Shown: positions 1-41,568 of the stretch, in pieces
Layout: the number at the start of each line of letters is the position of its first letter
How positions within the stretch are numbered: the stretch's first letter is position 1
IMG/VR virus record: IMGVR_UViG_3300021963_000249
Span: 1 to 41,568 of that record
Strand: one strand, 5' to 3'
Length of the DNA: 41,568 bases
Origin: a virus
The notes under the pieces: model-generated
Told to the model about the DNA's origin: nothing
The model's database searches: none
What the model saw: only the letters and a program-made list of their open reading frames with translations
Program-made: the position numbers and the translations under genes

Positions 1-94
1 GTTCTTCCCAACACTCCCAGTAATCACCTTTTTCACCAGTAAAACTATCAAACCCACAGGATTTAGCAAGTTCAAGGATTTCTTTGTTGGTCAT
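1..94 (-). CDS. Small early protein, C-terminal part outside window
   Basis: Only the first 31 codons are inside the window. The protein starts MTNKEILELAKSCGF and continues with a charged, aromatic stretch (GDYWECWEE). The ATG at 94 sits about 20 nt below a good sigma70-type -10/-35 pair at 116-144, so it probably opens its own early transcript. I recognise no domain. Similar short acidic proteins fill the rest of this early cluster. Confidence 0.6.
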   Translation of the reverse strand, partial: MTNKEILELAKSCGFDSFTGEKGDYWECWEE

Positions 95-115
95 CAGTTG
101 GTTGCTTATGAGGTT

Positions 116-144
116 ATTATACGACCAAACACACCCCATCACAA
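116..144 (-). promoter_or_regulatory. Sigma70-type early promoter
   Basis: On the minus strand TTGTGA (144-139) and a perfect TATAAT (121-116) are separated by 17 nt. The start codon of the leftmost gene follows at 94. It lies in the only non-coding gap (95-163) between that gene and its upstream neighbour. Confidence 0.65.
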
Positions 145-163
145 GGAGGAGTGTGCCAGTTCT

Positions 164-409
164 TCAAGTGTCATTCTTCACCCACTTACAATCAAAACAA
201 ATCTTCATCATAAACCTCACAAACCTATTAGGCACTCTTCCTTCTTGTGGAGTATAAATTATTCCACTACCACCTGGACGATTGCCAAACATATAACAAG
301 ACCAGTTAGATTGTTTTGGATTAAGAATGTATAAATTTCCTTCTGGTTGAATATAGGTATTCAATACTGGTTGTCCTATGTTCTGTTCGGTTGGTTTCCA
401 TTCAGTCAT
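164..409 (-). CDS. Hypothetical small protein with C-terminal CxxCKW
   Basis: An 81-aa protein starting MTEWKPTEQN. The ATG at 409 overlaps the stop of the upstream gene by 4 nt (ATGA), which decides the start over a longer reading. The extreme C-terminus carries C-F-D-C-K-W, the same CxxCKW knuckle that opens the upstream neighbour at 406-618. The second cysteine pair needed for a zinc ribbon is absent, so it may be a truncated relative or a dimeric metal site. Function unknown; part of the early small-gene operon. Confidence 0.65.
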   Translation of the reverse strand: MTEWKPTEQNIGQPVLNTYIQPEGNLYILNPKQSNWSCYMFGNRPGGSGIIYTPQEGRVPNRFVRFMMKICFDCKWVKNDT

Positions 410-618
410 TTCCGTGCCTCCCAATACTTACCTTCCATACCACATTCGTGATACTTTCTCATCGTATCACAATAACGACCATTATTTTTTCCAGTCACAA
501 CATTTCCAGTCACAAGAGGATGAAGGCATAAGTCAAATGTGTCTCCATATCCAGTAAGACGAGCACCCCAATCTTTACGATACCACTTACAATCTTTACA
601 GAGTTTGATGTCAGTCAC
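406..618 (-). CDS. Small putative zinc-ribbon protein
   Basis: About 70 aa. I place the start at the GTG at 618, because it overlaps the upstream stop as GTGA and is preceded by GGAG seven bases away; a longer TTG start at 633 has no such support. Cysteines are spaced as CKDCKW near the N-terminus, then DLCLHP, YCDTM and HECG. This suggests a small zinc-binding fold of the CxxCKW type, common in cyanophage genomes. No catalytic residues are evident. It lies in a string of 4-nt-overlapping genes and is probably translationally coupled. Confidence 0.7.
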   Translation of the reverse strand: MTDIKLCKDCKWYRKDWGARLTGYGDTFDLCLHPLVTGNVVTGKNNGRYCDTMRKYHECGMEGKYWEARK

Positions 619-836
619 TGGGGTTCTCCACAATCACAATCAAAGTCAAGGTATTCTACCACAGGTTTTCTCAAATAGTTACAAAGGTGCCACTGTGCTT
701 CTTCAAATGTAGAATAATCACCATCCCTATATTCGTCTACAAATATATTATACCAAAACAATCCAAGTCTTTTGTGTTGTGGATAGTATCTGGTTGAGTG
801 TCCGTCTGTTACTTTTTTGATGCGGTAGTTTTTCAT
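615..836 (-). CDS. Hypothetical small early protein
   Basis: 73 aa, starting MKNYRIKKVTDGHSTRYYP and ending in a cysteine-containing acidic tail (DFDCDCGEPQ). The ATG overlaps the stop of the upstream gene by 4 nt (ATGA), supporting this start and coupled translation. The middle is rich in aromatic and charged residues with no membrane segment. I do not recognise the family. The position in a tightly packed early operon suggests a host-takeover or accessory role. Confidence 0.65.
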   Translation of the reverse strand: MKNYRIKKVTDGHSTRYYPQHKRLGLFWYNIFVDEYRDGDYSTFEEAQWHLCNYLRKPVVEYLDFDCDCGEPQ

Positions 837-1021
837 AAATCATAAGGAACTTGTGCGTCTTTGTGCCATACTCGGGTGAATACTAACCATTTCTCCACAT
901 CACTTCTCATTTCAGCCATCCAGTGCTGATTATCAGTATCAATGGCATCAAGATAATGTACCCCCGTTTTAGGGCAAATGGTTCTTGTGACTTGTGTAAA
1001 TTTTACTTTTTCCACACTCAT
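833..1021 (-). CDS. Hypothetical small early protein
   Basis: 62 aa starting MSVEKVKFTQVTRTI. The ATG at 1021 overlaps the upstream stop as ATGA, and GGAG-type purine stretches precede it; the longer in-frame upstream reading would overlap the neighbouring gene needlessly. The sequence looks like a small beta-rich domain (YLDAIDTDNQHWMAEM) followed by a Trp-rich helix. No family recognised. Confidence 0.65.
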   Translation of the reverse strand: MSVEKVKFTQVTRTICPKTGVHYLDAIDTDNQHWMAEMRSDVEKWLVFTRVWHKDAQVPYDL

Positions 1022-1368
1022 ACTCCATCTCCAGTTTCTTGCCATCCATCTGGATGATTATCCATGCGTGTAACTATCTCTTCAATCTCCTCCCAGTGTT
1101 TCTCTACTTCTTTTACACGATGCATAAAACTATCTTCACCATGATCACCAGAATACAGATAATCAATGTGCCTCATGATCTCTGCTACCTTACGCATCTG
1201 GCGAAGTTGCTTCCTCAAATACTTGATAGTTTCTGGTGAAAAATTGGGAGCATACTCATACTCATCTAGTTTTTTGTTGTTGTTTTGGATTTCTACTTCC
1301 AACTCATCAGCAAACTGTGCTACCTTGTAGTAATCATAACCACAATCATTAAAGTGTCCGCCACTCAT
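1018..1368 (-). CDS. MSGGHF-type phage protein
   Basis: 116 aa. It begins MSGGHFNDCGYDYYKVAQF, an N-terminus recurring in many phage and bacterial hypothetical proteins (MSGGHFDY-like). The rest is a long, charged, mostly helical region with coiled-coil character (residues 20-100), including a K-x-L-R-x-x-L-R run. The ATG overlaps the upstream stop by 4 nt. The family is widespread but, as far as I know, functionally uncharacterised. Early-operon position suggests an accessory role. Confidence 0.75.
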   Translation of the reverse strand: MSGGHFNDCGYDYYKVAQFADELEVEIQNNNKKLDEYEYAPNFSPETIKYLRKQLRQMRKVAEIMRHIDYLYSGDHGEDSFMHRVKEVEKHWEEIEEIVTRMDNHPDGWQETGDGV

Positions 1369-1550
1369 TCTTCATCCTCCTCATAGGGGAACATTTCATC
1401 ATACTCTTCATCAGTGAGAGTAAGATACTGAACATTAGCGTTCTTGTGTTCTTCGGCATACACTAACTGATAGTGTGCGAAAGAAGAAGGGTCAGAACTA
1501 GCAAACTCTAGCAGACCATCAACAAAACAAAGGTAGTTGAGGTTAGTCAT
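1365..1550 (-). CDS. Hypothetical small acidic protein
   Basis: 61 aa, starting MTNLNYLCFVDGLLEF and ending in a strongly acidic tail (DEEYDEMFPYEEDEE). I chose the ATG at 1550, two bases after the upstream stop; the longer in-frame extension upstream lies within the neighbouring gene. Acidity and size resemble DNA-mimic or host-protein-binding phage products, but this is only compositional. Confidence 0.65.
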   Translation of the reverse strand: MTNLNYLCFVDGLLEFASSDPSSFAHYQLVYAEEHKNANVQYLTLTDEEYDEMFPYEEDEE

Positions 1551-1552
1551 AA

Positions 1553-1768
1553 TTATCCAGGAACACAAACAAAAGAGTAATAACCACCAATCCAACCAGT
1601 AATCCACTTACCACCATCAGCAAGACATTTTGCTTTTGGATAATTTACAGGTGAAGCAGAAACATTATTGAAATGATACAAAAACTCATAATTTGTAATT
1701 GCAAAATACAAACCAATCATAAGAAAGAGAACTACAAAACCAACAATTAAAATGTTTTGTTTAGTCAC
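1553..1768 (-). CDS. Small single-span membrane protein
   Basis: About 71 aa with a GTG start at 1768 that overlaps the upstream stop as GTGA and follows a strong GGGAGGT ribosome-binding site. Residues about 5-25 form one hydrophobic helix (ILIVGFVVLFLMIGLYFAI). The remainder has two cysteines (KAKCLADGG and SFVCVPG) that could form a disulphide if exported. Likely inserted in the host inner membrane. Function unknown. Confidence 0.7.
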   Translation of the reverse strand: MTKQNILIVGFVVLFLMIGLYFAITNYEFLYHFNNVSASPVNYPKAKCLADGGKWITGWIGGYYSFVCVPG

Positions 1769-1968
1769 AATACCTCCCAATCACATTCCCAATTACAATC
1801 GTTGCTTACATTGACCCAGAAGAAGTATTTCTGGTTCTCTGATGCGAGAAACAGCATACCATCACCCTTATCCTGCTCAACAATACAGATGGGGTTATTG
1901 CCCATCATATTACACAGACGATTGACCGCCTTCTTACTCTTTGGTTTGACTGTTACTTTGCGAACCAT
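1765..1968 (-). CDS. Hypothetical small early protein, first gene of leftward operon
   Basis: 67 aa starting MVRKVTVKPKSKKAV. It has a basic N-terminal third and a C-terminal part with Cys and Trp residues (NDCNWECDWEVL). It is the first gene below the promoter-like pair at 1991-2020 and heads the string of overlapping genes running to the left edge. No recognised domain; the basic N-terminus could bind nucleic acid. Confidence 0.65.
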   Translation of the reverse strand: MVRKVTVKPKSKKAVNRLCNMMGNNPICIVEQDKGDGMLFLASENQKYFFWVNVSNDCNWECDWEVL

Positions 1969-1990
1969 TGTTTTTTTTTCTCATAACCAT

Positions 1991-2020
1991 ATTATACACT
2001 AGAAAAGAAACTTGGGGCAA
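1991..2020 (-). promoter_or_regulatory. Probable sigma70-type early promoter
   Basis: Minus-strand TATAAT at 1996-1991, with TTGCCC at 2020-2015 and an 18-nt spacer. It precedes the first gene (ATG at 1968) of the leftward early operon and lies just past the stop of the GIY-YIG gene. The -10 is perfect and the -35 only partial. Confidence 0.55.
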
Positions 2021-2021
2021 C

Positions 2022-2618
2022 TCAATGTGACGGTTCTCCAACTGTCCCCCGACTTTTCTTTTTCTTTATTCTATTTTTTCTCCACAACTCTTTCAAATGT
2101 TCTTTATTTTCAATTTTCCATTTTTCAATTTTATCTTGATTATTTTTTCTCCATTCTTTCATATATTCTTTCCTTCTTTCCTTTACTCTTTGTTGGTATT
2201 CACGGTCTCTTTTTCTTTTTGCCTCTTTCTTTTCATCCTCTGTAAAATACTTTTTATTATGTGGAGCGTTACTTCTATTTTTAGCAGATATACTCTGTTT
2301 CTTCTTTGTTTCATCCGATGGTGAAAATCCTCTAGCACCTTCACCACCTATTGTTGAATTATATCCATTTTGATAGGTATCATACTTATCAATATAAAAA
2401 ACTTCTTGCTCATTCAAATTATTAATATCATAACTTTCTACAATACCGTAAATAAAATTATCCCAACCATATTTTCTTACAGCACGATAAAATTTATTAT
2501 TCACTCCTCTGTTACAGTCGTGCTTGTGTTGAGACTTTCTTTTCTGCTCATAGACAGTTTGACCAATATATTTCTTTCCTGTAGAAATACAATGGTAACA
2601 ATAAATTACCCCTTTCAT
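2022..2618 (-). CDS. GIY-YIG homing endonuclease (Seg-like)
   Basis: 198 aa. The GIY-YIG catalytic module occupies residues about 1-90. It shows GVIY at 3-6, KYIG at 16-19, an Arg near 27 and the metal-binding Glu near 72 (NEQEVFYIDKY). A NUMOD3-like DNA-binding segment follows (SPSDETKKKQSISAKNRS, about 99-116), then a very basic helical tail rich in KR/EW repeats. Free-standing GIY-YIG enzymes of this type (T4 Seg proteins) cleave phage DNA and spread their own gene. It is inserted in the small-gene cluster with its own terminator, inverted repeat and TATAAATA late promoter upstream, so it is regulated apart from its neighbours. Confidence 0.9.
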   Translation of the reverse strand: MKGVIYCYHCISTGKKYIGQTVYEQKRKSQHKHDCNRGVNNKFYRAVRKYGWDNFIYGIVESYDINNLNEQEVFYIDKYDTYQNGYNSTIGGEGARGFSPSDETKKKQSISAKNRSNAPHNKKYFTEDEKKEAKRKRDREYQQRVKERRKEYMKEWRKNNQDKIEKWKIENKEHLKELWRKNRIKKKKSRGTVGEPSH

Positions 2619-2643
2619 TCGTATTCTATTGAAACCGCATTAG

Positions 2644-2651
2644 TATTTATA
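2644..2651 (-). promoter_or_regulatory. T4-type late promoter TATAAATA
   Basis: The minus strand reads an exact TATAAATA, extended to TATTATAAATACTAAT. It is 26 nt before the ATG of the GIY-YIG gene and inside the loop between two arms of an 11-bp inverted repeat. Initiation 5-7 nt downstream would start the transcript within the 3' arm. Confidence 0.75.
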
Positions 2652-2652
2652 A

Positions 2653-2676
2653 TAGAAAAGGTGCCCGAAAGCACCT
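2653..2676 (-). terminator. Rho-independent terminator
   Basis: On the minus strand AGGTGC, loop TTTCGG, GCACCT, then TTTTCTATT. It ends transcription coming from the gene at 2715-3131 before the GIY-YIG gene. The U-tract is short. Confidence 0.7.
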
Positions 2677-2714
2677 AATCTTATCTGTAGAGATTGCGGT
2701 TTCAACAGATATTA

Positions 2715-3131
2715 TTATTTAGAGTTCTCTTCTTCGCATTGTTCTTCCTCATCAGTCAGGACAGTTCCCATAGGACCTTTTTTGATACGCTCCCACTCTT
2801 TTTCTGCTTCAAGCATATCATCAAACTTCTTCCTCAGGTCTTCACCCAAAGTCAGTTCGAACTCATCAGCAACCTTACGCATATCTTCTTCTCTTCGATG
2901 TTCACCGAATGCGAGACCACAGGCACCTTTCATGATGTTGATGTCATCGTGACCCATTGCACGGGCAACGGTTGCGAAAAAGTTAAACAGTTGATAAGTG
3001 TTAAGGTCTTCGGCAGGAACTTGGAAAGTATAATGCTCTTCGGGGAGCATCATATCATCAAAACCACTGCTGTAATGAGTGGAAGTCCATTCAGTATCAA
3101 AATGAACTTTCAGGATTGCTTTGTAGGTCAT
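2715..3131 (-). CDS. Hypothetical early protein, acidic C-terminus
   Basis: 138 aa from the ATG at 3131 (MTYKAILKVHFDTEWT). A longer in-frame reading upstream would overlap the neighbour further. The N-terminal half is a beta-type domain (residues 1-65) with TFQVPAEDLNTYQLFNFF. The C-terminal half is a charged helix (residues about 85-120), and the protein ends in an acidic tail (LTDEEEQCEEENSK). It overlaps the 3' end of the upstream gene by 35 nt. Function unknown. A terminator follows. Confidence 0.65.
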   Translation of the reverse strand: MTYKAILKVHFDTEWTSTHYSSGFDDMMLPEEHYTFQVPAEDLNTYQLFNFFATVARAMGHDDINIMKGACGLAFGEHRREEDMRKVADEFELTLGEDLRKKFDDMLEAEKEWERIKKGPMGTVLTDEEEQCEEENSK

Positions 3132-3297
3132 AACGGAGTTCAACTCGGGGTTTTTTGTCTGTGATGTAATCATACAGCATCTGGGCAAACCCGTAGTGGG
3201 GTCTTATGCCAGTTTCGATACTGGTTGAGGTTGCCACCGTCCACATTATATCAAGTTCTCTTTTATCAGGTAGTTTCTTCATCTTCCAGTTCGTCAT
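3097..3297 (-). CDS. Hypothetical small protein
   Basis: 66 aa (MTNWKMKKLPDKRELDIMW...). Either ATG 3297 or an in-frame ATG at 3282 could start it. It overlaps the gene before it by about 17-32 nt and the gene after it by 35 nt, longer than the usual 4-nt overlaps here, so I am less sure of it. No domain recognised. Confidence 0.5.
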   Translation of the reverse strand: MTNWKMKKLPDKRELDIMWTVATSTSIETGIRPHYGFAQMLYDYITDKKPRVELRYDLQSNPESSF

Positions 3298-3637
3298 CTA
3301 TCTTTAAATCATCAATCAAATCACCAACAAGGTCATCAATTTGGTCAAACATTTCTCTAGTAAATGGAATTGTTTTGACTTTTCCAGTAGCAACATCGTC
3401 TGCCAGCTGGATTAGATCTTCAAGGAACTCTTTGGGATAAGTTTCATCAAGATTTATACTTGTCCAGAACCAATTATAACATTCTTGGTATGGGTCATCA
3501 TTTTTTAGTAACGCATAGTTCTCATAGTTTCCACTAATCAGATCACGCCACATCTTAAAGTTGTTCCAGATCTCTCTCCAACCAGTTTGTAAGCAGTGAC
3601 CGAAATAATATTCAATCCAGTTCAGTTTCTTGCTCAT
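3266..3637 (-). CDS. Hypothetical early protein
   Basis: 123 aa starting MSKKLNWIEYYFGHCLQTG. Aromatic-rich N-terminal half; C-terminal half is acidic and helical (DQIDDLVGDLIDDLKIDDELEDEE). Overlaps the upstream gene by 26 nt. No recognised domain; the strongly acidic end resembles proteins that interact with host nucleic-acid-binding proteins, but this is composition only. Confidence 0.65.
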   Translation of the reverse strand: MSKKLNWIEYYFGHCLQTGWREIWNNFKMWRDLISGNYENYALLKNDDPYQECYNWFWTSINLDETYPKEFLEDLIQLADDVATGKVKTIPFTREMFDQIDDLVGDLIDDLKIDDELEDEETT

Positions 3638-3884
3638 CTAACATCTCCGAGTAATCCCATTTCCAAGTGCGTTCAATGATACCGATATCAAAACCAAACT
3701 TATATGCCCAGAACAGAATACTCAAAGTAGAACCAGAACCTGATTTGATTTGAATATAAGGCCAGGATGGATAATCATTCCAACTTACAGATGCTTGAAT
3801 GAGTGACCAACCTTTGATGTTAATAAGTTGCACATACCACTCGTGCCCAAAGTCTTCACGATGTTTGAAGTTAATAAGTTTCAT
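3612..3884 (-). CDS. Hypothetical early protein
   Basis: 90 aa starting MKLINFKHREDFGHEWYVQ. Looks like a compact alpha/beta domain with a Trp/Tyr-rich core (WSLIQASVSWNDYPSWPYIQIKSGSG) and a glycine-rich turn. The ATG overlaps the upstream stop by 4 nt (ATGA). Of the type seen in cyanophage early regions; function unknown. Confidence 0.7.
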   Translation of the reverse strand: MKLINFKHREDFGHEWYVQLINIKGWSLIQASVSWNDYPSWPYIQIKSGSGSTLSILFWAYKFGFDIGIIERTWKWDYSEMLDEQETELD

Positions 3885-4066
3885 TTCAAATAATGCGGTT
3901 TTTCCGTATCAAAAACTGTCCACTTTGCTATTTTAAGACACATCAGAATAGTTTGATGTTCTCTATTATACCGTCCCCAATCTTCATTCACTTGTGCTTC
4001 ATATCTTCTGCGATAAGCACAGCACCAAACGTTGTGGTAAATCTTATCCTTTTCAGTAAGTGCCAT
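3881..4066 (-). CDS. Hypothetical small protein
   Basis: 61 aa starting MALTEKDKIYHNVWCCAYRRRYEAQ. The ATG at 4066 shares one base with the upstream stop (TGATG), which fixes the start. Mostly helical and basic with three cysteines. No family recognised. Confidence 0.65.
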   Translation of the reverse strand: MALTEKDKIYHNVWCCAYRRRYEAQVNEDWGRYNREHQTILMCLKIAKWTVFDTEKPHYLK

Positions 4067-4269
4067 CAATAAGGAAGAGATTTTAAACCATCAATAACTT
4101 CTTGAAACCTTTCGGCACGACTTTTGTGATGCTCTACATTCTCTTCAAGAACACCAACAATATCATCCAAGATAGTATCTACCGTAGAATCAGTATCAAA
4201 GTATTTCTGGATTGCTTCGGCAAGATAACGCCTGCGACTCCACTCCATACTGTAAGGTTTGTAGTCCAT
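4066..4269 (-). CDS. Conserved-looking cyanophage small helical protein
   Basis: 67 aa starting MDYKPYSMEWSRRRYLAEA. The ATG at 4269 is preferred over an upstream TTG. The sequence is fully helical (EAIQKYFDTDSTVDTILDDIV; EENVEHHKSRAERFQEVIDGL). It is the first gene below a near-perfect TTGACA-17-TATAAT promoter, so it should be strongly expressed early. Function unknown. Confidence 0.7.
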   Translation of the reverse strand: MDYKPYSMEWSRRRYLAEAIQKYFDTDSTVDTILDDIVGVLEENVEHHKSRAERFQEVIDGLKSLPY

Positions 4270-4291
4270 AATCAAAGATGTTTATGTGGGT

Positions 4292-4320
4292 ATTATAGGG
4301 TATCTAGGGTGTATTGTCAA
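4292..4320 (-). promoter_or_regulatory. Strong sigma70-type early promoter
   Basis: Consensus TTGACA (4320-4315) and consensus TATAAT (4297-4292) with a 17-nt spacer, overlapping the 3' end of the upstream gene. It drives the run of small genes starting at 4269. Confidence 0.8.
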
Positions 4321-4510
4321 TATCCAGGCACTTCTCAAATTTATCCCTTAGTTCATTGAGTTTTGTTTGATGCTGAAACTCCATAATATGATCTTTTATT
4401 TCCTTTTCTTCGTTAGTAAATTCCATACGATATTTGAGTTTGATATCAATCAGGCGCACCATCTCCATATAGTGTTCAGGACTTTTATTTACAAACTCTT
4501 CGTAAGTCAA
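4304..4510 (-). CDS. Hypothetical small helical protein, TTG start
   Basis: About 68 aa. The best start is a rare TTG at 4510. It overlaps the upstream stop as TTGA and lies seven bases after GGAG; a longer TTG start at 4525 is possible. The protein is helical and charged (NKSPEHYMEMVRLIDIKLK; NEEKEIKDHIMEFQHQTK). Its 3' end contains the promoter for the next operon. Function unknown. Confidence 0.6.
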   Translation of the reverse strand: MTYEEFVNKSPEHYMEMVRLIDIKLKYRMEFTNEEKEIKDHIMEFQHQTKLNELRDKFEKCLDIDNTP

Positions 4511-4827
4511 TCTCTTTGTCTCCAATCTTCTGGTTTATCCTCAGTCCACCAGTCAATCATTTCATCTACACTATCAAAACCACGCTTGCCAAATCTTTCA
4601 TTTCCGAAACCACCAATATCAAGTTGATTGAGAAAATCATCTAGGTCACCATCTTGCATATCAGGATTCTCTGCTTTCCTTCTTGCCTGACGTAGAATAG
4701 TGGCAGCAGAACGATTTGATTTTGCAAGTTTTTCTGCCCAAATCATATCTTCCAAACTCACCTCTTCGTGCTTTACAATCTTCTCACAGATTGCTTCAAG
4801 ACGCAGGCGATATTGTGTAGAAAGCAT
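4507..4827 (-). CDS. Hypothetical early protein
   Basis: 106 aa (MLSTQYRLRLEAICEKIVKHE...). An N-terminal helical region with an AATILRQARRKAEN basic helix (about residues 40-55) is followed by an acidic linker with a glycine-rich patch (GGFGNERFGKRGFDS) and a Trp-rich tail. AGGAG lies seven bases before the ATG. The basic helix and architecture are compatible with nucleic-acid or polymerase binding, but I recognise no family. Confidence 0.7.
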   Translation of the reverse strand: MLSTQYRLRLEAICEKIVKHEEVSLEDMIWAEKLAKSNRSAATILRQARRKAENPDMQDGDLDDFLNQLDIGGFGNERFGKRGFDSVDEMIDWWTEDKPEDWRQRD

Positions 4828-4846
4828 ACTTTACTCCTGGTATGGT

Positions 4847-5080
4847 TTATTTATTTTTAAGTTCATCAATCAACTCCTTCGCAAGTTGTTCAGAACGACG
4901 CCACATTAGATATTTTACCACAGGATTTCTGGGATTATTCAATAACCACCATTTCAGCACCTCAAAGTTATATTTTGCTAACTTTGTGACATAATAAAAA
5001 GCAGCGGCAATGCTTTCATCAGTTGCGATGAAATACACTACCACTGCAAATAATACAAACCATATGTAATAAGAAGTCAT
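4847..5080 (-). CDS. Small membrane protein
   Basis: 77 aa (MTSYYIWFVLFAVVVYFIATDESIAAAF...). Residues about 4-20 form a strong transmembrane helix, and a second amphipathic or weakly hydrophobic stretch follows (AAAFYYVTKLAKY). The C-terminus is basic and helical (MWRRSEQLAKELIDELKNK), likely cytoplasmic. The ATG overlaps the upstream stop by 4 nt. Probably acts at the host membrane; function unknown. Confidence 0.7.
   Translation of the reverse strand: MTSYYIWFVLFAVVVYFIATDESIAAAFYYVTKLAKYNFEVLKWWLLNNPRNPVVKYLMWRRSEQLAKELIDELKNK
4848..4854 (-). promoter_or_regulatory. Possible late promoter ATAAATA
   Basis: The minus strand reads AAAAATAAATAAACC across the stop of the upstream gene, 21 nt before the ATG at 4827. 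It matches the core of the late promoters seen before structural genes. The site is AT-rich, so chance is possible. Confidence 0.4.
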
Positions 5081-5256
5081 TGTCCAAACTCTTCTTTTCT
5101 ACGTGAGTTTAGATAATCTAGCACTTCTTGTCTCCATTCAAGGAGTTCATTGTAACATTTTTGGTTGTGAGCACACTGTCGCAATTCGTGATCTGGTTTT
5201 AGAACGCTTTCAACAAACAATCCAAGAGCACGATCGCGTTTTTCTACTTTGTCCAT
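5077..5256 (-). CDS. Hypothetical small helical protein
   Basis: 59 aa from ATG 5256 (MDKVEKRDRALGLFVESVLKP...), 23 nt after the stop of the upstream gene. A longer TTG start at 5295 would overlap that gene. Helical, with two cysteines spaced RQCAHNQKCYNE. No recognised domain. Confidence 0.6.
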   Translation of the reverse strand: MDKVEKRDRALGLFVESVLKPDHELRQCAHNQKCYNELLEWRQEVLDYLNSRRKEEFGQ

Positions 5257-5279
5257 TCTGTGTGTCGCAGTTGTACTAT

Positions 5280-5519
5280 TTAATAGTTGTCGCAAGGAAC
5301 CCTAACAACCTCTGTCCATCTCCTGACATAACCAGATCTCCACCGAGTTGCTGGCACATATTCTTCGTGAACAATACGCTCCCTACACATTGGGATATAC
5401 TCATAAGTTCTATAATAATATGGGCGATCATAAGTAAACGGTGCCCAGAATTGATCCCAAGTAATTGCTTGTGCAGGTAATGCAACAAATGGTAAAAGGA
5501 GAATGGGTAATAGTTTCAT
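5280..5519 (-). CDS. Small secreted or periplasmic protein with signal peptide
   Basis: 79 aa. Residues 1-18 (MKLLPILLLPFVALPAQA) form a classical Sec signal peptide with a good A-x-A signal peptidase I site before ITWDQF. The mature part, about 61 residues, is very rich in Tyr, Arg and Trp, with two cysteines (PMCRER and VPCDNY) that could form a disulphide in the periplasm. An exported early phage product suggests an envelope role such as superinfection exclusion, but no family is recognised. The start overlaps the upstream stop by 4 nt. Confidence 0.7.
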   Translation of the reverse strand: MKLLPILLLPFVALPAQAITWDQFWAPFTYDRPYYYRTYEYIPMCRERIVHEEYVPATRWRSGYVRRWTEVVRVPCDNY

Positions 5520-5764
5520 AGGAACGAATCCAATGGTCCTTTTGATTTTTTAGCAGATTTCATTTCTTTTGAAATGTAAGTTCTTGCTGCCTTGTAGTTA
5601 TTAGCAACGTGAACCTGCTGACCATTATGTATAATAATAAACTTTTTACCAAATGGAACAGCAGCCCAGACCCCATCCTTAGTTACATAACCCTGAGGAT
5701 CTCCTGGTTTAGCATCAAGAACACCAGGACGAGGAATAAATGGTTTAAGAAACTTTTCAGTCAT
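5516..5764 (-). CDS. Hypothetical small basic protein
   Basis: 82 aa starting MTEKFLKPFIPRPGVLDAK. A small beta-rich domain (GYVTKDGVWAAVPFGKKFIIIHNGQQV) is followed by a basic helix (NYKAARTYISKEMKSAKKSKG). The ATG overlaps the upstream stop by 4 nt (ATGA). The basic C-terminus suggests nucleic-acid contact. Function unknown. Confidence 0.65.
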   Translation of the reverse strand: MTEKFLKPFIPRPGVLDAKPGDPQGYVTKDGVWAAVPFGKKFIIIHNGQQVHVANNYKAARTYISKEMKSAKKSKGPLDSFL

Positions 5765-5904
5765 CCGAATACGGCAGTGACACCGATTACTTTTGCACTC
5801 GGGTTGCGAGCAATGGCAGTACGCTTGGCATCATTATAATCTTTTGCTTCAACGATCTCATCAAAGACCTTACCAGCAACATAGAGTTGAACTTTGCAGC
5901 GCAT
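5761..5904 (-). CDS. Very small conserved-looking cyanophage protein
   Basis: 47 aa. It begins MRCKVQLYVAGKVFDEIVEA and ends KVIGVTAVFG, a compact beta-alpha-beta sequence. AGGAGA sits eight bases before the ATG and the stop overlaps the next start by 4 nt (ATGA), both strongly supporting a real gene. Small proteins like this recur in T4-like cyanophages; function unknown. Confidence 0.7.
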   Translation of the reverse strand: MRCKVQLYVAGKVFDEIVEAKDYNDAKRTAIARNPSAKVIGVTAVFG

Positions 5905-5926
5905 TGGATTTCTCCTGATTACCTAG

Positions 5927-6745
5927 TTATTTTAATGCAGAGAGCAACGGATTCAGAGCGGACTGTACCACTTCTTCATCTGTCACAAAGGGGTCGATTT
6001 TATCGTAAGATCCCACCCACTCCCGTGCCTTTTCAAAATACTCTGGATCGTTCTCAATTCCAATGTATTGGCGGTTAATATTCTTGCAGGCAATGATTGT
6101 TGATCCTGAACCCATACAGTTATCTAGGATAGTATCACCTTCATTGCTGTATGTTTTGATAAAATACTCAATTAGAGGCACAGGTTTCTGTGTTGGGTGA
6201 AACTTTAAAGGATCATCGTTATTAATGACAGGAAACTGCAACACATCACGGGGATATCTTGTTGTTGAACCGCCAGGATTGCCAAGACGCTTCTCAACAT
6301 GGTTATAATTGCGTTTTCTGTCGGGAGGGGGCAACTGGTCCTTCGGCAGCACCGCGTTCATCGGTTTATGCCCTTGTGTCATTTGGGGATTGTATGTTGG
6401 CAACTTGCGATAGAAAACCAGCACATTTTCGTGCGCTTTCATAGGCATTTTCTTTGCATTTAGATGACCAGTTGCCTTGTTCTTTTCCCAGATCCATTCA
6501 TACTTGAAGTATTTCAGATTAGAACAAGCAAGAACCTTATCAAAGGGTGGTTGAGCAGTCAGTACAATCGCACCATTTTCCTTTACGACACGGTGATACT
6601 GTTCCCACAGTTGATCGAATGGAATCAAACAATCCCATTCATTCTGGGTGGTTCCATAAGGAAGGTCTGCAAAAACCATATCGACACAACCATCAGGAAG
6701 TGTGGACATAATCTCTAAACAATCGCCTTGAAACAGTTGATTCAT
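5927..6745 (-). CDS. Site-specific DNA methyltransferase (N6-A/N4-C, beta-type)
   Basis: 272 aa, N6_N4_Mtase family. Catalytic motif IV is DLPY at residues 27-30. The target-recognition region lies in about 90-180. HPTQKP is at 183-188, and the SAM-binding motif I, DNCMGSGST, is at 208-216, followed by IGIENDPEYF. This order (IV before I) is that of beta-class amino-methyltransferases, which methylate exocyclic amines of adenine or cytosine. It overlaps the upstream nuclease-like gene by 4 nt and is third in a helicase-nuclease-methylase set. It may protect phage DNA from host restriction or from the adjacent nuclease. Confidence 0.9.
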   Translation of the reverse strand: MNQLFQGDCLEIMSTLPDGCVDMVFADLPYGTTQNEWDCLIPFDQLWEQYHRVVKENGAIVLTAQPPFDKVLACSNLKYFKYEWIWEKNKATGHLNAKKMPMKAHENVLVFYRKLPTYNPQMTQGHKPMNAVLPKDQLPPPDRKRNYNHVEKRLGNPGGSTTRYPRDVLQFPVINNDDPLKFHPTQKPVPLIEYFIKTYSNEGDTILDNCMGSGSTIIACKNINRQYIGIENDPEYFEKAREWVGSYDKIDPFVTDEEVVQSALNPLLSALK

Positions 6746-7257
6746 ATTGACCTAATAAACCTCAAATCAAAATCATCAGACTCATCAAAATAATTCCGAG
6801 TCTCTTTGTTATCATTATACCCCATCAAAAAGAAATCAGAAAGTTCTGGATCGGCGTGTGCTGTTACAGTAGAACCATTATCTTTGATTTTATAAAATCT
6901 TGATGATGGAATACAGCACATTTTACCTTTTTTTACATCGGTAATAATGAAGTAATCAGCAAGTTTATCGGTATAGTTTCCAGATTTACGGCGATTTTTT
7001 AGAATTACCTTTCTCACTGCCATCTCAGATTTATTTTTCAACTGAGTCACTTTTGATTCATAAGTCTTATTGTCTGAACCAATCAAATCAATACCAGGAA
7101 GATTAACTCGTGTAAGTAATCCATTGCTGTACTCTGCAAGTGCTTTTTCCACAAGTTCACCTGCTTTTGGAAACCGAAGATTATCCTTCGTGTAGTCTTT
7201 AATTGTGCTCAGAAGTTTGGAAAATCGATCCAATTCAAAGGTAGTGAAATCAATCAT
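6742..7257 (-). CDS. Candidate PD-(D/E)XK nuclease
   Basis: 171 aa. The residue pattern fits the PD-(D/E)XK fold. A helix with Glu near 36 (GELVEKALAEY) is followed by Asp57 in GIDLIG, then Glu67-Ser-Lys69 in TYESKV and a Gln at 72. That is the usual E-D-ExK arrangement of restriction-type nucleases. The remainder (ADYFIITDVKKGKMCCIPSS) looks like further core strands. It is sandwiched with 4-nt overlaps between a DEAH helicase and a DNA methyltransferase, strengthening a restriction-like reading. I cannot name a characterised family; the nuclease call is inferred from motifs. Confidence 0.6.
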   Translation of the reverse strand: MIDFTTFELDRFSKLLSTIKDYTKDNLRFPKAGELVEKALAEYSNGLLTRVNLPGIDLIGSDNKTYESKVTQLKNKSEMAVRKVILKNRRKSGNYTDKLADYFIITDVKKGKMCCIPSSRFYKIKDNGSTVTAHADPELSDFFLMGYNDNKETRNYFDESDDFDLRFIRSI

Positions 7258-8489
7258 CGCTTTACAATAGAAATGGCAGGTTGACCTTGGTTGAACACGG
7301 TGTCCACCACCGCTTGCACCTTCTTAGCGGTGCTGATGCCCACAGAAGAGTACACAGGGATGCACACCAACCCAAAAGACTTAGTATACTGGGAAAGGTT
7401 TCCAGGGGCAATAGCGCCGCTCCTAAGCGCCTCTGCGTCGCTCTGGTGAAGGCGGATCACCCGACCGATGGTCTGAGACACACCGATGTAATCCATCGAA
7501 CGCATAAAGAGAACTGCTTCCAGACCAGAAACATTGATACCCTCAGAAAGAATGCTGTGGTGAAGAACCACAAACTTCTTAGAGTCATCCTTACCCCAAG
7601 CACTCAGAGTGTCAAAGAACACCTCACGGTTGACCTTCTGACCGTCAATGATTGCACCAGTCTTGGAAGTGATGTACATCCAAGAGAAACCACGATCTTC
7701 CAGTTGCTTACAGAAATCAGTCTGAGAAACCAGATTCTGAATCTGTTTAGTTGCCTTGGCACAGATCAGAACCTTCTCAACCTCCTGAGCATCAATGGTA
7801 GCGATCAAATTCTCACAATCAACATCAGCAACGATTTGACCCTTGCTCAGCATCTCAAACTGTTGCACCACAACCTTAGGAGGAACAATGAAACCACCTT
7901 CCACCAGTTCAGGAGCAGGAACATTGCAGATCACATTGCCATACACAGCAGCATCATTCATCCCAGGTTTGGAAATAGTAGCAGAATGCTTAGGAGTGGC
8001 AGTGAAGAAATAGCAGCGGTCAGCAGTAGAAGAGAAATGCTCGGTGGCAGGGAAGAAATGACGTTGAACAGAATTGTGTGCCTCATCAAAGTAAATCGTG
8101 TTGACTGCAATATCTGCCTGTTGTAGACGTTGCAGAGAGTTGTAGGTAGTGAAGATCAGTTTGTGACCAGGAGTTGACTCCACCCAAGAACGAATCACGT
8201 TAGGGCGAGTGCTGCTGAAATGATGAGTCTCACCACTGTGGACGTGCATCACGCGAGCATTGGTGATAAACTCCAAGAACTCGCAAGACAGTTGCTCTGC
8301 CAGCAGAATGCGAGGAGCAACTACAACAATAGTCTGAGGAACATCTTTGAGGAACTCACGCATTGCGTCAAAGATGGCGACGTTGGTTTTACCACCGCCA
8401 GTAGGAATAATAACTTGACCACGCAGGTACTTAGCAAGGGCATCCAGAGCACGTTGCTGGTGAGGTCGGAGTTGAATCACAGGTCTCAT
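7254..8489 (-). CDS. Superfamily 2 DEAH-box helicase (UvsW/Res-like)
   Basis: 411 aa with a full SF2 motif set: Walker A PTGGGKT at 29-35, motif Ia VVVAPRILLAEQ (56-67), DEAH at 135-138, TATP at 163-166, SEGINV at 315-320 and the arginine-finger motif QTIGRVIR at 339-346. It resembles ResIII/UvsW-type DNA translocases. T4 UvsW remodels branched DNA and R-loops, and Res subunits drive restriction. The gene starts the trio with the nuclease-like and methylase genes, with 4-nt overlaps, and follows an extended -10 promoter at 8503. Whether it acts in replication or recombination or in the adjacent nuclease-methylase pair is open. Confidence 0.85.
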   Translation of the reverse strand: MRPVIQLRPHQQRALDALAKYLRGQVIIPTGGGKTNVAIFDAMREFLKDVPQTIVVVAPRILLAEQLSCEFLEFITNARVMHVHSGETHHFSSTRPNVIRSWVESTPGHKLIFTTYNSLQRLQQADIAVNTIYFDEAHNSVQRHFFPATEHFSSTADRCYFFTATPKHSATISKPGMNDAAVYGNVICNVPAPELVEGGFIVPPKVVVQQFEMLSKGQIVADVDCENLIATIDAQEVEKVLICAKATKQIQNLVSQTDFCKQLEDRGFSWMYITSKTGAIIDGQKVNREVFFDTLSAWGKDDSKKFVVLHHSILSEGINVSGLEAVLFMRSMDYIGVSQTIGRVIRLHQSDAEALRSGAIAPGNLSQYTKSFGLVCIPVYSSVGISTAKKVQAVVDTVFNQGQPAISIVKR

Positions 8490-8502
8490 CGCGTATAGGA
8501 CT

Positions 8503-8511
8503 ATTATAGCA
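8503..8511 (-). promoter_or_regulatory. Extended -10 promoter
   Basis: The minus strand reads TGCTATAAT, 14 nt before the helicase ATG. No good -35 is visible 16-18 nt upstream, but the TGn extension can substitute. It lies in the 71-nt gap between the oxygenase stop and the helicase start. Confidence 0.6.
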
Positions 8512-8560
8512 GAAAACCGCCTCTGGTGCTACCCAGTGGACGGTTTTGGAACTGTCTACC

Positions 8561-9043
8561 TCAGACTCCGTATTTGATTGCGATCGTAAATCTGTGCCGA
8601 TTTCTGAAAGCAGTTGCACGATGTAGTATACTAGCATCAAAGTATACCATACGATTCGGAATCGGTGTCACTCCATAGATTTCATTATTAACAATGAATT
8701 GAGTCTCACCACCTTCCTGATAATTCCAGGTTTTGTTCACATAATACAGAAATGTAATGTCACCAGGATCACCATCCGTATGAAAATATGGTTGCTCTGA
8801 TGGTGCAAAGCAGTTAATATACATTCGATATAAGAAAAGATTATCATTGACCAATGGTTTAGTCTTTGATTCAAACAATTTGTAAATCGAACTACGTTTC
8901 TCAATCTCGTGAATCATTCCAGTTGGTGGTAAATCATATCCATCAGTTTCACCATAAACATATGATGCATTTTCACAATAAAAAGTAACAGCATCAACAT
9001 CTTCTTTAACGAGAAACCTATCTTTGATATCAATCATTTCCAT
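8561..9043 (-). CDS. 2OG-Fe(II) dioxygenase
   Basis: 160 aa double-stranded beta-helix protein. The iron triad is visible as H88-x-D90 (PYFHTDGD) and H141 (SILHRATAF), with the 2-oxoglutarate-binding Arg in RNRHRFTIAIKY (149-151). Prolyl-hydroxylase-like oxygenases of this kind are frequent in cyanophages, and their substrates (protein or DNA) are generally unknown. Start is ATG 9043 or the in-frame ATG 9037; both overlap the upstream oxygenase gene slightly, so the two are probably co-translated. Confidence 0.85.
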   Translation of the reverse strand: MEMIDIKDRFLVKEDVDAVTFYCENASYVYGETDGYDLPPTGMIHEIEKRSSIYKLFESKTKPLVNDNLFLYRMYINCFAPSEQPYFHTDGDPGDITFLYYVNKTWNYQEGGETQFIVNNEIYGVTPIPNRMVYFDASILHRATAFRNRHRFTIAIKYGV

Positions 9044-9668
9044 ACGATAAAACTTTTATATTGAATGATATGGTAATTCTTGGATAATCTGTTTTTTTAC
9101 AAGGTAAAACTCGATGAACCAAATAAGAAGGAAACATTAATAAGTCTCCCTCTTCTACTTGTGGAACGTAAATCTCGCCCCATCTATTTGATTCAAACTC
9201 AACACTTAAATTTCTTAACTGTGCTAATGGATCTTTGAATTCTGGTGGACTGTGTTGCTCTTTATCGAAAGACAAAAAGTGAATACAAGAAAAATGACTA
9301 TGATTAAGTGGATTTCCTATATGATCATGTTCTTCTTGATATTCACCATCAGTATAGACATTATACCAAATCTTATTAATAGTAAATGAAAAATCTCGAT
9401 CAAAGATATGCTGCATACAATCAGTATATCGTCGAGTTACCATTTTCAAATATGGTGAATCATCAGAAAATATCTCAAATCCTTCTGGTTCACCATCAAA
9501 GGAAGTTTTAATCTTATTTGATGACCAATCCTTTGGAACTGAAAGATAATTAGAACTAATTAACATCTTACTTGAAAGATGATGTTTAAGTTCTAGATTA
9601 TCTTTAATCTTAGATTTGAATATTGTGATTGGAAATATTTCTAATCGTTCTGTTCCGGATTCAATCAT
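9030..9668 (-). CDS. 2OG-Fe(II) oxygenase (T4-like cyanophage type)
   Basis: 212 aa. The active-site strand is EEHDHIGNP, giving H114, D115 and H116 as ligand candidates; the distal His185 lies in PSYLVHRVLP and Arg197 in YPRITISFNI. This layout, with GDLLMFPSYLVH, is typical of the virion-associated or small 2OG oxygenase family found beside tail genes in cyanophages. Substrate unknown; hydroxylation of a structural or host protein is the usual guess. Immediately upstream of the second oxygenase at 8561-9043. Confidence 0.85.
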   Translation of the reverse strand: MIESGTERLEIFPITIFKSKIKDNLELKHHLSSKMLISSNYLSVPKDWSSNKIKTSFDGEPEGFEIFSDDSPYLKMVTRRYTDCMQHIFDRDFSFTINKIWYNVYTDGEYQEEHDHIGNPLNHSHFSCIHFLSFDKEQHSPPEFKDPLAQLRNLSVEFESNRWGEIYVPQVEEGDLLMFPSYLVHRVLPCKKTDYPRITISFNIKVLSYGND

Positions 9669-9703
9669 CTTATATTATCATCTTCAACGGCAGCAAAGCG
9701 ATT

Positions 9704-10045
9704 CTACTCGGATTCTTGGGTCTTGTCAAGTCCCATTTCAGATTCAATGCTAGAAAAGTTTTCTTCCCAACTTTTTGAGTCTGCTGACCATTTTTCTAGT
9801 GGACAAGAATCAAGAATCATTTTTGCCTTTGCTGGAACATAACAACCACATTCCATACAACGGTTTTCTAGTTCATCATATTTGTCACAAGATCTACAAA
9901 TGGATACTCTTTTTTTATAGACCTCATCTTTCACAAATAAAACTTTTTCTTCATTGTTTGTGATATAATTAAGTAAATCCCAAGTAAATTTGGCAAGATT
10001 TTTTCCTTGCTGTGGCAAGGAGGGGTACTTTTGTTCTTCTGTCAT
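9704..10045 (-). CDS. Zinc-ribbon protein (DUF6171-like)
   Basis: 113 aa. A central zinc ribbon is formed by CRSCDKYDELENRC and MECGCYVPAKAKM (residues about 50-78), followed by a SCPLEKW signature. This CxxC...CxxCGC...CP-x-x-W pattern matches small zinc-binding proteins encoded next to tail genes in cyanophages. The N-terminal helix precedes it and the C-terminus is acidic. It has its own CTAAATA late promoter at 10068-10074, so it is probably expressed with virion genes. Exact role unknown. Confidence 0.75.
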   Translation of the reverse strand: MTEEQKYPSLPQQGKNLAKFTWDLLNYITNNEEKVLFVKDEVYKKRVSICRSCDKYDELENRCMECGCYVPAKAKMILDSCPLEKWSADSKSWEENFSSIESEMGLDKTQESE

Positions 10046-10067
10046 AACTCAAATCAATAACTAAAAA

Positions 10068-10074
10068 TATTTAG
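10068..10074 (-). promoter_or_regulatory. Late promoter CTAAATA
   Basis: Minus-strand CTAAATATTT in the 34-nt gap between the stop of the glycine-rich adhesin (10080) and the zinc-ribbon start (10045). The same CTAAATA core recurs before gp26, gp54, gp4 and gp48. Confidence 0.6.
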
Positions 10075-10079
10075 AGCAT

Positions 10080-11717
10080 TTAGTAAATATCACCTCTAAT
10101 ATCTCCTCTATTATCAACACTATACCTAGTGTTTTCTGCCGAGATTGCTTTACCTCTTGATCCACCATTTCCACTGTTGTTGGTGCTACCACCATCTTGT
10201 CCCCAATTTCCACCATTGCCACCATTCTCACCATCTTCACCTCTCTGTGCCTCTCTAATCGTCGTTCCACCAGGGCAACTTCCAGAACTGTCACTAGTTT
10301 GTCTTAATTCGGAAACTTCAATACGAGCATTTGTATCCTCACCATCATTATCTCTTAATTTGATACCATTATTTTCTTTTTGTATTGGTCTTACATTACC
10401 ATTAATTTGAATTCTATATGTTTTTGCAGTGGCCTTAAATGAAAAATACCTAGTTCCAGAACTTTGGAAAGGCCATTCGTTCAACACAGGAGAACTACCA
10501 GTTCCATCTCTTACAAGTATTGAGCTGTAAGAAGTATCAGCAACATTTGGATCATCACTTGTTCTTAATGATAATGTGACACGACAATAACCTCTTCCAC
10601 CACCACCACTAAGAGTCAGGAATGCGTTGTTACTACCATCTTCGGTCCAATTGTAAGTAAAATTGGAAGTTGATGTTGTTGATCCTGGAATTGATGGTGG
10701 TGAACCTTCTTGACCTCTTTGTCCAGATAGTTCTGCATTTTGATTGTTATATCCTCTACCATTTCCACCTATACCACCAATGCCACCTACTCCACCTTGT
10801 GGATAAGTTCTTCGTTGGCAATTTCTAATTTGAACCGTATCGCACACTTCTTTACAAGTTTGTCTCTTACCAAATCCCGTACATTGATTTTTACAATTGC
10901 ACCTTCCGCTAGAACTGGTTGAAACTTCACTAAATCCACTAGGACATCCTGGTGCTCCTCCACATCCATTTGTACTTGTTGTATATAAGCACTCTCCATC
11001 TTGCCCCTTGTTACCAGTTCTTCCTCTTTCTCCTCCTCCACCACCACCGTAAATTTTTCCACCAGAATTTACGACAATAGTGTTGTTATTCCCAACATTT
11101 CCAAGATTTAAACCAGAAGTACCAGACTCACCTGATGGATCTGGACCTCCATTTCCACCACCTCTTCCACCATATCCCATTATTGTTCCATTGACAGTCA
11201 TTCTGACGTTATGAACAATGACTACTGGCGATAATTGTGCTCCAGCACATCCATCTCGAACACTTCCACAAGTTCCATTGATAAAAATTAATTTTTGAAC
11301 ATTTTTAGTTAGATTTCCAGTAAATCCTCCACCCTGACCATCTCTACCATTATATCCACCACCAGACCAATCAATTCCTCTATTGTTTGTATCAAATCTT
11401 CCCATTCTAAATCCAGGTTCTCCTGGATATGAATTATTATCATCAGTTCCAGATTGTATTGCTCTATATCTTTTTATTGAATTTCTAAATTGAGATATTC
11501 TTAAATTTCGATCTGTAGAAATTTGTTCATTCTCAGTTGAGTCTGGAACTATTGGATTTGATTCTGAAACATTTGTGTTTCTTCTAAGTTCAGATGCACT
11601 AATTGGTCCACTAGTAATTTCTTTAAAATTATTTCTCAAACTAGAAAATGCAATAGATCCACTTGAAAAAAATGGTGCATCCCCTTGACCTGGATTTTTT
11701 GTTACTGAAACTGACAT
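10080..11717 (-). CDS. Glycine-rich tail-fibre adhesin-like protein with cysteine cluster
   Basis: 545 aa. The N-terminal 50 residues (SGSIAFSSLRNNFKEI, then SASELRRNTN) form an anchoring module seen on cyanophage fibre-tip and needle proteins. Residues about 110-330 hold GG-rich blocks (GGRGGGNGG, GGIGGIGGNG) like the polyglycine-II sandwich of T-even gp38 adhesins. A cysteine-rich insert (CNCKNQCTGFGKRQTC...) lies at about 270-305. A beta-sandwich-like region (about 355-470) follows, then another glycine-rich block near the end. Inferred role: host receptor binding at the fibre or baseplate tip. GGAG precedes the ATG. Confidence 0.75.
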   Translation of the reverse strand: MSVSVTKNPGQGDAPFFSSGSIAFSSLRNNFKEITSGPISASELRRNTNVSESNPIVPDSTENEQISTDRNLRISQFRNSIKRYRAIQSGTDDNNSYPGEPGFRMGRFDTNNRGIDWSGGGYNGRDGQGGGFTGNLTKNVQKLIFINGTCGSVRDGCAGAQLSPVVIVHNVRMTVNGTIMGYGGRGGGNGGPDPSGESGTSGLNLGNVGNNNTIVVNSGGKIYGGGGGGERGRTGNKGQDGECLYTTSTNGCGGAPGCPSGFSEVSTSSSGRCNCKNQCTGFGKRQTCKEVCDTVQIRNCQRRTYPQGGVGGIGGIGGNGRGYNNQNAELSGQRGQEGSPPSIPGSTTSTSNFTYNWTEDGSNNAFLTLSGGGGRGYCRVTLSLRTSDDPNVADTSYSSILVRDGTGSSPVLNEWPFQSSGTRYFSFKATAKTYRIQINGNVRPIQKENNGIKLRDNDGEDTNARIEVSELRQTSDSSGSCPGGTTIREAQRGEDGENGGNGGNWGQDGGSTNNSGNGGSRGKAISAENTRYSVDNRGDIRGDIY

Positions 11718-11739
11718 TGATTGTTACTCCATTTTCATT

Positions 11740-13719
11740 TTAGTGGAAATCAGTCCAAGCCACACCAGTATATCCTTGGAATTTTTTAGTGTCTGTATTA
11801 AAAATAAATGCGCCTTCAACTGTTGATAGACCGACTCTTTCTGCTGTTGTTAGACGTGGTGGTAGCATATATGCGAGATCACCACCAAAGTTATTTTTTC
11901 CAGCATCTGCAAAATCAACAGCCGAACGATAGGATGTTGTTCCAACTCCTATTGCACAAGTTGAATCTAAAACAACAATTGTACTATTAATTCCAGAAAC
12001 TACGGTTGAATCGAGTAGTGTTATACCACCAAAAACACCAAGTGTACCACCTAAGGGTCCATTTGTATTACCAATTGCAACACTTTCTAATACACTAGGT
12101 CCAACTACTCTTAAAGAGTTGGATGTTGTTGTTGTTCCAATTCCTATATTTCCAAACAGAGCAAGATTTCCTCTTGCATCAATACCTGCGGTTGGTACAG
12201 TTGTTCCAATACCAATTGATCCAGCAACAAATGCATCATTGCCGATTGTAACATCGTAGAATGTTGAAACACCAGATGTTGCATAAACTTGCTGCGCTTG
12301 TAATGCGAAGATATTTCCAGAAAGGGAACCATTAACACTAAGGTTTCCAGAAATATCCACATTTCCACCAAACCAAGAATTGCCAGTTACGGTAGAAGTT
12401 CCAACAACGTGAAGTGTATTATCGGGATTTGTGTTTCCAAGTCCCAATCTGCCATCATATGTTAGAGTCATTAACTCTAAATTATTTTGTCCATAAATCC
12501 AGTTGAAACTTCCAGTTGTAATTCCTGCAACTGGTTGAGCACTATGAAGATAATAATTAAAGTTTCCAATATCACCGTTGATAATATCAAGACTTCTGGC
12601 AAAATTACCAAATCTTATGACAGCGGTACTATTTCCAACTCCTATTCCATAATTTTGCTGTTGTCCAATTGTGATTTGAGCACGATCTGAACCGATCACT
12701 TCTACTTCGGAAATACCAGATTTTAAAATCTGAATATCTTTTGTTGGTGATGTTGATCCAATACCAATTCTTCCATTTCCATCACTAACAGCTGAAAAAA
12801 TTGTTCCAGATGTTCCAACATTTAACCTTGATGCGGTTATTGTTTGTTGTACGCTAGATCCACTTACTACCAATTGAGTTGTTGTTACAGTACTTGAGGC
12901 AATATCATCAGCGGTTACATCTGTAACGGTTATGTCAGGACTTCCAGTTAAAAATCTTGCGAAAGTTGAAATTCCTGTTACATCTCCAGTTACATTTCCA
13001 AATAAATCACCATAAACATTTCCACCAACTGTTCCAATAAATCCACCAGTTGCTGTTATAACCCCAGAAACACTAATATTTGATGGCAATTTAGAATTTA
13101 ATAGAACTGGAATTCTATCGTTATTAATTGTTCCAGAACTGATGTTGCTTGCGTTGAGTAATGTTAAATCTGATCCAATTCCAACAAACTTTGCACCAGT
13201 TACAATTCCAGTTGCTACAATATTTCCATTTGAGTTGATACCAACACCATCTACAAATGCTCCTACATTATTTGTTCCTCCAATTTGTAGAGGATATCTT
13301 GGATCATTTGTTGAAATTCCAACAAATCCTTGTGCATAGATGCTGGTAAATCCCAGTCCAACATCAGTGTCTATCCATTGGGATGATGGTAAATTACTTA
13401 ATTTTCCACCATCCCCATAATAAGTGACAACACCAGAACCAGATGATGTAATAATTCCACTACGAATACTGACTCCACCACCAATAATAGAATCACCTAA
13501 TGTTAAACTATTAATTGATATATTTGTTGCGGTTAAAGATTGGGTATAGATCTGATTAGCAGTAACTAGACCGACTACCTTTGCAGTTCCACGAACATCC
13601 AAAGCTTCGGTTGGAATGGTTGTCCCAATTCCAACCAATCCAGTTGGACTTACAACTAGATTATCATCATCAACTTGTACACCATTACGAAAATTAAATT
13701 GCTTTCTGATATTCGCCAT
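11740..13719 (-). CDS. Tail-fibre protein with VGIGTTxP repeats
   Basis: 659 aa, starting MANIRKQFNFRNGVQVDDDNL. Short repeats of the type (I/V)GIGTTxPTxxLDVRG recur at about residues 30, 130, 320, 430, 500 and 525, the signature of beta-rich trimeric phage fibres. The sequence is rich in Ser, Thr, Gly, Asn and Val, with few Cys. The C-terminus (RVGLSTVEGAFIFNTDTKKFQGYTG) is the common fibre end module; no S74 chaperone domain is present here. A late promoter ATAAATA lies just upstream, overlapping the stop of the subtilisin-fibre gene. Confidence 0.8.
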   Translation of the reverse strand: MANIRKQFNFRNGVQVDDDNLVVSPTGLVGIGTTIPTEALDVRGTAKVVGLVTANQIYTQSLTATNISINSLTLGDSIIGGGVSIRSGIITSSGSGVVTYYGDGGKLSNLPSSQWIDTDVGLGFTSIYAQGFVGISTNDPRYPLQIGGTNNVGAFVDGVGINSNGNIVATGIVTGAKFVGIGSDLTLLNASNISSGTINNDRIPVLLNSKLPSNISVSGVITATGGFIGTVGGNVYGDLFGNVTGDVTGISTFARFLTGSPDITVTDVTADDIASSTVTTTQLVVSGSSVQQTITASRLNVGTSGTIFSAVSDGNGRIGIGSTSPTKDIQILKSGISEVEVIGSDRAQITIGQQQNYGIGVGNSTAVIRFGNFARSLDIINGDIGNFNYYLHSAQPVAGITTGSFNWIYGQNNLELMTLTYDGRLGLGNTNPDNTLHVVGTSTVTGNSWFGGNVDISGNLSVNGSLSGNIFALQAQQVYATSGVSTFYDVTIGNDAFVAGSIGIGTTVPTAGIDARGNLALFGNIGIGTTTTSNSLRVVGPSVLESVAIGNTNGPLGGTLGVFGGITLLDSTVVSGINSTIVVLDSTCAIGVGTTSYRSAVDFADAGKNNFGGDLAYMLPPRLTTAERVGLSTVEGAFIFNTDTKKFQGYTGVAWTDFH

Positions 13720-13735
13720 CGTGTGTTTTTTTAGT

Positions 13736-13742
13736 TATTTAT
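13736..13742 (-). promoter_or_regulatory. Late promoter ATAAATA
   Basis: Minus-strand AAATAAATAACT, 17 nt before the ATG of the repeat fibre and overlapping the stop codon region of the preceding gene. Matches the T4 late-promoter core. Confidence 0.65.
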
Positions 13743-16700
13743 TTGCCGTCATTCTTTTTTATATCATCAATATCATCTTTAAGATCTTTAATAGATTCAA
13801 TGAGTAGAGGGATCAATTTATCATATTTAACTGTTAGATAATCATTATCTGCTGGTGCAGGAGCAGAAGCTTCTGGCAATACATTTTTGACAATTTGAGC
13901 AGATACACCAGAATGTCTCTTATTTGGATCAAATCCCAATCTTTCACCAATTTCATTGAAATTGTAAGTAAAACCATCTAGTTTTTCTAATTTATCGAGA
14001 GCATTTTCAATTGGTTTGATATTTTCTTTCAGTCTCTCATCGGAAACTAGTCCAATAATATCATCACCAGCAACTATGTCACCTGTAACTATTAAATCTC
14101 CACCTCCAGTTATTGTTCCACCACCTGGTGCTGGTGGAACGTATGCTGGTCCAGCAGCACCAGATCCAACATATGCCTGATTTCCTGGTAAAACTCCCCC
14201 AGAGAACACATAATAAACTTCGGTTGATACTTGTTTAAATTCACCGTTAAAAGCAGTGATTTCCATATCATCCCAACCATACGTTCCATCACTATCTGTA
14301 AGTTGTAATTTTTTTGAGTTAGATGGATCAACTCTTAATTTTATAGTTTTTAATTTATCATAAGTAAGTTCACTCCTTGCACCAACTTTATAATAACCTG
14401 TTTTAATGTTCAATTCATAAGTAGCAGCATTTTCATCAAATTTTTTAATACCTAAAATTTCTATCTTGTGAATAAGACTAGAACTATTCGTTATAATAAA
14501 TCGTTCATTCGCTCCAAAATTACTAGCAATACCATAAGTTGAAGTAAAACTGGGGTTTGGTGTTCCGTTTCTAGTTGTAACTTCTTTAATTATTTTTACT
14601 GCTCTACCCATCACAGAAAATGGTACTTCCCATGCCGAGTCATTTGGACTGTCTCCCGGTCTAGTTCCAATAAAGAAATTAGAACTGCTTTGACTTTGTA
14701 TATTATTTCTCAAATAAGTTTTTAAGTCTACACTATTCATGTCTCTATTATTTTGGCAGAAACATGCAATTAATCCTGCTGCAACAGGTGTTGCTGCACT
14801 AGTTCCATTAAAATACTGATCATGATATACAATACTTGGTTCTGGTTGAACTGCACTTTGATAGTCCTGTATTACCGGTGTGCCCCTAGTTGGATTTCCA
14901 CAGGAATCAAATCGGGGAATAGGTTCTTCTTGTGGAGGAAATACAACAGGATCATCTATTATTGGTACTAATCTAATGCCAGCAGTAAGAGTACCATCAC
15001 CAGGAGCATAGAAATCTATCCCACTACCCTTAGTACTATAATCCACCCCCCAATTGCTGCCAAGATAATCATCTGCTCTTGCTAGTCTTTCTTTACCAGT
15101 TCCAGCAGAAAGGTATGTTGAGTTGGTTTCTTGAAATCTTGCCGGCGGTGTCCCCTGCGGAATCCCAGAAAAACTCTCTATTGATGTTGATCCAGTATAT
15201 TCATCATCAATTGCACCAATAATGAAAGTTTTAAATCTTTCTGTTTGACCATCAGTATATCCTATTTGTGCTGGATATCCTGGCCTATTGAAGTAGAATT
15301 TTTCGCCAGCACTGTTTTCAAAAATGTTATCAAAATCTTCATCTGTTGGAGTTCCCAAGTAACTTGAAGAATTACCACCAGCACAAACAAAATGGACGCC
15401 ACTTGATATTAATTCCTTTCCGGCAATTAAATATGATGCATCTTCAAAAAATAGTTCAAATTGTTTATTACGACTCGACAAAAATTTTGGAATCTCCGGA
15501 GAGTTTTGAAAATCAATCTCGAGCTTCTTGTATCTTTTTCCAGTACTCTGATCTATTATGTCGTTATCTCTTTTTATTTTAAAATTAAAGAACCCAGATG
15601 TAGTTCTATACTTGTAAAAAGCTCTTCCAGTCGTATCAGTTTTAGATGGATCTGCATATGGATAACCAAGCACTGGATCAGAATATGGTGAAAGTAAAAT
15701 TAGACTTATATTCGATGATGTTCCCCAACTATTTGAACTTACTGTTGGATTTTTTGTTCCAAATTTAGGATTTACTGGTTTATATTTGTGAAATATTTTT
15801 TGAATATCAAATACGGATTGCTGATCAATACTTCTTAGGAGACCACTGGAACTAAAACCCAGAGTTAAAGTCCATTTGTTTGAGTTGAATGCCCATCCAA
15901 AGTTTTTTCCATATGTGAGAGATGCACAAGGAGTTCCATGATCACCTGGGCGTTCGAACGCCCCGATAGCGGGAGGAACAGAAATTGCATTTTCTCCACA
16001 GGTGTTTTTTCTTGTATATCCTTGTGGTATGGGAATTGATCCAAAATCTGGAAAAGATGAAGATCTAAATTGTGGTCCACTCCACCAATCTCTTGCTACT
16101 TGTTCTTTTGGTACTGTTGTTCCATCCCATCTTTTTTCCAAACGATTTATTGGATCAACATCAAACCATTCGGGATCCAGATAGTATGGAGCGTCTAATA
16201 CAAGATCTAATAGACCACATCTACCATGCCTTGATAAAACATTTCCATAAACATAGTTTGGTGGATCAAAATATTCTTTACCAGATGATGATGCAGTAAA
16301 TTCCGGATGACCATAGAAAAATCCATTATCAACAACGATAACATCTATATCTGTTCCATCTGTGCTATAATCTATATCTTGAAATTTTACATCAAGAGAA
16401 TTTGATGAAAACTGATTTTGTTCTGATGTACATCTTAGTATTTGATATCCAACTCTATTTTGCTCTGCTGAAAATCTTGGATCAAATTTTTGATAATATG
16501 GTATTGACCATTCCCAATATCCAGCATTTACTGTGCTCCCATCATTGGCAAGCTTCAACAACTCCCCACAACTATCCTTTGATTGATTAAAACGCCTTAA
16601 TGATCTATAGTTTCTAACAGATTTACCAAATCTTTTAATATATGGTTCAATCTTCGGAGCAGATTCTGGGTGATAATATATGTCCAAATCAACTAATAAA

Positions 16701-16906
16701 ATACGATCACTTTGCCTTAAAAGTTCTGCCTCATCATCTGTCATCAAATAAGTGCTTCTAGTCTTACTATGTTTAATATCATTTACACATTCTATTGATC
16801 TTTCTGGAATGTTGTCTTCCAGAGTACCATCTTGCATTAGTAGTTTATGAACTACTTTCCAATCTTCTGGTGTTTTTGCTACGATTTGGTAATGATTTTT
16901 TTCCAT
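13739..16906 (-). CDS. Tail fibre with subtilisin-like protease and C-terminal S74 chaperone
   Basis: 1055 aa. Residues 1-75 resemble a propeptide (YQIVAKTPEDWKVVHKLL). Residues about 175-745 are an S8 subtilase with the complete triad: Asp193 (VVDNGF), His323 (GDHGTPCAS) and Ser703 (FNGTSAATPVAAG). The oxyanion Asn512 is in VCAGGN. Residues 750-930 are a beta-rich linker. The C-terminal 100 residues are an intramolecular chaperone (Peptidase_S74) with SDERLKEN at 955-962, where fibre proteins self-cleave before the Ser. No Sec signal peptide is seen. Inferred: a virion enzyme that digests host surface or S-layer protein, or processes virion proteins. AGGATA precedes the ATG. Confidence 0.85.
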   Translation of the reverse strand: MEKNHYQIVAKTPEDWKVVHKLLMQDGTLEDNIPERSIECVNDIKHSKTRSTYLMTDDEAELLRQSDRILLVDLDIYYHPESAPKIEPYIKRFGKSVRNYRSLRRFNQSKDSCGELLKLANDGSTVNAGYWEWSIPYYQKFDPRFSAEQNRVGYQILRCTSEQNQFSSNSLDVKFQDIDYSTDGTDIDVIVVDNGFFYGHPEFTASSSGKEYFDPPNYVYGNVLSRHGRCGLLDLVLDAPYYLDPEWFDVDPINRLEKRWDGTTVPKEQVARDWWSGPQFRSSSFPDFGSIPIPQGYTRKNTCGENAISVPPAIGAFERPGDHGTPCASLTYGKNFGWAFNSNKWTLTLGFSSSGLLRSIDQQSVFDIQKIFHKYKPVNPKFGTKNPTVSSNSWGTSSNISLILLSPYSDPVLGYPYADPSKTDTTGRAFYKYRTTSGFFNFKIKRDNDIIDQSTGKRYKKLEIDFQNSPEIPKFLSSRNKQFELFFEDASYLIAGKELISSGVHFVCAGGNSSSYLGTPTDEDFDNIFENSAGEKFYFNRPGYPAQIGYTDGQTERFKTFIIGAIDDEYTGSTSIESFSGIPQGTPPARFQETNSTYLSAGTGKERLARADDYLGSNWGVDYSTKGSGIDFYAPGDGTLTAGIRLVPIIDDPVVFPPQEEPIPRFDSCGNPTRGTPVIQDYQSAVQPEPSIVYHDQYFNGTSAATPVAAGLIACFCQNNRDMNSVDLKTYLRNNIQSQSSSNFFIGTRPGDSPNDSAWEVPFSVMGRAVKIIKEVTTRNGTPNPSFTSTYGIASNFGANERFIITNSSSLIHKIEILGIKKFDENAATYELNIKTGYYKVGARSELTYDKLKTIKLRVDPSNSKKLQLTDSDGTYGWDDMEITAFNGEFKQVSTEVYYVFSGGVLPGNQAYVGSGAAGPAYVPPAPGGGTITGGGDLIVTGDIVAGDDIIGLVSDERLKENIKPIENALDKLEKLDGFTYNFNEIGERLGFDPNKRHSGVSAQIVKNVLPEASAPAPADNDYLTVKYDKLIPLLIESIKDLKDDIDDIKKNDGK

Positions 16907-16918
16907 ATTTTTATCCTA

Positions 16919-19900
16919 TCACTTAGAGTTTTTAAGATCTTCAATTTCTTGCTTTAGTTCCTTAATTGCTTCTATGAGTAGTGGAACTAATTTATCATAT
17001 TTAACTGCCATATAAGTATTATCGAGCATCGCTGGTGCTGTTGCTTCTGGAAGAACTGCAAAAACATCTTGTGCAGATACTCCTGCGTGTGAAGTATTTG
17101 TATCATATCCAAGTGATGCACCAACTTCATTGAATGTATAAGTAAATCCTCTCAGAGACATAACTTTATCGAGAGCATTTTCAATTGGTTTGATATTTTC
17201 TTTTAATCTAATATCGGAAGCAAATGCAGTAATATCACCGCCTGCAATAATCTGACCAGAAATTGAAACCGATGCTCCACTAATATTTCCAGTAACTGCA
17301 AGACTTGCGCCGGTGATAGCGCCAGTTGCTGCCATTTTTCCAGTAACTTCAACACCATCTGTGACTGTTTTAATTTTTTCAGATCCATCATAATGCAATG
17401 TAACAGATCCGTTTTCTTGAAATAATGCTAATTGTTCAGTGTTTGCAGCATTCTTCACACTCAATGTATTAGTCTGAACAATTAGGCTTCCAGTACCAGA
17501 ATCTGCTATGTAACTATTTGAACCATCATGATAGATTGTTAAATCATCACTAGTTCCTAGTTTTAATAGACCATTATCATTTAGTTTAACGTTTGCTTTG
17601 AATAATGAATCATCATCAACAGTCAATTGCCCACAAATATTAACATCACCACCAATACCTACACCACCAGCAACAACAAGTGCTCCTGTTGTGCAACTTG
17701 TTGATTGTGTTGTATTTCTAAAATCAACACGTCCATTAACTCTCAAATTATTATTGAGAATTAACGCTCTATTCATTCTAATGTCGCCGTTAAAGGTGAC
17801 TGGTCCATCAAATTGTGAAAGAATCTGACCCGAGTTGCCACCTTCAACAAGAATTCTTTCTTTAACAATAACTTCATCAAATACAACACTCAGTCTGTTT
17901 GGATCCTCACCAGTAATTGTTGGTGTTGGAACATCAAATGTTGTTTGTTCGCCTGATTGTGCAGAATACTTGACGTTTCCAATATAGAAATCGCCATCAC
18001 TATTCATACCAGTGTACAGAACTGATCCACAAGAGGTTTCTTGTGATGATGCAAGATAATCTTCTTTCTCACTCAGAGTCTTAACTTGGACTTGTGGTAA
18101 ACCAGTTGAGTAGTTACCAGGACCATATCCAAGATATTCAAATGTGTGACCAGAAGCACGAATGATTGAAGGTCTGCGGAATTCAACAGGAGTTAGTTTA
18201 ATCTTCTTAATTAAAGATCCAGAAACGTGTGATTCGATAATAGTTCCCATCGAACCACGAATGACTTGGATCTGATTAGATCCTGCACCAGTGAGAGTGC
18301 TTGCTTTGACTCTCATAATTTCATTGCCAATTTGAATGTAAGATCCTAGTGGGAATCTAGACATTGTGCCGATGCCAGCGCCAGGAAGATCAATAATGAA
18401 TTGTTCTTCTGTCGTGATTGTCTGCCCAAGAATCAAGGTTTCATTATCAAAAATTGATAGAGATCTTACACCAAGATTCTCACCAAGATTATCTGCACTT
18501 GCGCTGTTTGCAGACATACCATGCTTCAATGCCCAAGCAGCAGTTGGAAGTGAAGTTGGAAGTTTAATTGTAAATTCATTAGGACTATTAACATTATTGA
18601 CAACGTAATCGCCAAGATTGTTATTATTACTGTCAAGAATTCTTAAAGCATTTCCTGCAAGTAGTCCGTGAGGTGAATTTAATGATTGATATGTTCCAAT
18701 ACCAGTAGTACCACTACCACTGAAATGTAATTGAGAAATTGTTACTGCTGGTCCAAGATTAATTACATATTGATTTGCAACGGCAACAGGATCACCTGCT
18801 GTTTTTGCAATTGAAATAGCATTCTTATTTGAAGTGTCAGTAATTCTAAAATATCCACCAGCAGTTGTTCCAATACCTGTAACTTGGACATAATTTCCAG
18901 TCGCTGTTGAAATACCAGCAGTATTGATGAGAATATTTGCCTGAGGTGTACCACCAATAACACTACTATCAAAATAGAGTTGCTCACCATTAGTATATCC
19001 AGATCCACCTTCAACAATTGTTGCTGCTGTTACTGCACCACCGCTTACAGTTACATTTGCAGTTGCGCCATCCCAAACAGCAGATGAAGGTGCTGCATTA
19101 CTGTTGAAAAGTCTTACATTATAATATGTTCCATTAGTGTGTCCAGATCCACCATTTAAAGTTGTATATTGTCTAACACCTGCTAATTGATGCTCACTAT
19201 CAAGAGTAAGTGTTGCAGAAGTTGGACTATTTGAAACTGCGGTTATCTTTTTAGCGTATGAGAACTTTTCTACAAACCTATCAATAGTCTCTCTTGTTAT
19301 ACTTCTCTTTAAATCATTAGTGACAACATCTCCGAGAGGGAATCTCTTAGCAAAGGTTTTTGCTGATGGAGGATTGTCATTGTAATTATCTCTATCTTGC
19401 TGTGGATAAAGATCTGTAACTTTTTGAGAATACTTATAGTCAGTAAACTCAGATGATACTGCATTTGCAGAGTTAAGAACATATAGGTAATAGACACCAT
19501 CTTGAATATTGTAGATATATGGTGTAACTACTTCTGATCTATAAACATAAAGATTGTCAAAAAGATCATTTCTTGTAAATCTTGGAAGATCTTTTGATCT
19601 TACATTTATATTACTGGTGAAAGTTCCTGGATTGTGAGTGATATTGAATATATCAATAGCACTATACGTGAAAGTTTTATCATTGATAATGGAATTTACT
19701 GTAAATACTCCATTATATCCAACATTATTTGTTGCGGAAGTATTAGTTGTACTTACAACATTATTAACAATAATCTTATCACCTGTTTTTAAATTATGTG
19801 TCGCATCTGACCGTACTGTAACAAGTTTAGTTCCAGAGTCATATGTGCAAGTAGTAATGAATTTTGGATTACGATTGTAGTGGTAGTCTGAAGTTGTGAT

Positions 19901-22417
19901 TGTAGTTTTGGTAAAATCAGCATCTTCTCTAACATTTGTAGAGCTCGAATCTTGAATGATAAATCCTTCGCTAGGTGCTCTACCATTTACGAGTTCTTTT
20001 GGAACAACATAACGAAGTTTGTAGATTTTTTCATCTAAACTTCTATCATCTTCTTTTCTTAGAACATAAGAAATCTCAGTTTCAGGAGTTGTGAGAGTGT
20101 TAATATATTGATATAATGCACTATTTGCATTAGTATGAACAAACCACTGTCCTTGATTTGAATCCCATTGAATTGGATGCCCCAATTCACCAGCTTCTTT
20201 ATCACAAACTCTACTTTCAATTCTAAGTTGCTCACCACCGTAACTTGTAATTGCTAGTGGAATTTGTGCAGAAGCATTGGTTCTAGAAGCAGCGATCTGA
20301 ATTTGTGTTGCACCCAAAGAGGTCTTCTTCTCAGAAGTTATTGCATAGTAAAGAACATTCTCTTCAAGACCTTCTGGAAGATCTCCAGTTTCACTGAAGA
20401 TTTTAATAGATTCACCATTTTTAAGGGAATGCCCACCAGTAATAGTATAAACAGTGCCATTAGAGTTATTTTCTAATCTTGTACTGTAAACCTTTGCAGA
20501 ACTATCGGTTCCAGAAATAGTTGGTGATCCAGAAGTAACTGGACCATTGGTCATTAAAATATTTGCAAAATTCGAGTTGCTATCAACATAAACACGATCA
20601 TTGATTCTAGCACCAATTCTATAACCTTGTGAAATAACTGGTGGTGGAATATCTTGGTTGGTATATCCTAAAAGATAGAGATGGTTGTTAATTCCAACTG
20701 CTTTTGTTTTTGTGACATCAAATTGAACCCATTCAATGGTAGAATCTTGACTGACAATTGCTCTTGGAGCAACAATAGATGTTACATAACCTTTATTATC
20801 TTTGTCAAATGCTGCTGCTTTGAATCCATCAGCAAATAGGGAAATTTGACCAAAGTTTGAGTTGGAGTTGGTAATAGATCCATCTCCACCACTCTTGGAA
20901 TCAAAGTGTCTAGTAAATCCAATCGCAAACACGGAAACAATCTGAATGAATGCATCATTCGTAAACTTAATGTGAGATGTTTCCCATCCCTTTCTATAAA
21001 TCGCCTCAGGATCTAAGTGATATACAAATGCCTGATTAGTTGATGATGATTGTGATGAAAGTGCTTCTCCTGTGACTTTTGTTATTCCAATACTATCAAA
21101 AGTTCTATTTGTTGGATTATACTTTGCAAATGCACGATCATCTTTTTGTAGCGAGACCGCAGTATACTGTGCAACAACCATCGAACGGAAACCTGCTGCC
21201 TTGCTTCCATCGGCGTGCATACCCTGCATACCCCAAACTGATCTCAACGAACAGTTAAAGATGTATGGAGATGCACCAGAAACGGTATCGGTTTCAATAA
21301 TAACTGCACCAGTTGGACCAGGAGCAAGTCCAGCAGCAGGACCAGCAGGAAGATTTGCTCTTACACTTAGAAGTGTGTATGTAAAAACAGTTTCACTAAC
21401 TACTTGTGCAACTTTTGTGGAAATATTGTAATCGTTTACATTAATTCCACGAATTTTAATCGGAGTTCCTGCTGTTAATCCATGTGGAACCTGAGTAGTG
21501 ACGGTTACAACAGTTCCAGGAGAAGCTCCATCACCAGAAATGATGTTTGAAATTGCAATAGGATCCGCAGCAAATGCGCCAACGATTTCCCATTCAGGTC
21601 TCTGTTTTGAGAAAGAACCTGGTTCTGCTGGATATTTTTGATCGATCTCTCTACCAGATGCTCTATTAAAAGCATTACTGACCTTGCTATAATACATATC
21701 AAGATCAGTGATTGCATAACCAGTTGGAATATTTACACCATCTGCATATTCAAATACAGTTAACTTATGGTGTGAAAATGTAGGTCTTGATTGATTATTT
21801 TGCGAAAAATCACTTGGATCTGTATATACTAACCCAAGTTCATTACCATCAAAAATAGAAAATTGCCAGAAATAACAAGCACCAGTAATTCTAAAAATAG
21901 CACTTGTTGGTGCATTAGGATCAGTTGGATTTGGAACATATTTTGGACGAATCTTAGTCTTTCTTAAATCTAGACCAACAATCGATGTTCCTCTTGGTAC
22001 AACAGCACCACCATTGATACTGTTGAATTTATAAAGAACGTTATTTTCCTGAGTTAAGTCAAAATTGCTGTTTAGAGTTAATGATAGTTCTGCACCAGCG
22101 AACATTTCTGTTCCACTAGGGGTTACTGCGGTTGCAACACCACCATTATCCTTGATGGCATAACCAGGTCTGTTATCAACTAAGTGCTCACCAGGAAACA
22201 ACAGAATTGTAGTTTTTTCTGTAATATCATTATCATTACCTCTCAGATATGAGAATCTTGCCGACTCAATCAGAGCTCTTTGAATCGTTTTAAAAGGCTT
22301 TGTTAATGAGTTACCTTGATTTTCAACACCATCAGTAGCATCAAGATCATTAGGATTAACATAGAGAATACGACCTTCTGTATTCTTGATAAAATTCTCT
22401 AACTTATTAAGAGGCAT
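16919..22417 (-). CDS. Giant structural/tail-fibre protein with C-terminal S74 chaperone
   Basis: 1832 aa, starting MPLNKLENFIKNTEGRILY. The N-terminal ~400 residues look like a right-handed beta-helix of the pectate-lyase type (LTKPFKTIQRALIESARFS, GTSIVGLDLRKTKIRP). The middle contains multiple beta-rich repeats (VPHGLTAGTPIKI; SPHGLLAGNALRI; THNLKTGDKIIV), each like a small fibre module. The last 100 residues are an S74 intramolecular chaperone with SDIRLKEN at 1734-1741, a close paralogue of the end of the subtilisin fibre. Such chaperones trimerise the fibre and are cleaved off. Probably a major tail fibre or whisker-like fibre. A late promoter lies upstream at 22451. Confidence 0.85.
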   Translation of the reverse strand: MPLNKLENFIKNTEGRILYVNPNDLDATDGVENQGNSLTKPFKTIQRALIESARFSYLRGNDNDITEKTTILLFPGEHLVDNRPGYAIKDNGGVATAVTPSGTEMFAGAELSLTLNSNFDLTQENNVLYKFNSINGGAVVPRGTSIVGLDLRKTKIRPKYVPNPTDPNAPTSAIFRITGACYFWQFSIFDGNELGLVYTDPSDFSQNNQSRPTFSHHKLTVFEYADGVNIPTGYAITDLDMYYSKVSNAFNRASGREIDQKYPAEPGSFSKQRPEWEIVGAFAADPIAISNIISGDGASPGTVVTVTTQVPHGLTAGTPIKIRGINVNDYNISTKVAQVVSETVFTYTLLSVRANLPAGPAAGLAPGPTGAVIIETDTVSGASPYIFNCSLRSVWGMQGMHADGSKAAGFRSMVVAQYTAVSLQKDDRAFAKYNPTNRTFDSIGITKVTGEALSSQSSSTNQAFVYHLDPEAIYRKGWETSHIKFTNDAFIQIVSVFAIGFTRHFDSKSGGDGSITNSNSNFGQISLFADGFKAAAFDKDNKGYVTSIVAPRAIVSQDSTIEWVQFDVTKTKAVGINNHLYLLGYTNQDIPPPVISQGYRIGARINDRVYVDSNSNFANILMTNGPVTSGSPTISGTDSSAKVYSTRLENNSNGTVYTITGGHSLKNGESIKIFSETGDLPEGLEENVLYYAITSEKKTSLGATQIQIAASRTNASAQIPLAITSYGGEQLRIESRVCDKEAGELGHPIQWDSNQGQWFVHTNANSALYQYINTLTTPETEISYVLRKEDDRSLDEKIYKLRYVVPKELVNGRAPSEGFIIQDSSSTNVREDADFTKTTITTSDYHYNRNPKFITTCTYDSGTKLVTVRSDATHNLKTGDKIIVNNVVSTTNTSATNNVGYNGVFTVNSIINDKTFTYSAIDIFNITHNPGTFTSNINVRSKDLPRFTRNDLFDNLYVYRSEVVTPYIYNIQDGVYYLYVLNSANAVSSEFTDYKYSQKVTDLYPQQDRDNYNDNPPSAKTFAKRFPLGDVVTNDLKRSITRETIDRFVEKFSYAKKITAVSNSPTSATLTLDSEHQLAGVRQYTTLNGGSGHTNGTYYNVRLFNSNAAPSSAVWDGATANVTVSGGAVTAATIVEGGSGYTNGEQLYFDSSVIGGTPQANILINTAGISTATGNYVQVTGIGTTAGGYFRITDTSNKNAISIAKTAGDPVAVANQYVINLGPAVTISQLHFSGSGTTGIGTYQSLNSPHGLLAGNALRILDSNNNNLGDYVVNNVNSPNEFTIKLPTSLPTAAWALKHGMSANSASADNLGENLGVRSLSIFDNETLILGQTITTEEQFIIDLPGAGIGTMSRFPLGSYIQIGNEIMRVKASTLTGAGSNQIQVIRGSMGTIIESHVSGSLIKKIKLTPVEFRRPSIIRASGHTFEYLGYGPGNYSTGLPQVQVKTLSEKEDYLASSQETSCGSVLYTGMNSDGDFYIGNVKYSAQSGEQTTFDVPTPTITGEDPNRLSVVFDEVIVKERILVEGGNSGQILSQFDGPVTFNGDIRMNRALILNNNLRVNGRVDFRNTTQSTSCTTGALVVAGGVGIGGDVNICGQLTVDDDSLFKANVKLNDNGLLKLGTSDDLTIYHDGSNSYIADSGTGSLIVQTNTLSVKNAANTEQLALFQENGSVTLHYDGSEKIKTVTDGVEVTGKMAATGAITGASLAVTGNISGASVSISGQIIAGGDITAFASDIRLKENIKPIENALDKVMSLRGFTYTFNEVGASLGYDTNTSHAGVSAQDVFAVLPEATAPAMLDNTYMAVKYDKLVPLLIEAIKELKQEIEDLKNSK

Positions 22418-22449
22418 CGGATTATATTCGCCAGAAATATTTCTATCTT

Positions 22450-23001
22450 TTATTTATCCCAGTAAATTTTACTTACCTTTGGCAAAATATCAAAGGCAAT
22501 AACAGTTCTTGTTTTAGTTGATTTGTTTTGGGGAACATAGTGTAAAGTATAAGATGGAACTATTACAATTGTTCCTTCTTTAATGTTTCTGAAATATCCA
22601 AATGTTGTCTCATCGGTTATAGGATCTTGCCAAGGTGCTATAAAATGAGTTGGTTTGTGAACTTCTGGGTCATATTCTAAGTACAAAACACCAGAAAATC
22701 CACGAGATCGGTGATTGTGAACATATTGATCATCACCTTGCTTATACTTAACTGCCCAACAGTCAGTTACTGTACAATTTACATTTATTTCTTCACAAAA
22801 TTTTTCTAGTTCTGGTCTAATAATATCGACAAAATATTTGAGGTAGTTATTATTGTTTGTTTGTCTATCAGTCTCAAAATTTTGAAGATCAGTTCTTATA
22901 AAGTTTTGATCGTTCAATTTACTAATTATTTTTTGTTTTTTATTGTTCCAATCACTAATTTGGTAATGAAATGATGGATACTCAAAAATAGGAAATTTCA
23001 T
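22450..23001 (-). CDS. 2OG-Fe(II) oxygenase, third copy
   Basis: 183 aa. Ligand candidates are H95-N-H97 (QYVHNHRSRGFSG) and H154 (PSYTLHYVP), with Arg165 (KTRTVIAFDI) for 2-oxoglutarate. The KEGTIVIVPSYTLHYVP strand is the same fold signature as in the oxygenase at 9030-9668, though overall similarity is low. It lies between tail-fibre genes, suggesting hydroxylation of a fibre or another structural protein, or a role in host modification. Substrate unknown. Confidence 0.85.
   Translation of the reverse strand: MKFPIFEYPSFHYQISDWNNKKQKIISKLNDQNFIRTDLQNFETDRQTNNNNYLKYFVDIIRPELEKFCEEINVNCTVTDCWAVKYKQGDDQYVHNHRSRGFSGVLYLEYDPEVHKPTHFIAPWQDPITDETTFGYFRNIKEGTIVIVPSYTLHYVPQNKSTKTRTVIAFDILPKVSKIYWDK
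22451..22457 (-). promoter_or_regulatory. Late promoter ATAAATA
   Basis: Minus-strand GGGATAAATAAAAG, 34 nt before the ATG of the 1832-aa fibre gene and overlapping the stop codon of the upstream oxygenase gene. Confidence 0.65.
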
Positions 23002-23015
23002 TTTATAAAACTATT

Positions 23016-23321
23016 TTAAATTGGAAAGTCTTCATCATTATAATCTATTTCTACATCTTCTGGCATATCTTCTGGGTTTTCTAATTCAACTGGGAAGAGA
23101 CACGGATGTACTTCTTCATCAATGAGATAGAAAGAATTTTTATATAAATCTTCTGGATCAAATGTACGATTTTTATCTGCTTCTCTACAAAGATCTAAAT
23201 CGTATAAGTGACCATATGGTAGTTCATCGAAAGTAAATGGAATATGATTGATAAAATACATCTTTACTATCATACTGCCATTGTTATACCAGCAGTATGC
23301 AGTGTCAATTCTATAAGACAT
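23016..23321 (-). CDS. Hypothetical acidic protein
   Basis: 101 aa, starting MSYRIDTAYCWYNNGSMIV. An aromatic beta-type N-terminal half is followed by an acidic C-terminal tail (NPEDMPEDVEIDYNDEDFPI). It has its own ATAAATA late promoter at 23342 and sits between the HNH gene and an oxygenase. No family recognised; late expression suggests a virion or assembly role. Confidence 0.65.
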   Translation of the reverse strand: MSYRIDTAYCWYNNGSMIVKMYFINHIPFTFDELPYGHLYDLDLCREADKNRTFDPEDLYKNSFYLIDEEVHPCLFPVELENPEDMPEDVEIDYNDEDFPI

Positions 23322-23341
23322 AGGGGTTTTCCCATATCTCT

Positions 23342-23348
23342 TATTTAT
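23342..23348 (-). promoter_or_regulatory. Late promoter ATAAATA
   Basis: Minus-strand AAAATAAATAAGAG, 21 nt before the ATG at 23321, overlapping the stop codon of the HNH gene. Same core as the other structural late promoters. Confidence 0.65.
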
Positions 23349-23818
23349 TTTTTATTCTTACCCCTGTAAGTGTCAGTTTGTGCGTGGCAGTTGGGGCACA
23401 AAATACGAAGATTTTCTAAACGATTATCGTGATGGTTGCCGTTTATGTGATCAAGTTCAATCGGTGCTGGTTGTCCGTTCCATTCAGTTATACCACAACA
23501 TTCACACTTATGTTGTTTGAGACCTTCTGCAATTAATCTTTTTCTTAAACTGTTTGATGTGATTATAAATTCACAATCTAACTTCAAATATTCTTGAATA
23601 TCTCTTCTTGGTCCAAATGCTTTTCCTTTATTCCACGCTTTTGGATCAGTAAAATGATCTATTGATATATTAAGTTCTTTTACTCTATCGTGAAAACATT
23701 TGTAATTTCCACCTGCTGCTTTTAAATTTAACTTCAATAAAACTTCTCTTATTGATTGTGAAGTTTTAATCGCATCAACAAACTCTTCATTTGTTGACTT
23801 ATATCCATTTCTCAACAT
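23345..23818 (-). CDS. HNH homing endonuclease next to intron-split tRNA-Leu
   Basis: 157 aa. Residues about 8-75 form the helical DNA-binding part common to free-standing phage HNH enzymes (NEEFVDAIKTSQSIREVLLKL, then NYKCFHDRVKEL). The C-terminal HNH/zinc module is C105-x2-C108, the DH pair at 123-124 (IELDHINGNHHDN), Asn132 (DNRLENL) and C141-x2-C144 with His145. These enzymes nick or cut DNA and promote transfer of their own gene or a linked intron. It is 46 nt downstream of a tRNA-Leu gene with an ORF-less group I intron. It has its own TATAAATA promoter, flanked by an 11-bp inverted repeat. Confidence 0.9.
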   Translation of the reverse strand: MLRNGYKSTNEEFVDAIKTSQSIREVLLKLNLKAAGGNYKCFHDRVKELNISIDHFTDPKAWNKGKAFGPRRDIQEYLKLDCEFIITSNSLRKRLIAEGLKQHKCECCGITEWNGQPAPIELDHINGNHHDNRLENLRILCPNCHAQTDTYRGKNKK

Positions 23819-23820
23819 TT

Positions 23821-23859
23821 AAGTAAACATAACTATTATTATTTATAATATGTTTACTT
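23821..23859 (-). repeat. 11-bp inverted repeat enclosing the HNH late promoter
   Basis: AAGTAAACATA (minus 23859-23849) can pair with TATGTTTACTT (minus 23831-23821), leaving a 17-nt loop that contains TATAAATA. The 3' arm ends two bases before the HNH ATG. A long transcript reading through the tRNA would fold this hairpin on the start; one from the late promoter would contain only the 3' arm. Confidence 0.75.
23840..23847 (-). promoter_or_regulatory. T4-type late promoter TATAAATA
   Basis: Exact TATAAATA on the minus strand within TATTATAAATAATAAT, 15 of 16 bases identical to the late promoter of the GIY-YIG gene at 2644-2651. It lies in the loop of the inverted repeat, 22 nt before the HNH ATG. 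Confidence 0.75.
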
Positions 23860-23864
23860 TTAAG

Positions 23865-24146
23865 TAGGAGCGGCGAGACTTGAACTCGCATAGCCGAAGC
23901 CGACGGATTTTCTTACCACTACGACTTTCGCCGCCTCATAGAGTTTGTGGTCTGGACTATACCTTCACCATACCTTTCAGATTAGGTGCTCCCCGTCTAG
24001 TCTCTACACCTTCATCTTGCGATGCTTGGCTCGGTATTGCCATTTTACAGGTTTCACCGAATTTGAGGAGTTACACTCATAAGGTTTCCCAAATGAGGCT
24101 CAATTTTACATAAGTCCGTTGTGTCTACCGATTCCACCACGCTCCC
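23865..24146 (-). tRNA. tRNA-Leu(UAA) interrupted by a group I intron
   Basis: Exon 1 is 24146-24112 (GGGAGCGTGGTGGAATCGGT...ACGGACTT) and exon 2 is 23911-23865 (AAAATCCGTCGGC...CGCTCCTA). Spliced, they give an 82-nt class II tRNA. The 7-bp acceptor stem pairs GGGAGCG with CGCTCCT. Anticodon stem CGGAC/TCCGT-type pairing, a variable arm CGGCTTCGGCTATG, T-loop GTTCAAGTC and discriminator A are present. The break lies between U34 and A35 of the UAA anticodon, the same place as the cyanobacterial and plastid tRNA-Leu intron. CCA is not encoded. It probably supports translation of UUA/UUG codons in an AT-rich phage, if the intron splices. Confidence 0.9.
23912..24111 (-). ncRNA. 200-nt group I intron in tRNA-Leu anticodon, no ORF
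   Basis: The 5' exon ends in CTT, which can pair with an internal GAG (TTGAGCC) as P1 with the required U-G at the splice site; the intron ends in G. Conserved core strings match the cyanobacterial tRNA-Leu intron in order: TCGGTGAAACCT, GGCAATACCGAGCCAAGC, GTAGAGACTAGACGGG (minus of about 23991-24008), then TATAGTCCAGACCACAAAC. A GCGAAAGTCG hairpin comes before the 3' end. Length is 200 nt, shorter than the roughly 250-nt Anabaena form I remember. No endonuclease ORF lies inside. Likely self-splicing by inference only. Confidence 0.88.
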
Positions 24147-24189
24147 GTGATGTGAGACCATTATAACTCAAAGAGTTGTAGTGGTCAAG

Positions 24190-24262
24190 TGCAGGTTGCG
24201 AGGATTGAACTCGCCTTCGCCGCTTTATGAGAACGGTCCATTCACCAGATTGGTAAACCTGC
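24190..24262 (-). tRNA. tRNA with CAU anticodon (Met or Ile2)
   Basis: 73 nt. Acceptor GCAGGTT pairs fully with AACCTGC, with discriminator A. Anticodon stem CCGTT/AGCGG with loop CTCATAA gives anticodon CAU. T-arm is GCGAG-TTCAATC-CTCGC. The D-stem has three good pairs. The loop CTCATAA is found in both elongator tRNA-Met and the lysidine-modified tRNA-Ile2 that reads AUA, so identity cannot be settled by sequence alone. CCA not encoded. Second of three clustered tRNAs. Confidence 0.85.
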
Positions 24263-24266
24263 ACGA

Positions 24267-24354
24267 TACGAGTGCCTGGATTCGAACCAGGTCAAAGCCG
24301 CTAATCTGGCGGAAAGAGTTTATAAGACTCCTCTGACTACCAAGTCTCACTCGC
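24267..24354 (-). tRNA. Unusual class II-like tRNA, apparent anticodon UAU
   Basis: 88 nt. The acceptor GCGAGTG pairs with CACTCGT (one G-U), and the T-arm CCTGG-TTCGAAT-CCAGG is perfect. The anticodon stem GGAGT/ACTCT encloses CTTATAA, giving UAU (Ile, AUA). Yet a 23-nt variable region with a CCGC/GCGG stem marks a class II tRNA (Leu, Ser or Tyr). The D-arm is short and base 8 is A instead of the usual U. It could be a degenerate tRNA or have an altered identity. Confidence 0.6.
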
Positions 24355-24375
24355 AAAAAACCCTTAGATTAGGGT
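24355..24375 (-). terminator. Rho-independent terminator after phd-like gene
   Basis: Minus strand ACCCT-AATCTA-AGGGT followed by TTTTT. The antitoxin stop codon lies in the loop, and the tRNA cluster begins at once downstream. Partial readthrough would feed the tRNAs; the 5-bp stem is modest. Confidence 0.6.
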
Positions 24376-24542
24376 GCTTCGTTGTTTAATTCAGTGTGTA
24401 TTCGTATCAAATCTTCATCGGCAGGTATCATTACTGCTGCCTTTCCATTCTCATCTACAATACCTATTTGCTCTCCGTTTTCAACTCTCTCTACAAGTTC
24501 ATCAAAACGCTCTTGAAACTCATCCACTGTGAAAACTTCCAT
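24369..24542 (-). CDS. Phd/YefM-like antitoxin-family protein
   Basis: 57 aa (MEVFTVDEFQERFDELVERV...). The pattern is that of the prevent-host-death family: an N-terminal strand and helix (FTVDEFQERFDELVERVENG), then EQIGIVDENGKAAVMIPADED, where the G-x-x-x-A-V-M-I/V-P segment is the typical second strand. Phd proteins bind operator DNA and neutralise a Doc/RelE-type toxin. No toxin gene is next to it, so here it may repress transcription or counter a host toxin. It has overlapping early (TGCTATAAT) and late (TATAAATA) promoters upstream and a terminator on its stop codon. Confidence 0.7.
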   Translation of the reverse strand: MEVFTVDEFQERFDELVERVENGEQIGIVDENGKAAVMIPADEDLIRIHTELNNEAP

Positions 24543-24557
24543 CTCAGTTGTTTCGGA

Positions 24558-24593
24558 TATTTATATTATAGCATCAATCTTCGCAAATGGCAA
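24558..24593 (-). promoter_or_regulatory. Overlapping early and late promoters upstream of phd-like gene
   Basis: TTGCCA (24593-24588), 17 nt, TGC-TATAAT (24570-24565), then immediately TATAAATA (24565-24558) on the minus strand. This would permit host-sigma early and phage-sigma late transcription of the antitoxin-like gene. It overlaps the end of the upstream 66-aa gene. Confidence 0.65.
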
Positions 24594-24774
24594 GGTCGGC
24601 ATACTCGATCTGATCAGGTTCAAGATTTGCAGTCACAACTTCCAGGACATTCATAAACTCTTGAACGGTTTCACACTCAACCATTTTTTCATTACCTTCA
24701 TTGCTGATAAGAAGGAAAGTGCGAGTGCAAACGTCAATCACAATGCCCAGAACAGATTCTTGTGCAGTGCTCAT
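24574..24774 (-). CDS. Small acidic hypothetical protein
   Basis: 66 aa starting MSTAQESVLGIVIDVCTRT; this ATG is preferred to an upstream GTG at 24798, which falls only a few bases after the promoter -10. The protein looks like one small alpha/beta domain (SVLGIVIDVCTRTFLLISNEGNEKMVECET) with an acidic C-terminus (EPDQIEYADLAICED). No family recognised. It is directly under a consensus TTGACA-17-TATAAT promoter, so early and strong expression is expected. Confidence 0.65.
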   Translation of the reverse strand: MSTAQESVLGIVIDVCTRTFLLISNEGNEKMVECETVQEFMNVLEVVTANLEPDQIEYADLAICED

Positions 24775-24800
24775 TAGGTGGTTCCGTTGATTACCCACAT

Positions 24801-24829
24801 ATTATAGGGGGTCTTGGGTCTGGTGTCAA
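24801..24829 (-). promoter_or_regulatory. Consensus sigma70-type early promoter
   Basis: TTGACA (24829-24824), 17-nt spacer, TATAAT (24806-24801), a perfect match. It overlaps the last codons of the glycine-rich gene and drives the 66-aa gene, the antitoxin-like gene and, by readthrough, the tRNA cluster. Confidence 0.85.
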
Positions 24830-25755
24830 GTGGGTTCGATCACGACTCTGGCGTTTCCGTTCACGCTGCCACCAGTACCCCTGTTGGGATCGTTGAATCC
24901 ACCCTCAATAGTATTAGCAAAAATTCTAGTAACCCCACCAGTTACATAAGAAGGATTTATGTATCCAGATCCACCGCCTCCACCAGATGCTGCGCGGGTT
25001 CCAGATCCAAAGTCATCACCACCACCGCCGCCACCGCCGCCGAAGTAACCTCCACCGCCGCCACCGCCGCCAGACCAGTTGGGGGATGATCCAGAACCTT
25101 GCCCGCCTGTACCGCCTTGCAGTGCCGATCCAGGAGTTGCTGAGGTTCCTGACCCGTTACCAGCACCACCTCCACCGCCTTGTGTGCCGCCAGATCCACC
25201 TGTTGAACCAGTTACAGAGTCTGGTGAATTTCCACCATTATTTCCAGAAGGAGCACCACCGTGCCCTCCCTGAGCACTTCCTGATCCACCAACAGAAGGA
25301 GCACCGCCTCCACCGCCACCTGCCATCATTATTGCAGAAGGTTGACTTACTGATGGTCCAAAGAACATTCCAGCATATCCACCACCTCTTTCACCACGAT
25401 TAAATCCACTTCCACTTCCAGGTCTTGATGGACCACCACCAGTATTCAGTTGAATTGTATAAGTTTGTCCAGATGAAAATGAAACAGTCCCTATTGAATA
25501 ACCACCAGTTCCACCAAATCCTTCACCTTGCCCACCTTGTCCCCACATCTTAACTGTGGCACTAAAAGTTCTTTGAGCAGTGAGTGTATATGTAGTTGAT
25601 GTTCCACCATCAAGAATTAATGCACCATTAGAACTCAAATTCCATTCTGTTAAACTATTAACTGATGGAGATACTGTAAAGTCTATTGATCCGGATCCTG
25701 TTATAAATCCATATGCTCTGGCACTTAATGATGATAGTGTTCCAAGTATTGGCAT
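24826..25755 (-). CDS. Glycine-rich tail adhesin
   Basis: 309 aa (MPILGTLSSLSARAYGFITGSG...). The first 70 residues form a beta-type fibre head. From about 70 onward a glycine-rich domain runs (MWGQGGQGEGFGGTGGYSIGTV, GGGGGGAPSVGGSGSAQGGHGG, GGGGGGGGYFGGGGGGGG) and ends with GNARVVIEPT. This is the phage glycine-rich domain seen in tail tips and polyglycine adhesins. GC content is visibly higher in the glycine blocks. The start overlaps the upstream stop (TAATG). Probably a receptor-binding or needle protein at the baseplate. Confidence 0.75.
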   Translation of the reverse strand: MPILGTLSSLSARAYGFITGSGSIDFTVSPSVNSLTEWNLSSNGALILDGGTSTTYTLTAQRTFSATVKMWGQGGQGEGFGGTGGYSIGTVSFSSGQTYTIQLNTGGGPSRPGSGSGFNRGERGGGYAGMFFGPSVSQPSAIMMAGGGGGGAPSVGGSGSAQGGHGGAPSGNNGGNSPDSVTGSTGGSGGTQGGGGGAGNGSGTSATPGSALQGGTGGQGSGSSPNWSGGGGGGGGYFGGGGGGGGDDFGSGTRAASGGGGGSGYINPSYVTGGVTRIFANTIEGGFNDPNRGTGGSVNGNARVVIEPT

Positions 25756-26411
25756 TACGCAAATTTCGCTAGTGATCCAAAAACAGTGAATGTTGCATCA
25801 GCAGTCTTTACAATTGAATACGTATAGGTATTAATTGAATTGGTGAATCCTGCACTTGGAGCAGTTCCACCCTGCCATTTTGGTGAAACAGATGATCCAT
25901 CAATCGTAAATCCGCTTGCATATCTTGCAGTTCCACCCTGAGTACTCAGGACAGTAATAGTTACACTTTTACCAATTGGAAGAATAGTATTCAAAGTTGT
26001 AGAAGAATTTCCTCTAATATTAAAAGTCCAGTTAGCAGAAGCATCAGCAGTATAATAAAATAAAGTTCCAGAAAGGATATCTAGATTAATTGTTCCAGTT
26101 AATGCAGTTGATGATACATTTACGTTTTCAAAGAGTTGTTGAACAATACCAGTTCTTTCAAAGGTAATTGTATTTGCAATTCCAATATTATTTTGAGCGA
26201 ATGTAACTATACCAACGTTATTTGTGGTTACCGTTATGGTATTCCCTATGCCGACTTCAACTTTTGAGTTTGCATTAGAGATAATACTTGTTGATCCAAA
26301 TCCAACAGCAGATTCTTCTAAACCAAAGACTTGTCCATAAAAATGAACATTGCCATTGAATACTGCATTTTTATTATGAAACTTTGAGTCTTGTGGTTTA
26401 AAATCTGGCAT
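25755..26411 (-). CDS. Tail/baseplate structural protein (fibre-like)
   Basis: 218 aa, starting MPDFKPQDSKFHNKNAVFNGNVHFYG. The N-terminal half has beta repeats (VGIGNTITVTTNNVGIVTF). The C-terminal half (YYTADASANWTFNIRGNSS, ... KSVTITVLSTQGGTARYAS) resembles the fibre module common in T4-like cyanophage structural proteins. It sits between the spike gene and the glycine-rich adhesin with a translationally coupled downstream gene. Precise location in the virion unknown. Confidence 0.7.
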   Translation of the reverse strand: MPDFKPQDSKFHNKNAVFNGNVHFYGQVFGLEESAVGFGSTSIISNANSKVEVGIGNTITVTTNNVGIVTFAQNNIGIANTITFERTGIVQQLFENVNVSSTALTGTINLDILSGTLFYYTADASANWTFNIRGNSSTTLNTILPIGKSVTITVLSTQGGTARYASGFTIDGSSVSPKWQGGTAPSAGFTNSINTYTYSIVKTADATFTVFGSLAKFA

Positions 26412-26415
26412 AATA

Positions 26416-27225
26416 TTACTCTTCTACAAACTTACCTTGCCCTATTGCTCTCTCTTGTGCCGCTAACGATCTTGTTTCAGAATTAGATTCACCGACTTGC
26501 AATTGATTTGTTGGTTTTTCCTCAGTGAAAGGTTGAACTGACTCAAAATATTGTGCATCGGCAGCAGCAGAACGTTCCAAATCGCTAGTGGAGCTTGTAT
26601 AAGTTCCAGTTATTCGATCATATGACTTTCCAAGTGATGAATCACCCTCAGCAACACCTGCCTTATCTGGTGTTGGAGCACCATCAGGAATTCTGGGTTC
26701 TTCAAAGTATTCTTGTGGCCAAACGTAAGTATCTTTGAAAACAATTCCACCAAACATAACATCAAATGGTGTCAGGTTGCCCATTAGAGCATCAACGTTT
26801 GCTATATTTGCTTTAAGATCTATTTTGTTTCCTGCCTGTATCTTAATATTGTTTCCTGCTCTTAAAGTTAGATTTTGATCAGCATCTACTACAATGTTTG
26901 CTCCACGAATTCTAACTTGTCCATTTTTTTCAGCAGTAATCCATACATCACCATTTTTTCCAGTAATAATGATGTCAACACCAGTCGATTTACTTTTTTG
27001 ACCACCAATAATTTCAATTGATTGATCATTATAAATGTGAAACATTCCACTATTGGTCATACCAACTAGTGAAATATCTCTATTATCAGTAACTGCATAC
27101 AAATCATAAAAAGATGTACCACTCAATCCCATCTGAGGGTTGCCAGTATCAATCCTAAAATTTGGACTGAAAGTATGATGCTTTCTTCTTTGCCAATTTT
27201 GTTTTTCTAGTGGTCTGTTTGCCAT
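26416..27225 (-). CDS. Baseplate spike protein, gp5-like C-terminal beta-helix
   Basis: 269 aa. The central part (about residues 60-150) has short-period repeats with alternating hydrophobics (VDIIITGKNGDVWITAEKNG, VRIRGANIVVDADQNLTLRAGNN, IKIQAGNKIDLKAN). This is the triple-stranded beta-helix seen in the gp5/VgrG membrane-piercing needle. In T4 this helix and the OB domain are one protein (gp5); here they appear as separate adjacent genes (this one and 27228-29342). Inferred role: central puncturing needle. The C-terminal ~100 residues are low-complexity and acidic. Confidence 0.7.
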   Translation of the reverse strand: MANRPLEKQNWQRRKHHTFSPNFRIDTGNPQMGLSGTSFYDLYAVTDNRDISLVGMTNSGMFHIYNDQSIEIIGGQKSKSTGVDIIITGKNGDVWITAEKNGQVRIRGANIVVDADQNLTLRAGNNIKIQAGNKIDLKANIANVDALMGNLTPFDVMFGGIVFKDTYVWPQEYFEEPRIPDGAPTPDKAGVAEGDSSLGKSYDRITGTYTSSTSDLERSAAADAQYFESVQPFTEEKPTNQLQVGESNSETRSLAAQERAIGQGKFVEE

Positions 27226-27227
27226 AA

Positions 27228-29342
27228 TTATCTGCTAATACAATCGATTTGTTGCTTAACTGCACCTTGATATGTTTCTCTTGGTTTTAGTCTAGCTTTT
27301 AAGACCGCACCATAACCTCTTCTAGTTCTAACTCTCAGTTCTGGTGAATCTTTAACTTCAACAACGTTAGTCGTCTCACTATTTATTGGTAATACTTTAA
27401 CAATCTCTCCTTCTCCCTCAGGAGATACTTCTATCTTATATTCAACTTCTGGATTGTTTATATCGACAACAACATCGTCTGGTGTATAATTTAATCCTGG
27501 TTCCACAATAATAATATTATCAATTACGTAAGGTCCTGTTGAATTTTCATAAGTTTCATCATCTATTCCTGCAGGAGTTTCTTCTGGTGCATCGATTGGA
27601 TAATTTTCACCTTCTGAAACTAGATAAATGTCAACTACTTTTCCACCTTTTACAACTGCTCTGGCAATAGCACCTCTTCCTTGCTTACAATCATCAACAA
27701 TTTCGACAAACGGTGGGAAGTCATAACCAGAACCACCATTCAGAACATCAATTCCTATAATACTTCCAGTTGCAGATCCAGCTTCTCCAACAATTGACCC
27801 AAGTATTGCCTTTCCAACTGCTCCTTTTCCACGTCCTCCAAATATTTTAACCTTTGTTCCACCACAATTAGATGGAAATGCCCCAGAGCAATTTGATACT
27901 GCACCTTTAAATCCTTTTGCAGAAAAATCTTTTTTCAAAAGATCAAGAGATCCAGCAATTTTTGAAAGATCACTAACTGCATCTGCAACATCACCTACAC
28001 TATCGACAAAAGATTTTGCAATAGATGCTGCCTCGTTTGCAGATTCTATAATTGACGTGATAGGAATTCCAGGTTGATCATTTGGACCTCTTCCAATTAC
28101 CCACTTATTTGCTGGTGCCGAAACATAACTTGGTTTGATTTCATCACAAGAAATATTATTTCTTGGACTGAGTAAACTTTCTGCACTAGATCTCAAAAAG
28201 TCAACTACTTGAAATCCTAATTGAATTGGTGTAACTGCAAGAATAAGTGGAGTTAATAGAGTATCAGTTATATCGATAATATGATTTACTAATCCACCGA
28301 TAAATTGATTTGCAACACAACCCACAAAATTAACTACATTTTCAGCAACTGCCTGTAATAAACCATTTACGGTATCACCAATTGCGCTTAAAATTGTATT
28401 TGTAATACAGGGTAAAGCATCTTGGATTGCTTTCACACCAGGAACATATCCGTTCTGAGCAGCAACTCCTGCAATATGAGCAGCTCGATCACTTCCAGTT
28501 GCTGCAAAAACAAGTGCATATGCAGTATTATATGCAGTCTTTAATCCTAAGTTTAAAGTTGCCGCTAAACTGCGATATGTATTATTCATCAAATCATTGA
28601 TGAGACCACTTGATATCTTCTGTATTTTTTCTGTTACTTTTGCAATTTCTGCTGAAATTAACTCTTGTACACCACCAATTGCGCCAGAAACTTTATCCGT
28701 GATTGTTTGAATTCTATTTACAAAGTTATCAATCTCTGTGGACATCTTCTGAACTGTTGTAGCAGAAGATCCAGATGCTGCTTTTATAACATCTCCAACA
28801 CCAGTGAAAGCGGATCTTTCATCTGGACCAATCTTCTTCGCTTGTTGTGGTGGTACAATTCTTGGAGATTTTTGTGAAGTAGTATTATTTTCATTCGACT
28901 CATTTTTTACAATATATGCACCATCATTATCAACTTTTCTTGTATAACCAGTATAAGGTTCAAATGGTTCTGTGTATTGATCAGTTGAAACTTTTGAGGT
29001 TCTAGGAAGAACTCCAAGAATTACAGGGACGTTAAGATCATTTCCATCTAAGAAAAATCCAAATACGGTGTCACCAGGTGAGATGGCAACACTCATTGAC
29101 TGGTTTGCTCCTCCTGATCCGGCAGTTGTCGGGAGCATAACTTGCGCCCAACGAAGTTTGTCATCTGGAAGTATTTCTTTTTCTGGTGAGTCGTATCCTA
29201 AAATACGAACTTTATATCGGTGACTCCATCCACCACCATTAATCTGTTCACGATGATTTCCCTCTGGTGGAACCTGTCCGATCCACCATATAAATCCATC
29301 TCTTCCTATAAAATTACTTTTTATTAAAGACTGATCTAACAT
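27228..29342 (-). CDS. 5: gp5-like baseplate hub protein (OB-fold) without lysozyme
   Basis: 704 aa. Residues 1-115 match the gp5 N-terminal OB fold (FIGRDGFIWWIGQVPP, YKVRILGYDSPEKEILPDD, SPGDTVFGFFLDG, PVILGVLPRT). T4 gp5 continues into a lysozyme domain, which is not visible here. Instead there is a long helical segment (about 170-400) and then beta modules with GSGYDFPPFVEIVDDC and GLNYTPDDVVV. It sits between a gp27-like hub and the separate spike gene, as expected for the hub core. The lysozyme function may be supplied by the protein at 30758-32668. Confidence 0.75.
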   Translation of the reverse strand: MLDQSLIKSNFIGRDGFIWWIGQVPPEGNHREQINGGGWSHRYKVRILGYDSPEKEILPDDKLRWAQVMLPTTAGSGGANQSMSVAISPGDTVFGFFLDGNDLNVPVILGVLPRTSKVSTDQYTEPFEPYTGYTRKVDNDGAYIVKNESNENNTTSQKSPRIVPPQQAKKIGPDERSAFTGVGDVIKAASGSSATTVQKMSTEIDNFVNRIQTITDKVSGAIGGVQELISAEIAKVTEKIQKISSGLINDLMNNTYRSLAATLNLGLKTAYNTAYALVFAATGSDRAAHIAGVAAQNGYVPGVKAIQDALPCITNTILSAIGDTVNGLLQAVAENVVNFVGCVANQFIGGLVNHIIDITDTLLTPLILAVTPIQLGFQVVDFLRSSAESLLSPRNNISCDEIKPSYVSAPANKWVIGRGPNDQPGIPITSIIESANEAASIAKSFVDSVGDVADAVSDLSKIAGSLDLLKKDFSAKGFKGAVSNCSGAFPSNCGGTKVKIFGGRGKGAVGKAILGSIVGEAGSATGSIIGIDVLNGGSGYDFPPFVEIVDDCKQGRGAIARAVVKGGKVVDIYLVSEGENYPIDAPEETPAGIDDETYENSTGPYVIDNIIIVEPGLNYTPDDVVVDINNPEVEYKIEVSPEGEGEIVKVLPINSETTNVVEVKDSPELRVRTRRGYGAVLKARLKPRETYQGAVKQQIDCISR

Positions 29343-29356
29343 TTTACTCTACCTTA

Positions 29357-30751
29357 TTATCCAAACGTGTCTCTGACTAACTTCATCGAAGTATAAGATC
29401 CATTCGAATCAAAATGATGACACAGTGCTTTAATCATATATAGACCACTTTGCGCCTGATCAAACTCTTTCTTTTTAGAAGTAGATGTTGCCGGAAATTG
29501 ACATTTGATCATATCACCTGCTCTTAGATTTGTATTTGATGGAACAGTCATTGTCAACATCTGAACAAAAATACTATTATATCTTGTTAAAGACTGCGAT
29601 TGATACTTTAATGCCTCTGCATTTTTTTCTGTTGAAACATCTTCATCATAAACTCCACGATCTAGTATTGATGCAACTGTTCTTGATGGTGCTTTTCCAA
29701 GATCTATCAAAGGTTTAACTGCAATAGAATATGGAACATCTTGTGGTTGTGGCGCAGGTAAAGGGGAATATGAAGCAACAGAAGGAATTGCTGCGCTTCC
29801 TTCAACGATCGCTGGTGGAAAAGATTGTAAACCCTTTGTATACTTCTCTTTATCATAGTCTACAAAATTAACCCTAAAAGTATAAGGATCAAAAACAACT
29901 CTTTTACTGGCGTATGCACCTAGTCTAAGATTTTCAATAAGTTTTTCATTCTTATTTGTACTATAAGATAGAATGTTATAATCATTATTTCTTGCTAATC
30001 TAGACTGATTAACATCAGTATAAGTATATGTTGCTTTTGGACCTCTCTTGATCAACTCATCAATTGATTTGAAAAATAAACCCTCAACTGTTTGGAAAAA
30101 TACAAATCCCGCAGTTGCATCCTTTTCCGACATTTCAGGAACTGCTTTGGATGCTAAACTAACCAAAAGACTAAATGGTTTGCGAGAATTTCCTAAAAAT
30201 CCATAAGTGTTAATAGTTTTATCTACCTCAATCTTCTTTGTTGGTTTTAAAAATTCTTTGATAATGTTCTCCGCAGAAACTGAAATTGGAGATGATGTTG
30301 GATATTTTTTTGTTACTGATTCCGTTTCGTTTAGAATTGCTTCTCTTGAAGTTAAATTCAATACCAACATCTCTCTTTGAGTTTCACTTACAACATTAGC
30401 AATATTTGAGACATATAACGTATCACCAGTAGCATAATCTATTCCAGGATTTGATGGTGAGTTACCAGCAACTTTAAATAGAACTCTTTCACCACCCCTT
30501 AATGGAAGACCTTGATACACTGATTGTCTTGATCCATCAGGAGTCATACAATTTATATCAGCATTCTGCGAATTATTTGAACCTGATACAACACCATTAT
30601 CAACAATTACGATTGTTGCAGTAACAGTAGGTGAAAAAATATCTTCATAATAATCAACAGAAATAGTACCTAATCTAACATCGATGGTCTTACCACCACC
30701 TCTTTGTTCAAGGATAAGGGATTCGTATATTGACCTATCGATTGCTGCCAT
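29357..30751 (-). CDS. 27: gp27-like baseplate hub protein
   Basis: 464 aa (MAAIDRSIYESLILEQRGGGKTIDV...). The N-terminal ~210 residues have the sequence character of hub proteins of the gp27/gpD type (VDYYEDIFSPTVTATIVIVDNG, RVLFKVAGNS, SREAILNETESV). The C-terminal part has a second beta domain (AGDMIKCQFPATSTS). In T4 gp27 forms the trimeric ring that receives gp5. Here it lies beside the gp5-like OB gene, which supports the call. Sequence divergence keeps confidence moderate. Confidence 0.65.
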   Translation of the reverse strand: MAAIDRSIYESLILEQRGGGKTIDVRLGTISVDYYEDIFSPTVTATIVIVDNGVVSGSNNSQNADINCMTPDGSRQSVYQGLPLRGGERVLFKVAGNSPSNPGIDYATGDTLYVSNIANVVSETQREMLVLNLTSREAILNETESVTKKYPTSSPISVSAENIIKEFLKPTKKIEVDKTINTYGFLGNSRKPFSLLVSLASKAVPEMSEKDATAGFVFFQTVEGLFFKSIDELIKRGPKATYTYTDVNQSRLARNNDYNILSYSTNKNEKLIENLRLGAYASKRVVFDPYTFRVNFVDYDKEKYTKGLQSFPPAIVEGSAAIPSVASYSPLPAPQPQDVPYSIAVKPLIDLGKAPSRTVASILDRGVYDEDVSTEKNAEALKYQSQSLTRYNSIFVQMLTMTVPSNTNLRAGDMIKCQFPATSTSKKKEFDQAQSGLYMIKALCHHFDSNGSYTSMKLVRDTFG

Positions 30752-30757
30752 TTATGA

Positions 30758-32668
30758 TTATGCTAGTGCGAGGTATTGAGTTTGTTCGATATATCTATTT
30801 AATCCACTTTGAGGAGGACTTTGGAAACTTGGTGCTCCACCAGATGCTCGTGGCGTTGCCTGGGCAATTTGCGATTGATCTGGCATAGAAATGGGAACAA
30901 CAATAGTTTGCCCTTTTCTTTCTGTTGTAACTTGTGATGCTGACTGTACTGATTGTGCTGGTTTTGCACTTGCAATTTGAACTTCTGGTGATGTATTTGG
31001 TTTTGCAGCAGAAATTGCAGTAGAAGTAGGAGCAGTCTTTCTTCCAATATCTAGTAAGTTAAGATACGGTTTTGGATCAATTGGTTTTCCATTTGGTCTA
31101 ACTTCATAATGCAAGTGTATTCCAGATCCAGATCCTGTATTTCCAATCTCACCAATTACTTGACCATTATATGGTCCAGGTCTAACCATTATTCTTGCCA
31201 AGTGTGCAAAATAATATTCGGTATTGCCAGATTTAATGATGACGAGATTTCCATATCCACCTGCAACCGCAGCATATGTTACTGTACCAGATCCTCTGAA
31301 TCCTACTAACCATCCTTTTTGACCACTTGTTCCTATGTCAATACCTGCGTGACTTCTTGTAGAAGTTCTGTATGCACCATAATTTCCAGCTCCACCAGAA
31401 AGTCCAACGGTTGGTGTTCCACCAGATGGACCAGATACATTGATTTCATCAATAACACGTGATCTTGAAGTAATAACTGGTGATGAGGTTGTTTGTCTAG
31501 GTTGTCCTAGGGGAGTTCTTCTTGCTTGTTCTACTATTTGAATTTCTTTTGCAGAGTATTTTGATCCACCAACAGTCCAAGGTTGTATGCCCCTTTCTTT
31601 TAACAAAGCAACTGCCATTAAATCTTGATTTTCTGGACTGAATTTATCTTGTGGAGTTAATCCAGCAGATTTCATAACACCTGGAAGAGTGTTTGGGATA
31701 AACTGATATCTTCCAGCAGCATAAACCCCATAGTTACTAACTTGTGGATTTGATTTATTCATTAACCATTGCTGTCTTTGAAGAACTTCACCAATAGTCA
31801 TATCAGTTAGATTCTTCCCTATTTTTGTCTTAGAGTCCAGGGTTGATCCAACAATATCATCTCCGATAGTTCCTTGATTCATTGCATTATAACTTCCACC
31901 ACTTTCAGGTCCAGAAATAATATCCAATGCTTGTTTATGAATTGGTAATAATTGTCCAGCACCACCACCGCCACCAGGAACTCCCTCAGGTGCTGCTGGT
32001 TCTGGACCAGGTTCAGGAATGTTTAATTTATCAAATCCAAGATCAAGTGGTTGAGAAAGAAGATATATTGCATCATTGAAATCTTTTTCAATACCTAATA
32101 TGCCAGTTTGAATAGTTGACATACTTCTATCAATCAATTGTTGTTGATCAGTAAAATCAAACTTCATAAAGTTTTGGATAGTTCCACCAAGTAAACTACC
32201 AAATCCAGATAATATTGTTGTAACATTACCCACAAAAGATCTCAATACGATAAACAATTTACCCATTCTCGATATCAATTGTTCACCAAGACTAATGATT
32301 ACAGGAAGGTTATTAATTAACCATCCAACCATCAGTGTTCCTATAAAATCTAGTATTCTTCCAAGAAAACCTTTGGTACTAGATGCAATTACTTTTCCTT
32401 GTCTTCTAATTGCACCACTAATTCCAGATGCCTCAATTATATCTTCTCTTTCTCTTCTCCTAACTGCTTCTCTCCTTTTCTGGAAATTTGATACTGTGAG
32501 TTTTATTGCTTGTTGTTTCTGTCTGTTGCTGTTTACTAATGCTGTGTTGATATTTACAGCACTCTTTTGAGTACTATTAATACTTTTCCTAAAAGTCATC
32601 ACAGACTTTTTAATTTTATCAACACCTATCGATGATTTTATTAATGTGCTTTGAAGTTTTTCTGCCAT
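30758..32668 (-). CDS. Tail protein with transglycosylase/muramidase-like and M23 peptidase domains
   Basis: 636 aa. Residues 1-90 are basic and helical, and 98-165 hydrophobic (membrane or tape-measure-like). A Gly/Pro linker (PGGGGGAG) follows. Residues about 245-360 look like a lysozyme/transglycosylase (ISGPESGGSYNAMNQGT with Glu255; AAGRYQFIPNTLPGVMKSAG). Residues 430-535 are an M23 endopeptidase with His440 and Asp444 (HAGIDIG), His489 (YFAHL) and HLHYE 518-522. It could cut both glycan strands and peptide cross-links during DNA injection. It lies between gp27-like and tape-measure-like genes, so it is probably in the tail or hub. Confidence 0.85.
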   Translation of the reverse strand: MAEKLQSTLIKSSIGVDKIKKSVMTFRKSINSTQKSAVNINTALVNSNRQKQQAIKLTVSNFQKRREAVRRREREDIIEASGISGAIRRQGKVIASSTKGFLGRILDFIGTLMVGWLINNLPVIISLGEQLISRMGKLFIVLRSFVGNVTTILSGFGSLLGGTIQNFMKFDFTDQQQLIDRSMSTIQTGILGIEKDFNDAIYLLSQPLDLGFDKLNIPEPGPEPAAPEGVPGGGGGAGQLLPIHKQALDIISGPESGGSYNAMNQGTIGDDIVGSTLDSKTKIGKNLTDMTIGEVLQRQQWLMNKSNPQVSNYGVYAAGRYQFIPNTLPGVMKSAGLTPQDKFSPENQDLMAVALLKERGIQPWTVGGSKYSAKEIQIVEQARRTPLGQPRQTTSSPVITSRSRVIDEINVSGPSGGTPTVGLSGGAGNYGAYRTSTRSHAGIDIGTSGQKGWLVGFRGSGTVTYAAVAGGYGNLVIIKSGNTEYYFAHLARIMVRPGPYNGQVIGEIGNTGSGSGIHLHYEVRPNGKPIDPKPYLNLLDIGRKTAPTSTAISAAKPNTSPEVQIASAKPAQSVQSASQVTTERKGQTIVVPISMPDQSQIAQATPRASGGAPSFQSPPQSGLNRYIEQTQYLALA

Positions 32669-32669
32669 T

Positions 32670-34403
32670 TTACATCATCGGAACGTTATAGACTGAATGT
32701 GAAAATGCAAGGTAAATGTTGTTTGCATTTTCTGGGTTTATAACTGGCATTGGATTAGTATCTTCCCCAGTTACAGTTGATCTTTGTTTTCCAGAAACAG
32801 ACTTAGTTCCTCCACCAATAGGCATAGGAATAATTGTTGGTGTTGGTTCTGGTAATGGACCAACACTTGCTGTCTTCATTGCAACTTCTTGCTTAATTGG
32901 AAATACTTGTGCTTGTGGTATATTAATTGATTCTGGTATTAGTCCTTTTGTGGGTGATATGTTAACTGCATCTGTTAATGCTCCTTTTGCAATTTCAAGA
33001 CCTTGTGTTCCAACTTCTTTGGCAAATTGTGCAGTAGTTTGAACCAGTTGTTCTACGTTTATATTTCCATATTGTGGTTGCTGTGTAAAGTCTTGTCCTG
33101 ATGCTTGTGCTATTAAATCTGCACTTGATTTTTCTTCTTCTACTAAATTATTTGTGTCTGTTGTATTTGATGCAACATTTGCTTGTTCCCGATTACCCAT
33201 CAGGTCTTCAGAATTAAAAGCAATATCAGTTATTTTACTCTGAACTGGTTGAGAACTGGTTACACCAGGATCAGTTCCAAACATTTCGGTGGTCTTATCA
33301 TAAAGACCTTTAAACATATCCGTTGCAGGACCAAAACTAAAAAATCCAGCTGCAAGTGATGCTGGAACTTTGATAAGTGGTGGTAAGGGTAATCTCATTA
33401 CTCCACTAGCAATCCCACCACTAGTAAAAGCACCACCAATATTGCCTGTATATGCTCTTCCAGGATCTTCGCCCTGCATAACATCAGCAGTACCAGCAAT
33501 TCCTCCACCAATAAGAGGACCTAATAAACTTGTTGGAGAAAGTATATTAATTCCCTTTTTTCCAACTTGTTTAGATGCTTCACTAGTTGTTTTTGGTGGT
33601 TCTTTGCCACCAGCAGGTGGTGGTGGATTTCCTCCACCTCCTCCACCAGGTTTTGAAAATCCTGGAAGGACGTTCTGTATTTTTGGTATGAGTTTATCTG
33701 CTGCTCCCTTAACACCATCTAACAGAGCTTGAACAGGTCTTATAAACAAACCAACAGCAACAGCAGTTGTGACTCTTGCAGCAACACGAGTCATCGCATT
33801 GAATACTGCGGTTAGACCAAATCTAATACCAGCATATATTCCACCAATAATGCCAAGATTTTTTAGAACATTATCCCGTATCTCTGTTAATCTTTTTTTA
33901 TTTCCTTCACCAAGTGCCTTGATTGTCTCCAATCCTTGGTTTAATAACCAACCACCCAAAAGAGTGGTAAAAAACTGCATTACACGAGAAAGTGTAAATG
34001 ATGTCTTTGCAGCGATTTTTTGAACAGGATAGACTAGTGCAGATTGTATCTTTCTTTCAATTGCACTTTCTTTACCTTCTCTTAACTGCTGTTCTGCAAG
34101 TCTTCTTTCTTGATCTTGTTCTTGTGCTTCTTTTCTTCTTTCTAATATTGAGTTTTGAGTTATATTTCCATAAACATTCTGCATCGCAGCATTCAGAGAA
34201 TTAACTTGCTGCGTGAGTGATGTAAGTTGTTCAGAAACTGTATTTAATGCTAACGAGTTTCTTTGAATTAATGATGTTGTAACTGGATCTGGTTGAGAAA
34301 CCGCAGGAGGAGGTGGAGGTGCTGCTCTAACAAAAGCATCAGCAGACACCGTTCTTCTAGCGACTCTTAGTCCTCCTGATAGTGGCGATTTAATCTCAGC
34401 CAT
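32670..34403 (-). CDS. Tape-measure-like tail protein
   Basis: 577 aa. It has an Ala/Pro-rich N-terminus, then coiled-coil segments (about 40-130: SLTQQVNSLNAAMQ, ERRKEAQEQDQERRLAEQQL) and hydrophobic stretches (about 135-235, including MQFFTTLLGGWLLNQGL and IGGIYAGIRFGLTAVF). A glycine/proline linker and a long disordered C-terminus rich in P, Q and T follow. The coiled coil plus membrane-like helices is the pattern of tail tape-measure or hub proteins. Position next to the lysin, gp51-like and gp26 genes suits a gp29 analogue, but family assignment is uncertain. Its start overlaps the upstream gene by 8 nt. Confidence 0.6.
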   Translation of the reverse strand: MAEIKSPLSGGLRVARRTVSADAFVRAAPPPPPAVSQPDPVTTSLIQRNSLALNTVSEQLTSLTQQVNSLNAAMQNVYGNITQNSILERRKEAQEQDQERRLAEQQLREGKESAIERKIQSALVYPVQKIAAKTSFTLSRVMQFFTTLLGGWLLNQGLETIKALGEGNKKRLTEIRDNVLKNLGIIGGIYAGIRFGLTAVFNAMTRVAARVTTAVAVGLFIRPVQALLDGVKGAADKLIPKIQNVLPGFSKPGGGGGGNPPPPAGGKEPPKTTSEASKQVGKKGINILSPTSLLGPLIGGGIAGTADVMQGEDPGRAYTGNIGGAFTSGGIASGVMRLPLPPLIKVPASLAAGFFSFGPATDMFKGLYDKTTEMFGTDPGVTSSQPVQSKITDIAFNSEDLMGNREQANVASNTTDTNNLVEEEKSSADLIAQASGQDFTQQPQYGNINVEQLVQTTAQFAKEVGTQGLEIAKGALTDAVNISPTKGLIPESINIPQAQVFPIKQEVAMKTASVGPLPEPTPTIIPMPIGGGTKSVSGKQRSTVTGEDTNPMPVINPENANNIYLAFSHSVYNVPMM

Positions 34404-34575
34404 TTGCTCCCTGTTGGTGCTTTAGATTCTCTTCTTCAACATATTGTTTGAGGAGAGAAAGATAAATCTCTCTTTCCCAAGGAATCATATTTTCTAGTTC
34501 TGTCAAACTATATTTATGATGCTGCATCAAGGCAAAATTAACTTTATAGTATGACTCAATATCCTCGTGAGCCAT
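34396..34575 (-). CDS. Small baseplate-hub assembly or tail chaperone-like protein
   Basis: 59 aa, beginning MAHEDIESYYKVNFALMQHH and containing NMIPWEREIYLSLLKQY. The IPWERExY-type segment is typical of small tail-assembly factors that follow gp26 in T4-like phages and of chaperones in other tails. It starts two bases after the gp26 stop and overlaps the tape-measure-like gene by 8 nt. I do not assign a T4 number with confidence; gp51 is the obvious candidate by position. Confidence 0.65.
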   Translation of the reverse strand: MAHEDIESYYKVNFALMQHHKYSLTELENMIPWEREIYLSLLKQYVEEENLKHQQGANG

Positions 34576-34577
34576 AC

Positions 34578-35297
34578 TTACCCGAAAAAAGATGTAAGTC
34601 CCTCCAACACAACTTCACTTTCAACACCAGTCTTTGGATTCTTAACTGTAAATTTATGAGAAAGTTTAGGCATTGTATCAAAAAACTTTTCAATCTCTTT
34701 GAATTGTTTTGATGTAAACTGTTCCACAAATTCAAGAAGTTCTTTTTTAGTACAATCAGATGCTGCCCAAGATTCATCTTCCGAGTAAACTTGTTCAATG
34801 CACGATGCAATCAAATCAAATGTTTCAGTCACACCAATTTCATTTCCAGAAGCAAAATTACTCTTGATGAATTCATCCATCGATGGATACTTCATTCTTA
34901 AAATCAAATTATCATCAAGTTTAATATCTCTGGTGTGATCTTCACTAATTTGAACTTTAATATCGTCAAGATTAATCAATACTGGAACCTGAGTAATGTT
35001 ATCATCAGGACAAGTAATTAGAACTTCAACATCTTCCCCAACAGATTTGCCTCGAATGTTGAGGAACAAATATTCAATATCGAAAGTTGATAAATCTTCA
35101 ACTTTAATACCTCTTGTCAAAATGCAAGAGGAAATCACATTTTTAACTGCATTAGCAATTTGTTTGCTATCTTCACTTTCCATAGCAATGATTAAGATCT
35201 TTTCTTCTTTAACTAGAAAAGGTCTATACTTAATTTTCTGTTTATTAGATGGAATTTCTAACTCATACGTTGGCGTAGAGATTTTAGGTAAAGGCAT
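34578..35297 (-). CDS. 26: Baseplate hub subunit gp26
   Basis: 239 aa. It shows the conserved T4_baseplate pattern: MPLPKISTPTYELEIPSNK, YRPFLVKEEKILIIAMES, VISSCI, FDIEYLFLNIRGKSVGE, a ...TCPDD loop, and MKYPSMDEF. In T4, gp26 is part of the hub and its assembly. A CTAAATA late promoter lies 27 nt upstream, and the tape-measure and hub genes follow on the same transcript. Confidence 0.85.
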   Translation of the reverse strand: MPLPKISTPTYELEIPSNKQKIKYRPFLVKEEKILIIAMESEDSKQIANAVKNVISSCILTRGIKVEDLSTFDIEYLFLNIRGKSVGEDVEVLITCPDDNITQVPVLINLDDIKVQISEDHTRDIKLDDNLILRMKYPSMDEFIKSNFASGNEIGVTETFDLIASCIEQVYSEDESWAASDCTKKELLEFVEQFTSKQFKEIEKFFDTMPKLSHKFTVKNPKTGVESEVVLEGLTSFFG

Positions 35298-35323
35298 AAT
35301 AATCCTTACAACTCAGATAAAAA

Positions 35324-35330
35324 TATTTAG
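35324..35330 (-). promoter_or_regulatory. Late promoter CTAAATA
   Basis: Minus-strand CTAAATATTTTTATC, 27 nt before the gp26 ATG and inside the short gap after the gp54-like gene. Same CTAAATA core as at 10068, 36148, 36174 and 37048. Confidence 0.65.
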
Positions 35331-35345
35331 AGAAGTCTTTTGAAC

Positions 35346-36146
35346 TTACAATAGACTATCTCTTAATTGTCCAGTAACTATTGCTTCGCCTGTTGGAGTT
35401 CCAAGAGGTCTAAATCTTACACCGCCAGCAGCAGCTGCACCAGGTGATACTGGAACGTAGATCGGTCTATTATTATCAGTTTCGTTGAGGAAATTAGTTC
35501 CTGCTTGCGGATCTCTATTGTTATCTTCTCTTCTGTTAATGTCTATACTATATGATCTACCACAAACATATCTTTCATAATTAAATGAAGCACTTGCTTT
35601 TAAAATAGACGAATTTTCATAAGAAATTGCAGTTGAATTTAAAGTAAGTGGGAATAAACCATAAAAAGTATATTCAATATACTTACTATAATCTCTATCA
35701 AATTTTATAATTCTTGTAGAATTGCACTTATATTCATCTGGATACATCATTCTGAAATGATATCCTTCTTTATATGGAGATTCTCTCGATCCACTAGAAA
35801 TGAATTCCATCCAGTGCTCTAAAAATTTCAAAGTTTTATATGAATTATCAACATAGAACTCAAAATCTATTTGAGTAAAAGTTCTGGTGTGTGCCATTTT
35901 TTCTGCAACACCAGTGTAGTTTCCAACAATATCCGCAGTTGCAAAAGAACTTCCTGGAAGTGATGCAGAGTTGCACAACAACCCAACTGAGTCACCAATA
36001 AATCTATAATCAATTCCTCTTCTGAGTAAATATGATCTTAATTGTCCAGATAAACCACCAAAAATTATCTGATAATGAGAAGTCTGAGCAAGATTGGTAA
36101 AAAGTGGTTTGAACTCTGATATTTTTCTTGGTCTTGGTGCAGGCAC
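35346..36146 (-). CDS. 54: Baseplate tail-tube initiator gp54-like
   Basis: 266 aa with GTG start at 36146. The central part (HTRTFTQIDFEFYVDNSYKTLKFLEHWMEF, residues about 86-115) and FYGLFPLTLN... are tube-fold features shared with gp19/gp54. In T4, gp54 starts tail-tube polymerisation on gp48. The divergent neighbour block (gp4, gp48, gp53) is consistent. The N-terminal arm (KISEFKPLFTNLAQTSHYQIIF) is typical of tube initiators. Its promoter shares the intergenic region with gp4. Confidence 0.75.
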   Translation of the reverse strand: MPAPRPRKISEFKPLFTNLAQTSHYQIIFGGLSGQLRSYLLRRGIDYRFIGDSVGLLCNSASLPGSSFATADIVGNYTGVAEKMAHTRTFTQIDFEFYVDNSYKTLKFLEHWMEFISSGSRESPYKEGYHFRMMYPDEYKCNSTRIIKFDRDYSKYIEYTFYGLFPLTLNSTAISYENSSILKASASFNYERYVCGRSYSIDINRREDNNRDPQAGTNFLNETDNNRPIYVPVSPGAAAAGGVRFRPLGTPTGEAIVTGQLRDSLL

Positions 36147-36147
36147 T

Positions 36148-36155
36148 CTAAATAC
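36148..36155 (+). promoter_or_regulatory. Late promoter CTAAATAC (rightward)
   Basis: Plus-strand CTAAATACC, 27 nt before the gp4 ATG at 36182. It faces the leftward CTAAATA at 36174-36180, so the two late transcripts would start within about 10 nt of each other. Confidence 0.6.
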
Positions 36156-36173
36156 CTATTATGAGCATTTTAG

Positions 36174-36180
36174 TTATTTA
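36174..36180 (-). promoter_or_regulatory. Late promoter CTAAATA (leftward)
   Basis: Minus-strand CTAAATAACT, 28 nt before the GTG of gp54. It ends one base before the gp4 ATG on the other strand, so RNA polymerase binding here would cover the gp4 start region. Confidence 0.6.
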
Positions 36181-36181
36181 G

Positions 36182-36619
36182 ATGTCATATAAGGGAAAAT
36201 ACAAACCATCATATCCTCAAAAGTACAAAGGAGATCCCACGAACATTGTTTATCGTTCATTGTGGGAGCGCAAATTTATGGTGTACTGTGATTTGAATGA
36301 AAATGTTTTAGAGTGGGCATCAGAAGAAAAGTGTGTTGTTTATCGTTCTCCAATAGACGGAAAACCTCATAGGTACTTTCCTGATTTTATCATAAAAGTT
36401 AAAGAAGAGAATGGTTCAATTAAGAAATATGTGATCGAGATCAAACCAAAGAGACAAACACTTCCTCCACCAAAACCCAAAAGACAGACCAAAGGATACT
36501 TGCAGGAAGCATATGAGTATGCCAAGAATCAAGCAAAGTGGGCAGCGGCGAAAGAATGGTGTGCGGATCGTGGATATGAATTTAAGGTTCTAACGGAGAA
36601 CGAATTAGGTATCAAATAA
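36182..36619 (+). CDS. 4: Head completion protein gp4 (nuclease-like)
   Basis: 145 aa. It begins MSYKGKYKPSYPQKYKGDP and has the gp4 signature NIVYRSLWERKFMVYCD, then HRYFPDFIIKV and YVIEIKPKRQ. The PDF...EIK residues form a PD-(D/E)XK nuclease core, as known for the gp4 family. In T4 it acts after DNA packaging to finish the head and its DNA end before tail joining. The stop overlaps the next ATG (TAATG). First gene of the plus-strand block. Confidence 0.9.
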   Translation: MSYKGKYKPSYPQKYKGDPTNIVYRSLWERKFMVYCDLNENVLEWASEEKCVVYRSPIDGKPHRYFPDFIIKVKEENGSIKKYVIEIKPKRQTLPPPKPKRQTKGYLQEAYEYAKNQAKWAAAKEWCADRGYEFKVLTENELGIK

Positions 36620-37059
36620 TGGCAGAAAAGAGAGAAACTCTACTTCAGTCACAAAAAAGAAAACTTGCTGAGCAAAAATCAGCAAAAAATCCAACCGATA
36701 CTGATACTAATCGTAATAGAGTTCGTCCTGTTTTAGAAGGAATTACGGGGAAAGAAAGTGGTGATGACTTAATGCTTGAACTTTTGGAAGTTGTTCAAGA
36801 AAGTGGAAAAGTTCCTCAGGTAGGTAAATTTTATATTTTCGTTTACAATGCAAAAACACCAAATATTAGATATGATCAAAATCCATTAGTTGCAGTAACT
36901 GATGTTTTTGCTTGGGGATTTCGTGGATTGAATATGCACTGGAGTGAAACTCGTCAATATACTTGGAATGAAGTGGTTGGATCATTGTACGAAGTGTATC
37001 CATCAGAAATAAGAGACTTGCAAGCAATACCTTTTGCAAATTTCCGTCTAAATACTTAA
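36619..37059 (+). CDS. Hypothetical protein between gp4 and gp48
   Basis: 146 aa. A basic, disordered N-terminus (residues 1-50) is followed by a compact beta domain (GKFYIFVYNAKTPNIRYDQNP, AVTDVFAWGFRGLNMHW, YTWNEVVGSLYEVYPSEI). Its place between gp4 and gp48 is common in T4-like cyanophages. Function unknown; likely virion or assembly. The late promoter of gp48 overlaps its last codons. Confidence 0.7.
   Translation: MAEKRETLLQSQKRKLAEQKSAKNPTDTDTNRNRVRPVLEGITGKESGDDLMLELLEVVQESGKVPQVGKFYIFVYNAKTPNIRYDQNPLVAVTDVFAWGFRGLNMHWSETRQYTWNEVVGSLYEVYPSEIRDLQAIPFANFRLNT
37048..37055 (+). promoter_or_regulatory. Late promoter CTAAATAC
   Basis: Plus-strand CTAAATACTTA, 18 nt before the gp48 ATG and overlapping the last codons of the upstream gene. 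Confidence 0.6.
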
Positions 37060-37072
37060 AAAAGTAGTATAG

Positions 37073-38095
37073 ATGCCTCTCAACGTCGGTGCTTCAATGG
37101 GTAGCGAAGCATATGCAACTGCTTCGACAGAAAATGCTTACGCTAATGCATATTCTAATGTATCCGCAACACCAGAGTATTTCAACAATGGTGGTGGAAA
37201 GAATACCTTTCGGTATCCAATGAAGAGAATTGATAATACTTCCGACTACTTGGAAATAAAAATATTTGATTATATTGCTGGTGGTATTAACTTTGGTCCA
37301 CCACTTGAAATGCCTTCAATGCAACAAAGGCAGCAGCAAAACAAAGCAGGCAAATCTAGTCCAACACATTACATCATACTTCCAATACCTCAAAATGTAA
37401 GTGATAGTAACTCTGTAACTTGGGGTGAAGATACGTTAGATCCAATGAGTGCCGCTGGTGTTGGAATTTTTGGTGAGGGTGTAAAAAGTCCAACCGAAGC
37501 TGCACAGAAAGTGATTGAAGCTGCTGCAAGTTACTCTACGCAACTTGCAAATAACCAAGCACTTAAAACGTCTTTTATCAGTAAGTTAGCTGGAACAGCA
37601 GTAAATAATCTTGGTGGTAATGTAAGTACCAGTGGATTGATTGCCAGAACAACTGGAATGGTTATGAATTCTAACTTGGAACTTCTTTTTCAAGGTGTAA
37701 ATCTTAGAGGATTCCAATTTACATTTGATCTTGCTCCAAGATCTAGAAAAGAAGCAGAAGAAGTTAAAGGAATTATCAGAACATTAAAATCAACAATGTC
37801 TGCAAGAAATGGTGGTGCAGGCACTGGAAATAATAGATCTGGATTTTTTATTGAATCTCCAAGTGTCTATCAATTAACCTATAAAATGGGTCCAAAGAAA
37901 CATCCATTTTTAAATACTTTCAAACCTTGTGCATTGACAGATATGTCCGTAAATTACACAGCATCTGGAACTTATGCAACTTATGAAGATGGAAGTCCAG
38001 TTCACTTACAGATGACATTAGCATTCAAAGAAATTGATCCAGTATACTATGAAGATTATGGACAAGATGCAGCATTCGATGGAGTAGGTTACTAA
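37073..38095 (+). CDS. 48: Baseplate tail-tube cap gp48
   Basis: 340 aa. The C-terminal half contains the gp48 pattern (FQFTFDLAPRSRKEAEEVKGIIRTLKS, SPSVYQLTYKMG, YATYEDGSPVHLQMTLAFKEIDPVYYEDY). gp48 caps the central baseplate and, with gp54, starts the tail tube; it has a tube-like fold. The N-terminal ~70 residues include Asn/Ala/Tyr-rich sequence (TASTENAYANAYSN) specific to the cyanophage form. The next gene, gp53, begins two bases after the stop (TAAAATG). Confidence 0.85.
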   Translation: MPLNVGASMGSEAYATASTENAYANAYSNVSATPEYFNNGGGKNTFRYPMKRIDNTSDYLEIKIFDYIAGGINFGPPLEMPSMQQRQQQNKAGKSSPTHYIILPIPQNVSDSNSVTWGEDTLDPMSAAGVGIFGEGVKSPTEAAQKVIEAAASYSTQLANNQALKTSFISKLAGTAVNNLGGNVSTSGLIARTTGMVMNSNLELLFQGVNLRGFQFTFDLAPRSRKEAEEVKGIIRTLKSTMSARNGGAGTGNNRSGFFIESPSVYQLTYKMGPKKHPFLNTFKPCALTDMSVNYTASGTYATYEDGSPVHLQMTLAFKEIDPVYYEDYGQDAAFDGVGY

Positions 38096-38096
38096 A

Positions 38097-38798
38097 ATGA
38101 GTTATTTCAGAGAACTACCAGATTTAGAAATACCATCATCCCTACCACATAAAAATTCTTCAAGGGATTACATAAGAGTTAAAAACATATTTCGTAGAGT
38201 TAAGTTTTTAGACTGGTTACAGGATAAGGCTGTTTTATATGCTAAATTTCAAATACCACAAAATGCCAGACCTGACACGGTTGCTGACCTACTTTATGGA
38301 AGTCCAGATTATGACTGGGTTGTTTTAATTACTGCTGGTATTGTAAGCGTAAGACATCAATGGCCACTTTCTAATCGTGATATTTACGAATATGCTGAAA
38401 ACAAGTATACTCCAGAAAAGTTAAATGCTATTCATCATTATGAAACTGTTGAAGTTAGAGATCAAAACGGGAGATTAATTCTTCCAAAAGGTAAAATTGT
38501 TGATTCAAATTTTAAGATAGTTATATCTCCTGGTTCCACTTATAAAAATGTTGGACCAAATGAAACTACTATTTTTACCTCAGATACGACTGGGGAAATA
38601 AACCCAGTTATTGGAGTTTCAAATTATGAGTATGAAGTTGCACTAAATGATCAAAAAAGACAAATTGATGTTTTAGACAGATCATACTTACAACAATTCT
38701 TAAATGATATGAGAGTAATTATGAAATATGATGAAAGTTCACAGTATGTTAACGACAAATTAGCTCGCACTGAGAACACTCGTCTCATCGGTCCATAA
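38097..38798 (+). CDS. 53: Baseplate wedge protein gp53
   Basis: 233 aa. It begins MSYFRELPDLEIPSSLPHK and has IFRRVKFLDWLQDKAVLYAKFQIP and RPDTVADLLYGSPDYDWVVLI, then WPLSNRDIYEYAENKYTP. These are the conserved features of gp53 (a LysM-like wedge component). T4 gp53 connects wedges to the hub at the end of wedge assembly. Its 3' end overlaps the convergent Mom-like gene by 39 nt. Confidence 0.88.
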   Translation: MSYFRELPDLEIPSSLPHKNSSRDYIRVKNIFRRVKFLDWLQDKAVLYAKFQIPQNARPDTVADLLYGSPDYDWVVLITAGIVSVRHQWPLSNRDIYEYAENKYTPEKLNAIHHYETVEVRDQNGRLILPKGKIVDSNFKIVISPGSTYKNVGPNETTIFTSDTTGEINPVIGVSNYEYEVALNDQKRQIDVLDRSYLQQFLNDMRVIMKYDESSQYVNDKLARTENTRLIGP

Positions 38799-39377
38799 CA
38801 GTTTCAAACTTTTATCAAACATCATAACGTAACGGTGCTTGCGGGAGCGTTCTTTCCATTCTCCCTCAGCACCTTTTACTTTACCTCTTGAATGTTTGGT
38901 GCCATCGGCATAGTAGAAGTCTTTCTTAGCGTCTGTAAGACCGCAATATTTAAAGTTGCAAGCACGATAAATTGTACCATCGTGAAAATCAGAATCCGCG
39001 TAAGAAATGATTGCTGAGACGTTTGTATCCTTGCGAAATTGTCTAATCGCTTTTGCAACGAACCAAGAAGTAATGTTGTACTCTTGTGACTGTGTATCTG
39101 GGTGTATACAGAGTCTGGACAATTCGAAGAGTCCTTGCTGTTGGTTTCGTTCAAGTCCAAATGCCCCCTTTGCAATTTCTGGAACTGGAAGTCCTGTGAA
39201 GATACAGACTCCCTGTAAACCACCAATATTTAGTGGAGAGAACTCATTTTTCTTGAAAAGACCATAATTATATCCAGACTTGAATCCCTTTGATATATCT
39301 TTGAGATAGTGATATTTCAGCAACAGTTCTCCCGCTTGCTGTTTGGTGATTCTATCGACGTAAAAATCAGATTTCAT
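38760..39377 (-). CDS. Mom-like DNA-modification protein (GNAT-type fold)
   Basis: 205 aa. Matches the Mom-like family motifs: HYLKDISKG (23-31), GGLQGVCIFTG (52-62), FELSRLCIHPD (84-94) and ISYADSDFHDGTIYRACNFKYCG (about 124-146). Mu Mom converts adenine to a modified base that blocks restriction. Here it could modify phage DNA against host or competitor restriction, alongside the methyltransferase at 5927-6745. It runs opposite to gp53, overlapping by 39 nt, and its start is directly after a terminator hairpin. The true chemistry is not shown by sequence. Confidence 0.7.
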   Translation of the reverse strand: MKSDFYVDRITKQQAGELLLKYHYLKDISKGFKSGYNYGLFKKNEFSPLNIGGLQGVCIFTGLPVPEIAKGAFGLERNQQQGLFELSRLCIHPDTQSQEYNITSWFVAKAIRQFRKDTNVSAIISYADSDFHDGTIYRACNFKYCGLTDAKKDFYYADGTKHSRGKVKGAEGEWKERSRKHRYVMMFDKSLKLLWTDETSVLSAS

Positions 39378-39404
39378 AAAAAAAGGGGAGACCCTTGCCT
39401 CCCC
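39378..39404 (-). terminator. Strong rho-independent terminator after gp32
   Basis: Minus strand GGGGAG, 8-nt loop, CTCCCC, then seven U. It ends the gp32 transcript, but its U-run stops exactly at the ATG of the Mom-like gene, so it also forms the leader of that gene. Confidence 0.8.
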
Positions 39405-39407
39405 AGT

Positions 39408-39436
39408 ATTATAGCATCTAATCAGTCTTCTGCCAA
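39408..39436 (-). promoter_or_regulatory. Sigma70-type promoter for the Mom-like gene
   Basis: TTGGCA (39436-39431), 17-nt spacer, TGC-TATAAT (39413-39408). It overlaps the last codons and stop of gp32. The predicted start lies in the 5' arm of the terminator hairpin. Confidence 0.65.
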
Positions 39437-40348
39437 GCGGGCGAAGTAGGAAAGGGCATCGTCATCTTCATCTTCCTCCACAGCAGCACGGCGAGTGGTG
39501 GGTTTCAGAGAAGATAGTTCATCACGAAGATCTTCGGTAAGTTCGCGGGTAGAACCACGAGAATACTCTTCTTCGTCAGCAACATCAGGATCCTGATAAC
39601 GAGGAGTGCCTTTGTTACCCAGCACGTAGTCCAGGCGCTTTTTCAGATCATCATAGGACTTGAACTGATCGGCAGCAACGAGTTCGGCAAGAGAATATTG
39701 CTTCTTCCAGATTGCTTCCATTGCTTCATCATCGTCCAAAAGTGCTTCTGGACGTGCAAACTCAGAAGAATCATAGTTACGATAACCAGCAACATTCTTT
39801 GCTTTCAGTTTGAAATTGGCACCTTGCCAGAAGTCAAACGGATCAATTGCTTCTTCATCTTCAAACTCAGGTTGCATTGCAGCAGTGAGTTTATCAAAGA
39901 TCTTCTTACCATACTTGAACAGGAACACCTTACCTTCGTTGGCAGGATTTGCAGGATCCTTCACCACATAAATGTTAGACACATAAGTCAGTTTACGCTT
40001 CTGCTTACGGGCAAGTTCCTTACCAGCATCAGTACCGTTGTTCCACAGTTCGGAGTTCAGTTCAGACACAGGGTCTTTCTGACCCAGAGTAGTCAGAGAG
40101 TTCTCAATATACCAACCACCAGGACCTTGGAAGGCGTGAGAATACAGTTTTACAAACGGCAGGTCCTCACCATTCGGGGCGGGAAGGAAACGGATTACGG
40201 CATAACCATTGCCGCTCTTATCTACATCCAGTTTCCACACACGGTCGTCGGACGAACCGCTGCTAGTATTCATTTTTTCAACTTCTTTAACCAGTTTGGC
40301 AGTAAGATTGCCAAGTTTGGATTGCTTTTTAAGGTCGGAAAACGACAT
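39422..40348 (-). CDS. 32: Single-stranded DNA-binding protein gp32
   Basis: 308 aa. N-terminal basic cooperativity segment (MSFSDLKKQSKLGNLTAKL), DNA-binding core with YAVIRFLPAPNGEDLPFVKLYSHAF (50-73) and NIYVVKDPANPANEGKVFLFKYGKKI (about 125-150), and an acidic C-terminal tail (EEDEDDDALSYFARLAED) for protein contacts. T4 gp32 binds zinc through His64 and three Cys; the His is kept (SHAF, 71), but the aligned Cys positions (ENSLTTLGQKDPVSE) are gone. It coats ssDNA in replication, recombination and repair. Promoter at 40394, terminator at 39378. Confidence 0.95.
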   Translation of the reverse strand: MSFSDLKKQSKLGNLTAKLVKEVEKMNTSSGSSDDRVWKLDVDKSGNGYAVIRFLPAPNGEDLPFVKLYSHAFQGPGGWYIENSLTTLGQKDPVSELNSELWNNGTDAGKELARKQKRKLTYVSNIYVVKDPANPANEGKVFLFKYGKKIFDKLTAAMQPEFEDEEAIDPFDFWQGANFKLKAKNVAGYRNYDSSEFARPEALLDDDEAMEAIWKKQYSLAELVAADQFKSYDDLKKRLDYVLGNKGTPRYQDPDVADEEEYSRGSTRELTEDLRDELSSLKPTTRRAAVEEDEDDDALSYFARLAED

Positions 40349-40393
40349 TTGGATTACCTCGGATTAGTTTGGATTCGGGGGATTTACTTGGAT

Positions 40394-40422
40394 AGTATAG
40401 CGAAAATCGAATCACCTGTCAA
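40394..40422 (-). promoter_or_regulatory. Strong sigma70-type promoter of gp32
   Basis: TTGACA (40422-40417), 17-nt spacer, TATACT (40399-40394). GAGGT precedes the gp32 ATG. It overlaps the 3' end of gp33. Confidence 0.75.
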
Positions 40423-40744
40423 TGTATTGTTTGAGGGATTCGATGGTCTTGTTCATACTACTAAAAAGTAAACTCATATCAGTTTCTGGTGGGAATCCCA
40501 TCAGCGCAACTGACTTGCGTAGGTTCTCTTTCATCTCAACCGCTTGGGGGTCGTCTGAAAGGGATAACCTAGTATACATCACTCTTTGCTTTTCTAGCAA
40601 GAGCTCAAGTTTTTCAATGTGCTCCAATTTGGTTTCACGGTCCATCATACCAAAAGTAAGAATACTTCCGTAGATATCTTCTTGCAACTTGTTGATTTCT
40701 TTCAGTTCTTCTTGAATAATATCGGAATCGAAAAAGTTACTCAT
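40412..40744 (-). CDS. 33: Late-transcription coactivator gp33-like (DUF1825 type)
   Basis: 110 aa, all-helical: FFDSDIIQEELKEINKLQEDIYGSI, REMK-type linker (MMDRETKLEHIEKLELLLEKQR), then a C-terminal amphipathic segment DMSLLFSSMNKTIESLKQYIDR. The first ~80 residues resemble DUF1825, a small family also found in cyanobacteria. T4 gp33 bridges RNA polymerase and the sliding clamp to switch on late promoters; position next to gp59 and gp32 agrees. The ATG overlaps the gp59 stop by 8 nt. A CTAAATA site lies upstream at 40787. Confidence 0.75.
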   Translation of the reverse strand: MSNFFDSDIIQEELKEINKLQEDIYGSILTFGMMDRETKLEHIEKLELLLEKQRVMYTRLSLSDDPQAVEMKENLRKSVALMGFPPETDMSLLFSSMNKTIESLKQYIDR

Positions 40745-41327
40745 CTATGATTTCCCGTAAAATCTTTTTAAATTGGAATACATCAATATTTAGAAATGGA
40801 TTATATTTTTTAATTTTTAAACTTACGGTTTCCCACACTGGATCCAAAAGTTGCTTATCAAACTTATTCCCGAACAGGAATATTTTATCGTATATGACTA
40901 GTGTTTCTAATGAAATTTTCCCGCTCAGGAACTTTTTAAGAACGGGTGGATGACCTTTGGAACAGTTCAAAGCATCGTCTAATTTTGTCTCCGAGAACAA
41001 TTCGTTGCTTTGCTCTTTGAACAAGTAAGTCAAACTCTGTTGTCTCCGCATCCAATCTGCGTAAGTTCTTTCGCCAGAATTGATAATCTCTCCAATCCAT
41101 AAGTTGCCAGGTGTGTCTGCTGCTACAAAGTTTGATACTAAAAAGTCTACGACTTCTTTGTCTGAATACTTGCGACTTGTCTTTTCAAACCAGTATTTAT
41201 CCTTACGTTTATTAAAGGATGTCACACTGGCACGAGTCTTCGCACCGTATTTAAAGAAGTCGTATTTTGGATTTGTAAAATGATTTTTTAAAGACAAATA
41301 ATGTTGATAAGTTTCAAAAGGACTCAT
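40737..41327 (-). CDS. 59: Helicase loader gp59-like
   Basis: 196 aa, starting MSPFETYQHYLSLKNHF at the ATG at 41327; a longer TTG start at 41339 is less likely. Features: KYDFFKYGAKTRASVTSFNKRKDKYWFEKTSRK, then NFVAADTPGNLWIGEI (AAD and WIGE are conserved in gp59), and an all-helical C-terminal half. gp59 loads the replicative helicase gp41 onto gp32-coated forks. Upstream of gp33 and gp32, forming a replication/late-transcription cluster. Confidence 0.85.
   Translation of the reverse strand: MSPFETYQHYLSLKNHFTNPKYDFFKYGAKTRASVTSFNKRKDKYWFEKTSRKYSDKEVVDFLVSNFVAADTPGNLWIGEIINSGERTYADWMRRQQSLTYLFKEQSNELFSETKLDDALNCSKGHPPVLKKFLSGKISLETLVIYDKIFLFGNKFDKQLLDPVWETVSLKIKKYNPFLNIDVFQFKKILREIIDE
40787..40793 (-). 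promoter_or_regulatory. Possible late promoter CTAAATA for gp33
   Basis: Minus-strand CTAAATATTGATG inside the gp59 coding region, 43 nt before the gp33 ATG. It matches the CTAAATA core, but being within a coding region it could be chance. Confidence 0.4.
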
Positions 41328-41342
41328 AATAAAAACCAAAAA

Positions 41343-41568
41343 CTACTTTCCTCCGTAAGCCTGATATCTTCCTCTTTCAGCATCAGTCCACTGTTTAGCA
41401 ACAAAGTTTGCACCAACTCCAGTTCCTTCTACACCCTTCAATTTAGACAATACTTGTGGTTTTGCAACATTTGGTGGAGCAAAAGAAGCGGGAACAGAGT
41501 TATATGATGCATAACTTGCAGGATGAACTCCATCTCTACCAGGTTTAAATCCACCTTTAAAGTTAGCA
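41343..41568 (-). CDS. Hypothetical protein, start beyond window
   Basis: The C-terminal 74 residues are inside the window (ANFKGGFKPGRDGVHPASYA..., ending AERGRYQAYGGK). The sequence is Gly/Pro/Ala/Lys-rich and probably extended. It ends 15 nt before the gp59 start. Not recognised; it might be a small structural or replication-associated protein. Confidence 0.6.
   Translation of the reverse strand, partial: ANFKGGFKPGRDGVHPASYASYNSVPASFAPPNVAKPQVLSKLKGVEGTGVGANFVAKQWTDAERGRYQAYGGK

Follow-up and report, generated by a model that had tools for sequence, protein, structure and literature searches.

The window, by which is meant the whole 41,568-nucleotide stretch of IMG/VR virus record IMGVR_UViG_3300021963_000249, comes from a virus related to viruses of marine cyanobacteria. 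By DNA, its nearest isolate is Synechococcus phage S-SRM01, and the nearest isolates infect Synechococcus. On the minus strand, an open reading frame encodes a protein with an N-terminal propeptide-like domain, a subtilase (S8) domain and a C-terminal S74 intramolecular chaperone. The features of this protein and of its neighbours are as follows.

16919..22417, minus strand: large tail fibre gene P0003 (phrog_529), upstream of the S8-S74 gene, with its own S74 domain; the likely S74 donor
13739..16906, minus strand: S8-S74 tail protein ORF, 1055 aa, ATG at 16906
16667..16906, minus strand: N-terminal domain, I9 propeptide-like, residues 1-80 (AlphaFold topology and Pfam matches of relatives)
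16457..16666, minus strand: low-confidence linker, residues 81-150 (AlphaFold)
14567..16456, minus strand: subtilase (S8) catalytic domain, residues about 151-780 (Pfam, AlphaFold, VIA-align Z 30)
16328..16330, minus strand: codon of catalytic Asp193, motif VVDNG, 94 of 94 aligned ORFs
15938..15940, minus strand: codon of catalytic His323, motif DHGTPCAS, 96 of 96 aligned ORFs
15371..15373, minus strand: codon of oxyanion Asn512, motif CAGGN, 94 of 94 aligned ORFs
14798..14800, minus strand: codon of nucleophile Ser703, motif NGTSAATP, 93 of 93 aligned ORFs
14123..14566, minus strand: linker or beta-rich region, residues 781-928, strands at low confidence, without a Pfam match
13742..14122, minus strand: short stem and S74 intramolecular chaperone, residues 929-1055 (Pfam and fibre homology)
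14042..14044, minus strand: codon of the putative S74 autocleavage residue Ser955 (Ser-Asp site, Ser955-Asp956), kept in six S74 tails
14027-14029, minus strand: codon of S74 Lys960, at +5 from Ser955
11740..13719, minus strand: tail protein gene P0002 (phrog_3269), downstream of the S8-S74 gene, syntenic in the related contig L033 and with a homologue in S-SRM01
10080..11717, minus strand: glycine-rich P0004, related by homology to the S-SRM01 'adhesin tip complex'

Hub/lysozyme, baseplate and tail-tube genes lie farther out in the window. The S8-S74 gene is placed in a tail-fibre gene cluster, between P0003 on one side and P0002 and P0004 on the other, in keeping with the preliminary description of its product as a fibre protein. 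Two 2OG-Fe(II) oxygenase genes (phrog_81; 22450-23001 and 9030-9668) flank the fibre cluster, adjacent tRNA genes (Met, Ile) occupy 24189-24355 between the tail-hub and fibre genes, and a tail-hub ORF at 30758-32668 includes an M23-type metallopeptidase-like region, its S-SRM01 counterpart being annotated M23.

In Pfam, the protein matched Peptidase_S8 over residues 187-742 (E 2e-12, 47.3 bits against a curated cut-off of 21.8) and Peptidase_S74 over residues 955-1013 (E 9e-16, 58.3 bits against a curated cut-off of 22), the latter bearing out an earlier assignment of the C-terminus as an S74 fibre chaperone. Residues 3-399 fell into phrog_9158, a function-unknown PHROGs group. The catalytic residues follow the Asp-His-Ser order of S8 peptidases, within DxG, HGT and GTSxAxP motifs, and the oxyanion Asn is present. 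Conservation was evaluated in an alignment of 95 distinct relative ORFs plus the window protein, the counts listed above covering the rows without a gap at the column. Asp193, His323, Asn512 and Ser703 were invariant wherever aligned, in proteins with identity to the window protein as low as about 23%. The positions and order proposed for these four residues before the analysis were confirmed. Such invariance of the triad and the oxyanion Asn is expected if selection maintains catalysis, and the alignment indicates that the active site is under strong purifying selection.

An AlphaFold model (AF2) of residues 1-790, built on 72 relatives, had a mean pLDDT of 80.9 and a pTM of 0.82. A first model with 17 rows (A2) had a pLDDT of 44; it was left out of the fold search and redone with the 72 rows. 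The ten-residue blocks around Asp193, His323, Asn512 and Ser703 had pLDDT values of 90-96. Asp193 closes strand 188-193, His323 lies just before helix 324-332 and Ser703 opens helix 702-718, a predicted placement that is the canonical subtilase arrangement. Structure prediction had been suggested as a check on the preliminary description, and in the model both the fold and the secondary structure place the triad as in subtilases. The best structural matches in Foldseek and VIA-align were subtilases of the proteinase K group, consistent with a subtilisin alpha/beta fold (Z 30). In VIA-align, Meiothermus keratinase matched the model over 276 residues at 2.4 Å (Z 30.8) and aqualysin I over 271 residues at 2.2 Å (Z 30.4), and PCSK9 was also among the high matches. 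The S8 observation is not due to chance: no substitution occurs at the four residues in any row that covers them, and the predicted fold resembles solved subtilases with a Z of about 30. In a viral structure library, the top match was SSCSM1_228, the S8 protein of S-SCSM1, followed by the S8 proteins of ACG-2014e and ACG-2014h; the S-CAM1 'putative proximal tail fiber protein' was among the next few.

The possibility was considered that the domain is a subtilisin-like fold with a structural role only, as in the tail-sheath domain PF04984, since one domain of tail sheath proteins is called subtilisin-like (PMC12796325). The window protein, however, matches PF00082 and not PF04984, its triad is complete and invariant, and it has an I9-like N-domain. 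The tail-sheath fold was rejected on the lack of a PF04984 match and the intact triad, and a structural-only role is highly improbable.

A propeptide-like N-terminus had also been noted in advance. This is supported by the model, in which residues 1-75 to 1-80 adopt a beta-alpha-beta-beta-alpha-beta topology with a pLDDT of about 90, and by the relatives, Inhibitor_I9 being the top Pfam family in 7 of 34 of their N-domains (best E 0.0012). The N-domain of the window protein itself had no Inhibitor_I9 match in Pfam and is therefore named I9-like rather than I9. When compared by hhalign with the BPN' propeptide, it gave P 0.0006 but a probability of 29%. Among the PDB sequences, the N-domain profile matched nothing beyond ribosomal S4 and a single subtilase propeptide, at an uninformative E of 0.08-1. 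The resemblance to I9 is weak at the sequence level. The residues following the N-domain vary among relatives and therefore no propeptide cleavage site is claimed. The position of the linker at residues 81-150 holds larger domains in relatives, an esterase in S-TIM54 and an uncharacterised insert in giant S8 proteins.

The I9-like domain is kept in most family members. Its retention, together with the high structural match to PCSK9, would also suit a protein in which S8 cuts its own propeptide only, remains inhibited and acts as a binding scaffold. The best structural matches of all, however, are active proteinase-K-type enzymes. The full conservation of the motifs is compatible with single-turnover as well as multiple-turnover use, and the scaffold is only weakly disfavoured on that ground; overall it is judged improbable.

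The fusion of S8 with S74 was found in the window and in two other contigs, 3 of about 96 family ORFs, and the rarity attributed to this pairing by the preliminary description thus holds within this S8 family. The other carriers, 3300029930_000011 (L033) and 3300017917_001716 (L034), have the same architecture, with the S8-S74 gene directly downstream of an S74 fibre, and their S8-S74 proteins are 47-49% identical to the window protein over the full length, with shorter loops. In L033, the homologues of P0002 and P0004 are next in order after the S8-S74 gene. An assembly chimera was rejected, as L033 and L034 have the same fusion at the same place beside the fibre. In the S8 tree, made by FastTree, which flagged long branches, the three proteins form one clade with support of 99. 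The sister of this clade (99) consists of giant S8 proteins of about 1900-2180 aa, several of them with Ig-like domains.

The S74 tail of the window protein matches the C-terminus of the neighbouring fibre at 63% over 116 aa. Across the clade, the S8-borne S74 tails match one another at 71-79% and the S74 of the adjacent fibres at 58-63%, and the S74 tails of the adjacent fibres match one another at 77-88%. These values point to the neighbouring fibre gene as the probable source from which the S74 module was copied. The comparison would fit one event, in which the fibre end that encodes S74 was duplicated onto an S8 gene in the common ancestor of the three lineages and was then inherited vertically, since the S8-borne S74 tails are closer to one another than to those of the fibres beside them. 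The Ser before Asp and the Lys at +5 that mark S74 domains are present in each of the six S74 tails that were compared. By analogy with the endosialidase S74, we take Ser955-Asp956 with Lys960 to be a putative autocleavage site.

The first scan for S8-family relatives yielded 22 IMG/VR loci, to which eight phage-record loci were added. In the second, at least 489 IMG/VR stretches were found to encode relatives, of which 80 were kept. The 95 ORFs aligned with the window protein were drawn from these sets. Five relatives lie on genome contigs, of which four belong to MAGs and the fifth to a single-cell assembly of Pelagibacteraceae; these are probably phage contigs within those assemblies. PF00082 was already noted in the records of P-SSM2 and S-SSM7 (T4-GC 292), and the S-SCSM2R record names a 'peptidase S8 family domain'. 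The family HMM matched P-SSM2 297 at E 5e-100 and S-SCSM1_228 at E 8e-91. As in the T4-GC 292 tail S8 family, the window has the N-domain and S8 in one ORF among tail and fibre genes. No paper on this S8 family was found in the open-access literature that was searched, which makes for a weak negative. The S8 family itself is known and widespread, and a tail-borne S8 protease is not a one-off; the distinctive part is the S74 pairing alone. The S8-S74 version is a small new branch of this family, which is functionally unstudied as far as could be found.

At the C-terminus of other family members there are Ig, He_PIG, Ig-like surface or LamG modules, and one member has an esterase as an insert. 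Such modules are expected of receptor-facing proteins. Many relatives stop right after S8, without an adhesion module. The insert in S-TIM54 (L005, 7998-14417) is esterase-like (BD-FAE/COesterase) and lies between the N-domain and S8, at residues about 227-291; the protein also has Ig domains, and the two enzymes lie on one ORF annotated as a virion structural protein. A plastocyanin-like copper-binding domain was detected inside the S8 region of the L030 protein (5995-8367, residues 410-490, E 3e-5), and L007 may have a similar insert. Two S8-family ORFs lie close together in L083, L091, L104, L106, L075, L050 and L084; the pairs of L050 and L084 consist of a first ORF and, immediately after it, a shorter S8-like one.

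Phages commonly have late proteases for the maturation of virion proteins, and the S8-S74 gene is encoded among fibre genes. The protein could then be a morphogenetic protease that trims phage structural proteins (fibres, adhesins) at assembly, and not host proteins. However, S-SRM01 retains homologues of P0003 (52%), P0002 (41%) and P0004 (43%) with the gene order unchanged and with no S8 gene between the fibre and the P0002 homologue. The protease is therefore accessory and not essential for fibre assembly. Furthermore, the fusions with Ig, LamG and S74 are more in line with an adhesin bound to the particle than with a processing enzyme in solution. A morphogenetic role is considered unlikely, although it ranks first among the rivals of the best reading, followed by the PCSK9-like scaffold and then by an intracellular protease. 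Inside the adhesin cluster of S-SRM01 (L116), a flavin-dependent halogenase gene (23681-25138) lies between the P0002 and P0004 homologues.

SSCSM1_228 (QFG06492), a relative with the same N-domain and an S8 domain with the same triad motifs as the window protein, is tagged 'baseplate wedge subunit (virion protein)' in the S-SCSM1 record. Mass spectrometry of CsCl-purified S-SCSM1 particles identified 45 virion proteins (PMC9602691); by our own count, 48 CDS across the record carry the virion-protein tag. Some predicted baseplate hub genes of S-SCSM1 are without the tag, which therefore appears to track detection and not annotation. Taken together, the record tag and the tag count strongly suggest that SSCSM1_228 was detected in purified virions by mass spectrometry. 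For the S8-S74 protein of the window, we infer presence in the virion. An intracellular or lysis protease, one that cleaves host proteins within the infected cell or during lysis and not on the virion, would agree with the lack of an obvious signal peptide on inspection of the S8-S74 sequence, and a Ser protease could have cytosolic targets. The tag on the S-SCSM1 relative argues against such a role, as does S74, an assembly domain of fibres and tailspikes, and it is regarded as quite improbable.

The protein is probably a virion-borne, self-processing tail subtilase that acts on host-surface proteins. The I9-like N-domain would aid the folding of S8 and then be removed by S8 itself, as in a zymogen. 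S74 would trimerise the stem and then release itself by cleavage at Ser955-Asp956, so that as many as three protease heads would stay behind on a fibre-like support within the tail adhesin cluster. During infection, these heads of the virion may cleave a host-surface protein, exposing or loosening the receptor layer. The entry role put forward in the preliminary description is partly supported; S-layer or giant surface proteins would be putative substrates, and a cyanobacterium the putative host. A broader reading is more tentative, at somewhat under an even chance: that T4-like cyanophages have widespread, modular, self-activating subtilases which are carried on the virion and digest proteins of the host surface at adsorption, one clade of which forms a trimeric S74-chaperoned fibre head with a chaperone captured from the neighbouring fibre gene.

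To our knowledge, glycans or peptidoglycan are the described targets of nearly all receptor-side enzymes of phage tails. If T4-like cyanophages do have a conserved family of tail-borne proteases, the protein layers of marine picocyanobacteria would be a barrier worth an enzyme. The S8-S74 clade would be an example of a fibre chaperone module copied onto an adjacent enzyme.

The secreted subtilases aqualysin I, proteinase K and Meiothermus keratinase have the catalytic fold in common with the window protein over 271-276 residues (2.2-2.6 Å, Z 29-31), whereas identity is about 20% and the window protein has long inserted loops, a phage context and an S74 tail. The T4-GC 292 proteins PSSM2_297 (AAX44674) and SSSM7_232 (ADO98297) have the same N-domain and S8 layout over most of their length and the same triad, and the T4-GC 292 genes of P-SSM2 and S-SSM7 adjoin tail fibre genes; however, these proteins are 22-32% identical to the window protein and stop after S8, with no S74. 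SSCSM1_228 ends in LamG/ConA lectin domains where the window protein has S74. Fibres and tailspikes chaperoned by S74, such as the endosialidase, the neck appendage protein and the long tail fibre distal subunit (6f45), have the C-terminal S74 with Ser-Asp and Lys at +5, but their passenger is a fibre shaft or a glycosidase, whereas here it is a subtilase.
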